64,000 bases of DNA from Pyropia yezoensis. Taxonomy: Eukaryota; Rhodophyta; Bangiophyceae; Bangiales; Bangiaceae. Numbering within the stretch: the stretch's first letter is position 1; each line of letters starts with the position of its first letter. A program made the position numbers and the translations under genes. The stretch covers positions 15,028,792 through 15,092,791 of the forward strand of contig CM020620.1 of NCBI GenBank assembly GCA_009829735.1, in the 5' to 3' direction. Positions 1 through 64,000 of this stretch are shown one piece after another. The notes beneath the pieces are model-generated. The model did no database searches. It was not told the DNA's origin and was given only the letters and a program-made list of their open reading frames with translations.

Positions 1-644
1 GGCCGCCTATCTGGAGACCTCCCAGTACGGCGCACGAAGACCGGTCGTGTGTGTCGGACGCGAGTGCAAAATCAGACAAAAAGCGTGCGCTTGACAGAGG
101 TTGGCCTATTCCAGTGTGATGGAGGGGAATCTGGCAGACGTGGCGCGCATTCTTGCATCCGTGGCGTGCGTCTTCAGCAAGGAGGCGTCTCATGTGTGTG
201 GGAGGCCCACGTGTCGGGGGTCTTCCTTGCTCTGGCCCAAGAAGACTCCCAGAAGAGCCCAGAAGAGCCAAGAAAAGCCCCGCCCGACGGGAAGGCTCTT
301 CTTGGGGAGCCAATGGGAGGCCAGTCTGAGGGCGTCTTGTTCAAATGGCCCTCAAGAAGACGACCACAAGACGCCAACAAGACCCCCTCTCACAGGGGCC
401 CCTAAGGCACATCCCTGAGAAGGGGCCCCTTGCAGAAAGAAAGGGCACGAGAACTGCCCGACTTCACGCGAAGTTGATCAAGCGGCGAGGCGCAGGCCCA
501 ATTTAGTTCGAGTCGCCTACCGCCAGAAGACCACGAAAAAATAGTACGACGCACACACAGCTGCGAGAATCGCGCACACGCGATATGGCGACCCGTAGCA
601 AGAATGGCCGGCCCGGCGTCGGCAGGTGGACTGATCGGGCCCTT
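1..644. other. no gene seen
   Basis: This stretch lies left of the foldback element. Only overlapping spurious ORFs occur in it, on both strands, and none looks like a known protein. I see no RNA gene or repeat that I can support. Confidence 0.4.
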
Positions 645-1177
645 GTCGAATATGACTGTGCGGGCGATGGCCGTCGGCCGGGACCGCGCACTGCGCCACG
701 CGCCACATCCGACTTGCAGACAAGTGTGTTACAGCCTGACACAGATCGCGGAATTGCAGCGCTGGAACCGGGCCACTGGACGATCGTGTTATCTTGCGGC
801 CGTGACCATGCAAAACGTGTGTACCGCAGCGATTCCAGGCAGATCTTCGACGCCGTCCGGTGCGATCTCGCATTTCTTAATGAACGCACTTGGATTCCAC
901 CAAATTTACCGACCTATTCCCTCAATCGTCACGATAGGATCTGGTTTTCTTTGCTCACATGCCCAGATCGATCGAGTGTGCTGTTGACCGGTCCCGCTAG
1001 AGCGGTTCTCAGCCACACATCGACTGGCGACAGTGAGATGGAATTGTCCAGAGCGTCTGAATTGGACACTCGTTATCTCATTCCATCTGACTGTGAATGC
1101 ACCTTGCTGGTCAATTCCGCTGGACCTATTCATTGCGCAATCTCGAAATTCGTGACCACCGTCGTCGCCACCGTCGT
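645..1177 (+). repeat. left arm of foldback element
   Basis: This is the outer left inverted arm. Its inverse lies at about 2095-2642. The inner end is a run of ACCGTCGTC-type triplets that differs slightly in length between the arms. Confidence 0.8.
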
Positions 1178-2094
1178 AACGTAGGCTGCATGGCGCTTGA
1201 TTGCGCAGAGAGGCGTTCAGAGTTCGACATGGTGTCATCATGCTCAACCTAGCGATTGTTTCGTGCGCTTTCTCTCCTGAAGTCACAACTGGCGTGTAAT
1301 ACTTTTGCTGCTTTGATATCCCGAGCTCGTGACGAATCCTAAGCAACTGCGCCCGAGTGTGTCTGCAAGCGAGTCTATGGTGACTTCCGCGGTGGACTAC
1401 AACGATCACCTGGGCTTTAAACCAGAAGCAGGACGGCAATACTTTGAGAAGTTCGTGTGCACACCCCTTCATGAAAGGCAAAGTGCCACCGTTTAACAGC
1501 GTGGAATGTAAATTAGCGCTGAAACGGCGAACTGAGCCAAACGGTTACAGTCTCCCAATTCCAATGAGCGTCCAGGCGCCGTGACATGCAATCGAACACC
1601 GCACGACCTTCAGAGGGCAAGTGAACGCTACGTGCAAAAAACGATTGCGATGTCCAGCATGATGACACGATGTCGAACCCCGATCGCCCTTTCCGCAAGC
1701 AAGCGCCATACAGCCTACGCTACGTCTCCTTATTTATAACTTAGTTGACCCCAGTGGCGTGCACGAATTTCGTCAGCTGTGCGGAACATTTACAACTTGG
1801 TAATTTGGCTAGAAATCGAACCGTCCTGATCGCATCGCGGCGAATCGTTAGACCTACGAAATAGTTCAGAAGCGTGTGCAGATTCCGTTCGCGCAGGCCA
1901 GTTAGCTCGACGCGGTGCGACGGCAGGGTCGAGAGACGCACGCCCAGACGCGCGGGGGCACGGGACCACCGTAGGTTGTGGGCAACAAGAAGGAGGGGGT
2001 GAGGGGGGGCACGCGGGTCGACGTGCACAGGTGGGGCCAGTAGGACTCGCATTAATTATTGCGGTTCTAGACCTGGCAAAAAAAAACGGGGGGG

Positions 2095-2642
2095 ACGACG
2101 GTGGCGACGACGACGGTGGCGACGACGGTGGTCACGAATCACGAGATTGCGAAATGAATAGGTCCAGCGGAATTGACCAGCAAGGTGCATTCACAGTCAG
2201 ATGGAATGAGATAACGAGTGTCCAATTCAGACGCTCTGGACAATTCCATCTCACTGTCGCCAGTCGATGTGTGGCTGAGAACCGCTCTAGCGGGACCGGT
2301 CAACAGCACACTCGATCGATCTGGGCATGTGAGCAAAGAAAACCAGATCCTATCGTGACGATTGAGGGAATAGGTCGGTAAATTTGGTGGAATCCAAGTG
2401 CGTTCATTAAGAAATGCGAGATCGCACCGGACGGCGTCGAAGATCTGCCTGGAATCGCTGCGGTACACACGTTTTGCATGGTCACGGCCGCAAGATAACA
2501 CGATCGTCCAGTGGCCCGGTTCCAGCGCCGCAATTCCGCGATCCGTGTCAGGCTGTAACACACTTGTCTGCAAGTCGGATGTGGCGCGTGGCGCAGTGCG
2601 CAGTCCCGGCCGACGGCCACCGCCCGCACAGTCAGATTCGAC
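2095..2642 (-). repeat. right arm of foldback element
   Basis: This is the outer right inverted arm, matching 645-1177 in reverse complement. Very few differences separate the arms, so the inversion or insertion is recent or the arms are being converted. Confidence 0.8.
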
Positions 2643-2979
2643 GGCTGGCCAATCTGGCCAGGTCTGACAAGGGCTTGTCACCGTGGTGAGCGCTGTTGGC
2701 GTTGAATGGGAATGTCATTGGTGTTCACCCCGTGTCGGCGGGTGCATGCGATGGCACCAGCTTCCCGCGTGACATCGGTGGCGGCGGTGGCGCTCTCGCG
2801 AGGGTTTTCTCTCGGTCTCCAGGCGGGCTGGGGCCCATCACAGTTGGCGCTTTGTATATCGACTTCGTCCGACACTTGTTGGCATGCAATGTTGAGTCGT
2901 CTTGTTGGCATATTTGGGAAATCGTAGCCACGTGGTGCTGATGTTTCGAATTGTGGCTCTTGTTGCCGGCTCTTCTGAG

Positions 2980-4430
2980 TGCACAGTTTTTTGGAGAACG
3001 GCTGTAGGTCTTGCCACAGCCTCCCGGAGCGTCCAGAAAAATCCGGTTACCCTGGTCCGCAATCAATGCGTCCCGCTCGGCCTCCCACACCGCACGTTGA
3101 TGGGGCTGCAGCGCTGGCTCCCTCGCACTTACCATCTCCAACAGCGCCTGGCGGTTCGCCGGAAGCTCTCTCGCCAGAGCCTGCTCCCGCTGCCGGGTGG
3201 CAGGGTTGCCACCCACAACAGGAGCTGCCTCGCCGAACAGGTGGATTTCGCCACCTTCTTCGTCGGTTGTTGCTGGTGGTAACGGCAGAGGCAAGTGGGA
3301 TGAGCGCCGTTCCATCTCCAAAAGGCGTTGGTCGCTTTGCAACAGCACGTACCGTCTCACATCCGCTGCTGTAGCGTCCGGATCCAGACCCTGTGCCTGC
3401 CTCTCGCTCAGACGATGCGTGATATCTTCGGAGAGACCCACGTAGTGTCGCTCAAATAGACCGGCAGGGTCTGGTAGCTCGCAGTGCACAAGTAGGCAAG
3501 CAAGCAGGTGCCGCAGCTGCGCAGGCATCTGCACTTGGATGGCTTTCGTCATGACCGAGTCCCACACTAGGTCGTTCGCTAGCATGCTGCGCGCCAGGCA
3601 CGCTGCCCTGAAAGTCGGGTGCAGCACGCCCTCGTACGTCCGCAAGTCCTTAAATGAGTGCGGTCTACGCACACGGTACAGTGGCATGCGCAAGCAGTAC
3701 ACGTCCCCCATTATCGGTGACAGGCCAGGAACGCGTCCAATCATAGGTGGTGTCTCTCCAGCGACTGGCACACGGCTTCGACGCTTCCACTTCCAGGTTT
3801 TTTGCATCCACACAAAGTATCTCGGAATGTCAGCGTAGAGCAGGGTGTCTGCTGCAGGCTCCTGATCGTCCCCTGGTGCCGCGTTCAGGTCGAAGAACGC
3901 CGTTAACGTCGTTCTCCGAGCCGGGGCGTTGGCAGCTCCGTGCTCGTCTCCCTCACGGAAGTACACAGGCTGCTCATTTTCCAAATGCACGGCCAGTTTC
4001 TTCACAGCCGGGAAGCGGTGCACAAGCTCGAACGACAGCATACGCCAGCACGCCTCGCTTTCCCCAATGAATTGACCATCCTGAAAGGATTGGATCTCAT
4101 CAATGGGCTGGCGCTGTGCTGGACCAGCTGCGGGATTAGCGCCTTCTGCTTACGTGCGCAGAGGCTCAGCACGGTCGGGAACGACCGGAGGCGCGACCTG
4201 GCCGTTGGCGCAGCAAGAAGAAAAGCTGGGCGTTTGCTCAGATGACCTGGCCGATCCTTCATACAACCAATGAAGCGCCAGACAGTGAGTGCACACGGCC
4301 GTCATTCGCCCCACATCAGACAATTCCCGGGTGAACTGCGCTTCCCCACGGAGTGTTTCCTCCGAGCGCGTCCCAGAAGGTCGTGGAAGCTCCGGGTGCG
4401 CAGCCGGGGGACCTCCAAAAAGCGGCAAAG
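2980..4430 (-). pseudogene. Helitron replication-helicase protein, internally deleted and truncated
   Basis: The minus strand reads a Helitron-type protein in one frame. An N-terminal zinc-finger-like part (CTHCLALHWLYE ... FSSCCANGQV) lies at about 4170-4350. A TAA stop follows at 4150-4152. The frame then resumes with DEIQSFQDGQFIG and EACWRMLSFEL, the conserved block that follows the Rep domain in Helitrons. An ATG at 4039-4041 opens a 438-codon ORF down to 2725. It carries the PIF1-like region and a Walker A motif GGCGKT (residues 340-345 from that ATG). Homology fades just after Walker A, so most of the helicase is missing. The HUH Rep nuclease that should lie between the zinc finger and DEIQ is also absent. 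The element is therefore defective. No 3' hairpin or CTRR end could be assigned. Confidence 0.75.
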
Positions 4431-5033
4431 CGCCTCCTGGAAGACCGCTCCCGCCTGGAGCCGCGTCACCAACGCCGAGGGCTGGTGCGACTTCGCCGTC
4501 TGGTACAGTGCGTAGAAGAGAGCCTGATGGTCCGCCTGTATGGATCCCGACTGCTCGAGTAGCGGGAGCTAGCCCTCTGGCCGTTCTTCTATAGAAATAC
4601 GGCCAGCTCTGCCGCTCGCCGCCGCTGCAGTGGCTCCGAAGCTTGCCAGCGGAGGCAGTGCTGAATTTAGGTTCAGTCGAGCCCCCGGAGGAGCGGAAGG
4701 CCCGCCGCCTCCGACTGCGCTGCCGGCAGGAGCGCTTCCGGCGTTGACAATTTCCCCGATGCCACCCAGAGTACGCTCTACCATCTCCTGCCGTTAGGCA
4801 TTTGCCCGCACACGTCCCATGCCGTCCAAATGGTCTTAACGGCGCCGCTCATCACCTGAATTCGGCATTTTTAAGTGCAGAACCCAGCGGGCACAAACTC
4901 AGTAGGTAGACTTGCAGCAGATCACAACGACAAAACGAAAGCGCTTGCCAAAATAGCGGTGAGCTTTTGTCCGAATGTCGCTCTCCCCGCAACTTGCCAA
5001 CCAGGCGGAAAAAAATTTGCAATAGGAGCCCCC
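4431..5033. other. no gene seen; short flanking repeat at the right end
   Basis: No coding region is supported here. Bases about 4993-5033 (CCAACCAGG ... TTGCAATA ... GCCCCCC) have a diverged direct copy at about 7174-7212, on the far side of the adjacent TIR element. Confidence 0.4.
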
Positions 5034-7159
5034 CTATGGTACGTTGCACAAAAAAGATACATCGAGCATTATTGTCTTTCTTCTCCGGCGTTGTTCGGCC
5101 CACACCCCTCGGCCAATCAGGTGCCTCGGGAATTTGCCCCTGTGTAATGGACTGGTCCTGCTTGATGGTGGGCTCCTTTCGGGTGTGGTGTGCACGCTCA
5201 TTAGTCAGGCTTTTGGGAAAGTGTGCAGGGTTTTGACGGCTGCCGCGGTGGCCATGCCAGGGGTGTCGCCGGTGCTGCGGTCGGCGTCGGCGACGGCGGC
5301 GACGGTGGCGACGGTGGCGACGGGGGTGGCAGTGGCGGCGGCGGCGTCGGTGGCGACGGCCGTGGCGGTGGCGACGGTAGCGCCTGGGGCGGCGGTGGCG
5401 ACGCGGTGGCGGGGGCGACGGTCGTGGCGGTGGCGACGGCGGTAACGACTGGGGTGGCGGTGGCGACGGTGGCGACGGTGGCGACGGTGGCGACGGCGGC
5501 GGCGGCGGCGTCGGTAACGACGGCCGTGGCGGTGGCGATGGTAGCGACTACGGTGACGCAGGCGACGCGGTGGCGGGGGCGACGGTCGTGCCGGTGGCGA
5601 CGGCGGTGGCGACGCGGTGGCGGGGGCGACGGCCGTGGCGGAGGCGACGGCGGTGGCGACTGGGGTGGCGGTGGCGACGGGGTGGCGGGGGCGACGGCGG
5701 CGGCGGCGGCGTCGGTGGCGACGGGCGTGGTGGTGGCAACGGCGGTGGCGACGGGCGTGGTGGTGGCGACGGGGGTGGCCGTGGCGACAGGGGTGGCCGT
5801 GGCGACGGGGGTGGCCGTGGCGACGGGGGTGTTGGTAGCTTTGGCTGTGGAGTGGGGGGCTTGCGTTGGTGGCGGTGGAGACGGAGAGCGTTTTCTGACG
5901 GTGGGGTCGGCCACGTGTTTGGGAGAGGGGGGGAGAGGTTGGCAGTATGCGGGGGGGGGGGGTCGTGGGCGGTGTGATTTATGTGACGGGACGGGAAGCG
6001 TAGGTGGTGGCGGTGTTGCTGGTGGGGTTGTTAGGGGCGGTGATGCCGCCAGCGCTGGGTGATTCGCCGGCGTCGGCACGATTGTTTTTTTGTAGTAAAG
6101 GAGGGCGGTCATGGGTGCCTTGTCGACGATGTCATAGCCAGGCAAGGTATCCCAGGATGTCTCGTGCAGGAAATCGGTGGCGGGAGTGTGGGGCGCGGCG
6201 GAGCAACGCACAATGCATGCAGACTACCCCCTCTCTTGCACCCCCGCGCAAAAGAGAACAGGCGCTTGTTTTCCCTATTTTCTTTTGCGCCCCGGCCCTA
6301 GACCACGAGAGCCAAGCGGACTGTCGCGTTCCGCTTTTTTTTTTTTTCCCTCCCGTCTGCCTCCCATTATCATCCCCCTCCCCCCGCCTCGCCCACACGC
6401 CCGGGGTGCGTTTTCCTCACCCTGGCACGCCCACCACAGCTCATCTAACGTTGTGGCTGGCGGCACCTTCTCCCTGGTTACCCCGTCCCCCCATCCCCCG
6501 AGCCACGTTGGATGCACCGAGGCTGGCACCACCTAAGTCGCCAACAATGGACCTGTCGTGCCTGGCGGGAGGAAAGGGTGGAAGGGGTTGCTTGGCACTG
6601 GCTGGCGGGAGGGGCAGGACGATGAGAGGGAACCAGAAGGCGAGAGAGGCGCTCTCCGCTTCCTCATCGGGGACCGTCGGGGCGCACGCTAACGGTCTCG
6701 AAGCATGACTAACGCATGAGCACCAGTCTTGCTCATCGACCAATCACACGAGCGCATTGGTTGGAACTATTTCCTCTCGCGAGACCCTCTTATACACGAG
6801 GTCTCGCGAGCGAAAAAAGAATCTGAAAAAAGTGCCCTCCAGCTGTCCCCGCGAAGCTCCCCTATCTCCACTACCCCCCTTCCAAGCCTCAGTTAGCACA
6901 TGGGCCCGAATCAGCCCCCGAGCAGTGCAAATCAATGCGAAAAGAAAGGCCCCATTTCAGGTTCGTCAGCATCTGGTCCACTCAGGGTGTCCCTCAGAGC
7001 GGTACACAAACCAGGAGACCCAAGGACCTCATTAGTTCGCAAGGACCTCTATGGTCCTTCTGTCAGCATAGCGGCCGTGGACCCCGTCACGGCCGATGTC
7101 CTGCCCGGGCCCGAGCCGAGAAAAACCTCGATGTATCTTTTTTCTGCAACGGACCATAG
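5034..7159. mobile_element. TIR element E1 carrying a GC-rich minisatellite
   Basis: The left end CTATGGTACGTTGCAC (5034) continues through an A run and GATACATCGAG to 5066. The same sequence appears inverted at 7127-7159, giving about 33-bp terminal inverted repeats. The next 200 bp inside the left end and 320 bp inside the right end are homologous to the ends of the element at 11915-14573. The centre is a GGTGGCGACGG-type minisatellite with no believable gene. No transposase and no clear target duplication were seen. I read it as a non-autonomous DNA transposon. The transposase superfamily that would move it is unknown. Confidence 0.7.
5263..5840. repeat. GGTGGCGACGG-type minisatellite inside E1
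   Basis: Degenerate 6- and 12-bp units built from GTGGCG, GACGGT and GGGGGCGACG run for nearly 600 bp. Long ORFs are open on both strands here only because the units avoid stop codons in several frames. The unit differs from the one in the sister element at 11.9-14.6 kb. Confidence 0.85.
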
Positions 7160-8229
7160 TTTCTCGGTTACGCAACCAGGGCAAAAAACATATTGCAATA
7201 CGGGCCCCCCGTTTTTGGAAGCGATCCGACCTGCGCTCCTTTGTCCACCGACGGCCCCCCTCGCGTGGGAAACCGCCGGATTGGTCCTTCGCGCCGGCGA
7301 CCGCCAAAAGTAACGTGGGCGACCGTTGGGCGATTATCTGGGTGGTGGGGAGGGGAGGGTGTGCCCGCACCGGTGGCGGACACACACACAGCCCCCAGTT
7401 GTGTTAGACAGCTCGACCGGATGACCACCATCGAGGCGATGTGAAAGTTCACACGCGAGTGGAAACCGAGAGGAGCGCCTACCCACCCTGTATCCCGTTA
7501 TATGCCCGAAGCAATCGGATCCCGATGGGTGCCCAATATCAACAAACGCAAGTCGGATCACTAACAAAAACTCCCCCCTCAAAGAAATGAAAAAAAAAGA
7601 AAAATGGGCCACGGCCCGAACTTACGCGTTGGCGCCCCCCCGACAGGGGAGGGCACCGGCATCCTTCCCCGACCCCCAGGTTGTGGGGGCCAGGGGCGGC
7701 AAGAAAAGATACGCCGCACGTGCGCGGGGGGCAGGGCGCGTCGCCGGCGCAGAGGCCGTTGACGCGCGGGGGGACGGGGGCGCCGGAGCAGTGGTCGTAG
7801 CAAAAGGGGGCAGGGGGGGAGGGCGGGCCAGACGGCGGTAGTGGGCACGACGACGGCGGCGACCACCACGGTGGTCACCGGTGATCGAAATGCATATGTA
7901 GTGAATCTCAGTCGACGGTGGAGGAGCTCGGCTATTCACTTTTTCGTGTAACGGACGACGATATGACACCTGTTGTAACGGTGGAAACTTTGCGCGCAAT
8001 CATTTGGAAACGGCCGTCGTGGGCGTATTCCGTTCCCAACCGCGACGTGAGACCGCCGCTCCGCAATCCCCCGTCCCTGCCCGCCACCACCCGTCGCCGA
8101 CAACCGCCACCCGATGCACGGCCCCGCCGCTGCCACGCGCCCGCGCTCACACGCCCCCGCGACCTCACGCCGGTGCTCCCCCCCGTAAACCCCCGCGCGG
8201 CCACGCGCCGGCGCCCCTTCCCCGTCCCT
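7160..8229. other. no gene seen
   Basis: The start holds the diverged direct copy of the repeat at about 4993-5033. The rest has short overlapping ORFs in all frames and no recognisable protein. The right part becomes very C-rich before the hAT-like element. Confidence 0.35.
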
Positions 8230-9393
8230 TAAGGTTGGCAAGTCGGTAAATTCGGTCGGTAAACGCATTCGGTAAATATCGGTATCTCGATCGGTAAACA
8301 GTAAGCTCCGTTTCCTCACAGGTCGGTATCATTCGGTACGGTGATGAATTAGGTACTTAAAATCATGAGAGCTGAGACCTCGCTTCGGCCTGAGCAGTTG
8401 GCTGGGGCACATACGTTCCGCAGCGCACAGGGCACGCTCGTCTAGCATACCGCCCCACACTAGCTGGCCCCCTGGCCACGCGTGGCACAGACACTGGGCA
8501 GCGGCAACGACAGGTCCAACAAGGAACGCGGCGGTTAGCGGAGGCTCTGACCGGATAGCTCCCCGTACAGGCCGGCGTTCCTGCGACGAGGGAGACTGCT
8601 CGCTCCGTGCAGTGCCGCACTTCGTGCCCGTACCGGGCAGCACCGCCTCCTTCGTTCTACACACGACCACGTGCCCTCCTCTCTCCATCAACGCGCTCTT
8701 ATTAAACCCCCCTGCCCTCCTCACCATGCCGACCACGACGATGTCTATTTGGAAGGCGTTTCGGCGGACAAACGAGCGGCATGTGCGCAGCGATGGACGG
8801 GCTTCGAACTACTGGGTAGCGTACTGCGTGACCTGTGAGGCTGCGCGCCATCGGTAGACGAGGCGACAATCCACGACCCGCGCGGAGAGGTGCCAGGATT
8901 CATGGCATTTGACTTCACTGTGCCTGCGCTGCCGGAGCTCGCGTGCCCACTGCCAGCTACTGATGTACCTGGGTATCCCCAAGAGGTCGTGTGGCGATTA
9001 CGCAACTTCCGCGCTGCCAAGTTCCCCTTGCGTGACATTGTTGGCAGAGTCGTGGGAGAGCAGTTTGTAGTGGATATGTGTGCCTTGATGCGTGAGCACT
9101 AGTTGGTGGGGCTCGACGTACATGTAAAACTCTGGCATAGGGATGGCCACCCCGTGGGGTACTGTTGCTCGGGTCCGGGTCGGTCCGGTTGCGCTGGCCG
9201 AGTGGCCGACGGAAGCAGCCTCAGCTTATGTAGTTCCGCCACCCCAGTCGCCGCTGTGCTTCGATGGAACGCAGTGCGAAAACATTTATTCTCAAATTTA
9301 CCGTACCGACATACCGATACGGTATCGGTAAATCGGTATACCGTTCGGTAATCGGTAACGAAAAGTCGTACCGATCGGTATATGCCAACCTTA
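8230..9393. mobile_element. hAT-like non-autonomous element
   Basis: The left end TAAGGTTGGCA (8230) is repeated inverted as TGCCAACCTTA ending at 9393. Both ends are followed inward by arrays of TCGGTA/TACCGA motifs (8240-8345 and 9296-9382), a layout typical of hAT subterminal regions. CGTCCC lies just outside each end, compatible with an imperfect 8-bp target duplication. Inside is a remnant BED-finger ORF but no transposase core, so the copy is non-autonomous. The hAT assignment rests on end structure and the BED-like fragment. Confidence 0.65.
8726..8857 (+). pseudogene. BED-finger N-terminal fragment of a hAT transposase
   Basis: An ATG in good context (ACCATGCC) at 8726 opens a 43-codon frame. 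It reads MSIWKAF, then YWVAYCVTCEAA, which matches the start of a BED zinc finger (aromatic-rich start, then Cys-x2-Cys). A stop follows at once and no paired His residues are reached in this frame. A second open stretch at 8890-9102 (ending VVDMCALMREH) may be another remnant. Both lie inside the TIR-bounded element, so I read them as relics of the parent transposase. Confidence 0.45.
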
Positions 9394-11914
9394 CGTCCCG
9401 CCCCGCCCCACCGCGGCGGCTGCGGCACGCGGCCCCCCACGCGGCCACGCGCCGGCGCCCCCTCTTCGTAACCCCCCCCCGCACCGCTGGGGCAACAGCA
9501 GGCCGCCCCCGACGCGGCCACGTGGCGGTGCGCCGCGCCTGTCTCGCCCCTTCCCCACAAGCCCCCCCCCCAGCGCGAGGCCTCAGCCAGTCCGCCCCCG
9601 CGCTCTCCACCCCGCTCGCGCCTGCCACACGTCATGCGTCGGCGGCGTAGCGCGCTCTGACCAAACGATTTGGCGCGTGGCCCGCGCTGACCGTCTGACA
9701 TGCGTCTGGCGCGCACCCGCGGCGGCGGCCGCAGCAATGATGCAATTTGGACTTGGACGTGTGAGACATACTAAACTCGCATTTCCTTGCAATTTGTGTG
9801 GACGGAGTCATGGAAGCTGTGATTGGAGTCATTTATCGGAATCCTCCCTTCAAGTCTACACAGTCTCACCCACGCGGTGCAGCTGTCAAGCACAACACAG
9901 GCCCCCGGCGCGCCGCGCACCCAGTTCGACACCACCGGCACCGTCCCCGCGCCCTCCCCCTTCCCCCCCTTCCCCTCCCCGCGCCGCCGCGGCGGCCGCA
10001 TCGACGGCCGCGTCGACGGCGGCCCAGAACGTGACGCCGTCGTCGTCGACGACGGCGGCGGCAACGGCGGCGCCGCCGTCGCCGTCGTCGAGCCCCTCGG
10101 CCGCCGCCAGCGTCAGCGTCCGGCCGTCCCCTACTGCGCTCTCCAGGCGAGCGCCCGCCGCACCCTACCGCCGTACGCGCGGGACCCCCCTGCCCCCGCT
10201 CACATATCCACCACTGCCGCCGCCGCCGCCGCTGCCGCTGCCGCCGCCGCCGCCGCCGCCACCGCCACCGCCGCGGCCGCGGCTCCTCCCACCGCCGCCG
10301 CCCGCGGCGGTGACCCGACCCGTCGCCATTTTGCGCCGCCGCGGCCGCGTCGGCGGCGGCGGCGACGGCGGCGGGCGTCAACGCCACTCCCGCCGCGGCA
10401 GTGCGGGTGCGGCGGTTGACGTGGCCGCGGCGGCGGCGCATGACACCGGCAGCGGTGACCGCACCAAGGACGGAGCAGGGAGCCGCCGGCACGATGTGGG
10501 AGACAGAGGGAAATGGCGGGGGGAGGGCGGGGGGATAGTGAGACGGGGCGGACCGACCAAGCGTCCCGCGCGTGCGTCGCGTGCGGAACCCCGCTGCGCG
10601 ACGCTCTCGGGGCGCATCGCCTCCCCAGCATACCCATCCGGCCGCAGGGGACACCTCCAGTTCCACCAGCTCGTCGTCCGACTCCTCCGGCAGACGCCCG
10701 CCGCGGGCACCCGCGTCGTCAGAGCCCATTGCGTGCGTGCGTCTAGGCAGATCGTGGGCTGCGCGGAGTGGCAGCGGGCGGGCGGACCACAGACCGTCTA
10801 CAGCACGAGCGGCACGGGCGATAGGGGCACAGTCGTGTGTCGGGTGGTGGCCAGAGCGGGAACGATGGGCGCGACGACGGTGGCGGGCGGGTGCAGGATG
10901 GTCGTGACGACGGTGGTGGGCGCGCACGATGGCGGCGACCCCCGCGTGCCCCTCCCCGGAACCACATCCGCTGTCGCACCCCCACACCCCCCCTACACTG
11001 GCCCGCACGGCATCCGGCAGCATGCGCGAGTGGCCGCGCCGCCACATCCCCCACCAGACGGCCCTAGGAGGGGGCTCTTGGGCCCACCCCTCGCGCACCC
11101 CCCCCCAGGAAAGAGCCCCCAGGGCACCAGGGAGCAAGCGCGAGTGGCCGCGCCCCGACACACCCCACCACACGCGCCTGAGTGGGCGGCTGTGGGCCCG
11201 ACCCGAGCGCACCCCCCTTTTCACTGGCGCACCAGGGAACGAGACACTCGGCCCGGGCTCATCCCGCCTCGCAGGTCCATTCGGACTGCGCATGTGGCTC
11301 GCGCCAGCCACACGGGACCCCGTCCAACACCTTCCACAGCGACAGACGGGACCGCCGCGTTCCCAGAGTGCCACGCGCAAACCCGCCAGACACTCCCCGC
11401 CCGAGGGAGCCGAGGGCCGTTCCACACGGTTCGTGTCCCCACGCTCCATTGCTGCGCTGGCTGACATGCACTCTCTCGAGATGGGTGACCGCGCTGGCAT
11501 GCCTAGTCAGATGTCCCGAATGGCGCGGTCCACAATCTGGGCTCACGTGCACCTGCGTGGCGATCGTATGCGATCGACTGCTGCGACACACATTTCCTTC
11601 GTGGCACGTGGCTTAGAAGTTTGAAATCTTGCAGACACCTGAGAGGGGGGGTCGCCTCACGGCGCCTGACGCTGCCCTCGGGTTTCAGAATTACCAACAT
11701 GGTTTGAGAAGAACCTAACTCACCGACCGTCCCTCACGGGCTGCCATGGGCGGATCAACTAAGAACCCGAATGCTCTACTAGGGGTGAGTCCGTTTCAAT
11801 TTTCGAGTTTCTAAGACGATGAACTCACAGCAAACGAGAACCCGGAAAGTAGCCTTCACTGGGGCTCTGAAGCGGGAATGAACGCCGGAAGAAGCATCGA
11901 GAGAGGAAAGGCGG
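9394..11914. other. GC-rich simple-sequence tract, no supported gene
   Basis: Long ORFs overlap on both strands (for example 9677-11464 plus and 9866-11500 minus), but they are mostly Pro, Ala, Arg and Gly runs from CCG/GCC repeats. A CCGCCG-type microsatellite fills about 10200-10300. Two tandem copies of a roughly 114-bp unit, each containing GCGCGAGTGGCCGCGCC, begin near 11024 and 11138. A gene could be hidden here, but no domain or splice structure supports one. Confidence 0.5.
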
Positions 11915-14573
11915 TATGGTACGTTGCAGAAAAAAGATACACGGAGCGTTCTTTTCTCTTTCCACCGAGAACCTTCGGGCCACAGACCAGAGCCAATCAC
12001 GTGCCTTGATGGTATGCCCCGGTGTAATGCGCCCCACATGAGCGGTGGTGGGTCCGTTTCGGGAAACCATGCCAGGACGCTCATCAACTGGAGAGCGAGT
12101 ACAGCACGTGGGGAGGTCCACGACACGGCGGGGGGGAGGGGGCGGTGCCGCCGCCGGCGTCGACGATGGCAGCATCGACGGCAGCATCGACGGCAGAATC
12201 GACGGCAGCATCGACGGCAGCATGGACGGCAGCATCGACGGCGGCAGCGACAGCGACACCGGCGCGACGGCGGCGGCAACGGCGGCGGCAACGGCAGCGG
12301 CAACGGCAGCGGAAACAGCAGCGGCGGCGGTGACGGCAGCGGCAACTGCAGCGGCAACGGCAGCGGCAACAGCAGCGGCAGCGGCAACGGCAGCGGCAAC
12401 GGCAGCTGCAACGGCGGCGGCAACGGCAGCGGCAACGGCGGTAGCAACGGCGGCGGCGACGGCGGCGACCCCGGCGGCGTCAATGGCGGCGGCGACGGCG
12501 GCGACACCGGCGGCGTCAACGGCAACGACGGCGGAAACGACAGCGACGGCGAAGTGGACGGCGATGGCGGCGACAACGTTGCGTTTGGGGGGGGGCAGGG
12601 CGGGGGGGTGGGGGGGGGCGGCGCCGGTGACGGCGACGGCGATGGCGCAAGTGGCGTCGGCTCCTGTGGCTGCGGCCGGCGCGGCAGTCAAGAGTGCGGG
12701 GGTGGACACCCCGCCTGTGCCGGTGCCCACGGTGGCGGCCACCTCGCCTGCCGCGGTGTCCGTGGTGACGGCTGCTGCATCCGACGTGGCGGCAGTGGTG
12801 ACCGCGGCGGCGGCGGTGGCGACGTCGGTCACGACGGCGGCCGTCGACTCGGAGGCGGCGGTGGCTATCGACGAGGCGGCGGCCACGGCGGCCGCCGCGG
12901 CAGCCATCGAGGCGGTCGCAAAAACGGGCAGGCCACAGGCGGCTGTGGTAACGTGTTTGGGGGAGGGGGGAGGGGGGGACTGTGTTTGAGGGGGGGGGGG
13001 GGGGGGGGCGGCGGGCAGACGGCCGTGTGGACTTGTTTTTTTGGTGAGGGTGAGGAACGCCACAGACAGCCGTGGCTACGTCTTTTGGGGGGGCGGTGGT
13101 GCCGCCGCCGTTGTGGGGAAGGGGGAGGCGGGCGGCAGGCGACCGCGGGGACGGTGCGCAGGGGGAAGGTGGGGGGACGGTGGGGGCGCTCTGTGAGGGG
13201 GTCCAGCAGGTCGCTGGGGATGGCGGGGTCGGTGTTTTGGCTGGGGGGTGTGGTGCCGGTGGCAGCACTAGGGGGTGGAGGGGGAGGGTTCGAAGGGCTG
13301 GTAGTTTCTCTTTTTTGGAGGGGGAGGGGAGGGAATGTTGATGGCTTCTGCGTTGGGGGCATTTAGGTGACGCATGGCGGCGGGGTTCTTGTTTGAGCGA
13401 GGGCGGCTACGGCGATGGCGGATGGTTTGATAGCTGTATGGGGGGGCGGGGGGAGGGTCCGTTGGCGCAAGGTGAAACGGGCAGGGTAAAGTAATTGTTT
13501 GAATTTGAGTGGAGTGGGTGACGGCGACACAGTGGCGATGGTGTTAGCCGCCGGCGCCGGCGCCCACGTCAGCGCCGGCGTTCTTCTTTCCGTTGCGGGC
13601 GCAGCGGGGCTGGCGCGGTGGCTCCGCTAGGCAGGAGGGATAGGAGGGACTGGGCGGGTAAATTCTGGTGCAGCGGAAGAGGGAGGAAGGTGGTGTCGGG
13701 ATGGTGCAGGGCGTCGAGCGGGCCGAATTTCGGGGGGGCCTTGGGAAGGTCTGCCCGACAGGCCAAACAGCATCGAGGCACTTCGTGCACTAAGCACGAA
13801 GTGCCTTGATGCGATGTCGTGCACTTCCGCCCCTTCTTGAGGCATGACCCCTACCCACGCCACGCACACAGGAGACGCCTTCCCCCTTGCTTCCTGGGTT
13901 CGCGCACCGTCGGCGCCTGTGGAGAACTCACTCCACCTGGGCACGCCCCCTCGCACTGCACTCCACCTGCCAAAGGTAGAACCGCCAGAGGGAAGCGGGC
14001 TTGGGGGGGGTTGCCTCCATGATGTGCCTGGTCAAGAAGAGGGGTCCACGAGGGGAAGGGGGGGGAGACGCCGCTTCGTCAGGAGCATGAGGGGCACCTG
14101 CCCGAGATGCCTCAATGAGCACTGGACACATGAGGACCAGGCTTCTTCGTGGACCAACCAGGCGACCCCATCACATGGAACATTTACCTCAAGAACGGCC
14201 ATCTGAGAAACGGTGACCCGCACACGGAAAAAGGTCCTCAAAACAATGGACTCCAGCCGTCCCTAGGCTCCTCTCTAAAATCGACTACCCCTCTTCCAAG
14301 CCTCAGTTAGCACATGGGCCCGGACCCACCCCCGAGCCGGGCAAATCAATGCGAAAAGGATGGCCCCATTTCAGGTTCGACAGCAGCCGGTCCACCCAGG
14401 GTGTCCCTGAATGCGGTACACCGTCCAGGGGACCCAAGGACCTCATGAGTTCGCATGGGGCTATGTGATCCTTCTGTCAGCATGGCCACCGTGGGCCCCG
14501 CCGAGGCCGATGGGGAGCCCGGGCCCGAGCCGAGAAAAACCTCCATGTATCTTTTTTGTCCAACGTACCATAG
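11915..14573. mobile_element. TIR element E2 carrying a different GC-rich minisatellite
   Basis: The left end TATGGTACGTTGCAG (11915-11946) is inverted at 14541-14573 and matches the termini of the element at 5034-7159. About 200 bp at the left (for example GCCAATCA, GGGTCCGTTTCGGG, ACGCTCAT) and about 320 bp at the right (CTTCCAAGCCTCAGTTAGC onward) align with that element in the same order and orientation. The centre is a CGGCAGCGGCAACGG-type minisatellite. No transposase gene or clear target duplication was found. Confidence 0.7.
12157..12950. repeat. GGCAACGGCAGC-type minisatellite inside E2
   Basis: Units of GGCAGC, GGCAAC, GGCGGC and ATCGACGGC repeat with variation for about 800 bp. 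They keep frames open on both strands, including a 480-codon plus-strand frame that is all Gly/Ser/Asp/Asn-type residues. I consider those frames artefacts. Confidence 0.85.
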
Positions 14574-15869
14574 AACTGTCATCGATCAAACGCGCGGTGA
14601 GAGTCTCGACACCGGCTCGGATTGTGCTTCTGAGGCACTTCGAGTTTCTGCTTCGGGTTTCCTCCAGCCATCCGACAAGTCACTTTTTGGAAAACCACCA
14701 TGTACGTCGAACGACGTTGCTACGCGACGGCGGCGAACCCTATCGGGCCATATTTGCAACGTGTCTGCAACGTGTACAGATTGGGCGATAGGGGTCACGT
14801 TGCTGGTTATGCCCTTAATCCCGGTTAGTTCTTGCTTAAACCCAGTTAGTCGAGGCAGGAAACTCCACATCTCTCGGGAAACCTCATCTGGAGGAAGGTC
14901 TCTGAAAGAAGGACGCTCGTACCCTTTTTTCGGTTCCCATCCCCCCCCCCTCCACCACCACCTCGCTGTGTAGGGTTCTTTTCCTGTCCCCCCCCTCCCC
15001 ACCCGCCCCCCCCCCTCTTGTTCCCACCCGCCCCCGCCCCTCTTGATCCCACTGGCCCCTCCTCCCGCTGACCCCACGGATCGCCATGCGCGTGCCGCCT
15101 GGCGCGAGGAAATGATGGCGTCTTCCTACGCTGGCCGCGGGTGGCCCCCGCTGGCCGCCACCGCCACCCCCACCGCCGCCACCGCCGCCGCCGCCCCGCG
15201 GGGGTTCTCACCGGTGAGCGGGGCGCTGGTTCCCGACCTGCTGGCGGCGTGGTGCGAGGTGGTGGCGGTATTTGTGTATGGGGAGCTCCTCTGGCCCGAG
15301 GCTGGCAGTGGCGGTCGGGGGGGAGGGGGCGGCGGCGATGGTGGATGCAAGGAGTGAGCGGGGGTCGGCGGTTACGGCGGCAGAGGCGGTGGCGGCACCG
15401 GGCTCCTGTGGTCCTTTCCCGACATTGTCGGGGGCGGCGGAAGACTGTAGGTGATGGGCGTGGACTCGGCGGCGGCGGTGCCCCCCCCCCACCTGCCCCC
15501 CGACGCGGTGGCGGCGGCGGCGGGCAGCCCCGCTGCGGGCGGCGGCGGGTGGCCGCACCCTCGCTGAGGGGCGGCGCCCTCATCTGCCGACGAGGGCGGC
15601 CCCCCCCCTGTCCGGTGCTGTATAGCGAAGCCGCTCGGTGGGCGCCCTCGGCGGGCCCCTTCCACGCCGCCACAGTCGGCAATGGGAGTGCCCGCGGGGC
15701 GCGGTATTGGGCAGGGCAGCGCGCTGCCCTGCCCAATGGGAGTGCCCGCGGGGCGCGGTATCCCACCCCCTGCGCTCCACTCCTTCCTCCCACGCCTCTC
15801 CGCCTGCCCCTCCCACCCCCCCCCCCTCACCTCCCCCCCATTCGCCCACTCCCACGCCCCACTGGTATC
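14574..15869. other. no gene supported; contains a palindrome
   Basis: C-rich and G-rich runs give overlapping ORFs on both strands (14846-15793 minus, 15141-15917 plus). Neither shows a recognisable domain. The main structural feature is the palindrome within a duplicated segment at 15681-15761. Confidence 0.35.
15681..15761. repeat. perfect 32-bp palindrome between 27-bp direct repeats
   Basis: Bases 15706-15737 are a perfect palindrome, with half-site ATTGGGCAGGGCAGCG and no spacer. It overlaps two identical 27-bp direct copies that begin AATGGGAGTGCCCGCGGGG at 15681 and 15735. Such a sequence can extrude a cruciform or serve as a dimeric binding site. Its function is unknown. Confidence 0.85.
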
Positions 15870-18240
15870 ATTTGGGGGGGCGACGGAGGTGGATGTATGT
15901 ACTGTACACGTCAATGACGATGTTGAGGTGGGCGCCCAGCTCCTCCGTGCGGCCCACGTAATCGACCCTGCACTCACCCGGCCCGTGACCAACGTGCGGC
16001 CGGGCACCGCCTACCCACCCGTCCTCCCCACCGCTGGCCTGAATGACCCGCGGGTGGGGTATTGGGAGGCGGCCAAGATGGCCGCCCACTTGGTGTGGCT
16101 GGTCGTGTGGGCGTTTTACCTACGGGGGGCGAGGCCGGCCGGGGGGGGGGGGCGCGAGGCCACAAACGGGTGCCCTCGCCGGCGGCGGCCACTGCGGCCA
16201 CCGCCACCGCCATTGCCGCCGCTCTCGTCAGAGTCGTCCACACCATCCACATCGTGCTGATTGGGGGAGCGCCGGCCGCCACCCAAGCTCGTGGCCGCCG
16301 GCACCCGCCACGGGCCCTCGCCGGGGCCCTCCATGGGGGGGGTACTGGCCACGGCGGCGGCGGCGGCAGCGGCGGCCGACGCGGCAGCGGCGGCCGACGC
16401 GGCAACGGCGACGGCAGCGGCGGCGGCCGCCGCCACCGCCTCGACTCCCGGCGGGGGCGGGCAGCCCCTCGGCGGGCTGGGGGGCGGGACGCTAGCGGGC
16501 TGTGCCACGCCCTCCATCTCCCGCGGAGGCGGGGGGAGCTCCACCGACGGCAGGGGCTTGCCCCCCCCCATCCCCGCCGAGCGCCTTACGTGGGACTACC
16601 GCACCGCCCTGACGGTGGCGGCCGCGGTTGGGGCGGCCCACCCGGCGGCGGGGGTGGGGAGGCTGGGCGACGCCCCACCCGTCGAGAAGCACACGCTGGG
16701 GCGGCTGATGGCGCTGGCGGGGGCCACCGTGGCGTGGGGGGGGGGGTGAGTGGGGGGGGGGGGTGGGAGCGAGGCGGGGGGGGATGCCCTCCACCGCCTC
16801 GACGGGCGTAGCGGCGGCGGTGGGTGGTGTGGGGGGCGGCGGCAGCCGCGACGGTGGGGGTGCCGATGGCGGCGGCGGCGGTGGCGGCAGCGGCGGCGAC
16901 GGCGGCGGCAATGGCAGCGGGGGTACCCTCGCCAGCTCTGCCGGGGTCGGCACGCACTTCGCACCCCCCCCCCCCCGCCCCCCCCGGCGGGTCCGCGGCG
17001 GCCGCCGCCGGCGACATGTTCCCCGACGCCGTTGCCCACACCAACCGGCTGGTGGTGCTGAACGTGTGGGCACGCTTCTTTGGGGCCTTCTCTATTGGCT
17101 GCGCAGGTGTGGCGGCGAGGCGGCTGGCCTCCCACCTGCGGGGGCTTATCAAGGCGTGCCCGACGCTGGCGTTGGGGCGGGGGCTCCCGTTTGGCCAGCG
17201 CGGCACGCAGCTGTTCACAGTGACCCAGTCCCTCATGTGGTCTGCTGCGGGGGGGGAGAGCAGGGGTGGAGGTGGGGTAGGGACCACCACGAGGGGCGAT
17301 AATGGTGGTGGTAGTGGTGGTGGTGGCGGTGGTGGTGGCGGTGATGGTGGCGGCGGCTTGTCCTTGGCTGCCAAGGACGCCCCTACCGGCTCGTCGCCGC
17401 ACCGAGAAGGCGGTGGGGGCGGAGGAGCGGCGGGGGACCGCTGGCCGCCACCTCCCCCCTGCGGGCGCGTCGGGAGCCTCCCACTGCAAGACTGCCGAGG
17501 CCACCGCCGGCGAGCTCCTTTGCGCCCTCCGCTATGTGTGTGTGGAGGCCGAGGCGCCCGGCGGGTGGGGGGTAGTGGTTGCCGACGGCCGCCGCGGGAG
17601 CAGCAGCAGCGCCGCAGGTGGGGGATGGGGTGGGGGCAGCGGGTTGGCCGCCGCCAGCCCTGGCGTTGGGTCGGCCGTTCTGTGCATCTTTTATCTCTTC
17701 GACATGTGCGACCTGACGCGGTCCGTGCCCGCCTTCCGCAGCAACAGGCGAGGAGGGGGGGCGCTGGCGTCTGCCACCGGCCGTGGTCGCCAGCACGCGC
17801 CGGCTCTGGGGCAGGCAGGGCGGCCGGGGGGGGGCGGGGGTGGGCACTCTGCCGCTTTGTGCTGCTGCTCAAACCCCCTCCGCGCCCTTCTTGCTGGCTG
17901 GGTGTCACCGCAACCCCCCCCTCCCCCCCCTCCCACGGCAGACTGCTGCGTTTCTGGCCGTGCTCTTGGTGGCTGCTCGTGGGTTGCCACCAGCGGCCGG
18001 CGACAACACCCGGCGCCGGCCGCCCCCTTGCCCGTCGCCGGGTCCCACTGCCGCCTGCTCGGCCACCCCGTCTGACGGCGGCGGCGCCGCCGCCGCCACA
18101 CCCAGCGATGGCCGTGACGACGGCGGTGGCGCTGCTGCCAAGACGGCCGGGGACCCCAACGCCGCTGCCATCGCCGCTGCCGCCGCCCACAGGCAGGTTG
18201 TGGAGCCGCTTGGTCTTTTGAGGACTGGCGGAGTAGGAAG
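15870..18240 (+). CDS. hypothetical membrane-type protein, frame broken at homopolymers (model unresolved)
   Basis: Several plus-strand stretches look coding but lie in different frames. They are about 15880-16140 (VDVCTVHVNDDVEVGAQLL, then hydrophobic MAAHLVWLVVWAFYL), 16340-16746 (LTWDYRTALTVAAAVGAAH), 16824-17340 (NRLVVLNVWARFFGAFSIG) and 17480-17750 (HCKTAEATAGELLCALRYV, VLCIFYLFDMCDLTRS). A possible fifth is 17940-18230 (hydrophobic FLAVLLVAARGL). Changes of frame fall at runs of G or C, for example 16138-16152, or at a GTGAGT donor-like site near 16748. The protein appears Ala/Gly-rich with several hydrophobic segments. I do not recognise the family. The antisense 703-codon ORF is less convincing. 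Confidence 0.4.
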
Positions 18241-18629
18241 AGGGGGGCGTTTGGCAACGGAATGCGTTCTTTATGGCTATTCTTTCCCCTTCTCGGCCCC
18301 AACTGGCAGAGACCATCTCGTCCTTGCAGCAAGCAAACAGCGAGGGGGAGAGCAGAGGACGGGGCCGACCCTGGCCACAACCGCGAACGACCTCCTGCGT
18401 GGAAGTCCCCCGTCGCTGGCCTTCCCCGCTGTCCCCACCGCGTCGCTGTCGGACGCGGCGAACAGGAGCGCCACACTTGCCCTCGACCTTGCCCATCCCC
18501 ACGAGCGCCACCATCGCCGCGAGCGCCACCATCGCCGCGAGCGCCACCATCGCCGCGAGCGGCAGCGCCTGCACCGCGGCCCGATCCCGCGGATGACGCC
18601 CTCCCCACCGGCACAGTCTTGTCCCCGGG
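18241..18629. other. intergenic, with an 18-bp minisatellite
   Basis: No gene is supported. Three to four copies of GAGCGCCACCATCGCCGC lie at about 18500-18560, just beyond the stop codon of the minus-strand SWIB fusion gene. Confidence 0.5.
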
Positions 18630-21600
18630 CTAGGCCGAGGTTTCATCATCCACGTACTCAGCGACAAGGGCTCGGGTGCCGACCAGCATGACAACAAACG
18701 ACCGCACAGGCTGGCCGACCGCCCGGTGGTACGACGCCACTTGCTTCAAGGCACGCTCGAGAAGATCGCGCACCGTCACGCAGACACGGTTGCCGCCGTA
18801 GAGGAAATCACGGTTGAGGCGGAGGTTCAGCTTCTCCTCGTATGACAGGGAGTTGATGTAGCGGTCGACCTTCGCGTCCACAAAGTCGCCACTGCGTTTA
18901 GCCGCCTCGTTCAGCTCGTCGTCATCGTACAAGATGCCGTTGACGCGCACGACCTTGAGCTCGAGCAAAAGCCTGGATGATCCGCTCTTGTTCTGCAGCA
19001 TGAGGTCGTAGAAGCCCGGCCTGCCGCCACCGACGTTGAGAGGGTGCCCACGCCCAGTCGTCAGGACGGCATTCACCGCAGGCTGCGTCCTGAGCCAGCC
19101 TCCAACAGCGGCCTCCATGGCAGAGCTCAAACAGGTCTCGCTGAAGAGGCGGTCCATTGCAAGCGCGCCCGAGTCCCAGCCGTGCAGCACGGCGTCCACC
19201 AGTAGGGTGACGTCTCTGGAGGATGGCGTCTCAATCAGCCGCTCCAAGAAACAAATGTCCGACGCCAACGCCATCTCAAGCCGGGTGAAGTGGTCCAGGC
19301 ATGCGAGCAGGTTGGGAGGGTTGAGCACCGTCAGGGCGCCGTTGTTCTTGAGCTCCCGCACCGATAGGATGCCGTGATAAAACAGGAGCGCCAGCGCCCG
19401 CTCGTACGCAAGCGAGGTAGACGCGTCAGTATAGGCGTCCAGTGCGGGGACACGCACGACGTCCCGCGAAGCGCTCGTGCTCGGGGTCAGCTCCGCCAAT
19501 GTGAAAGGGCTCTCAAGCTGCCGCGTGCGGACAGTGAGCTCCTTGGACGCCTGGAAGGCGTCCTGCAGCGCGACGACGCCAGCCCGGGAAGAAGAGCGAA
19601 GGACCGAGGTGACATTGTGGGACAGGGACACGTTGTCGTCCTTCATGTAGTGTTCAAGCTCGGCATCCATGCTCTCGTGCCGCTCCTCGAGGATGACCGC
19701 CCGGCGTTCTCCGTCGCCCTGCAGCATCTTGAAGAAGTAAATGACGTAGGCCGCCAGGTAGAGTGGCTGAGACTTGGGGTGAAACTTGTAGCCGTTGTAG
19801 AACTTGCGCATCAGCCTCAACGTTGGGATGCGCTCAGCTTCCGTCAGACCGACCTGCGACAGCCCGCGCTCCACATCCGCCTCGGTGAAGCCACAGCATT
19901 CAGCGTACGCCGGCGAATGGGTGAGCGGCCACGCCACGTTCCAGCCAGAGGAGTCGGTGAGGGCAACCGGTGCAATGCCCGTGGTGAAGCTCCGTACTCT
20001 TGTCGAGATCAGCTTGGGCAGACTCTTGAGAGTGAGGTAGAACGCCCGCAAGAAGCCCGCCGGCCTCCGGTCGTGCGCTGGTGCGACTGCATCCTGGTAT
20101 GCGTTCGGGTCCTCGCGCATCAGCTGGTTGAAGGTGCGGTCGTACTCGTCTACCAGCACGAGGAGTTGATGGCCCGCTGCACCGACAGATCTCGTCAACG
20201 CCTTGAGGTTGGCGTCAGCGTTGTCTTCCCGCCATTGCGAGACGTGCACACCATACTTGTCCATGAATCCCAGCATAGCTTCGTTCAGCACGTCCCGAAA
20301 GAGCTTGCACAGGGGAGGAGCGCCAGGACCCGACTGAACTTGGATGGAGAAGTCCAGCGGCAGCACACAGTACGCCCGCGCTCCTGCAGCAGTGCCGCCA
20401 GATGACTGCACGTACGCGTCCGTTGGGGATCCATCCCAGTTGAGGAAGACCTCGTCGAACAGCTCCTGGGTCGTGTGGATGTCGTGGTACACCTGGAGGG
20501 GAGAAGCATGGTCATGCGATAGGTTGAATAAACACAAACAGTACCAGGAGAATGACCGTGGAGGGACCAGTTAGCAAGCAAAGAAAAAACAGAGCAATAT
20601 GCACAGTCCTGCTCAAACGAGAGATGCTGACAGAGTCGACAAACGGTGAGAAGCGACACCCCAAAACTCGCCCCCAGGGACTTGTGTCACACTCATACCT
20701 GCATCTGGGAGGTCAGCAGCGACTTTCCAGACCGGCCCGGCCGCAAGAGCACCAGGTGAGGAGATGCGTCATTCTCCATCATGACAACGTAGCGCGTCTT
20801 GTCTACAAAGAAGCCGTTCTGCCGACGCAGCGTGACAATCTGGTCTTCGCCGTAGCACCATTTGACCACCTCGGCTGGAGATCGGGAGTGTTGACGTTGT
20901 TTCGATGGGCGCTGGCCCGGCGAAAGCTCATTGGGAGAAGGTCCTTCACCGTAAACGGACGACACAAACTCCTGGAGGAGTCGTTCAGCGTCGTCCTCCA
21001 GGTCAATCTTGGTCAGGTGCGGGGAGATGTACTTGACAATCTGAGACAGAGAAAGAGAGACATGGATGCACGTGTACGTGTGGTCGGAAGCATAAGAAGT
21101 CGGGGGCGGCATGAGTACAGCGTCCTTAAGACGGGTGACCGTGACGAGACGAGGTGGGCACCAGAGGACCCGGGTAGCCGCCCACAGACAGAACAAAAAC
21201 CACTGCTATAAACCATGGTTATGAACGTGGCACTCCTCCCCATGTCTGCACATCCGATTCATCCATCACCTGACGTACCTGGAGGAAGGTGCACTCTTCC
21301 ACACCAAGAACAGCGCGTAGGTCCGCATCAGGACGGAACTTGGTCTTGTCATCTTGCAGTCGTAGATGGCGCGCTCTCACGTAGTTGGATATAAACCGCG
21401 TGATGGCGGGGCGCGTGGAGACGTCCTGACCAAGAAAGCGCCGCAGAGCCCCCTTCACGATCACGGGCTTGTGCGGGCCCTTCAGCTTGGCGGGATGGTC
21501 GGGGTACTCCAATGGTGGAAGCGCCTCACGGTCGCCCACGTACAGCCCGCGCACAGGGTCCACGGAAGAGACCGGCACCGGGCCATCCGACCCAGAGGCA

Positions 21601-21797
21601 GACGACAACGGTGCACAGAGCATCGGTGAGGCGGCGCGGCGACACGTGCCGGATGCACCGCCTCCAGACAAGCCGCTAGAGCGACCCAAAAGGGAGACGC
21701 GGCCGGCGGGCATGCCAAGGACCCAGCACTGGGCACCAGACGACCGGCGCGTCACCGCCAAAGAAGCACCGCCCACGCCGACCCCACCGACGCTCAT
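18630..21797 (-). CDS. SWIB-domain / AAA-ATPase-like / PD-(D/E)XK nuclease fusion protein
   Basis: Three exons join in phase 0: 21279-21797 (start uncertain; the ATG at 21797 is chosen), 20699-21040 and 18630-20492. Both introns are GT-AG (donors GTACGT and GTATGA), and the product is about 907 residues. Residues about 105-190 form a SWIB/MDM2-like domain (ALRRFLGQDVSTRPAITRFI ... LRAVLGVEECTF) that continues across the first intron into KYISPHL. Next comes the AAA-ATPase-like module: FVDKTRYVV, Walker A RPGRSGKS and Walker B LLVLVDEYD. The C-terminal part has the nuclease core GFYDLML followed by LLLELKVV, as in DUF1703-type PD-(D/E)XK proteins. SWIB domains act in chromatin and in DNA-associated proteins. 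The ATPase-nuclease pair is usually found alone in bacteria and some eukaryotes. The cellular role is unknown. An in-frame ORF continues upstream to 22076, so the N-terminus could be longer. Confidence 0.8.
20493..20698 (-). other. intron 2 of SWIB fusion gene
   Basis: The donor GTATGA follows the codons for SLLTSQMQ, and the acceptor CCCCTCCAG precedes the codons for VYHDIHTTQ. Joining them restores the AAA-ATPase-like domain in phase 0. Confidence 0.8.
21041..21278 (-). other. intron 1 of SWIB fusion gene
   Basis: The donor GTACGT follows TFLQ, and the pyrimidine-rich acceptor TCTGTCTCAG precedes IVKYISPHL. The splice falls inside the SWIB domain and rebuilds its C-terminal LSPHL-like end, which strongly supports the fusion. 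Confidence 0.8.
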
Positions 21798-22781
21798 GCA
21801 TGGCTGCGGCACAGGAAAAGAAGTAAAGCCCAGGGTCACCAGTGATGACCCACGCAACAACGAGTCAGGCGGGGGAGAAAACCGGCCAGCCATACGGCGA
21901 GCGATCAGCCCAAGCATCACTCGCCACTGGGACCGCGGTGTGCGAAAGGGCGGCGGCCACCACGTCGCCGACGAGGGGCAGTCGCGGCAAGAGAGGGCGG
22001 CGGGTGGGCGGCGGGAAGAGGAGGCGGGGGAGATGAAAAAGTACTGGTGGTGACCAACGTTGGCGACAGTAGCCACAGCAGCGACGGCAGAAGCAGCAGC
22101 AGAAGCAGCGGCCGCAGAAGTGACGGCGGTGGCGACGGCGCCGCGTGGAATGGTGCCGCCCCCGTTTTGGTGGCGGTGGCGGCGACAGCGGCCCCCGACG
22201 GGCGGAAGCTTGTGGTGCTTCTGCTGGTGATGGACCTCGCTGCGGGACTGGGCGTCAACAGGTGGGGGCGCCAGCCACGCGGGGAGGCCCGCGGGGGCGG
22301 CCCCGACGCGGTCAGGCAGGCGGGGGTGGCCGCGGCGAGGTCAGGCAGGCGGGGGCGGCCACCACGCGGGGGGGACGGCGGGGGCAGCCGCCACGCGGGC
22401 AGGGCCGAGTTTGCAGCCACGTACGGAAAAATACGTGAAATTTCCGTCTTGCACGCACAGGGGCCGTGAGGGTCGTTTTCTTGAAAGAGAAATTTCCTTA
22501 CCCTTTCAACTCGAGACCAGCCACGTGTGGCCCGCTGCGCCGTCCGATTGGCTGATGAAGAACACACAGATGCATCTGCCGGCCTGCCGCACCCGTTCCC
22601 CGAGGGTTCTCTTCCGGCGGGGGTTGTCGCCAGGAACGCGGCGCAGCCTCAAGGTGTCGTCAACCTTGACCACGGAACACCCCCCCCTTCACCACGCCGT
22701 GTAGTCCGTCTGATCCCTCTCGCTGCAGGTGTCGTTCTGTACTCCCAACTCCTCCCCTCCACCACCCGTTGATCACTCGCC
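21798..22781. other. divergent intergenic region
   Basis: This region lies between the start of the minus-strand SWIB fusion gene and the plus-strand hAT ORF. It is GC-rich, with repeated GGTCAGGCAGGCGGGGG-type units near 22308-22370. Promoters for both directions should lie here, but I see no distinct elements. Confidence 0.4.
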
Positions 22782-24900
22782 ATGCCTCCCGGTGCGAGCG
22801 TGGTGCCCTCGCCGGAGAGGCGAACGGGCTCATGGCTGTACGTGGCCGTGGACTCCGACTCCGGCCGCATGCACTGCTGGGGGGAGGGGTGCCACTGGAG
22901 CAACTCCTACAACAAGACCAGGGCGAAGGAGCATCTGACGGGCTGCACCGCCGCCAAACGGTCGTTTCCAGAGATGATGGGTGTGATCTCTCCGACTTCG
23001 ACCTCTCCCGGTGCCCCCCCCCCCGCTACGACTGAGCAATTGCACGAGTGGCGATTGCTGTGGGTGGAGGCGATGTGTGAGTCGTGCCTGCCGTTGAGCT
23101 TCTTTGAAACGGCGTCGTGGCGGGCGGCTATTATGGCGGTGAGTTTTGGTCGGTTTGCCGGCCCAGGTGATCGCCGCGTGCTGGCGTCCACGTACGTCCC
23201 ACTTGTGGCAGCCAAGTCGGACAGCGGCGCGGATCCGGGAGGCGGACTCGTCAGCTGTTTCTATGGATGGAGCAACAGTCAACCGTCAAAGTGTGTACAA
23301 CTTTGTAACTTTGGCGCTGCTGTATGCCAACACCCGATTGGGCACCGTTTCCCCGACAAGTGACAACCTATTGAGCGCTCTCAAGAGCTCTTTTAATGAG
23401 CCAATCATGGCAATGGCCCGTGCTGCCGCCAGCACGGGGGGGGCTGGGGGGGCGCCTGTGCCGCGCTGGCGACGGCTCCTTGAGGAACGCGCTCCAGCGG
23501 TCGTGACTGACTCACCAAGCGCCATGGTCCGGATGCGGAGCACCAGTGTGAGTGATGGGACTTTCGTCTTCGGCTACGGCTGCGCCGCCCACGCCGGGAA
23601 TCTCGTCGCTCAAGACGTCGCCAAGCTCCCGCCGTTTTCGCTGGCGCTGCGTAACTCTCTGTGCGCCACCGTATTCTTTTTACGCTGTGGACGCCCTCGA
23701 ACGTTGCATGCCGACACGGTGGCAAGGTCGGTGGAGCCGGGGCGGCGGGCTGTGCGGGGCCTGCAGGCCTACAGCCGGACGCGATGGGTGGGGGAAGCCC
23801 GCACAATTTCAGCCATGGAGGAGAATATCCCCGCGCTACGCCACACCCTTTTTGCCAACACCCTCTCCGCCAACCCGTTCGACGTGCCTGACAGCGTTAC
23901 GGAGGCCCTGGAGGCTCCGAGCCGTGCGGCCATTGGCCAATCGACCTCGTTCCTGAAGACGTTGGCTGCCGTGGTCGCCCTGCTGGAGGCAGATGCAGCG
24001 CCCCTGTCATCTTACGCTGGGCTATTTGCGACCCTCCGCTCATCGCTGGACACGCACTTCATCGAGCTCCCGCCGACCACTCGAGCGGGGCTGCAGCGCA
24101 GCTTGTCGGCGCGTTTTGCCTCATTCTCTGATCCCCTTGTAGCACTGGCCTACTACCTGGACGGATTCTGGAGCCCCGCCCGAGGGCGGCTCGCTGGTCT
24201 TGTGTGGACTGTCCGGGAGGGAGCGGCGGGTCGTACACTGCCAGAGATGCGGGACGCGGCGATTCTTTCCTTGGCAGACGGGGATGCCGCCAGGGCTGCC
24301 CAGCTGCAGGCCGAGCTGAGCGAATTCCTCGCCTTCGCCGCACAGCCGTCGCGGGCGGACAGCTGGCGGCGCCTGCACCCCAGGAGCTGGTGGCGCCTAT
24401 ACGGTGAGCGCTTTGTGCTCTGGCACCCCATTTGCCTACGTCTGTTTTCTTATCCCGCATCAGCGACAGGGGGAGAGCGGGCTTTCAAGCGCCTGCATCA
24501 GGTTCACACCACGAGGCGCAATCGCTTGTCCCCCGGCCTCGTGGACCAGTTGACGCGCATTGCCTTTAACAACTCCCAGTTGCGTCGCCCCGACCCCGTG
24601 ACAGCTTTTTCGCGTTCGGCAACGGAGGTCAAGCTGTGTCGTTTTTTTTTGCCTGTGGATGAGCCTAACGAGGGGGGGGGGGGAGGAGACGTTGTTGAAA
24701 CGGGAGGGGGTGGGGGGGGGATCGTGGTAGCAGGGGGTGCGGGGGGGCTGGGTGTTGACGGTGGGGCCCTTCCTGACGCAGGAGCTCCAGCGCTGGCAGC
24801 AGGTGGTGGTGGGTTGGATGCTTGGGGGGAGGAGGAGGACGTCCCCCCTGACATTGACCCAGGTGATGTGGATGCCATCGTTGCGCAGCTGTTGCTATGA
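22782..24900 (+). pseudogene. hAT-family transposase, one frameshift
   Basis: The ATG at 22782 opens a frame with a BED-like zinc finger (HCWGEGCHW ... RAKEHLTGC) at residues about 30-50, and then LSFFETASWRAAI, typical of hAT proteins before the catalytic core. This frame runs to about 23230. The protein continues in the +1 frame from about 23230: AVSMDGATVNRQSVYNFV resembles the first catalytic-Asp region. It ends at TGA 24898-24900. The C-terminal hAT dimerisation block is clear (SATGGERAFKRLH, then RRNRLSPGLVDQLTRIAFNN). The tail is Gly-rich and acidic. No intron fits the junction, so a one-base indel is likely and the copy is probably dead unless the base is a sequencing error. An AATAAA lies at 24903. 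Terminal inverted repeats were not found. Confidence 0.8.
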
Positions 24901-24974
24901 GGAATAAACATATCGGTAGTGCCTGTCGCTGCAGCAGACAAAAATCAAGCCGCCGCCGACTCCAGGTTATCTCT

Positions 24975-25435
24975 CACACCCCCGGGAGACACCCTCCCCG
25001 CCCGCCCCGCCGCCCCGACCGCCTCTCCGCAGCACCCCAGGGTGGCGCTGGCAGGAGACCGACGCGGGCGCTGGCGGAGGGTAGAGTAGGAAGAAAGGGG
25101 ACGCCAAAAGGTAGGGCGACCCTTCGGCGAGGGCCCCGCGACGGGTGAGAGGCGGGCGTGCGGCGAGATTCAGCGAGTCAGCCGCTGACGCCAACAATAA
25201 AAAAGAGGGGCACACCCTCCCCGCCCGCCCCGCCACCCCCCCCGCCTCTCCACAGCACCCAACGGTGGCGCCGGCAGGAGACCGACGCGGGCGCTGGCGT
25301 AGGGCAGGGTAGGAAGAAAGGGGACGCCAACAGGTAAGGCGACCCACCCGCGAGCGCCCCGCGACGGTTGAGAGGCGGGCGTGCGGCAAGAATCAGCGAG
25401 TCAGCCGCCGACGCCAACAATAAAAGAGGTGGGGG
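24975..25435. repeat. two tandem copies of a 223-bp unit
   Basis: The segment beginning ACCCTCCCCGCCCGCCCCG at 24991 recurs at 25214, and CCAACAATAAAA recurs at 25191 and 25414. Both give a period of 223 bp with only modest divergence. It follows the hAT ORF directly and may be its 3' subterminal region. Confidence 0.8.
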
Positions 25436-28294
25436 GGGCGCGGAGAAACAGGAGGGGATTCCTGGAGGTGCAAGGAACGACACGGGTTTGTCAGCGCCGC
25501 TACACGCCGGGGTCTGCCCGACCGGGCGGGGCACCGCGCGCAACGTGTCGCGAGGGCACACCCCCCCCCCCCCCGCTACCTCACACCCCCTCCACCCCCC
25601 GTAGCACCCCACGGCGGCGCTCGCTGCCGTCGCGGCGGTCGGACCGGCCGTGGCGCGTTGGACAAGCGGGTCATGGCTGTGCCACTGCCGGTCCACTTAC
25701 TCCCAACCTAGCACGAGGCCCGCATCTACTTAATATCCTGCCGTACACCCCCCCCTCCCCGCCGGACTGGCGTCCCCCACAGCGTCCGACAGCATACATG
25801 TCGGTCCCGCGGGGTGCACCCGCGTACAAACTCGATGCCACTCACAGGATAGATGACATTCTGAATGATGGGGAGGTCGGAGTGGAGACTCACCAGACCA
25901 GCGCACAGGAAGTACGGAGCCCGTGCGCGGGGGAAAAGTCGGCAGCAAGGGGGTTCTGCGACACAGCAGAGTCAGGTATGATTGCGACGTTGCTGCAGGG
26001 CGCCGTGGGCTATCGACGAGGGTGTCGACTCGGACTTGCTGCGAGTGGAGAGGCCGGCGGGCTCCTCAACGGTGCGCGTGACCCCACTGCGTCCTACTTG
26101 CGCGACCTCTTCGCAAAGAGTCAAAGAAAGAGTCACCAGGGGGGGGGGGGGGGGGGGGGGGAAAGGGAGCATCAACGCTGCCGACCCGTACACTGTCAAC
26201 GAGCCCCCAACGTCGTGGGCGCGCTGGGAAGGCGGGCGTGGCCGCAACTGGACAGACGCCGCCCACCACTCGCGCTGGTCCAAGATTTTTTTGTGGCCTC
26301 GCAGGCAGAGGACAGCAAAGTGACGAGTTGCGCCGGATGAAAGGAGGGGGTGGAGGAGAGGACACCTCTCGCTCGAGGCGCCTCTCTCCACGCCGGCACG
26401 CCGCGGAACGTACTCGCGCCGGCATCGGATGGCCTGGGAGGACGGGAGGGGAACGGGTGGTGGGAAGTCTATCTCGGCGGCGCAAGTAATTGGGTGGGCG
26501 GGTGCTCGCTGGGGAGGGGGCGGCCGAGGGTCCTGCGACGGGTGTCCTTTTTTGGAAAAAATGATCTGGCGACTCGCAGACTGGTGACGCGGGCCAAGTC
26601 ACGCGATTCCACGAGAATCCGAACGGCGGGCGCCGGCAAAGCCCATGCTGCCGCCCGGCGCATGCGGCGGGGGAGTCGAGGGTGAAGAGCGAGGCGAACC
26701 ATGGCAGCCGCGACGCGTCGGCCTCTCAGGGTGGCACCCCGGTGGCACCCCGTGCAAGGGGGTGCGCGTGTGTGGATGATGCACGTAGGTCCCTCTGCAG
26801 TCTCGTTGCAACAATGGGGCTGCATGCCGCGGCATGCTCCACGAAAATCTCGCACGGCGGCATACGGCGGGTAGCACCTTAACAGCCTTGACGGGTTGGT
26901 CCCCCACCGCCTACACCGCAAGCACAAAAAAAACACCGAAAGTATCAAACTCAACGCGCCCAAATTGCCATGGCAAGCTCTAATCGACCGATAACTCTCA
27001 GGATCTGCCGCGAACTGTCTTCGAAATGTACAGTTCTGCTCAAAGCCAGCTCCCGATTCAACCAGTTCGCCTTTGGTGTACCTCGAATGCACCACCACTC
27101 CATCGTGTGGCCCACACCGCACGACCTCTGGCGATCTCAGAGACACTCCACCAGGCCCATGCACTGGAAAATTTGCAGGTGTCATGTGCATCGATGTCAT
27201 GCCGACAACGTTGAGCCCTCCATTGGCGACCACAAGGCGTCGTGTGCACGTGTCCCAGGAAGGCATCAGATATGCGAGTTATACACAGCCCGCCAAGGCT
27301 GCACACGGTGCATAATCTTCAGATTAACGTTGATTCTGTGAGAGCCGTCCGATAATCCAAGTCATGACTGTGCGGTTGGAGCGATACAAGTGGGCATCGG
27401 AGAGGCCTGTGGGACGGATTTGGGCGTCTCTCAGTGCCTGGCCTCTTGAGTTTCGGTCAAAAGACAGAGTTTTGTCATCGCTTCATTGCTTCTGCGTGGA
27501 GGGCCACGGAGCGCCGACGAGACCGCTTGAAGGCGAAGCTGTCGTATTTTGGGCATGTAGCCCATGTCTCGACCTCAAGTACATTGCGGTCACGAGCACC
27601 CCCGATAGTCCATGTACAGTCAGTATTGGGCATTGTCCCGGGCTGTGGCACGGCTGACAGAACTGTATGACTTGCCGCGGCCTCTGCTACTTTTAGCAAC
27701 GATCGGCGATTCTCGCAGTGTAGATCCATGTGTAAGACCAGGATAGTCGATCGATCGTGACTGAGTATTGTCACGGACGTGACAATATCCAGTCAGACAA
27801 TACCCAATACATACTGTACTATCGCGATAGCAGCACCAATGAGGTGCTCTCACGTGGCACACGTGGCGTTCTAAATGACCATTTCAGACCATTAGTCTCA
27901 CGTTGGTGGGTACGCTCTTAGGCACGCCCCACGACCACGGGTTGCCCAACGATCCGGTGGGCGGAGGTGGGCCGAAATCTCGAGACAAGTGCGCTCCACT
28001 CCGGAGCTGTACCTGGACCTGGATCAAACGAGCCTGGGTAGCCTCGAAGCTACCTACCGGTACAGAAGTACTGCACAGCGTGCGGCGCCGAGGTCGAGTC
28101 ACGATAGCCGCTTACGAATAATCGCCCGTGTTCCTCACCCTCTTTCACCGAGTGCGACGCGCCGCTGCAGCTGGGCGATTGATTTGCGTCCCTCTCTTCA
28201 CCCACCGTACATAGAACCCCCCCCTCGTTGGCCCAAGTCCTCCTTTCCCTCAAGAGAATGATCAACAGCTACCCCCTCCCTACGTACTCCCTTC
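25436..28294. other. gene-free region
   Basis: No ORF here resembles a protein. The first half is GC-rich with a 23-base G run at 26139-26161. From about 26,880 to 28,140 the base composition drops towards normal GC and ORFs are short. That stretch holds a MITE-like inverted repeat at 27603-27829. Confidence 0.45.
27603..27829. repeat. MITE-like inverted repeat with internal palindrome
   Basis: GTACAGT ... TATTGGG ... ATTGTC at 27614-27637 is inverted at 27796-27819 (21 of 24 positions), and a CGATAGT-type extension lies outside both arms. A perfect hairpin with stem TATTGTCACG and a two-base loop lies at 27766-27787. The 0.2-kb length and the lack of coding fit a miniature transposon. Confidence 0.6.
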
Positions 28295-30547
28295 ATGCAA
28301 GGACCTCAGCGAATGAAGACGATGACCACCCCGGGGGGGCCCGCCAAACGCGACCGCCCCCACCAACGGGCGGCGGCGCAGGCCGTGGGGCCCCACCCAC
28401 CGGTGGCGGTGGTGGCAAAGGCGGCGGCTGTGGGCTCCCGCCGCCGCCGCTGGGGGATGCCAGGGGCAGTGGTGGTGGCGGCCGCAGCCGTTGTCGCCGC
28501 CGTTGCAGCCGTCGACCGGCACGTCCTTGTTCTCCCCGCCGGGCGGATGGTGGTGGCTTGGTTGGGATGGGGGGGCGGCGGCGACGACGTCGTGGGGCAC
28601 GCGGCCGCAGCTGCCGGCGCTGCCGGCGGGGGCGCCAAGGCCGCCGCCCTGGCCCCCCCCCCGCCGCTGGGCGCGTCGTTTCGACTTCCCCTGGACGCGA
28701 CGCCCGCGCCAGGCGAGACGGTCAACGTGCCGAGGACACTGGCGGCGCTGGTGCTGCCTCGCCTCCCCCCTCCGCCCTTGCCCCTGCCGCTGCCCAAGAA
28801 GCCGCCCCCGGTGCCCCGCTCGGTCGGGGCGGCCCCGCCACCGTCACCGGCACCGTCGCCGCCGCAGGTGGCCATTGCCCTTTACGTGGCCGGGAGCTTC
28901 CGCAAGTTCGCCGTGACACCCACCCACCTGCGCGTCACCCACTGCCTTGTTGGCGGCACCGCGGTGCCCCTGTCCCATCAGTACGAAGGGGTGTGGGTTT
29001 GTTCCGTTGAGGCGGGAGTGGTGGCGGGGCTGACCCGGGGGGACCCCCTGTCGGTCCTCGTTGATGCGGACGAGCCGCTGGTGAGGGGCAACTGGACGGC
29101 GGTACGGGAAGAGGTGGCCCGGGGGGTGGCCCGGATGGAACGGATTCCGGCTTTGGGGGGGGGCGTCACGGGGGGTTTGGCTGTCACGACCGCCGCCCGT
29201 TGGGGGGAGACGGTCAACGTGGACCCGCCCGCCGCTGCCGCCGCCGCCGCCGCCGCAGCCGCCGCCGCACAAGCAGCCGCCGGGGCCAGTGCCCCCACGG
29301 CGGTGACCCCCGCCGTAACGGCGACGACGGGCGTCTACCGGGTGTGCGCGAAGATGCAGTCCATCTACCCGCCCGCCGTGGCGGTGGCGTGGATGGAGTA
29401 CCACGCCCGCCTGGGCGTTGACCGCCTCTTCCTCTACTCCAACGTGGCCAACAGCACGGCCGTGGCGGCGGCGGTCGCCGCTGCCCCCCGCGGCGTGCGC
29501 GACGCGATTGAGGTGGTCCACTGGCCGTGGCCGCAGGCGGAAGTGGCGGGGACCAACCTGTTTCTCGCCGCCGCCCGTGGGCGCTGCCGGTGGGTGCTCC
29601 TCTTTGATGTCGACGAGTGGCTGCTGGTGCGGGAGTCGGAGCTGCCGCCGCCGTCGCGGCCGGGCCGCCGCTACCGCCACGGCCACGGTAGGCGTGGCGG
29701 TGGTGGTCGTGGTGGTCGTGGTGGTCGTGGTGGTCGTGGCGGTGGTGGCGACGGTGGTGGTGGTGGTGGTGGCCGCGGCAGTGGCGTCGGAGAGGAGGAG
29801 GAGGTGGTGGGGGAGCCGCAGCTGCCACCGATGCTGCGCGCGCTGTCCGCCCTCAACGCGTCGACCGGCGTGTCGGCCTTTACTGTTCCGTCTGTGATGA
29901 TGGGCTCGGGCGGGCGGGTGGCCGACGCCCACCGCCCCTATCCCGACGTGTACACCCACCGGCTGGTCGACGCGGTGGCGCCGTGCAAGGCGCTGGCGCG
30001 CACCACCGACACCTTTCCGCTCACGCACACGCACACGCTGGAAATGCGGGTGACCCGGTCGCGGATGACCATGGTGCCGGGCGCGGTGCTGCGGCTGCCG
30101 CCATCCCCGGCCGGCGCCGTCAGCGCCGACGGCCAGGACAGTGACAGCGACGACGGCGACGACAACGCCGACGACGACGCCGCCGGGGAGCCGCTCGCCC
30201 CCCTGGTCATGGCGCACTATGGCTACCGCAGCTGGGAGGAGGAGGTGGCCAAGCGGTCTGCCGGGCGGGCGGCGGAGAATGTGGACACCTGGTGGTACCC
30301 CAACGTCGCCCGGGCGGGGGTGGCGCTCCCCGCCAACGCGTCGGCCGCCGACCGCCGCGACGCTCACCTGTCGCTGGTCGGCCAGGCGGGGTGGGGGGAA
30401 ATGCGCGACGCGTGGCGCGCCGTGATGCGGCGGCCGTGGCGGCCGCCAGTGGTTGTCGCTGCCGACGCAGACGCCGCCGGGCTGGCCGACTGGGTGGACG
30501 CGCCGAGCCTCATCCCCCGGGCCAACCCCCTCGTGAGGGCGACGTGA
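28295..30547 (+). CDS. family-92-like glycosyltransferase, type II membrane protein
   Basis: A single 750-codon ORF begins at ATG 28295. Residues about 53-72 are a hydrophobic Ala/Val segment, which would make this a Golgi-type signal anchor. A Pro-rich stem follows. The catalytic domain starts near residue 348 with KMQSIYPPAVAVAWMEYHA and LGVDRLFLYSN, a conserved GT92/DUF23-type opening. The metal-binding-like DxD motif is DVDEW at residues 438-442. Later blocks (HRLVDAVAPCKA, VMAHYGYRSW) also fit. The family transfers sugars, such as galactose, onto glycans; the donor and acceptor here cannot be predicted. A Gly/Arg/Asp-rich insertion at about 466-505 is low complexity. The related Glyco_tranf_2_4 family is a possible alternative. 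Confidence 0.8.
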   Translation: MQGPQRMKTMTTPGGPAKRDRPHQRAAAQAVGPHPPVAVVAKAAAVGSRRRRWGMPGAVVVAAAAVVAAVAAVDRHVLVLPAGRMVVAWLGWGGGGDDVVGHAAAAAGAAGGGAKAAALAPPPPLGASFRLPLDATPAPGETVNVPRTLAALVLPRLPPPPLPLPLPKKPPPVPRSVGAAPPPSPAPSPPQVAIALYVAGSFRKFAVTPTHLRVTHCLVGGTAVPLSHQYEGVWVCSVEAGVVAGLTRGDPLSVLVDADEPLVRGNWTAVREEVARGVARMERIPALGGGVTGGLAVTTAARWGETVNVDPPAAAAAAAAAAAAAQAAAGASAPTAVTPAVTATTGVYRVCAKMQSIYPPAVAVAWMEYHARLGVDRLFLYSNVANSTAVAAAVAAAPRGVRDAIEVVHWPWPQAEVAGTNLFLAAARGRCRWVLLFDVDEWLLVRESELPPPSRPGRRYRHGHGRRGGGGRGGRGGRGGRGGGGDGGGGGGGRGSGVGEEEEVVGEPQLPPMLRALSALNASTGVSAFTVPSVMMGSGGRVADAHRPYPDVYTHRLVDAVAPCKALARTTDTFPLTHTHTLEMRVTRSRMTMVPGAVLRLPPSPAGAVSADGQDSDSDDGDDNADDDAAGEPLAPLVMAHYGYRSWEEEVAKRSAGRAAENVDTWWYPNVARAGVALPANASAADRRDAHLSLVGQAGWGEMRDAWRAVMRRPWRPPVVVAADADAAGLADWVDAPSLIPRANPLVRAT

Positions 30548-30976
30548 GAGACGCTACGGCGGTAGCTAAATAGGTAGCATGGGTGGGGTGGGTGGCGGTG
30601 GCCGCCCCCCCTTGACTTCGCATAAAAAAGTGGTCCGCCAGACAGCAGCCACCGCTCGTCCGCACCACTGCACTGCCTCAAAGTCTGTAGCGATCTAAAA
30701 AACGTTCCAGATTCGGTCCGAGACTCTGAGAAGGGATTGGGACTCGTCAGCGGAACAAAAAAGACTCCTATCCTCTCCGCGAGACCCAGAGCGTTTGAGA
30801 CTTCCCGGCCACCAGTCTTTTTCTCTCTCTGGACAGACGGGATATCTTTTCCTCTCTTCTACTGCTGCAATTCCCCATTCCTCTTGCTTGGGACGACCGA
30901 TTCCGCAGCGCGCGCCTCACATTTCGGGACACCTATCCGAGGCGTGCAGGAGTTGCACGGCGGTGATCGCGTACCC
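30548..30976. other. intergenic
   Basis: This stretch is lower in GC than its neighbours. No gene was seen. It should hold the 3' end of the glycosyltransferase transcript and the promoter of the next ORF. Confidence 0.4.
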
Positions 30977-31561
30977 ATGCCGCGTGACCCGCCCTCCGAC
31001 GCCGTCACGTCGTTCGCCATCGACTTAGACCGTAGTGCATGCTCCTCCCCCTAGCCCCGTCCGCCCCCGCCCACCTCCACCTCCACTACCACCATCGGCT
31101 CGTCCTCCCTGTCGCCGGCCGCCACGGCAGCCGCCGCCGCAGTCGCCGACCGCCACGCCCTGTCCGTGGCGGTCTCCCACCGCTCAGCGTTTGAGCGGTG
31201 GGCGCCCGCGCAGGCGTGCCCGGGCGTTGACCGCTCCAGCCTCCACCGGCCGCCGCTGACGCCCGCGCCCACCGTCGCCGGGCGGAGGGGGGAGCTGGGG
31301 GGGTCGGCGGTGGGCCGCGCGGCGATCGCCCTCGGCGCTGCTGCCAATGCTGACCAGTTGGCCCTTCACGGTGCGCCGTCTTCACTTCGGCGGGCGGTGG
31401 AAATGGCCTGCTGGCGAGTGCGTGCGGTGGCCACCATGATTGTTGTCGCGTGGGCGGCGGTGGTGCACGTGGCGTGGGAGCGGGCGTCTGAGGGGGCGGG
31501 AGGGACGTCTTTGCCTATCGAGCCCTTCCCCGCTCGCTGGGGCTCTCTGGGTCTTATTTGA
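30977..31561 (+). pseudogene. small hypothetical membrane protein with in-frame TAG
   Basis: The ATG at 30977 opens a frame with strongly G/C-ending codons. It is interrupted by TAG at 31052-31054, within a run of C. The same frame then stays open to 31561 and keeps a coding-like pattern (ADRHALSVAVSHRSAFERW, then hydrophobic VATMIVVAWAAVVHVAW). Either a small indel in the C run shifts the true frame, or the gene is dead. I do not recognise the product. Confidence 0.35.
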
Positions 31562-32580
31562 TGTCTGACTGGTTTCGACCTGCCCCCCCTGCTGTCCATT
31601 TCTTCTCTGTGTCCTTTACATGCGTTCCTTGGTCCCTTTGCCTCTATAGCCCCTCACTTCTTTACGCGCCGGCAGGGCGGGCTGCCAGCATCCCGATGGA
31701 CATTATGAAGTAAGGGGCTGGGTGCCTGTTTCGTGCTCGTGAGTGTGGGGGGGGGGGGCATCGGTATGCAGTGAGCGGTCGAGAACTTAGTGGGGGTGAC
31801 CGATTGGTAGGCAGTGAAGTGGTCAATACCACTGTACGGCACAAGAGCTGAGTGCGATGTGGGGGACTCTTTTTTGACGCTCCTCCCTTTACTCGCTGCT
31901 TGCCATGATTGTTCCTCTCCATCCTGCTTCTTCTGCCTGCTGTCTGCCGCCTGTCTTCCACCACTCTGTCCACCATCTTCTCACCACCCTCTCCCCCCTT
32001 CCTAGTAGATCACTTCGGCCCCTTCTTCCCGTGGAGGCGGGTTGGGCGGTGCGGAGTCAGTGTACTGAGCACTGGGATTTAGACATGTAAAAAAAAGTGG
32101 TGTCTGTCCATCAATGACCAATCCCGGACAACAGCCCTGGAGGCTTCAGAACACTCTTCTCAAGATCTCTTTTTCTCTCCGCTCCCTCATATCCTTTAGT
32201 GGGGTATCTTTGACGGCTGGTGGCAAGACGTTTTCAAGTTCTCTCTCCACGGATATCTCATCTGTCATTTTTGCGCTTTTCAGGAAGTGCCGTGACCGCG
32301 TTGAGATCCCAGATCCGCCGTCAACCGACGGCTGCGCGCTCAGCCGTGCGCGTGAGACCGTCGCTGTCTGCGACGGCAACCTTTCCCCCCACGGTGGCCG
32401 ACGGCCGTGGGCCGCGACCGCCACCGTGGCGTGACCCCGACGCCCCCCACCGCTGCCCTCCCGCACCCCCCCCCCCCCCTTCTTCCCACGCCACCACCCT
32501 CTCCACTCCCCTTCCGAAGTTGTCGTCTCTTCCTTCGCCCCCCCCCCTCTTGGCCGTCGCCACCCCGCGCAATCCAGCGT
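31562..32580. other. intergenic
   Basis: No coding region is supported. C-rich runs near 32450-32630 precede the next gene. Confidence 0.4.
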
Positions 32581-33819
32581 ATGGAGCACAGCCATGGCCT
32601 CCCCCCCGCCCCCCCCCCCCCCGCCCCCCTACCGTCGGCCGTCTACGTCCTGACCCTTCAGGACGGGAACATTGCCGACGAGCCGTCCTCGACCCGCACC
32701 GCCGTCGTTGCCGCCGGCACCTGCGCGGCCTGGGCGCTGCGCGCCGCGGCCGAGGCGGTCGACGCCCACGGCGTGTGGGGGGACGGCTGACGGGAGCCGA
32801 CGGGCTTTGTCACCCACAGCGTCGTCAAGACGGCGGCCGCCGCCGCTCGAGACGGGTGCCGGCTGGTGGACCTGCGGGACCGGGAGTGCGCCTACTGCCG
32901 TGTGACCCTGCAGGTGCTGGACGGCGTGCGGCCGCTGGGGAAGGGGAAGGGGGGGGGGGAGGGAGTGGGCGTGCGCGTGGGCGTGGCCGCCGACGGGTGG
33001 GCGGCCACCCCCAATGACCGCTCGCTGGCGGCGGTGCAGGACGCCTGCTTGGCGTCAGACGCCGAAGACGAAGACGATGACGACGGCGATGAGGAGGACG
33101 CGGCTGACGACGGGGGCGGCCACGACGCGGACGAAAACGCGGGCGCCGACGCCCGCACGGGGGGGGGGGGGGCGTGGACCCCCTCACCGCCCCGCTGCCG
33201 CGCAACGACGTTGCCACCGCCGCCCGCATCGCCTTTGCCCGCGACGCCCTCTTCCGCGCACCCCCTGGGGAGCGGCGGCAGCTCCTGCGGGACCGCACCA
33301 CCACCGGCGGCACGCCGGCGATCGCCGTCCCCCCTCCCCCCCCACCCCCCCCGCCCACCCCGTCTACATCCTGACCATTGAGCGGGGCGACGTGTACGGC
33401 CGCGACGGCGCGTCGTCGGCGGTGGTGGGCGCCTACGGCACGGCGGCGGCGGCGCTCGGCGCGGCGCCCGCCGCCATGGACGCCCAGGCGGCGGGGGAGC
33501 ACGTGCACTGGCGGGAGGGGGGGGGGTCCGCCGAGCGGTGGGGCGCCCCCGCCTGCGCCGCCGCCGCCGTCGTCACCGACGTGGCGGCGGTGGTGGACGG
33601 CGCGGCGCTCATTGACATGCCCGGCGACTGCGCCTACACCCGCCTGCGGGTGTGGGTGTGTGGGGTGGCGGGGGCGGCCAAGCGCCCGCGTGCCCCCGCC
33701 GCCGCCGCCTCCCCCCCCCCCCGCCGCCGCCGCCGGTGCGGCCGCTGCGGCCGCCGGCGCCGGCGCCGGCGCCGCCCGCGCCTGCGCCACCCGCGCCGGC
33801 GCCAGCGACCCCCGCACCG

Positions 33820-33862
<43 letters not shown>

Positions 33863-34260
33863 CGCCGCCGTCGCCGCCGCGGCCGGCGCCGGTGCCGCGC
33901 ATCCCCACGGGGCAGCCGTGCAACTTTGCGGGCGCCCGCTGCGCCGACGGGCTGGTGTGCCGGCTGGGCGCGGGCGGCCCCGCGGGGGTGGCGACGTGCC
34001 GCTACTATGTGCGCCCCCGTGCGGCGTGTGACAATGCCGAGGCGCTGTCCTGGAACGAGTACACGTGCACGGGGGGTGTGTGCACGGCCAACAAGTGCTT
34101 GCGTGAGCGCGGGGGGGCGCGCTGGGGTGCGGTCCTCCGCGGCTGCGGGTCGTCGGTTTTGGTCGATGACGGTCGCAGACACCACCGCCGTGCGGTGTTG
34201 ACGCGTGGTGAGGTGGGGGTTGGCGTTCGGGAGGACGCTATTTGTCTCTTCCATCCATAA
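32581..34260 (+). pseudogene. two-copy VY[IV]LT-domain protein with Cys-rich tail, frame broken
   Basis: From ATG 32581 the product reads SAVYVLTLQDGNIADEPSS and continues to VDAHGVWGDG. It meets TGA at 32788-32790 and stays open in frame with FVTHSVVKTAAAAARDG, ECAYCRVTLQVL and a long Asp/Glu linker. After a G run at 33158-33171 the frame shifts (TAAPLPRNDVATAARIAF-like stretch). After a C run near 33345 it shifts again into a second domain copy (PVYILTIERGDVYGRDGASS ... DCAYTRLRVWVCG). After another C run near 33715 it shifts into a Pro-rich linker and a Cys-rich module (GQPCNFAGARCADGLVC ... CTGGVCTANKCL), ending at 34260. Aligning the copies, the TGA sits where the second copy has Trp. 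The domain family is unknown to me. Confidence 0.5.
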
Positions 34261-34853
34261 ACTCTGTTTGTTTTGCTTGTATGACTGAACTGGTCTGTCT
34301 GAGCGGTGGCACCATGGCAAGCCACCTCTGCGTCTCCGCTCAATGGCACCGAGCCGTGGGCAACGCGGCGGGGAGCGGGCGGATATGAACGGAGCGAAGG
34401 GGGGCGCCCACGCTCCCAGCGCACGGGCCCTCGCTCTCAGGTTGCCGACGCTGCGCTTCGCTCGCCCCAGCCCGCTGTCGTGGTACTGAACCTGACGGGT
34501 GGGGGGGCGAGACGGAAAGACCTTTCAGCCAATTTGGCTTCGAGAGGAAGGGAGATGCCGAGGAGCCGCGGCGTGGGGGGGGAGAGGGGACCACTCCTGG
34601 CGCCCCCTGCACCGCCGGCCACCCAGCCCTCGACCTTGCGCGTTTCGAGTTTTGAAGCTCGCGGGTGAGGTGCGAGGCGCATGGGTCATGGTGCCCACCG
34701 AAGTACCTACCTACCGCGACAACCCGTGGCGCAGGAGAGCCGTGGTTGGGATGCCGACCACCCGAGGGTCCGAGAGGGATATACAGTCATTCCCCGATGA
34801 TGACCCACCGGCGTTGGTGTTCGGGGGGAGAGTTGTCTTGGCGGGCGGTTGCA
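34261..34853. other. intergenic
   Basis: No gene was seen between the Cys-rich ORF and the TIR element. Confidence 0.4.
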
Positions 34854-35929
34854 CACCCCCAGTTAAGGCGTGCCCAGAGCGGACATTAGAGTTCAGAGCG
34901 ATTCCGGATCAGCCATTGGCCCAGAGCGTTGTGTCAGGAGCAAATATGGCATATACTGAAAATTGTCACACTATTCCAGGGTTCAAGCGACGTGTCTGAT
35001 GAGAAATGGAGCACAGCTGCCTGGGGCTGCTCTGCAGGGCCTCTTGCGTGGAAAATCGACACGGAATCAGCACATTTCTTCTCAATGAAAAAGCGCACAG
35101 TGCCTCACGGGCATCGCCACAGCAACGACGAAGTCACACAAGACAGCCCAAGGGGGAGAAGGTCCTCTAAGGCGAAAGGGGATCGTTGCACGGGAACAAG
35201 AGCAGCTAGTATATATTTCCCCGCATCCCAGAAGGTCTCTTCCATGGGTTGGTCGTCGTATCTTCCTCCTCGGCATGCGCGCAAGTCGCACACGGGGCAC
35301 CCAGGGGAACCTGAGCGAAGACATAGGAGCCTGGAAGATGTACAAAGGAATGTCCAGAGTACACAGGTCACGTGAAAGAACAGCCAGTGTATATTTAATC
35401 GTCAAGCAAAATGGCAAGGCACATTTCCTCTGCAGCAGCGAGCAAGGCATCGTCGGCCTCTGCCTCGGCCTCCTCCGCTGCTGCATCCTTGTCCTTTCGC
35501 TCTCATGTCCGGATCTGACCGTGGGCTCTGGCAGGAGCGGGTGGGGCCGTTCGATTTGCGCTGTGGATCAGACGGATTCCCGGGAGAATTGTAAAACTCA
35601 TATACAAGTGCGAGAGCCCCTGAAAGTTGCATTCGCGCGCGGACTAATTGCCGAACCACTTTGAACCATTGACTTTTTATGCATGGAAAAAATGGCCCTC
35701 CTTACGGGGCTTTTTTAGGTGCTACGGAAGAGATACGTTTGTACCTCATTTTTCTCTTTTTATTTCTTTTGTGTTCTTGCTTCTTTTTTTCTTGCTGCGT
35801 ATGGTCGTATATCTTTTCTCTCGTCCAACCAGGAAGCCGTATCGAGAGAGAAGTCGCCCGAACGTGGCACGTGTTGGATGTAATGCAATATTCCTTCTGA
35901 ACTCTAATGTCCGCCCTTAACTGGGGGTG
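34854..35929. mobile_element. 1.1-kb TIR element with TGCA target duplication
   Basis: CACCCCCAGTTAAGG at 34854 is inverted at the right end, 35929. The inversion continues after a 10-bp indel with GCGGACATTAGAGTTCAG (left, to about 34896; right, from 35897). TGCA lies immediately outside both ends (34850-34853 and 35930-35933), consistent with a 4-bp target duplication. The inside is lower in GC and has no transposase. It is a non-autonomous DNA element of unassigned superfamily. Confidence 0.7.
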
Positions 35930-35933
35930 TGCA

Positions 35934-36337
35934 GAAGGGGGGGGCTGTCGACCGCTCTGGCGAGTGCGACCACAAACGGCGAAGCCCCGGTGTGATGGCA
36001 ATTCTTCCCGAGTGCCGCGGATGGCAGTCGACCGATCAAGGTCATGAACGATCGATCGCAGACGATAGTTTGAGACCCCGTCCGGGCGAATGATCGAGAA
36101 ATCTCGCTTGGTCCAAGTCCTGCTTCGCGGGCCCTCGTGGCGGAGGCGAGGGCGTGCGTGTCCCATGAAGACGCCGCGGCCTTCTGTGTTCCTTCTCGCT
36201 GTCCCATCCCGGTCGTACTGTAGCGTTCCCAGTGGCCAAGGGCGTCTTCCGGCTTTGCGCAGTCGAGGCGTGCTCTTTTTGTCCCCCTCCCCTGCGTCTC
36301 CTTACCTATCCGGATTCCTCCCTTCCCCCTGCCTACC
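35934..36337. other. promoter-side region of the plastid protein gene
   Basis: No gene was seen. The region ends in a pyrimidine-rich leader just before the ATG of the plastid-targeted ORF. Confidence 0.35.
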
Positions 36338-38065
36338 ATGGCACCCTCCGTCGGGGCCTTTGCTGTCGTCGCCCCCTGCGCCTCCCCTCTGCTCTCCGCC
36401 CCCCGCGTGCGGCTGTCGCGACGGGGCAAGCGTGCGCCCTTGCCGCTCCTCCCAACCCGTCACGCCACGACGCTGCGTATGGGTGCCCCTCTCGCTGGTG
36501 GGGCCGACGACGGCGACGGCCCACCGCTGCCCATGGGCATGAGTATCCCCGGCTTCTCCCCCGACGACGTCGCCTACGTGTCGGCCGCCAACGGCAGCGC
36601 CGACTTCATCGCCCGCATGAACGAGCGGATGAACCGGGTGCGGAAAGAGCGGAGCATTGGCAATGAGGCGCGGGGCAAAGTCGCATCCGACTCGTACGTC
36701 GACAACCTGCGGCGGTTCAGCGCGGCTGCGCCCGACGCGCAGGCGCTCGCCGACGCGGCCGCGACAGCCGTGTCCCCCGAGGAGGCCATCCAGGTGCAGC
36801 GCGCGTTTGACAATGCGGGCGAAAACTATATGCGGGACCTCGCCACCGCGTCGGCAGTGGCGCGGTCGTCTCGCGCAGAGGATGGGAGTGTCGCGGACAC
36901 GCGGGCGCTGCTGGCCGAGCTGTCGGAAGAGACGGCGGGGAAGATGGCGTCGGCGCGGGGCAACGCGGGGGGGCGCGGCCTCGACGCGCCGCCGTTGCCG
37001 CTGCGGCGGGGCGATGGGCGGGGAGTGCCAGCGGCCGGTGGCAGTGACGCGCTGCCGTCAGCGGCTGCCGTACCGCCGGCAGCCGACGATGGGCAGTCCA
37101 AGGAGGAAGCGGCAGCCGAGGCGGAAGACGCGATCGAGGCGGCGGTCCGCGCGATGCGGGAAAAGCTGGGCGTCCCCGAGGATGACGACGACGATGGCGG
37201 CGACGCATACCCGGTGGGGGAGGTGGAGGTGCGCGCGCCTGTGGGCGATGGGAGGGGAGCACCCACGCGGGTGCCGTCCCGTCCCGCGTCGTCGCCGCCA
37301 CTCGCGGCGCCGCGGGGGTGGGACATGGAGGCCCCCGCCACGGGGGTGGTGGGTGTGCCCCCCGAGGCTCCCGCCCCGGCGGTGGCAAGTAGCTCGCCAC
37401 CGCCCGCCCGAGCGGCTGCCGCAGCCGCCGCAGCCGCTGCAGCCGCCGCTCCCGTCGTTGCCGCCGCGGTCGGCGACGGTGAGGAGGACGAGGTGTCGCT
37501 GGCCAAGAAGATTGACTTTTTCGAGTCGTACCTCCGCCGCCTTCAGCGGTCGGCCGACTCGCCTGAGCAGCGTGGCGCCCCGCCCCCGCCGCCAGCGTCT
37601 GCGGCACTGTCCGGCGGCGCTGACGAGGAGCCCGCCCTACGCCTTGCCGATGTGATGCAGGCAGAAGCGGAGGCGGCAGCCGCGGAGGCGTCTGCGGCGG
37701 CCCCGTCGCCGACGGCAGAGGCAGACGCTGAAGCCAACCGGCAGCTGGCAGAGGCCCAGGCCGAGCTGGACGCCCTGCTGGCCGAGGTGACACCGCCTGC
37801 CCCGCGCTCGGCGCCAGTGACGGTGCCGGCCCCGACACTGGTGTCACCGGCGGTGCCGCCCCCCGCCGCCGCCACCGCACCCACTGCGCCCATGGGGGTA
37901 CCTGCTGGTGGCGCCAGCGACGCGCTGGTCAAGGCGGCGCTCAAGGAGGTGGCTGCCGAGATGAAGCGGTACAAGAAAGTGATGAAGGCGGCGCGCAAAG
38001 AGCACGAGGCGCGTATCGAGAACATTGTGCGGGGGATGGCCGCATCGTCCGAGGGTATGCAGTGA
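36338..38065 (+). CDS. plastid-targeted protein of unknown function
   Basis: A single 575-codon ORF starts at ATG 36338 in an excellent context (ACCATGG). The first 48 or so residues are rich in Ala, Ser, Arg and Pro and poor in acid (APCASPLLSAPRVRLSRRGK ... THATTLRMG-like end), as in a chloroplast transit peptide. The mature part begins near MSIPGFSPDDVAYVS and has a charged helical stretch (FIARMNERMNRVRKERS). It continues through long Ala/Pro-rich linkers, a short helix (AKKIDFFESYLRRLQRS) and a Lys-rich C-terminal helix (VAAEMKRYKKVMKAARKEHE). There is no enzyme motif. The helices suggest a structural or scaffold role, but that is inference. The target could also be the mitochondrion. 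Confidence 0.7.
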   Translation: MAPSVGAFAVVAPCASPLLSAPRVRLSRRGKRAPLPLLPTRHATTLRMGAPLAGGADDGDGPPLPMGMSIPGFSPDDVAYVSAANGSADFIARMNERMNRVRKERSIGNEARGKVASDSYVDNLRRFSAAAPDAQALADAAATAVSPEEAIQVQRAFDNAGENYMRDLATASAVARSSRAEDGSVADTRALLAELSEETAGKMASARGNAGGRGLDAPPLPLRRGDGRGVPAAGGSDALPSAAAVPPAADDGQSKEEAAAEAEDAIEAAVRAMREKLGVPEDDDDDGGDAYPVGEVEVRAPVGDGRGAPTRVPSRPASSPPLAAPRGWDMEAPATGVVGVPPEAPAPAVASSSPPPARAAAAAAAAAAAAAPVVAAAVGDGEEDEVSLAKKIDFFESYLRRLQRSADSPEQRGAPPPPPASAALSGGADEEPALRLADVMQAEAEAAAAEASAAAPSPTAEADAEANRQLAEAQAELDALLAEVTPPAPRSAPVTVPAPTLVSPAVPPPAAATAPTAPMGVPAGGASDALVKAALKEVAAEMKRYKKVMKAARKEHEARIENIVRGMAASSEGMQ

Positions 38066-38418
38066 GGAAGCCTTTTGGGAGGCGGGCTGCCATCCCATCC
38101 CGGCGTCGGCCGCCAGGGCGCTTGTCGGGGAATGGGGGTCGGGCTGGAAAGTTGAGGGGGGGTTGTTCCCCGCGGCGCGAGGCACGTGGCGACCGGCCCC
38201 GCCGCGGCGGCAGACATGGGCGCCCGCGTCGCCGACGGGAGAGTGGTGGCGTCGTCGTCCATTGTGACCCGCGGGCGGGGGGGGGTGGTGCAGATGGGGG
38301 CCTGCTACTGCCTCCGGGTGCAGGTGCTGTGGGGGAGGGGCGTGCTGGGGGGGGCGGGCTGGGCGGCCACCGTGCCCCGCCGGGTGGTCGCGTCGGTGCT
38401 CGAAGCGCAGGAGTAGGG
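38066..38418 (+). pseudogene. third partial copy of the VY[IV]LT-associated domain
   Basis: In one frame from about 38186 to the TAG at 38416-38418, the sequence MGACYCLRVQVLWGRG, then GAGWAATVPRRVVASVL, resembles the ECAYCRVTLQVLDGV ... DGWAATPNDRSLAAVQ segment of the 32.6-kb gene. There is no ATG with good support and no first half of the domain in the same frame, so this looks like a fragment or a frame-broken paralogue. Confidence 0.4.
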
Positions 38419-39952
38419 GGGGGTGGGCGGCCGGGGGGAAGAAGTGGGTTGCATGCTGACCTACGCGACCCATGGAGCGTCTTTTCTCCGGCGGCGTGCA
38501 GGGATTGGGGGGGTGATGGGGAAGGGAGTAGAGGGCTGATGGGCGGGGGGGGCAGCGCAGAGGGGACATCCAGACAGTGGAACGCGGGCACCGAAAATGG
38601 GTCAAGGCGGCACGGCTCTGCTCTCTCCCCCCGATGCCTCGCACGTTCTCCCCCCCCATCCTCTTGAGTGGGTGGCGACGGTTGAGCTGGGGAAGCGGGG
38701 GGGCGGCCGGGGTGGAGCTACGTCAGGATTGGAAGCCCGCGGCGTGCGGGAAGGGCTGGGAGGAGGAGGGGCGGCGGGGGACGGGGGACGGCAAAGACCC
38801 CGCCCAGAACCGTGACCAATGATGCCGCGGGCCAGTACGTACGCACTGCCTCCCCATGGACGCGTGCGTGGGGAGGGCGGGGGGGGGGATCCGAAGGATG
38901 GCGTCGTGGGGGTGGGCGGCTGGCTGCCGTCCACGGCTGCCATGTTGGGGGGGTGCTGGGGGGTGTGGGGGTTGGGGGTGGGTAGAGGGGGAGGGTGGGG
39001 AGGGGGGGAAAGCGCGGGGTCACTTCGTTGGCGGGTGGGGCGAGCAGGTGGGGCGACCGGGGGCACGCGCGCGGCTGGGGTTGGGGGCGCCCAGAGACGG
39101 GCGGCGGCGGCGGCGGCGTCGGCTGCGGGGGCAGCCGCTGCCGGGGCAGCCACCCCCCCATCGCGTCAACGGCCGCGGGCCCGGGGGGAAGGAAGAGGCG
39201 CCCTGCCGTGCCGTGCCGTGACGCGCCGTGCCGTGCCGTGCCGTGCCGTGCGATGCCGTGCCGTGCCGTGCCGTGCGGTGCCTTGGCCTTTGGGACCTGC
39301 CAGGGCCGCCCCCGCCAGTAGCCGCCCCCGCTCTTGCACCGATACACCCCCTCCCAACCACGCCCCCGCGGTCACCCCCAGAGGCGCGCCGGGTCAGCCG
39401 TTGCCGTTCAGTGGCCGCCACCGGCGGCGGGGATGGCCCGGGGGTGACCGACCGCCGCCTCTCGCCGCCAGCGACGGCAGTGACCTGGGCTGGGTGGCCC
39501 CGCAGCCGCGACCACCGCTCTGACAGCCCGTCCCCGCCCTTGCCCAGCCACAGCGGCCGTGTGCGCGAGTGTGGTCCGGGTTAGGGCCTGCGGGGGTGGG
39601 GGGGGGGGGGCTGGTGGGGCGGAGGTGGAGCGGAGCTTGGCGGGAAGATCCCACGACGACCAGACTGGAGGGGAGGCGCAACGGTTGCGTCGCCGCTGGT
39701 GGCACTCGCGGCAGCTGGGGTGGCTGCCTTGCCGCTCCGCCGCGGCGAGGCGGCGACGGCGGCAGGCCGTCACGGTGGCGGCGGCGGCGACGGCGGGGAA
39801 TTCGGGAGAGGGGGAGGGTGGCGTCGCGGCGGTGAATGCCGGGACGTCCGGGGCGGTGCACTCCCTCGCATGAGATGGGGACAGGCGGCTGCAAAGGTTG
39901 GTGATGTTGTTTACGCAGTCACACCCCCGCCCCTCCCCCCGCCCCACCCCAC
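38419..39952. other. intergenic between convergent genes
   Basis: This lies between the plus-strand 36-38 kb genes and the minus-strand metalloprotease. It is G-rich, with overlapping spurious ORFs. The pentamer repeat at 39203-39285 is the main feature. Confidence 0.4.
39203..39285. repeat. GCCGT pentanucleotide microsatellite
   Basis: About 15 copies of CCGTG/GCCGT run in tandem with a few substitutions (GACGC, CGATG). No function is inferred. Confidence 0.9.
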
Positions 39953-42712
39953 CTACGCCACCACAAACGCAGCAGTGGCCAGCCGCAGACCCCGTAGGTG
40001 GGTGCTGTCTGGTGCCGCGGCGACCGCCGACGCAACGGCGGCGGCAATGCGGGACAGCTCCCCCGCGGCCGCCGCCACCGCTGCCGCGGGAAGCGGCTCG
40101 CGATAAAGCTTCAGGGCCAGGTCCAGCGGCAGCAGCCCGCCGCCGCCGTCTTTGGCAGCGTCGGCGGGGGCGGGGGTGGCGAGGGAGGCGAGCGTCCGCA
40201 CCCACCTCGCCTGCGCCTCGGCGCGGAAGAGGGAGCCGCCCGTGACGGCGGCGGGGGGGCGGAGGTCCTCCCAGGCGTCGCCGAAAAAGGTGCCACTGAT
40301 GGAGCCGAGGAGCGCCGGCACCGACAGGCGGCGGCGGGCATCGCGGCCGCCCGTCGCCGCCGCCGCCGCCACGTTTGCAGACAGCCGTGCCAGTCGCGAC
40401 GGCGTCAGCAGGGTAGACAGCACCTTGTCACGGTCTTCGTGGAGGCGCGCCGCAAGCAACGGGGGCGCGCGGCCGAGGGTGCTCCGGCCATAGAAGGGCA
40501 GCCTGTGCAGCACGTGCGGCGCCACCGTCGCTACCGTCGCCGATGACAAGAGGCCGTCGGTGGGGTGGAGCTGCGACAGCACCCACCGTGCGGCGGCGAT
40601 CTCGGTGGCCGAGCTGATGGGCGTCACGGCGGCGCGGCCGCCGGTGCGGCGGCGGGACGTGACGGTGGCGCCGACCAGCTGCGCCGCTGACCTGAGGCTG
40701 GCCACGCCGGAGAAGAGGAGCGTCTCCACCGCGTCGTACAGGTCGGCGGCAGACGTGAACGGCCGGTCGCGGGCGGTTCGGGCCAGGCGCCGCACCCGCC
40801 GCTGGACAGTGCGCACGTGGTGGCGGTGCCACTCGAGAGGAGTGGCGCTTAGGTCAAACCGCTGCGCCAGTGCGTCCGTCTCCACGTCGTCGTCCACCCC
40901 CACGTCCAGACCCGCGGCGGCCACCGACTCGGCAAACGCCCGCGCGTCACCCTCTGAGCGCCAGTCGGTGTAGCCGTAGCGGATGGCCGCGATATCGTAG
41001 GCACCCACAACGGGGGAGGCAAAGTAACGCTGCGCGTCCCCGTCCTTGGCGCGCGGCAGCGGCGCAGTAGGCACGTAGTCCATCACGCTGGTGCTCAGCC
41101 CATGAATGCCCACGTAAGTGTCGTTCTTCAGATGCGACCATGGAATGCCCGCGCTGCCCCGAAAGTTGTGGCGCAGTCCGACGGTGTGGCCGACCTCATG
41201 GGCCGTCGTATCGGCGAGAACCTGGTACATGAAGTCCTCTTCGGACCCTGGCACGGGTCGGCCGGGCGCGTTGGCCGACCGCGTTCCAAGCAAAGACGCA
41301 GTCACCCCCGCTGCACCTGCCCGCGAGACCGCCAGCCCCGCACGGCCGTCGTCAAACCAAAGTCGGTATTGGGAGGGCGTAGCGCGGAGAAAGTCGTCGT
41401 CCACGATAATGTCGGCGTTGAGGAGCTCCCCCGTCCGTGGGTCGACCTTGGTGTGGCCTACCGCCGCTCCATCGGAGCCCGGCACGAACGAAACCGTGTT
41501 GAATCTCGCGTCATCGGCGGCATAGTCGGCGGGCCAGTCGACGTCGGTGGGCACCGCAGCGCGCAGGACAGGGTGCCGGTAGCCTGCTGCCGCGAATGCC
41601 GGGTTCCACCGCGTGATGCCGTCCACCACGGCCGACCAAAACTCGCGCGGCACGGACGGGTCCACGTAATAGGTGAGGACAGGGTGCTTGGCCAGGTCCC
41701 ACTTGTTGATGTACGTCTCGGTCAAGGGTCGCTTGCCAGCATAGTCGTCCACCCACGAGAGCTTCGTCCCAAAGTAGCCGATGCGGTCGTCCATGGGCCG
41801 CGGCGTCATGAGTTTCCGCGGTAGCCCCAGCGCGGTGACCTTGAGAGCGCCTCCAATGCCATCTGGAGAGACAACGTTTACGGCAAACGTCACCTGCCGC
41901 GGCCGCGCGGCGCCGCCCACAAAAAGGGTAGACCAGTCGCGAAAGAGATGGACGTGAAAGCTGGCAGCGACCCACGGGCCAGCGTCAATGAGGAGCCGCC
42001 CGTCGCCCGTCGGGCGGGCGGGGAAGGACTGGAGAGTGGAGGCGGATACGCCCGCGACCGCCTGGCGGCCCGCGACGCTGGTCGGGTTCACGCTCCGTTG
42101 GCTGATCGGCGGGTGGTACAGCTCGAGCGTCGGAGGGAACACGTTGGGGGCCAGACGAAACGCAAAAACCCCGTCTGGGAAGTTCGACGTCAAGTCCACC
42201 CGACGGAGGAGGTACCACTCGCGGGCGGCCGCGTCGAGGGCGGAAAACTCCGAGGACAGCACAAACGGCGTGTCCAGCTGCGAGACCCCCACCTCGAGCA
42301 GCACCTGCCCAGCCGCGAGGCCGTGCCCCGCGTGGAGCGTAAACAGCCCGACGTGACGGCGGAAGAGGTCGGCGCTCGGCAGCGGGGGGAGCGACGCCGC
42401 GGCGGCCTCACGGAGGTCGGTCACCCACGCCACCGTGCGGGCGTCGGAGGATGCATTGGCGGCACGCCCCGCCGCGGCGGCCGCCGTGCGGACGACGGGC
42501 GAGGGGGGGCTGCCTGCGGCTGCGGGGGGAGCACCGGCGGGCAAAGTGCCGCGCACGGCGGCGGCCGCGGCCACCACCACCACCACCACTACCAGTACCA
42601 CGGTGGCCACTGGAGCAGCGGCGGTCGCGGCGGCGGCGGCTGCAGACGCCCGGCGGTGAAACGGGCGGCCGTCGGCGCGGCGACCGTCGCACACCCAGGC
42701 GGGGACGTCCAT
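39953..42712 (-). CDS. membrane-anchored zinc-dependent metalloprotease
   Basis: The ORF starts at ATG 42712 and encodes 919 residues without introns. Residues about 30-55 are hydrophobic (VATVVLVVVVVVVAAAAAV), a signal anchor. The catalytic site is HEVGHTVGLRH (505-515), the HExxHxxGxxH zinc motif of metzincin-like proteases, and SVMDY (542-546) supplies the Met-turn-like segment. Upstream blocks PMDDRIGYF, LTYYVDPSVPREFW and ITRWNPAFAAAGYR match the bacterial zinc-dependent metalloprotease family that carries DUF5117 and DUF4953. It would cleave proteins outside the cell or in the secretory lumen. The length is close to the bacterial relatives. Because that family is best known from bacteria, an origin by transfer is possible but untested. 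Confidence 0.85.
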   Translation of the reverse strand: MDVPAWVCDGRRADGRPFHRRASAAAAAATAAAPVATVVLVVVVVVVAAAAAVRGTLPAGAPPAAAGSPPSPVVRTAAAAAGRAANASSDARTVAWVTDLREAAAASLPPLPSADLFRRHVGLFTLHAGHGLAAGQVLLEVGVSQLDTPFVLSSEFSALDAAAREWYLLRRVDLTSNFPDGVFAFRLAPNVFPPTLELYHPPISQRSVNPTSVAGRQAVAGVSASTLQSFPARPTGDGRLLIDAGPWVAASFHVHLFRDWSTLFVGGAARPRQVTFAVNVVSPDGIGGALKVTALGLPRKLMTPRPMDDRIGYFGTKLSWVDDYAGKRPLTETYINKWDLAKHPVLTYYVDPSVPREFWSAVVDGITRWNPAFAAAGYRHPVLRAAVPTDVDWPADYAADDARFNTVSFVPGSDGAAVGHTKVDPRTGELLNADIIVDDDFLRATPSQYRLWFDDGRAGLAVSRAGAAGVTASLLGTRSANAPGRPVPGSEEDFMYQVLADTTAHEVGHTVGLRHNFRGSAGIPWSHLKNDTYVGIHGLSTSVMDYVPTAPLPRAKDGDAQRYFASPVVGAYDIAAIRYGYTDWRSEGDARAFAESVAAAGLDVGVDDDVETDALAQRFDLSATPLEWHRHHVRTVQRRVRRLARTARDRPFTSAADLYDAVETLLFSGVASLRSAAQLVGATVTSRRRTGGRAAVTPISSATEIAAARWVLSQLHPTDGLLSSATVATVAPHVLHRLPFYGRSTLGRAPPLLAARLHEDRDKVLSTLLTPSRLARLSANVAAAAATGGRDARRRLSVPALLGSISGTFFGDAWEDLRPPAAVTGGSLFRAEAQARWVRTLASLATPAPADAAKDGGGGLLPLDLALKLYREPLPAAAVAAAAGELSRIAAAVASAVAAAPDSTHLRGLRLATAAFVVA

Positions 42713-43818
42713 GGCCACTCGGGAGGAGCAGCGGGCGGTAGGGGTGACCCGCGGCGAGGGATGCCCTCAATCAATGGGGCAAGCGGTGGCGGGGGGGGGG
42801 GGGGAGGGGCGCACCTGGCGGCCAGGGCACCGGGAATATGAGTGACGGACAGGAGGGAGTGGCACGGCATGCGCCGCCAAGGCGCAGGCGGTCTGGTGGA
42901 GAGGGGAGTGGCCGCACCAGCCGGCTTGCAACCCGCGTGTATAGGCATAGCCGCGCGCTCTTGTGCACGCGGCTGGGTGCACCGCGACCGTCTGCTCGCC
43001 ATGCCTTAGCCCGCCCAGGCGGCCAGGGCCCTCCAGCTATGGTGGCCCGTGGCCGGGCGGCTAGGCGGCCGGGCGGCAGGGAGGGCCGCAGGGAGCGAGG
43101 ACCGCAGGGAGGGCGACAGGGCGAGCAGCAGGGCGAGCAGCAGGGGGGCAGGGCGGGCGGCGTGGTGAGCGGCAGGGATGCAAAGGGAGCCGCAGGGCGG
43201 CAAAGGGAGCGACAGGGAGGCCGGGCGAGCGGCCGGGCGGCCGGACGAGCGGCCGGGCGAGCAGCCAGGCCGGCGTCGCCGCCAAGTCATCGCCCCTGCG
43301 CCAACGCACGGGCGGCCGCGGTGCGGGGGAAGCGGGGGGGGGTGAGAGCAAGCCACCCGCGTGGGCATGCCGCAATCCCCAGGGGGCACGGCGAGGAAGA
43401 GCGGGCGTCCCCCCCATCCACCCAGCGGGACGGGGTGGTCTGCCGCATCGAGGCCGAGCCGGGGGTGCAGACGAAGCGGGCGGGGAACGCGCGGGGCTTA
43501 CAGCCCATAGCAAAGCGCCGCAGGGGGTGGCTGTCAGCCGGCGCGAGCGCGCGCCGGCGGTGGCGGTGCGGGTCGCGACTCGCCCATCGACGGGCCGGGC
43601 TTGGACCGCGGGCGGGAGGCCCGTCGGCCGGGGTGCCAGCCGGCAACAGGGAGCACCGCTGGTCCGATGACACGCTGACGAGGACGGGCGCGCCACACGT
43701 GGGGGGGAAGCAAAAAGGCCTTTTGTTCAGGGCCCGGGGAAGGTGGGGGGGTGAAGAGGCGGGGGAGCAGGTGCCGCCGCCTGCCTCAATGGAAAAGCCC
43801 GCGCGACGCTCCTTGTCA

Positions 43819-43856
<38 letters not shown>

Positions 43857-44342
43857 CCATACCAACGCTGCGGTGGCTGATCTGCTTTCTGGCGGGCCTG
43901 CGCGGCTGCTGTCGACCCCCGCGCCGCTGGCGGTCGGCGCCCGCCCCCCCGCTGGCCCACTCCTCGTCTGTGACCGCGTGTCGCCGCGCCGCGATCATTG
44001 GCGGCTGCGCGCCGCCGTGCCACCGGCCGATCCGCCGGCCAACGCATAGGCGGCTGTCCCTGCTAGCTACCCCCGCCTCCGCCCCACAAGGGCGCCGGCC
44101 GGCTGCACCGACGCGCCGCCCGCGCCTACACCGCGACGGCGCGCCGACACGCGGGCGTGCCGTCGCGGGCTGCTCGAGGGAGCGCCCGCCGCCGTTGCCG
44201 CGGGGGAACGCCCCTGGCCAGCGCAGAGTCGGGCCATCCTTGCTGGGCGGCCGTCGGGTCTCGCCCCGCGGCATTGCAACAGCCCTGCTCTACTTCACCC
44301 ATCCCCCGGCCGCCAAATGGGCGCGACCAGAGATCAACTGTG
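42713..44342. other. upstream region of the metalloprotease; simple sequence
   Basis: No gene is supported. Bases about 43070-43270 hold degenerate CGCAGGGAGG / CGAGCAGCAGGG repeats. A 33-base C run fills 43820-43852. Confidence 0.4.
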
Positions 44343-44374
44343 TTACGCCGCTCGACTGACCGCGGACTGCCCAA
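44343..44374 (-). repeat. split repeat B2
   Basis: A 32-bp copy of TTACGCCGCTCGACTGACC ... CTGCCCAA, identical to 44763-44794. It marks the outer 3' end of the retrotransposon. Confidence 0.85.
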
Positions 44375-44553
44375 TTGATACTTGTTTAATTAGCTCCAGC
44401 ATGCGGGAGAAAACCGACCGGATGAGACAAACAAAGCGGGCGATGACCCGCGCTCGAAGCAAGAAAGAGGAAGGCAAACGGGCAGAGAGAGGCAAAGACG
44501 AGCGGCATCGTGGCAGAGCGCGGAAAACGCGCAACGCAAGGGAGGTGGGAGGG

Positions 44554-44762
44554 AACGCGCACACGGCGAGGAAGACAAACGTGCCGACCGGGGTCGGCCG
44601 GTCCCGCCGCGCGCACGCTGGCACTCAAGACCTCTGCCGGCGGAGCCAGCGCACACGCAGAGGGGGGACAGGAAGGCCCGGGCCCGCACGGGCCCGGCTC
44701 AGCCAATGGCAGCCGTCCGCTACCTGTCCGCTCTGCAACTAACACTACAGCTGTGTGCCCCA
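44554..44762 (-). repeat. split repeat A2
   Basis: A 209-bp direct copy of 49902-50110, differing at about two positions. It directly abuts repeat B1. Confidence 0.9.
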
Positions 44763-44794
44763 TTACGCCGCTCGACTGACCGCGGACTGCCCAA
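44763..44794 (-). repeat. split repeat B1
   Basis: This is identical to 44343-44374. It encodes the last residues and stop codon of the tyrosine recombinase (GQSAVSRAA). Confidence 0.85.
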
Positions 44795-46382
44795 GGGATG
44801 GAGCATGAGAGGCCGCAACAAACGCCGGAGGAGACAGGGTGTAGCGTCCGACGAGCCAGTAAGCCTCCATTGAGGCGGGGGCGAGGGCGTCCACGTAGTG
44901 GGCGTCGGCCACCGCAGGGTCGTTCCGCGAGTGGCCCAACAGGCGGGCAATACCTGGCCGGGAGACGCCACAAACATGGAGAGCCGTGGCGCCACCGCTG
45001 CGGCACGAGTACGACGAGTAGAGCGCGCCAGGTGGCGGCCGAGCCCCGACCCGCGCAACGGCAACTAGCAGCCACGACGTCAAGTCCCCAGCGGTTGGGG
45101 CGCGATCCAGCTCTGGGACAGAGAAAATGAGGCGGGACGGGGGGGCACGCTCGCGCTGGAGCCGCGCCAGCAACCGGAGGAGAAGCTCCATGGCGGGGTC
45201 ACGCGGGACGCCAGTGGGAGCAGCGGGCACGCATAGAGTGAGGCGCTCCATTATAGCGCGGCGCTCCCCACCCTTAAAACGGCGCACTTGTACAGCGACG
45301 CCACCGGGTGGAAGAAGACGAATGTCGCGCAGCTCCAGCGAGAGAATTTCAGCCGAGCGGCGAGCCAGAACAAACTGCCACACACACGCGGTCCAGCGAG
45401 TAGCCCACGAATGGGAAGGCTCGGCGGCAGCAAGAAGGGCGATGCGCCACATGAGGGGCGCGGGGATGTACGTGCGGGCCGCAGGAAATTCTTGCGCTTC
45501 GTCGGCTAGCAGGCGGTGGTAGCCCGCGCGGAGGCGCGAAATGATAGGACCAATCGCAGGCTTAGGAAAGCCCGCGTCAACGTGGCGAGAGTTAGTCGGG
45601 GACAGATAGCCCTGCAAGCTCGAGGGCGTCACACGCCGTTCGCACAGCACGCCGAAGTAGCAGGCAACAGCAGCAGCAGGTGCGGGCAGCGGGGACCAGC
45701 CGTTGGCGCGGCAAAAGGATACAAAAGCATCCCAGCGGCGACCATAGCGGTCGGCGGTGGAGGCCGCGAGGGCGCCGGTTAACAATCGGGCGGCGGTGGG
45801 GGCGCCAGCGCTCGTGGAGCCGAGGGAGGCCACGAGGGAATCCGCGGCAAGGGAGCGCCAGCGTCGGCCGTGGGGGGTATCCCCCCCCGCCGGAAGTAAA
45901 ACGCGACCATTCGCCAGGACGGACCCTCGGAAGGCTTGGCGTAACACCCGCGGGTAAACTGGATGGCTGCCGCCGGCAGGACGACCGACGCGTGCGCTCG
46001 GGATACGGCCCGGCGCCACCAGGGCTGAGCCGGCCACTCCGGGAGGACAACGACTGCCGTGGCCGCTCCACGAATATCTTGCGGAGGACGGTCGCCGCCA
46101 TCGCGAATGGCGGGGCGCAGTAGTTGGCGTCGCGAGCCCAGGACTGCGCCATCGCGTCCACTGCTTCCGCGCCGGGGCAGGCCCGCCGCGCGTTGAACCG
46201 AACGAGCATCGTGGAGAGGGGGGTGGCAAAACGGTCGATCGTGAGGGGACCCCAGGCGCGGTCCAACTGCTCCCACGCCGACCGCGAGAGGTGCCAATCC
46301 GTAGAGTCCTCCTCGCGCGACAGACGGTCCGCCCATTTGTTCTCCACGGACGCCAGCCACGTGGCTTCGATGCCGAGGCCAC
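44763..46382 (-). CDS. tyrosine recombinase of the retrotransposon
   Basis: The minus-strand frame is open from 46382 to the stop at 44763. The recombinase domain occupies roughly 45800-44830. It has a SAM-like N-terminal part (STADRYGRRWDAFVSFCRAN), the first catalytic Arg block (LARRSAEILSLEL), the second Arg block (YSCRSGGATALH) and the last block LLGHSRNDPAVADAHYVDAL with the nucleophilic Tyr. The usual His of the H-x-x-R motif is Tyr here (YSCR). No ATG precedes the domain in this frame, and the upstream part overlaps the RNase H gene. Expression probably depends on an overlapping or fused reading frame. The enzyme would integrate the circular cDNA. Confidence 0.75.
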   Translation of the reverse strand: MASASKPRGWRPWRTNGRTVCRARRTLRIGTSRGRRGSSWTAPGVPSRSTVLPPPSPRCSFGSTRGGPAPARKQWTRWRSPGLATPTTAPRHSRWRRPSSARYSWSGHGSRCPPGVAGSALVAPGRIPSARVGRPAGGSHPVYPRVLRQAFRGSVLANGRVLLPAGGDTPHGRRWRSLAADSLVASLGSTSAGAPTAARLLTGALAASTADRYGRRWDAFVSFCRANGWSPLPAPAAAVACYFGVLCERRVTPSSLQGYLSPTNSRHVDAGFPKPAIGPIISRLRAGYHRLLADEAQEFPAARTYIPAPLMWRIALLAAAEPSHSWATRWTACVWQFVLARRSAEILSLELRDIRLLPPGGVAVQVRRFKGGERRAIMERLTLCVPAAPTGVPRDPAMELLLRLLARLQRERAPPSRLIFSVPELDRAPTAGDLTSWLLVAVARVGARPPPGALYSSYSCRSGGATALHVCGVSRPGIARLLGHSRNDPAVADAHYVDALAPASMEAYWLVGRYTLSPPAFVAASHAPSLGQSAVSRAA

Positions 46383-48048
46383 GAGCGCGGAGCAGGCGAC
46401 GCAGCCGGGTGACGTCCCGGTGGAGGGAGGGGGAGCGGGAGCAAAGGGAGTTCACGACCGCCATCACGACCGTGCTGTCCGTGCGAATGCGCACGACCCC
46501 GGGACCCGACGCCGTCGGGAACGACTCGATGGCGTAGATAATCGCCAACAGCTCCTTCCGGTTGATATGGAAGCCACGAGATGTGAGGTCGAAGAAGCCC
46601 CGGGCGGGGGTCACCCTGTCGCGGACCGCCCCCCAGGCGAACGACGAAGCGTCCGTGTCCAGGTCCATAGCGGTGGGCTCCTCCCAGAGAGTCCGGCCAA
46701 TTCCCATAATCGTGTGCAATGACGCCCACCACGTCAAGTCCCGCATGGCCAGCGTCGACAGACGCGAGCGGCCACGTGGGCCGCGGAGTGAGGAGAAGAG
46801 GGAGCGGAGGCGGTGTCGGCTGAGAGGGATAGCCAGAGACGCCGACGCGGCCATGCCACAGAACCGCTGGAGCGCCTGAGAGCGCACCCAGCGGCGATCC
46901 AGCGCGGCAGCGCCGAGGAGAGAGTGAGCCGCCCCGACCAGCTTGTGCCGCCGGGATGAGGGGAGAATCAGCAGGCAACTCTCTGTGTCGATCAAAAAGC
47001 CCAGTATCTCCAGACGGCACGTGCCCGTGGCCGTTTCCTTCGTGAGGTGGACGTGCAGGCCCAGGCGAGAGAAGAGAGCCACCGCAAACTCCCGTGCCGC
47101 CGTGGCCTGCGCCGCCGACACCGGCTCGGGCTGGTCCACGGAGATGGCAAAGTCGTCCATGTACGGCAGGATGAGGTAGCCCAGCGAGCGGAGGTGTTGA
47201 ATCACGGGGCGCAGCAGCTTGGTCAGCGCCCAAGGGGCAAGTTTCAGGCCAAACGGCAGAGTCAGGGCGACGTACAGCGTCTTCCTGACCCGAAAAGCTA
47301 AGCGCAACTGCTCCCGTGGGGCCAGCCGGATGTGGCGGAACGCATCGGACACGTCCCAGCTGGCCATGTGGTCGCCCCTCTTGAGCATAGAAACAAACGC
47401 AGGGATCGTCTCGTACTTGAAGCGCCGGTCGTGCAAGTACGCGTTCTGGGGGGACAAGTCGACCACCAGCCGCGGATTGCGCTCCACGTCCGCCACAAAG
47501 GTCGCACTCGTTCATTGGGCCGACGTCTGCTCCGCCAGAGTGGCCCGGCGACAAAGGCCGTTCGCAACCCAGCGCTGGACCTCCGTCTCGCCCCACGCTT
47601 CGACCTCCGGGGGCTGATGAATGGGCCGCGCGCAAAAAGGGGGCGGAGCGCGCCGCCACGGGAGCTGGAGACCGGCCGTCAGAACGTGAAGAACCCAGCC
47701 GCTGGCGCCGAGGGACCGCCACACTCGCCACGCGCGGCGGGCGGTGACATGCGGAGGGAGACCCGCCAATGGAGGCTTGGGTTGTAGTACCAGCCGCCGC
47801 GCGCGGCGGTTGGGGGCGCGGCCCAGCCGCCGGAACGAAGACGGGTCGGGCACAGGGAGCATGGGCGGCGGTGGAGGTGTCGGCGTCGGGACCCCCCGTG
47901 GGAGGGCCTCCGACGTGGGAGGCGGGGGAGGGCGAACACGTCGGTAGGCGGAACGCAGAGCGGGGGCCGGAGACACCGCCGCGGGGAGCCAACGAGCACG
48001 AAAAGTAGTTGCAGAGTCCAGTACGTACGGGGCGTCGACAAAACGCAA
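45779..48048 (-). pseudogene. reverse transcriptase-RNase H of the retrotransposon, one stop and one frameshift
   Basis: The fingers region starts in the open frame below 48048 (AWRVWRSLGASGWVLHVL ... LPWRRAPPPFC). A TGA at 47512-47514 interrupts it, and the same frame resumes with NPRLVVDLSPQNAYL. The polymerase motif YMDD is at 47152-47163. RNase H follows with DTDASSFAWGAV, INRKELLAI, RIRTDST and NKWADRLSR, and then the DIRS-type FATPLSTMLVRFNARR block. After VLRKI, near 46075, homology continues in the -1 frame (VVVLPEWPAQPWW) and ends at 45779. The stop and the frameshift make this copy defective unless they are errors or recoding sites. Confidence 0.8.
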
Positions 48049-48119
48049 TTGACGCCGAGCTCCCTGTGGAAAGGCGTCCGGCGCGCCAGGAAGACCACGC
48101 GCCGGGACGGGTGGGGCGG

Positions 48120-49730
48120 CTAGGAAGAAGGGGCACCGGCGGGGCCAGGGCCGGCACCAGGGCGGGGGCGCTTGGGACGCTTCGGGTTGGGGTTGGGCGG
48201 GGTGGGCGGCGCGGGCGTTGGGCGACGGGGTCGAGGTCGGGGGCCAGGTGGTCGGCCGTCAGCCGGGCCGGGACGAGCGTAGGCGCGACCACCCCGACCG
48301 TACTCCCGGGCGGCGGCCGCAAACCGGGCGGCGGCAGCGGTGGCGTGGATGCCGGACGTCGCGGGGTTAGTGTAGCCCGGGCCGACGGGGTTGAGGACGA
48401 CGGCTTCCATCGCGTGGGCCCACTCGGCGCCGTTCCGGTGCTCCAGCAGGCACTCGTACCGGGCGGCGAGGAGCGCGTAAATTTGGTAGACGTGCGTTCG
48501 GGCGACTGCGACCGCTTCGCTGGCAGCAGCCGGGGGGACGATACCCCGTTCAATGTGCTCTTGGACGTCGACCAGCCGGTTATTTGCGTTTTGGAGCCAG
48601 GCGAGCCCAGTGTGTAGGACCCGCCCTTCGAAGTACGCCCTGGTGTTGTCGGTGAAGGCGTGCCAAAAGTCGCCAAACATGGGGAAGGGTTGGGGGTAAG
48701 TCCCTGGGTTGCGCATGCGTGCCGGGAGTTCAAACCCCTCGACACAGGGGCGCTCGTGGAAGACCCGGGAAACAGCCGCCGTGGAGAAAGCAGACTCGCT
48801 GCGGGCGGCACCTCCCGCGCCAGGGACGTAGTAGGTGGCGGAGGGTGCGCCGATGGCGGGGGCGCCCTCAAAGCCTGTGGCGACTGGGTCCGCTCGAGCA
48901 GCCGTCGGCGTAAGCGCCGGGCGTGGCCCATAGCCAGCAGGGGAATACTCCAAAGGCGGCTGTGAGCCACTGGCGGAAAGGCGGGGTGTGGCCACGGCCG
49001 GACCGCGAGGCAGAGGAGAGGCCCGAGAGCCTGAGCCAACCGAAACCGCCGCCGGGTGCCCACCCAGACCCGGCGCAGGGGCCGACACCAAGCCCGACAC
49101 CAAGTGCGTGTCGGGGTGGAAGGACCACGTGCCGGAGAGGGACGGCGGCGAGACCGCAGGCAGGGCGTAGTCCTCGTCGTTGTCGTCCTCGTCGGCGTCA
49201 GCACCAGGGGCAATAAATGCCGCACCCAGCGGAGGCAGAGCCGAAACGGGCAGAGGTTGCCTGGAGGGGTGGGGAGTACCGACCACAACACGAGCAGCGC
49301 CAGCAGCAGCGGCGGGCATGCCTGCCGGCGGCGGGGGGACGGGAGCACCAGCAGAAAGCGCACCCACGGGCGGGGCAGAAGAAACCGGGAGGGTGGCGGC
49401 GGCCGCGGCAAGGTGGTCCTGAGAAGGAACGCCAGGAGGGGCGGGAACGGCAGCAATAGGACCCGCGAGTGCCGCACCAGAGGCAGCGGCCCCAGCGGCC
49501 GCGAGACGCATAGATCGGCGCTGCGGGGCCGGAGAGCGGGTGGGGGAAGAAAACGGCGGGAGGGGGGGGGCTCGGGCTGAGGCAGGTGGGCGGGCCGATC
49601 CCGCGGCGGGAGTGCAACCCGGAGCCCGGCGAGACCCGGACAGTCCCGCCACACCCGGGACACGCCCCCGGGCCGTAGCCGCGGGGGGGCCGCCGGGTGA
49701 GGGGGGGGGGGGCGACCGGGAGCCAGACAT
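48120..49730 (-). CDS. gag-like ORF1 of the retrotransposon
   Basis: A 536-codon ORF starts at ATG 49730 (MSGSRSPPPP). The frame itself is open up to 50093, inside repeat A1. The N-terminal two thirds are Pro/Ala/Ser-rich. The C-terminal part has a folded-looking segment (NPGTYPQPFPMFGDFWHAFT, LHTGLAWLQNANNRLVDVQE) and a basic Arg/Pro/Gly tail (PRPRRPTPAPPTPPNPNPKR). There is no zinc knuckle. Its place before the RT matches the nucleocapsid ORF of DIRS-like elements. Confidence 0.65.
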   Translation of the reverse strand: MSGSRSPPPPSPGGPPAATARGRVPGVAGLSGSRRAPGCTPAAGSARPPASARAPPLPPFSSPTRSPAPQRRSMRLAAAGAAASGAALAGPIAAVPAPPGVPSQDHLAAAAATLPVSSAPPVGALSAGAPVPPPPAGMPAAAAGAARVVVGTPHPSRQPLPVSALPPLGAAFIAPGADADEDDNDEDYALPAVSPPSLSGTWSFHPDTHLVSGLVSAPAPGLGGHPAAVSVGSGSRASPLPRGPAVATPRLSASGSQPPLEYSPAGYGPRPALTPTAARADPVATGFEGAPAIGAPSATYYVPGAGGAARSESAFSTAAVSRVFHERPCVEGFELPARMRNPGTYPQPFPMFGDFWHAFTDNTRAYFEGRVLHTGLAWLQNANNRLVDVQEHIERGIVPPAAASEAVAVARTHVYQIYALLAARYECLLEHRNGAEWAHAMEAVVLNPVGPGYTNPATSGIHATAAAARFAAAAREYGRGGRAYARPGPADGRPPGPRPRPRRPTPAPPTPPNPNPKRPKRPRPGAGPGPAGAPSS

Positions 49731-49901
49731 CACCGGCCGCACCGGGGCGGCCGGGTGCCCCTTTGCAGGGGCGGTCGGAGTGCGGAGCAGTGACCTATAT
49801 CCTCGCGTGCACGGCACAGAGAGAGTCAGAAAACCGGAGCCAAGTATCACGACGTGCGATCCACGCACGAGCTGCCCACCTCGACGGCGCGCGCCGAGAA
49901 C

Positions 49902-50110
49902 AACGCGCACACGGCGAGGAAGACAAACGTGCCGACCGGGGTCGGCCGGTCCCGCCGCGCGCACGCTGGCACTCAAGACCTCTGCCGGCGGAGCCAGCGC
50001 ACACGCAGAGGGGGGACAGGAAGGCCCGGGCCCGCACGGGCCCGGCTCAGCCAATGGCAGCCGTCCGCTACTTGTCCGCTCTGCAACCAACACTACAGCT
50101 GTGTGCCCCA
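49902..50110 (-). repeat. split repeat A1
   Basis: This is the outer 5' end of the retrotransposon. It is 209 bp and about 99% identical to 44554-44762. Confidence 0.9.
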
Positions 50111-51573
50111 GGTTTGGAACGAGCCGCAGAGGAAAGGGAGGGACCAGTCAAGGTGCACCGCCGCGCGTCATCTCGCCCGGCGGTCAGCGCCATGCGCTGT
50201 GGCCAAACAATGGGCTGCTGGGGTAGCACTCCACCAGGCGCAAACTCTCTCCCCAAATGCTCCCCTCCCACCGTTCCAAAGTTTAGCAGGGGGGATGCCG
50301 CAGCAGCCGACCACGCCCCCCCCACTCCCATTGGAGTAGCGTGAACGCAGCACACCACGAGGTCGACACGAGGAATAGGCACGTGTGTGCGCTCTTATGT
50401 CGTGCAACAGCGGGCAGGACGGGAGGCCCACACAGCCTTGAGCGGGTAAGGCACGCAAGATGTTGGAGAGAGGTCACAGAGGAGAGAGGAGATTGCCAGG
50501 ATGCGCTCCTCCCCACCAGCAATCGACGTGCCCATCAATGGGCGCAGATGGGCGCCCACGGATGGCCGACCCCATTGGCGCCACCACCGACGCGGCCCGA
50601 GCTAGCGCAGCATGCTACGCCAGAGCGCATACAGCCATCAGACCCAACCTAGCAGGAGTGTTCCCCTCCCCCGCGTGGCCCTCCCCCACGCGGCCGTTGC
50701 AAACCGCCGCTCAGCCGCTGCAAACGGCCGCACCGCGACTGCAAACCGCAGCACGCCGCAGCAGCCGCCATGACCGTGTCCACCGACCACAGCGGTAGCC
50801 AAGGCATGAGGAGCAAACCCCCTGCCACCCCCCCCTCCCACGTCGGCGACTTGCTCCACCAGCGGCTACAGCACCACCGTTCGCAGCAGTCGGCGCGCAC
50901 GGACGTGGCGGAGGGCGTAGCCGCCGAGCTCGCCAATTGCCCGCTCGCCCAGCACCCCACCTCTCCCCCCCCGCCACAGGCCGACACCGCCACTGACCCC
51001 TCCTTCCGAGGCCGCCGTCACCATAGCATCGGCAGCGGGGGCTAACCCCCTCCCCCCACCCCCGACACCGCCGCTGTCACCGCGCCCTCCCTCTGCTGCA
51101 GACCAAAGGGCCCCCCACACGTCCCCCCCCCCAGTCCCCCCGCGGTGGACGACTCGCTCCACAGCCGTTGCCACCAGCGACGCCATCCCTGTTACCATCG
51201 CTGCGTCGTCGGCCGCCGACAGGGCGGTCGCCATAGTGGCGCCCACGGCCAGGCCGACGGGCGTCGCCAGCTCCCAAGAGCGGCCGTCGCCGCCCTTACC
51301 CCACGATGCTGCCGTGGCGGTCCCCGGCGCGGCCGCCGCGCCAGTCACCGCGGCACCACCCCCTCGCGGGATCCCCGAACTGGCGGCGCCGCCGTGTCGA
51401 GCGCGGCGGCCACAGCTGCCCAGCCGGTCGTGTGCGGGCAGCGTCGCCGACCGGCTCGTGAGCGCCGCGGGTTCCCCCCCCCCGGAAGCGCCGCGCCCGC
51501 GCCGGCCACGTCGCCCAGCAAGGCACTCCACGCCGCCCACTAGCAGACGACTGCCCTCCGCTCCGGGACGGTC
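50111..51573. other. intergenic between two transposons
   Basis: No gene is supported. Three 21-bp units built on GCAAACCGC lie near 50695-50760. The ORFs here are Ala/Pro/Arg-rich on both strands without domains. Confidence 0.4.
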
Positions 51574-51599
51574 TACAGTAACTATTCAATTATGTGCTG

Positions 51600-51631
51600 T
51601 TCGTTTATATAGTACCTACTATATAAACGAA
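51600..51631. repeat. 15-bp-arm palindrome near the pogo left end
   Basis: TTCGTTTATATAGTA is followed by CC and then its exact reverse complement. It is AT-rich in a GC-rich setting and could be a hairpin or a promoter-like element of the transposon. Confidence 0.75.
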
Positions 51632-51849
51632 TAACGGTCGACCGCGTGCGACGACCGAGCCTTCGTCAATCGTCTCGATATTAAGCGATAGAGCCAGACA
51701 ACATTGAGCGTGCATGATGGTGCGACACGGTCCCACCGACGTCGACCACACGCCGTCGTCCCAAAAATAGTGCTCCACTCTCCCCACCCCACCCCACACC
51801 TTCTTCTCCCCGCTCCCTCTTCTTTTCTGGCCGGTGCTCCCGCGCGACC

Positions 51850-54351
51850 ATGTCGGCTGTGACTCCCCGCGCTGCCCGCGCCGCCGCCGCCGCGGCGGCC
51901 GAGGCCGCCGTCCAGGAGATCTTCCCGGTGGCGTCCTCGGAGACGAGGCAGGCCGTCAGCGTCGCGGCCGCTGCTGCCACTGCAGCGGCCGCGGCACACT
52001 TCCTTGAGACTGCGCCGCCGCCGAAGCCCCCCAGATCGGCCACGTCTCGTCGGGCAAGACCAAGGGCGTCGGGCGTGGCCGATGGGCTCATCCGTAAGGA
52101 GAGAGCGGCCCTCTCGCTTGGCAACAAGATTGCTTTTATTCGCTTGTTTGACCGAGGGGTCCACACCTCTATGCAGAGTTTGGTTGACAGCTTTCATATA
52201 CCTATCTCTTTATCCAACGCCCGACGCATCTGCGAGCCTCGAGAGCGGTCCCGGCTTCTGGCGCGAGAGCGTAGCGGAGAGCCGCTGGACGCTGTCAGGG
52301 CGCACCGATCAAGATTTGAGGCGGTAGACAAGGCTCTTCGTGTCTGGTATGACGGCATCCAGGCAATGGCCAGGCGCGATCTGCCTGTGACGCTGGCAGT
52401 GCTGGAGGCCAAGGCGGCGGAGATTGCCGACGAGCTGGGCGTGGCTTGATTCAAGGCATCGACGGGCTTCGTCCAGAAGTGGGCACAGCGGCATAGCCTG
52501 CGGAACGTGGCCCTGTGGGGGCAAGGTGGGTCGGCGATTGAGGCTGCCCGACTAGGGGAAGAGCGCATGGCGGAGATTCGGAGGGAGCTGGCCAAGTATG
52601 ACCGGGACCATATCTGCAATATGGATGAGACCGGGCTCCAGTTCAGGTGTCTACCTAACCGGGCGTACATGGCAGCTGGGGAGCGGCGGCGGGCCCGCGG
52701 AACCAAGGCTATGAAGGCAAAAGATCGGGTCACCCTCGTGCTGGCCTGTAACGCGACCGGCAGTCACAAGCTTCCTATCGCCATCATTGGGTCAGCGGCC
52801 GTGCCGTTATGCTTCAAGCCGCGCCGAGCGAGCTGCCCTTTGCCGTACTTCAACCAGAAGTCGGCATGGATGGACTCGGTCGTGTACCAGAAGTGGTTTA
52901 CGTCCGTATTTGTCGCCGGCGTGCAGTCCAGGACGAGGGATCCGGTCGTCCTTATCGTTGATAACTGCGGGGCCCACACGGAGCTGACGCATCCCCAAGT
53001 ACGAATTTGTGCGCTTCCTTTCAATGTGACGGTCATCTACCAACCCCTTGACGCTGGCGTCATAGCGTCTGTCAAACGCCGCTACAAGAAGCGTTTGATT
53101 TCTCTGGTATTACGGGCCCACGAGGAGAATGTTAGGCAAGAGGCGGCGGCGGCGGCGGTGGCCACACGAGAGGCGGCGGCATCGGCGGCAGCACCGGACG
53201 CGGCGGTCGCAGGGGCGTCCGCGGGGGCAGCAGCGGCGGGGGCGCGGCCAACACTGGGCGGACCACCCGCGAGCGAAGGGGGAGCGGTCGGTGCGACGGC
53301 CGTTGACTGGGCCGGGGTGCGGCTGGGCCCACCCAGTGCTGGGAAGTGGCCCGGCATCTCGAGCCCATCGCCGGGGCGGGCAGCACACGCGGCAGTCGGA
53401 CCGGACACTTCCAGCGATGCACCAGGGCCCAATTTGGCGGCTGGTGCAGCCGCATCTGATCCGGCCCCCAGTGGTGGAGGAAGCGCTCTCGAGACTCGGA
53501 TATTGACGGGCGAGTCGGGATCTACCGCTTTCCGTATGAACGGGCCAACCGACGCATCCGGGCCTGGCCCGACCGCCCACTGTCCTGTGGCATCCCCGAC
53601 GCCCGGCTCAGCCGCACCGCCATTGTTGCTGGCCAGTACTCCTGGGCCACGCTCAGACCGGCGCGCGGCGGCGGAGACCGACATCGGTTCATCCGGGCGG
53701 ACGGCGGGCGCGGCGGGCCGCGCGACCGCCATTTCGGAAATGGGGGAGGCTGGGTTGGAAGCCGCGTCACCTTTGGTCCGTATTGACGAGCCCCGGTCCG
53801 TGGACACGCTTACGTTTACTCCCAATTCCGTCACGGGCTTGCCGGGGCCAACGCCTGCCGACGAGGCATTGCGGGGGAGACCCAACGTTTGGGAGCACCC
53901 TGCCCCCCCACTTCCCCCTGCTGCCAGAGGACGGCGGAGGGCGTCACGCGCGCTGACCCCGCGGCCCATCAAGGGCGTCCGAGACGGGGCCCCTGCCCAC
54001 CTCCAGGACGTAGCCGAGCTCATCCTTGAGGAGTGGGCCGCCGTCCCACCGGCCGCCATTGCCCACTGCTGGGTAAAGGCCTGTATCCTGCCGCTGGAAA
54101 TGGAGGCACGCGTTCTGGCTGACCACGGCCACTACCGCGCCTCCAACCGGGTCATTGCCGATGACGTTGGGGAGGTCCTGGACCTGATGGGGACTTGTGC
54201 AGTTGCACAGAGCTGCTTTGGTGATGGTGACCGTGCTCAGCAAGAGCTTGCGGTCGAAGGCTGGTTGGATCTGGAGGACGATCCTCATGCTATAGAGGAT
54301 ACTGTAGACGATGAGTGCAGAGTGGTCGGTAGTGGTGAAGAGCAACCGTAG
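51850..54351 (+). pseudogene. pogo/Tigger-type (CENP-B-like) transposase with one in-frame TGA
   Basis: The ATG at 51850 (ACCATGTCGG) opens a frame with an N-terminal DNA-binding region (KIAFIRLFDRGVHTSMQSL). It then has a Tc5/CENP-B-type helix (VDKALRVWYDGIQAMARRD). A TGA at 52447-52449 interrupts it, and the same frame continues through GFVQKWAQRHSLRN to 54351. The DDE_1 core is complete: NMDETGL (D259), LIVDNCGAH (D371) and YQPLDAGVI (D401), a DD29D-type spacing that fits pogo relatives. A long Ala/Pro/Gly-rich segment follows (about residues 425-690). A C-terminal helical part (AIAHCWVKACILP) is also typical of the family. Only the TGA disrupts the ORF. Confidence 0.8.
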
Positions 54352-54651
54352 GCAAAAAGATCTTTTGAGAAGAACACAAGCTGCTCACACACACCGCAAC
54401 AGAAATGCGGTCGAGTGCACGGCGCAGTGCAGGGTCGTCTGGGTGACAGAGTCAGCGGTCGAGAGGTCAATCATCGACGATCGACAGTGCCACGAGTCTC
54501 GACGATCGCCAAACATGACCCCAGTGTCGGAGTGCTTGCCGATTGCACGCCGATTGGGAGTGGTTTTTGGGTCGCTCAGAAAAGCACGCTCTTCCCGGAT
54601 TGAGGACTACTTCACGACGTACCCCTACCAGATGGTCGAATAATGACTGTA

Positions 54652-55890
54652 CGACCCTGCGGGAAATTTCGAACAGGATAACCAGGCACACAGCTGGATA
54701 ACCTGCCGATTGCCTGGTTATTCAGGCAGGCGATAGGAACTGTCCAATGGCGTGCCTTCTATTTTGATCCGACCAGCTCGTCAGTCGGGCCGAGGATATC
54801 CAGGGCAGTGCTGGCTTGTTGTCCAGGTAGCTCAGAAGAGTGTTCCAGAACTGTCCAATGGCGAGCCTTCCACAACCATCCATCTTGATCGAGAAAGTCC
54901 TAGCAATCCGCCTGGCGTTATCGTCGGCAGCCGCGCCCACCTGTATCTTGATGACATCTGATTGTACTCGTCACATCTCCACGTTCAGCACACCATTAGG
55001 ACTGCTGTAGGGATTGTTGAAAACGTACCCAACTGCATCTCGGCTGCATCTTTTGGACCCTACATGTCTTTTCCATGCTCAGGCGTCGTTGCCTGCGACC
55101 GTTCTGTTTCAAGTCTGGGAGCCTGAGGACTTTGCCAAAGAGATTGTCTTAAAGCTGTCCAGAATGACAGTCAACGCAGGCAAATGCGGGCGACCATCCG
55201 GCCATCCGTATCAATGCTCCGTGAGGTAGTTCTCGATCTGGTTAGGACAGCATTTCAACTTCATCTCAAGCGTGAGGGTGGGGCCTCAGTCCACCTCAGT
55301 GCCCCCAGTGGCCCAAATATGCCCTGCCTTGCCTGGTAAGAAGCGACAGGGACGCTTATTGACTCCGTGCTGGGGGGCTACAGAGAGAAACTGAAGCCTG
55401 TGAAGGGCTGATAGCAGATGGTTTCTTGGATTCTGTGCTCTATCATGAGCACTAGGTAGGTGCTGCGCCTGGGAGCAACGAGAGAGAGCCACATGCCTGC
55501 ACTAAAATCTACGAAGCGCATGAAGCGACGGCGATTCTCGTTCGGCGTGCTCTCACGGCCAAGGCACAGCCCGAAATGACTTGGCCTGTGCGCCTGTGTC
55601 ATGGGACAGGCCACAGAGGCCTCTCAGACCACGTTTGTCAAAACAACGACAATGATTATAGTACTGATTTTTTCTACGAAGCGTCAAAATCAAGGCGGAC
55701 GTGGTGTCTCGCACTCCTGTATCGCTCTTATTTCTCCCCTCTCTCCCTCTCTTCTCTCTCGGTCCAGACGGTCAAACGGCGTTCAATGGCTTGCCATGCG
55801 TGACACGTCATTCAATGGCAGCACAATAAGTCAGATGCAACAAGATACTTGTGTGCACACCATCATGCAGCCGCGTGGCTCTCTCGTGCC
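54652..55890. other. intergenic with short repeats
   Basis: ATAACCAGGCA (about 54678) and its inverse TGCCTGGTTAT (about 54712) can form a hairpin. GAACTGTCCAATGGCG occurs at 54738 and 54847 in direct orientation. No gene is supported. Confidence 0.5.
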
Positions 55891-58800
55891 TCACACAAAG
55901 TTATTGGTAAAGAAGCGGTGGTCGCGCCAGTCACATGCATCAGAAGCAAAGCTCTTTGGGAAGCGACACACCCCAACACGATCCACCCACTCCTCCCAGT
56001 CGTGCTCCACGCAGAGAACGTCAATGATCTCGTGCGAAGAAATGGCCGCAAGGGTGGGGCGTATCTTACCCTCCCGAACCAGGTGGCACCACTGAAGCCT
56101 CTCGCACCCGTATGCCGTGAAAGGACACTCAGGCACGGAGCTTGCGGTCTCAGCACAGTGCACCACGACCGTCCGACTGAGCGTGCCGTTGTGGGCCGCA
56201 ATAATCGCGCGTGCCTGCCCCACTCCGACCGTCCCGTCTTCTGCTCGGTAGCGAACCCAGTCATACCAAGGGCGTCCCTTCAGGTCCGGGGTGGCCCAGA
56301 CCATGGTGCGATTGCCGCGCGCCCGACGGATATCAGCGTCTGGCAACAACGTCCCGGACTGCGTCGTGATGAAGTCAGATGAAGCGCACTGCAGGGCCTC
56401 GTCCAATGTCACCAAGCCAGACGCAGCTGCGACGTCGGAGACGGAGCTGAGCGCCCCACGGGCACGCATACGACTCAATTTGGACGCCTTCTTGGAAGTC
56501 GCTTTTGATGTCTGCCGCTGTCGTGAGAGTGGTACGACGCTCTGGAGCTGCTCCGTGAGCACCATCTGCAATGCCGCGTTATCACGACTCTTGTTCGTGA
56601 GTGTAAAAGCCAGCTTGACAAATTTGTGCAGGGCCTCGTTCACGCCCGTGTTGCCGTCTTGGAGGTTGCCTCGAAGGAAGAACTCGTCCAGTAGATGCGA
56701 CACTGCGCGATGCAGCTTGGTTGTGTGCGAGGGCCCAAAGAGGGGCTGGTAGTCGTTCTCAATCCAACGACTCATACGACGACATACCGACTTGGCTTCC
56801 GCCCAGGTCTTCGGCCGCACATCAAAGGCGCTCTTCAATATCGCGGCGAGCTCGCAGAGCACCCACGTCAGGAGACGATGATGCTGCCCTCCTGCTCCAG
56901 ACCGCCCGAACAAGCCCGCAGCTGCGAAAGGCAAGAAGTGAACCGCCTCACGGTGCTCCTTACCCTTCAAGGTAGCCTGTTTCTCTCCACTCTTGATGAA
57001 GTACCTGAGGTGCATTTGTAGAGAATCAAGTGCAAGAACCAGCCAGGGCGGTGACTAGAGATCAAATAAAACAGTCAGATATAGTGCGTGCATCTCCAAT
57101 GGAATGTAGCAACATCGAGATACAATCAGATCTCACGCAGCAGCGTCACAAGGATGAAGCTCTCACGACAAGCAAATCTTACCCCGGGAAGATGGATGGG
57201 ACACGTTGCGTGCGACTCGCGAACAAGAACCGCTTGTTAGCGATACGCACAGTCTCACCCGCTGTGCCGTGCAAAAGCTTCTTCGAACCGGCCAGCTCAT
57301 GGGCAAAGGAATGTTCACCTGTTGTCAGCGTTCTACAGATGCCGAGGTCCATGACCTGCCAATGGCAAAGGAAGGAGAAAGTGGGGGACAGAGCATAAAC
57401 GAACGCAAGCAGAGGATTGTGCGAGTCAGTACGTGTTACGGAGAAAGAGTGACGTGCCACCAGCCCTCTTGCAGGAGAGAAATGTAGAGATGATACAATA
57501 CAGATGCGTGACAATGACATGTACGGCAGCGTCATGCAAGCAGCATCTGGCAATCACCAAGGAGACACAGGAGTATGGAGCGTACGTGTAGTTGGTCAAA
57601 CCCGAAGATCTGGTACAGCAGCAGCGGACCAGAGCCGAGTCCAGCCCAGGCGGCCAGTGCAGGTACAACGCAGTGGATGCTGTTGGCGGTCTCAATCGCA
57701 TTGATAATGACACCATTGCCCCTTATTCCCCGCATGAGCGCTCCCTTGAGCTGCAGCTTGACAATCTTGAGCACGTTCCGCTTCTTTGGAGAATTCTTCC
57801 TGGAAGGCCGCACCCTGCTCGACGTGGAGCGTGCCATACATGGCGTGCAGTCGTACGCGCTGCCGTGACGCTTGAGGCACAAGACGTCCCGCTCTTCTGG
57901 CTGGTCCGACACGTAGAGTATGAGTCTCGGAATGATCTTCACCACGGCACCGTCCGGCAATGTCATCTCGGCACCGAAATGACTGGCGAGGATGGTATCT
58001 CGAAAGACCAGCGCGATGGTGCGTTGGAGGATCTCCGCCCGAGCCTCTGCAGCCTTTGACAAAGACATTGCCTCGTATCGCGACCGTACTTGGGGCATGT
58101 ATGCCACGACGACCCATTCTGGTTCCTTGGTCACGATGTTCATCACTCTCATACGCAGCGGATACGCAGACACACCTGCAAGAAATACAATGGGCCGACA
58201 CAGCGATGGCCAAATCAACAGTTCGCACGCTCCGTCAGTACAAGTTACGACGAGACGTATGGAGAAGCACAAGCTGTGCTGATGACAGCAAATGAGGTCA
58301 TGATGCGGTCAGTAGTGACACGCAGTGTGGTAGTACGAAAATCAATCCAAGTGAGAAAATGTACCACCAGAAGTGGTTACAACCGTCCCATCTGAGTACA
58401 GCGCCAGTGCAAGCATCTGTGCGCACAGCCCAAACACGCGCTTGACGTCCGCCCGCTGAGCTCCGTAGGCATGGCCGTCAAAGAAGTCACGCAGTACGTC
58501 TCCGTCTTGCATCACCGGGGAGGCTCGAACAATGTCTCCAGTGGCAACAGATGGCGTGCAATGCGCACATGCGGACGTGGGCGTCGTAGTCCCGGGATCG
58601 ACGTCTTGCGAGCTTCTTCCGACTGCATCTGGTCCGTTCTGGGATCCGTCTTGACTGTAATGGACGCCAGCCGCACAAGCACAATCCTCCGAGCCCCGCT
58701 CCCACCTGACGGTTGCGGCCGCCGTAAGACATTCTTGCACGACCTCCAGACCCTTGCGAAGGAGGATACGATGGGAACCCACCTTCGTCGTCACGACGGC

Positions 58801-59619
58801 CTCCATCCACCCCAGCTTCCGCAGCATGCGCCTCTTCTCGTTCCGCACTGCAGTCTTGAGCGACGATGGCGTGGGGAACGCGACCTTGAACGGCAATGTC
58901 GTTGAGCCAGTCGCCCGCTCCACCGACAAGCACATCTGATGAGCTGCGGCAATGCGCGTCTCAGACATGGTACAAGCGTTGGCAAACACGTCGCGCAGCG
59001 ATGGGGTGACGAAAGCAAATGTGTCCGTCGGAGCGTTGTCCTCGTACACAGCACGACAGCGCTCCTCATCACCAACCTCATCGAGGTAGTCCAACACCCT
59101 CGCGCAGAGCGTTTCACCGAGGTCCCCCTCACAGACGACGGGAGAGGCGTGATCCGCAAAAGCAGCACCGTGCAAATCATTAGCGGCACGCATCTCTGCT
59201 GATCTGACCACATCTGGATGTTCCCCGCTTACACAATCATCAGAGCTGGAGTCACTCGGCGCCGACGCGTCACTGTCGTATGCCGAGGAGCTTTCTCCTT
59301 GCGAGTCCCAGTCGTTCTCTCCCGCACCATCTCCACCGTCACCCCTCTCCTCAGCATCCCCGAAATCCTCCTCCTCTTCGGAATCATCTCCCCCGCCCCC
59401 ACCCACCAAATCATGATCGATATCCTCCTCCTCGCCAGTCTCATCTCCACCACCGGCCACCCCATCATCCTCTTCTGAGCTCCCCATGGCCAAGCTCCTC
59501 GCAGTCCCAGCTTCTGCAGCATCATCTGCAAGCCTGTGCCGCTTGCGCAGGTGACGGCCAAGGTGGCAGGGACTAAGAAGACGACCGTCATCACAACCGT
59601 CTACGGTACACCGCTTCAT
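55891..59619 (-). CDS. Plavaka-like transposase, four exons, intact
   Basis: Exons 58368-59619, 57586-58175, 57183-57355 and 55891-57004 join into 1,042 codons with no stop. All three introns are GT-AG and in compatible phases. The start is ATG 59617-59619. The N-terminus has a C2H2-like finger (CTVDGC ... CHLGRHLRKRH), followed by a long Asp/Glu-rich region. The core resembles Plavaka (CACTA-related) transposases: YSDGTVV (D410) then AYPLRMRVMNI, then IPRLILYVSDQPEE and DCTPCM. FGFDQLHVMDLG (D611) spans the second intron, and VNEALHKFVK (E795) completes a D-D-E triad. The KGKEHREAVHFLPFAAAGLF block also fits. The protein appears able to act, but no terminal inverted repeats were found, so a domesticated gene is not excluded. 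Confidence 0.65.
57005..57182 (-). other. intron 3 of the Plavaka-like gene
   Basis: The donor GTAAGA follows SIFPG (phase 2), and the acceptor CACCTCAG precedes YFIKSGEK. The join is in frame. Confidence 0.7.
57356..57585 (-). other. intron 2 of the Plavaka-like gene
   Basis: The donor GTACGC follows FGFDQLH, and the acceptor TTGGCAG precedes VMDLGICRTL. The join rebuilds the conserved D-x-L-H-x-x-D-x-G block. Confidence 0.75.
58176..58367 (-). other. intron 1 of the Plavaka-like gene
   Basis: The donor GTGGTA follows SDGTVVTTS plus one base, and the acceptor TTTCTTGCAG precedes VSAYPLRM. Phases agree. Confidence 0.7.
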
Positions 59620-60321
59620 ACCAGGAACGCGATCAGCCCCCCCCCCCCCCGTCCCCCGCCTCCTCCCCCTGTGGCGTCGGGCTCACGCCAGTAAAGCGGG
59701 GAAGACGAGGATGCGTCGCGTCACACGCCTGGAATGCGGGGAAGACGAGGCTGCGTCGCCCATGGGGTAGAGATGCCGGTAGGTGCGTCGCCCATGCGGC
59801 AGACGTGGAAGAGCCCAGGCGAAGTCACGCGCGTCGCCCGTCAGGCAGACGTGGATGAGCGCCGGCGAAGTCACCATCGCAAGGGACTCTCGGGATTGAT
59901 AATGCGCGCCCCACCGACACCACCCACTCAGTACATATATTCGATTTCCAGCATACAGGGCTTAACAAATAAATGGATTCACTCGTCCACCTGCACTGCG
60001 GAACGCTTCAGCGCATTGGCAGTGCTCCAGAGTTTTCGGGCAAACGCGATCACCCAAATGTTCATGGGCTGTCTTGAAAACTAGCGTGTGTGCCATGCGA
60101 TTGGGCTGTGGCGTGGACCACAGAGCATAAACCACGAATCTGTGCGTGAAGGTGCGATTTAGAGATGTTTTTCAGAAGTACGGCGTACAACTGTCGGAAC
60201 GAAATACAAAAATGCAATGTGGCATGATGACGGAATTTTGTAGTTCTGAAAATTGTCTCACAAGTTTCTGTCTTAAACTACAGTACGGCTGGTGTATGTT
60301 GGATAAGATATGAGGGAAGGT

Positions 60322-60354
<33 letters not shown>

Positions 60355-60794
60355 GGAGGAGGAGGGAGGAAGGCCGGGTCGGGTGGTGGAGTTCGCCACG
60401 AGGAGCAGGTGGGTGGGATGGATGCGGGGACGGTGAGCCCGGCCGGCGCAGGTCCCGGCTGTGGTGGCACGGCGGGGACGGTTGTGGCGGCGGCGGTCAT
60501 CACGGCCAGCTTGGCATGCTGGCGCCCCGGCATCCACTGTTGTCTTTGTCGCCGTCAACAATTGGGCTCGTGTACGGGGCTTTCAATTGGTGCTGGCGAC
60601 GCCAGATGCGGCCAAATGCAACCCCGTTCCGTGCAGTGCATATGCAGTGTGCATGCATTTTGAGGGCCTGACTATCCTGTGACTGTGGGAGGCCCGCCGT
60701 CGTTGGCGGGCGGACCGCGCATCTCCCCTGGGCGGGTCGTCGGCGCAGCTCCCTAGGGGGTGTGCTGATTTGCGGCTTGCCGTGGTGCACTGCC
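59620..60794. other. intergenic with tandem repeats and a 31-base G run
   Basis: Upstream of the Plavaka-like gene, a 44-bp unit (GCGTCGCCC, then CAGACGTGGA and GGCGAAGTCAC) repeats twice at about 59786-59872. A shorter GCGGGGAAGACGAGG unit occurs at about 59696 and 59737. A run of 31 G fills 60323-60353, a strong quadruplex candidate. No gene is supported. Confidence 0.6.
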
Positions 60795-62726
60795 ATGCAC
60801 CGCGCGGTACTTCGTGCGTTCGGCCCTGCGGTTGCCGGCGACGCGCTGGGTGTGGCCAGCAGCGATCCAGCGGTGGGCACCGTGGGGGAGGAGGCTGCCG
60901 ATCCGTCTTTGCGCGCGGCGGCGGCTGGCGTGGGCGCGGGGGACGCGGAGGCGGGGGCTGCCGATCAGTCCGAGTGCGCGGCGGCGGGGGCGGGGAAGGC
61001 GGCGGCTAGCGGCGCGGCCGCATCGGCGGAGGCGGCGAGGGCTGCCGATCCGGCTGTTGGCGCGGGGGTGGTGGCGGCGGCGGCCGATCCGTCGGTGGGC
61101 GCGGGGGTGGCGGCGGCGGTGACCGATCCGGCTGTTGGCGCGGGGGTGGTGGCGGCGGCGGCCGATCCGTCGGTGGGCGCGGGGGTGGCGGCGGCGGTGG
61201 CCGATCCGTCGGTGGGCGCGGGGGTGGCGGCGGCGGTGACCGATCCGTCGGTGGGCGCGGGGGTGGCGGCGGCGGTGACCGATCCGGCTGTTGGCGCGGG
61301 GGTGGTGGCGGCGGCGGCCGATCCGTCGGTGGGCGCGGGGGTGGTGGTGGCGCCGGCCGATCCGGCTGTTGACGCGGGGGTGGTGGTGGCGCCGGCTGGC
61401 CGCGCGGTGTTGGGCGCGGCGGTGGTGGAGGCGGGGGAGGCGGCGGCTGGCGGCGCGGCGCCGGCTGGCGCGGCGGCGGCTGCATCTGGCCCCCCGGCGG
61501 GGGACGCGGCTGGGGTTCCCTTGATGGAGGAGGCGGCTGGCGACGCGGCGTCGGCTGCATCTGCCCGAGCGGCGGGAGAATTGGCGGGGGACGCGGCGGG
61601 GGTGCCCGTGAGGGAGGAGGCGGCTGCTTCTGGCCCCCTTGCGGGGGACGCGGCTGGGGTGCCCGTGAGGGGGGAGGTGGCTGGCGACGTGGCGTCGGCT
61701 GTGGCGGCGGGGGCGGCGCGCGACGTACCGGTGGACGTGCTGGGGGACGCGGCTGGGGACGTGCTGAGGAACGCGGCGGGTGACGGGGCGGCGGACGGGG
61801 CGGGGGACGCGGCTGGCGCCAAGGCGTCTGACGGCGCGGTGGCTTCATCTCGCTGTGTTGCGGCTGCATCTGGTGGCGCGGCGGCGGAGGCTGGCCGCTT
61901 GGCGACGGCGGTGGGCGACGTTCCGGCGCACGTGCTGGGGATCGCAGCGGGGGACCAGGCGGGCGAGGGTGCGGACGGCGACGTGGCGGCTCGGCCGGCG
62001 CTTTGGGTGGTGTCAACCACTCCCTGGCCCGGGGCGAGCGCGCAGACGCTGCCGGCGTCGTCGACCACTGCCGAGATGGCGGGGCAGGCCCGAGGGGCTG
62101 CCGCACCGAGCTCCGGTGGCCGAGGGGCGGTCAAGGCGGGGCAGTGGGGGGCCACGGCAGGGCGGGGGGCGGCCAAGGCAGGGCGGGGGGCGGCCAAGGC
62201 GGGGCGCGGCGCGTCGGCCGCAGGGCGGGCGGCGGCAAAAGCTGTAACGGGGGCCGCTGTGTCGGTGGCAGGGCGCGGCGCGTCGGCTGCAGGGCGGGCG
62301 GCGGCGATAGCCGGAACGGAGGCCGCAGGGTTGGCCAAAGCCGGAACGGGGGCCGCTGTGTCGAGGGCAGGGCGCGGCGCGTCGACCGCCAGGTCAAGGG
62401 GGGGGGGGACGGGGGCGCCGGCCTCCACTGCATCTCCTCCTCGTCTGCGCCAGTCGACGCTCATGCAAGCGGGCGCAACCGACGCCCTCAAGAGGCTCTC
62501 TGCCGCACGTGGCGGCGCGCGTGGCGCGGCTGCGGCCGCACGTGGTGGCGCGCGTGGCGCGGCCACGGCCACGCGTGGCGGCAAGCGTGGCGCGGCTGCG
62601 GCCGCACGTGGCGGCGCGCGTGGCGCGGCCGCGGCCGCGCGTGGCGGTGCGCGTGGCGGCGCGCGTGGCGCGGCCGCGGCCGCGCGTGGCGGCACGCGTG
62701 GCGCGGTCGCTCCCGCGGCGGAGAAG
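60795..62726 (+). CDS. Ala-rich tandem-repeat protein, exon 1
   Basis: The first ATG is at 60795, and the frame stays open for 644 codons to a GTAAGC donor at 62727. Ten 39-bp units at 61044-61433 encode ADPSVGAGVAAAV-type 13-residue repeats. A middle region is Ala/Gly/Asp-rich, and the end has RGGARGAAAAA-type RGG repeats (about 62500-62700) that are common in RNA-binding or chromatin proteins. The codon pattern is biased but the sequence is low complexity, so function cannot be inferred. Splicing to 63226 would keep the frame and add PAPKRPKYAS, a possible nuclear signal. Confidence 0.5.
61044..61433 (+). repeat. 39-bp minisatellite (ten units) coding for 13-residue repeats
   Basis: GCCGATCCGTCGGTGGGCG-type units repeat ten times with alternating variants (DPAVGAGVVAAA and DPSVGAGVAAAV). 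All units keep the 3-bp periodicity. Confidence 0.85.
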
Positions 62727-63225
62727 GTAAGCTCGTGTGCATCTTTTTCTTCATCATGGCGCAGCGGTGCCCTTTGGCGCTCCTTGGCTTGGGTTGACGG
62801 TGTGACTCTTTTTTGTGTCGTGGTCGGTGGCCGCTTCTAACTTCCGTGTCCCCCGTGTTGTTTGTGCCCCACGCTCGTCCTGGTTGGTCGCCGCGTCTAT
62901 CTCCCGTGTCCCCTGAGTTGTTTGTGTGCCTCGCTCCAATGACTGTGCTGCACTGGCTGGAAAGAGAAAGATCGGACGGCAAGCGCAGGCTAGCAAGGAG
63001 GCGTCAGGCAGTTGCTCGGTACGTTCGCGCAACCTGCGTGGCTTCTTTTGGCAGCACCTTTGTGTCATCTGCATTGCATATGAGCATTTGTCCTCTGTGA
63101 TGCCTCATGTGGTGTCAACTGGACCACATCTCACTCACATTGAGGCCCCATCTGGATTACCGTATCGCTTCTCAAACGACGTGTGTCCCCGCCCCCCTTG
63201 CATTCTCATGATACGTACGACGCAG
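62727..63225 (+). other. putative intron of the Ala-rich gene
   Basis: The donor is GTAAGC and the likely acceptor is ACGACGCAG. A 62-bp segment (GTGTCCCC ... GTTGTTTGTG) is duplicated in tandem inside, near 62816-62938. Confidence 0.4.
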
Positions 63226-64000
63226 TCATCTGCAGAGGATCCTGCACCTGCACCGAAGCGTCCAAAGTACGCCTCCACAAGGCAAGAAGCGGCGGCGCTC
63301 GATGAGGGAGACATTGCTCCGGGAGCTGGCACCTCCCGGCGACAGCGACGAGGATGGCGGGGGACGACTCGGACGGGTCCGCCGCGGCGGCCCTAGAAGA
63401 GCGGGACGCTGCGCAGGCGCGCGCCATGGAGGCCGCTGTGAAAGCCGCCGATGCCGCCAGGAAGGGAGTCCCGAGGGCGCCCGTTAGGCGGAAGGGGATG
63501 ACAAGGCTGCGCCCCAGGCTGCGCCGCCGCCTTCCACGAAGGGCAAAGGCAAGGGACCGGCTGCACCGAAGAAGGGCAAGAAACTGGCTCTTCTTGCCAC
63601 GAACGCGTCGCGGACGGGTGAGGGGAGCAAGCCGACGAGGGCCCAAGGTGAGTTGGCCGGGCCGGCCCTGACGCTCGCCGTCCGCCGGGAGGTGACCGCG
63701 CGCACCATCGCGCTCTTTAGCAATCCGCAGGACGCCGACGACGTCTTCTTGTGCAACGACGACGCGCGGGCCATGTACATTGCCAGCATTGGCGGTGGCG
63801 CCGGCCAGCATGGAGCGGGCGGAAGAGTTGGCGCGTCAGGTGGCGGCGGTCAACGCGCGGCCGAAGAAGGAGGAGACCAGCAGCGCGACGCGCACGACGG
63901 ACATTCTGGGGCAATGTGCCCAGGCGCGGTCCACGGCGTACCACAGCTTGTGCACTTGGGTGTGGTCGTCGTGGACTGCTATGGTGGAGTACGAGTCGAC
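63226..64000 (+). pseudogene. frame-broken coding tract, possible exon 2, runs off the window
   Basis: Coding-like stretches follow one another in different frames: AEDPAPAPKRPKYASTRQEA (from 63226), then DSDGSAAAALEERDAAQARA (about 63360), then KGKGPAAPKKGKKLALLATN through LFSNPQDADDVFLCNDDARA (63497-63790), and finally ASMERAEELARQVAAVNARP to the end (from 63807). One switch lies at a GGGG run near 63494. The product would be a basic, Lys/Ala-rich protein. I do not recognise it, and the 3' end is outside the window. Confidence 0.35.

What the first reader, a model, noticed from the sequence alone, without database searches (positions are those of the whole stretch)
18630..21797. SWIB domain fused to an AAA-ATPase-like/PD-(D/E)XK nuclease
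A SWIB/MDM2 fold split by an intron is joined in frame to a complete ATPase-like module and a nuclease-like core. The parts are known separately: SWIB in chromatin and DNA proteins, and the ATPase-nuclease pair in bacteria and scattered eukaryotes. I know of no described protein with all three, and it suggests an ATP-driven nuclease tethered to chromatin.
Basis: partly seen in the sequence, partly recalled or inferred. Interest (0 to 1): 0.75.

Follow-up and report, generated by a model that had tools for sequence, protein, structure and literature searches.

The report
SWIB domain joined to ATPase-nuclease
A gene in this eukaryotic (possibly algal) DNA appears to encode one protein in which a chromatin- or nucleoid-type SWIB domain is joined to a bacterial-type ATPase-nuclease pair, a combination not met in the papers and sequence collections searched; what it does has not been tested.

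Summary
The minus-strand gene, spliced at two GT-AG introns, encodes 907 aa: a complete SWIB domain (Pfam E=9.1e-13, aa 110-182), an AAA-ATPase_like domain (E=9.3e-25, aa 236-467) and a probable C-terminal PD-(D/E)XK nuclease. The last SWIB helix lies on the same exon as the start of the ATPase, and the spliced SWIB aligns without a gap across the junction to a solved SWIB structure. Pfam does not call the nuclease; but E739, D783, E798 and K800, each in 89 of 89 prokaryotic relatives, are kept, the C-terminus outscores 500 of 500 shuffles, weakly, and its model resembles PD-(D/E)XK nucleases, none at E<=0.001. The ATPase-nuclease pair is the known DUF1703 type, linked in print to Crinkler-type proteins and Tribolium Medea1. 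What is new is the SWIB header; 0 of 89 relatives has an ATG-started extension long enough for one. Walker A has lost an arginine found in 89 of 89 relatives. Most likely: a nucleotide-switched DNA nuclease docked to chromatin or nucleoid by SWIB, of selfish or defensive origin. No transcript data or eukaryotic genome collection was available; the host is unproven.

The parts
21279..21797 (-). exon 1: N-terminal tail and SWIB model positions 1-69 (start codon uncertain; frame open to 22340, in-frame ATGs at 21917 and 21893)
21279..21470 (-). SWIB domain, exon 1 part (aa 110-173)
   Evidence: Pfam PF02201 E=9.1e-13 on the spliced protein
21041..21278 (-). intron A, GTACGT...TCTCAG, 238 nt, phase 0, splits the SWIB domain
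20699..21040 (-). exon 2: last SWIB helix, linker, start of the ATPase with Walker A
21014..21040 (-). SWIB domain, last helix (aa 174-182)
19953..20854 (-). AAA-ATPase_like domain (aa 236-467), interrupted by intron B
   Evidence: PF09820 E=9.3e-25
20720..20743 (-). Walker A loop RPGRSGKS (most relatives RPRRFGKS)
20493..20698 (-). intron B, GTATGA...CTCCAG, 206 nt, phase 0
18630..20492 (-). exon 3: rest of the ATPase, helical middle, nuclease, stop
20139..20162 (-). Walker B LVLVDEYD
   Evidence: D402 E403 Y404 D405 in 89 of 89 relatives
18633..19247 (-). probable PD-(D/E)XK nuclease domain (aa 703-907); E739, D783, E798-x-K800; motif IV probably Q871/Y875
   Evidence: motif IV is placed elsewhere (near Y832)

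Best explanation
This is one gene for a SWIB / ATPase / PD-(D/E)XK nuclease protein. Its ATPase-nuclease half is a divergent eukaryotic relative of the DUF1703 type (AAA-ATPase_like + PDDEXK_9), the kind of module described in print for Medea1 and Crinkler-RHS-type (CR) proteins. Shown by computation: SWIB and ATPase domains, one reading frame across the introns, kept core nuclease residues, predicted folds. Inferred: the SWIB domain takes the place of the headers of other CR-type proteins and docks the enzyme on chromatin or on an organelle nucleoid; the NTPase acts as a nucleotide switch of the NB-ARC/ORC kind that holds the nuclease off until it meets a trigger; the nuclease then cuts DNA, for instance that of a mobile element, virus or unmarked allele. 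It most likely arose when a laterally acquired, selfish or defensive module joined a SWIB exon of the host or of a virus.
For: Pfam SWIB and AAA-ATPase_like above cut-offs. Gapless SWIB alignment across the splice junction. Codon signal in exon 1 and exon 2 frames but in no forward intron frame. 24 of 27 columns that are at least 99% conserved in 89 relatives are kept, among them D402, E403, E739, D783, E798 and K800. C-terminus above 500 of 500 shuffles with a profile built without it. Nuclease model: helix-strand-strand-strand-helix-strand-strand with extra low-confidence helices in the insert, pTM 0.75; its first 10 PDB rows are chains of 4ic1, 4cej, 6ppu, 9np6, 2wcw, 2wiw and 7et0, which I recall as PD-(D/E)XK nucleases. 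Exon-3 model: first 14 PDB rows are plant NLR proteins, then ORC/Cdc6. Printed links of the pair to Medea1, CR proteins and mobile elements.
Against: No transcript or protein data. PDDEXK_9 is not called by Pfam; the C-terminal 393 aa found no plasmid match at E<=1; the profile scores are low (8.4 and 12.6 bits for the C-terminus, 5.0 and 7.9 for the whole protein), and the profile and one alignment put motif IV near Y832 while three put it at Q871/Y875. The models were made with alignments to the relatives, which favours their fold. Fold matches are weak (best TM 0.30, three at E<=0.001; none at E<=0.001 for the nuclease). R275 and N533, each in 89 of 89 relatives, are lost; G replaces E769, present in 88 of 89; at the 95% level 38 of 50 columns are kept, where relatives keep 98% on average, 70% at least. 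Placement among relatives is unresolved on a very long branch. No convincing terminal inverted repeats frame the gene.
Confidence: 0.45

Rival explanations
1. Organelle nucleoid nuclease: the N-terminus is a transit peptide and the SWIB domain docks the enzyme on plastid or mitochondrial DNA, where it trims, degrades or repairs DNA under nucleotide control.
For: Land-plant SWIB-4 and SWIB-6 are described as nucleoid proteins of plastids and/or mitochondria (passages). aa 1-68 hold no Asp or Glu and 69% S/T/A/G/P/R, against 12% Asp+Glu from aa 69 on.
Against: 20 of 323 ATG-started open stretches in the six frames of the window also lack Asp and Glu over 68 residues, so the signal is weak. The nearest solved SWIB, 1v31, is one I recall as the nuclear BAF60 type, not the organelle type. 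One review says that the small organelle SWIB genes are not found in algae. The start codon is uncertain.
Confidence: 0.2
2. Selfish toxin: a Medea1-like killer element in which the nuclease damages offspring lacking the element, with SWIB giving access to chromatin.
For: A DUF1703 homologue is reported as part of Tribolium Medea, and the CR-NTPase8 + CR-REase7 architecture for Medea1; [quoted passage not shown] the nuclease model finds Wolbachia CinB among its PDB rows. Three transposase pieces lie in the window.
Against: Element ends were not found and no second copy lies in the window. An antidote gene was not searched for.
Confidence: 0.12
3. Regulatory or structural protein that has lost or weakened its enzyme activity and uses the folds to bind DNA or nucleotide.
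For: Loss of R275 and N533 in the ATPase and of E769 near the nuclease site; very long branch.
Against: Walker A Lys/Ser, Walker B and E739, D783, E798, K800 are kept, which is unexpected if activity were gone.
Confidence: 0.13
4. Gene-model artefact: a SWIB gene and an ATPase-nuclease gene lie next to each other, the second starting inside intron A.
For: An open frame with an ATG inside intron A runs into exon 2 (20693-21205); 111 GT-AG pairs tried on paper keep the frame, the proposed one included.
Against: The last SWIB helix would be stranded on the second gene; spliced SWIB aligns gaplessly and scores 48.2 against 40.5 bits; the intron has no coding signal in any forward frame.
Confidence: 0.1

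Closest known systems
DUF1703 family (Pfam AAA-ATPase_like PF09820 + PDDEXK_9 PF08011)
   Same: Same order of ATPase, helical middle and nuclease; Walker B DEYD; nuclease E, D, ExK (and probably Q) as described in PMC1913061 (passages read).
   Different: SWIB domain and long N-terminus added; Walker A RPGRSGKS instead of RPRRFGKS; long insert between nuclease motifs III and IV; PDDEXK_9 not called by Pfam.
Tribolium Medea1 and Crinkler-RHS-type (CR) proteins
   Same: NTPase plus restriction-type nuclease in a eukaryote, with a variable N-terminal header for CR proteins (PMC11342252 passages; PMC6387759 section 14; PMC5289972 passages and section 11).
   Different: Headers named there are ubiquitin-like, helical or Myb-type HTH; no SWIB header is mentioned in what I read. 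No Medea1 or CR sequence was available for alignment.
Plant organelle SWIB proteins (SWIB-4, SWIB-6) and nuclear SWIB proteins
   Same: A SWIB domain of full length.
   Different: The organelle ones are described as small proteins (passages); no ATPase or nuclease is mentioned as part of them there.
SWIB proteins of algal large DNA viruses
   Same: SWIB domain; SWIB and nucleases occur in the same virus genomes (passages of PMC12085832 and PMC4602308).
   Different: Listed there as separate genes.
Wolbachia CifB/CinB nucleases
   Same: PD-(D/E)XK fold; CinB is among the PDB rows of the nuclease model; cifB is reported with two PD-(D/E)XK domains and an AAA-ATPase-like domain (passages of PMC12445526).
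   Different: [quoted passage not shown] No CifB sequence was compared here.
Plant NLR (NB-ARC) and ORC/Cdc6 ATPases
   Same: Overall layout of the modelled ATPase region.
   Different: About 8-14% identity in those rows, TM 0.30 at best; a nuclease follows here. STAND-type switching is recalled knowledge and inference.

Membership tests
SWIB/MDM2 (PF02201) | profile score above the curated cut-off over the whole domain | tested here: met
   48.2 bits, cut-off 25, positions 1-74 of 74
AAA-ATPase_like (PF09820) | profile score above the curated cut-off | tested here: met
   88 bits, cut-off 26.1
DUF1703 | Walker A RPRRFGKS with conserved arginines | tested here: not met
   RPGRSGKS: R275 replaced by G; R273, R276 and GKS kept
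DUF1703 | Walker B DEYD | tested here: met
   D402 E403 Y404 D405
PDDEXK_9 (PF08011) | profile score above the curated cut-off | tested here: not met
   not listed at E<=1 or E<=10; 81 of the 82 relatives in alignment A2 match it at E<=1
PD-(D/E)XK superfamily | motifs I E, II D, III E-x-K in the right secondary structure | tested here: met
   E739, D783, E798, K800 aligned with 89 of 89 relatives; they fall on the expected helix and strands of the model
PD-(D/E)XK superfamily | motif IV Q in the second core helix | tested here: inconclusive
   Q871 and on helix 157-177 of the model; searches align the region near Y832 instead
PD-(D/E)XK superfamily | metal-dependent nucleic-acid cleavage | not testable with these tools
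   needs purified protein
Crinkler-RHS-type (CR) proteins | NTPase plus restriction-type nuclease behind an N-terminal header | tested here: inconclusive
   domain order fits; no CR profile or sequence was at hand, Zhang et al. 2016 not held
Organelle SWIB proteins | transit peptide | tested here: inconclusive
   acid-free N-terminus, but 20 of 323 chance segments match it
Prokaryotic defence systems (PADLOC) | match to a listed model | tested here: not met
   0 families for exon 3 of the window gene and for 2 relatives, L013 and L001

The most novel reading that the evidence does not exclude
A eukaryotic, chromatin- or nucleoid-docked genome guard: a SWIB reader holding an NLR-like nucleotide switch that unleashes a restriction-type nuclease on foreign or unmarked DNA, that is, a restriction-like defence inside a eukaryotic cell.
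Probability: 0.15. Interest if true: 0.85.

Novelty: new variant of a known kind. Interest (0 to 1): 0.52.

Why it matters
DUF1703-type ATPase-nucleases are widespread in bacteria and reported in eukaryotes as part of Medea, with a biological role called unclear in PMC6387759. A member that carries a eukaryotic DNA-structure domain gives a direct hint at where such enzymes act in eukaryotes and a testable case of a selfish or defensive bacterial-type nuclease being given a chromatin or nucleoid address.

Tried and rejected
Whole-genome search of the window's own assembly: none held, so paralogues outside the window and other algal copies could not be sought. Viral-contig scans with the whole protein and with SWIB alone: 20 and 6 stretches matched a pattern, none confirmed as a relative; with the alignment, 5 relatives of 64 stretches. 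SWIB in 3 relatives' genomes: 0 of 3, but the control rang in 0 of 14, so it shows nothing. Plasmid tblastn with the C-terminal 393 aa: no match at E<=1. PADLOC (exon 3, 2 relatives) and PHROGs (exon 3, 2 relatives): nothing. NCBIfam with the exons apart: far below cut-offs; exon 1 hit the SWI end of a topoisomerase I/SWI fusion (E 0.0057) and topoisomerase III (0.023), in keeping with SWIB; exon 3 hit citE (0.0089), taken as chance. A weak GSK-3_bind hit (E 0.043, below cut-off) was taken as chance. Rfam (gathering) and tRNA scans of the window: nothing. A tree was built, but the window row sits on an end branch of 3.67 changes per column with no starred group, so no donor lineage is claimed. 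Inverted repeats around the gene: 26 pairs, 25 shown, mostly G/C-rich or homopolymer; one pair (17782-17802 / 23172-23192, 90%) flanks the gene, but such a pair turned up in 5 of 100 Markov-made sequences and one arm lies in the hAT frame, so it is not claimed as element ends. Transit-peptide reading: kept as a rival only, after the control. Sigma-70-type promoter and terminator scan: 1 and 3 found against 0.4 and 2.9 in shuffles, of no use in a eukaryote.

Paper listings: searches (15 of 208 listed; 25 of 46; 1 of 1; 15 of 2261; 20 of 15054; 12 of 26; 8 of 95; 7 of 7; 12 of 52), seen as titles and starts of abstracts. Passages or sections were read of PMC12445526, PMC6387759, PMC1913061, PMC7209962, PMC4154389, PMC11342252, PMC5289972, PMC12085832 and PMC4602308 only; none as a whole.

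Rows dropped: only ORFs of at least 540 aa (89) entered the main alignment; the profile left out 2 of these (L008, L011), leaving 87; structure alignment A2 used the 82 that came from the search for related loci; the nuclease alignment A3 used 51 of those 82.

Full report
What was checked. The three exons join in phase 0 and give 907 codons without a stop; the introns (238 and 206 nt) begin GT, end AG and hold in-frame stops. Pfam finds SWIB at aa 110-182 (E 9.1e-13) and AAA-ATPase_like at aa 236-467 (E 9.3e-25), both above the curated cut-offs.

Is it one protein? The SWIB domain is divided by intron A: exon 1 alone, read on into the intron, reaches model position 69 with 40.5 bits; spliced, it reaches 74 of 74 with 48.2 bits. 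The sequence aligns to the SWIB structure 1v31 (Arabidopsis, recalled) over aa 115-183 without a gap, across the junction. The exon that supplies the last SWIB helix also carries the Walker A loop, so the two domains share an exon. A codon-usage measure trained on exon 3 is positive for both parts of exon 1 and for exon 2 (0.13, 0.20, 0.37) and negative for both introns in all forward frames; the reverse strand of the SWIB part scores 0.19, so there the measure does not tell the strands apart, and the stretch before the proposed start has none (-0.12). On paper 111 GT-AG pairs keep the frame, the proposed one included, so transcript data remain the deciding test.

The ATPase-nuclease half. In an alignment with 89 relatives of at least 540 aa, 24 of the 27 columns that are at least 99% conserved keep their residue in the window protein; at 95% it is 38 of 50, where the relatives themselves keep 98% on average and 70% at the least. 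Kept: G278, K279, Walker B DEYD, nuclease E739, D783, E798, K800. Lost: R275 of Walker A, E493 (now D) and N533, each in 89 of 89 relatives, and E769 (88 of 89). The paper that described the family proposed that Walker A arginines stand in for missing sensor residues (PMC1913061, passages); losing one of them makes normal ATP hydrolysis uncertain.

The nuclease. At E<=1 Pfam lists PDDEXK_9 for 81 of 83 members of alignment A2; the window protein is one of the two without it. A profile built from 87 relatives without the window protein gives its C-terminus 8.4 bits (nuclease alone) and 12.6 bits (with the middle region), above all 500 shuffles in both cases (best shuffles 3.3 and 1.4 bits), but these are low scores, and the whole protein gets 5.0 and 7.9. 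Motif IV is not settled: Q871/Y875, the region of Y832. The AlphaFold2 model of aa 703-907 (mean pLDDT 76, pTM 0.75) has the helix, three strands, helix, two strands order that PMC1913061 describes, plus low-confidence helices in the insert, with E739 at the head of the first helix, D783 before the second strand, E798 and K800 in the third, Q871 in the second core helix. Its first ten Foldseek rows in the PDB belong to 4ic1, 4cej (AddAB), 6ppu and 9np6 (AdnAB), 2wcw and 2wiw (Hjc) and 7et0 (Wolbachia CinB), which I recall as PD-(D/E)XK nucleases, but none reaches E 0.001. The model of exon 3 (pLDDT 76, pTM 0.67) is nearest to plant NLR proteins (best E 5.8e-4, TM 0.30) and then to ORC/Cdc6; the best viral-library match is E 0.01; the relatives' profile has a weak match to the ATPase MalT (E 0.064). 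I read this as a nucleotide switch rather than a motor; that is inference. Both models used alignments to the relatives, which favours their fold.

The header. In 0 of 89 relatives is there an ATG-started extension of 70 aa or more before the ATPase; one of 89 has 70 or more open codons back to the stop. So SWIB looks like an addition. A review of Crinkler-type proteins describes bacterial-type NTPase-nuclease modules that gained various N-terminal headers in eukaryotes (PMC5289972 section 11), and Medea1 of Tribolium is given this architecture (PMC11342252 passages; PMC6387759 section 14). What I read names no SWIB header, and the listings of the paper searches showed none. Algal viruses encode SWIB proteins and nucleases, listed as separate genes (passages). 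These were open-access papers only, and no eukaryotic genomes were searchable.

Where it may act. SWIB proteins are described in nuclear chromatin complexes and in plastid and mitochondrial nucleoids (PMC7209962 and PMC4154389, passages). The acid-free N-terminal 68 residues suggest a transit peptide, but 20 of 323 chance stretches in the same DNA look alike, and the start codon is unsettled.

Surroundings. A hAT transposase frame lies 1.3 kb beyond the 5' end, a DDE_1 and a Plavaka transposase further off. One 21-nt inverted pair flanks the gene, at a level met in 5 of 100 random sequences, and no second copy lies in the window.

Verdict. New variant of a known kind: a DUF1703/Medea-type ATPase-nuclease with a SWIB header.

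Noticed in passing
23143-24900 (+): hAT-type transposase remnant or gene (Dimer_Tnp_hAT, E 5.5e-6) beside the finding; an open frame just upstream at 22773-23363 shows a Cys/His-rich stretch that looks like a zinc finger by eye.
   Followed up: partly
52450-54351 (+): DDE_1 superfamily transposase (E 8.3e-27).
   Followed up: no
57532-58308 (-): Plavaka-type transposase piece (E 7.5e-9).
   Followed up: no
39953-42766 (-): 937-codon open frame with a met-zincin protease domain (DUF4953, E 1.1e-39); 7 bacterial plasmid records match, the 5 listed at 26-29% identity. Possibly a laterally acquired gene.
   Followed up: partly
28262-30547 (+): Open frame with a glycosyltransferase family 2-like domain (E 3.7e-7).
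   Followed up: no
24984-25429: Two head-to-tail copies of a 223-nt unit, 89% alike, just after the hAT frame.
   Followed up: no
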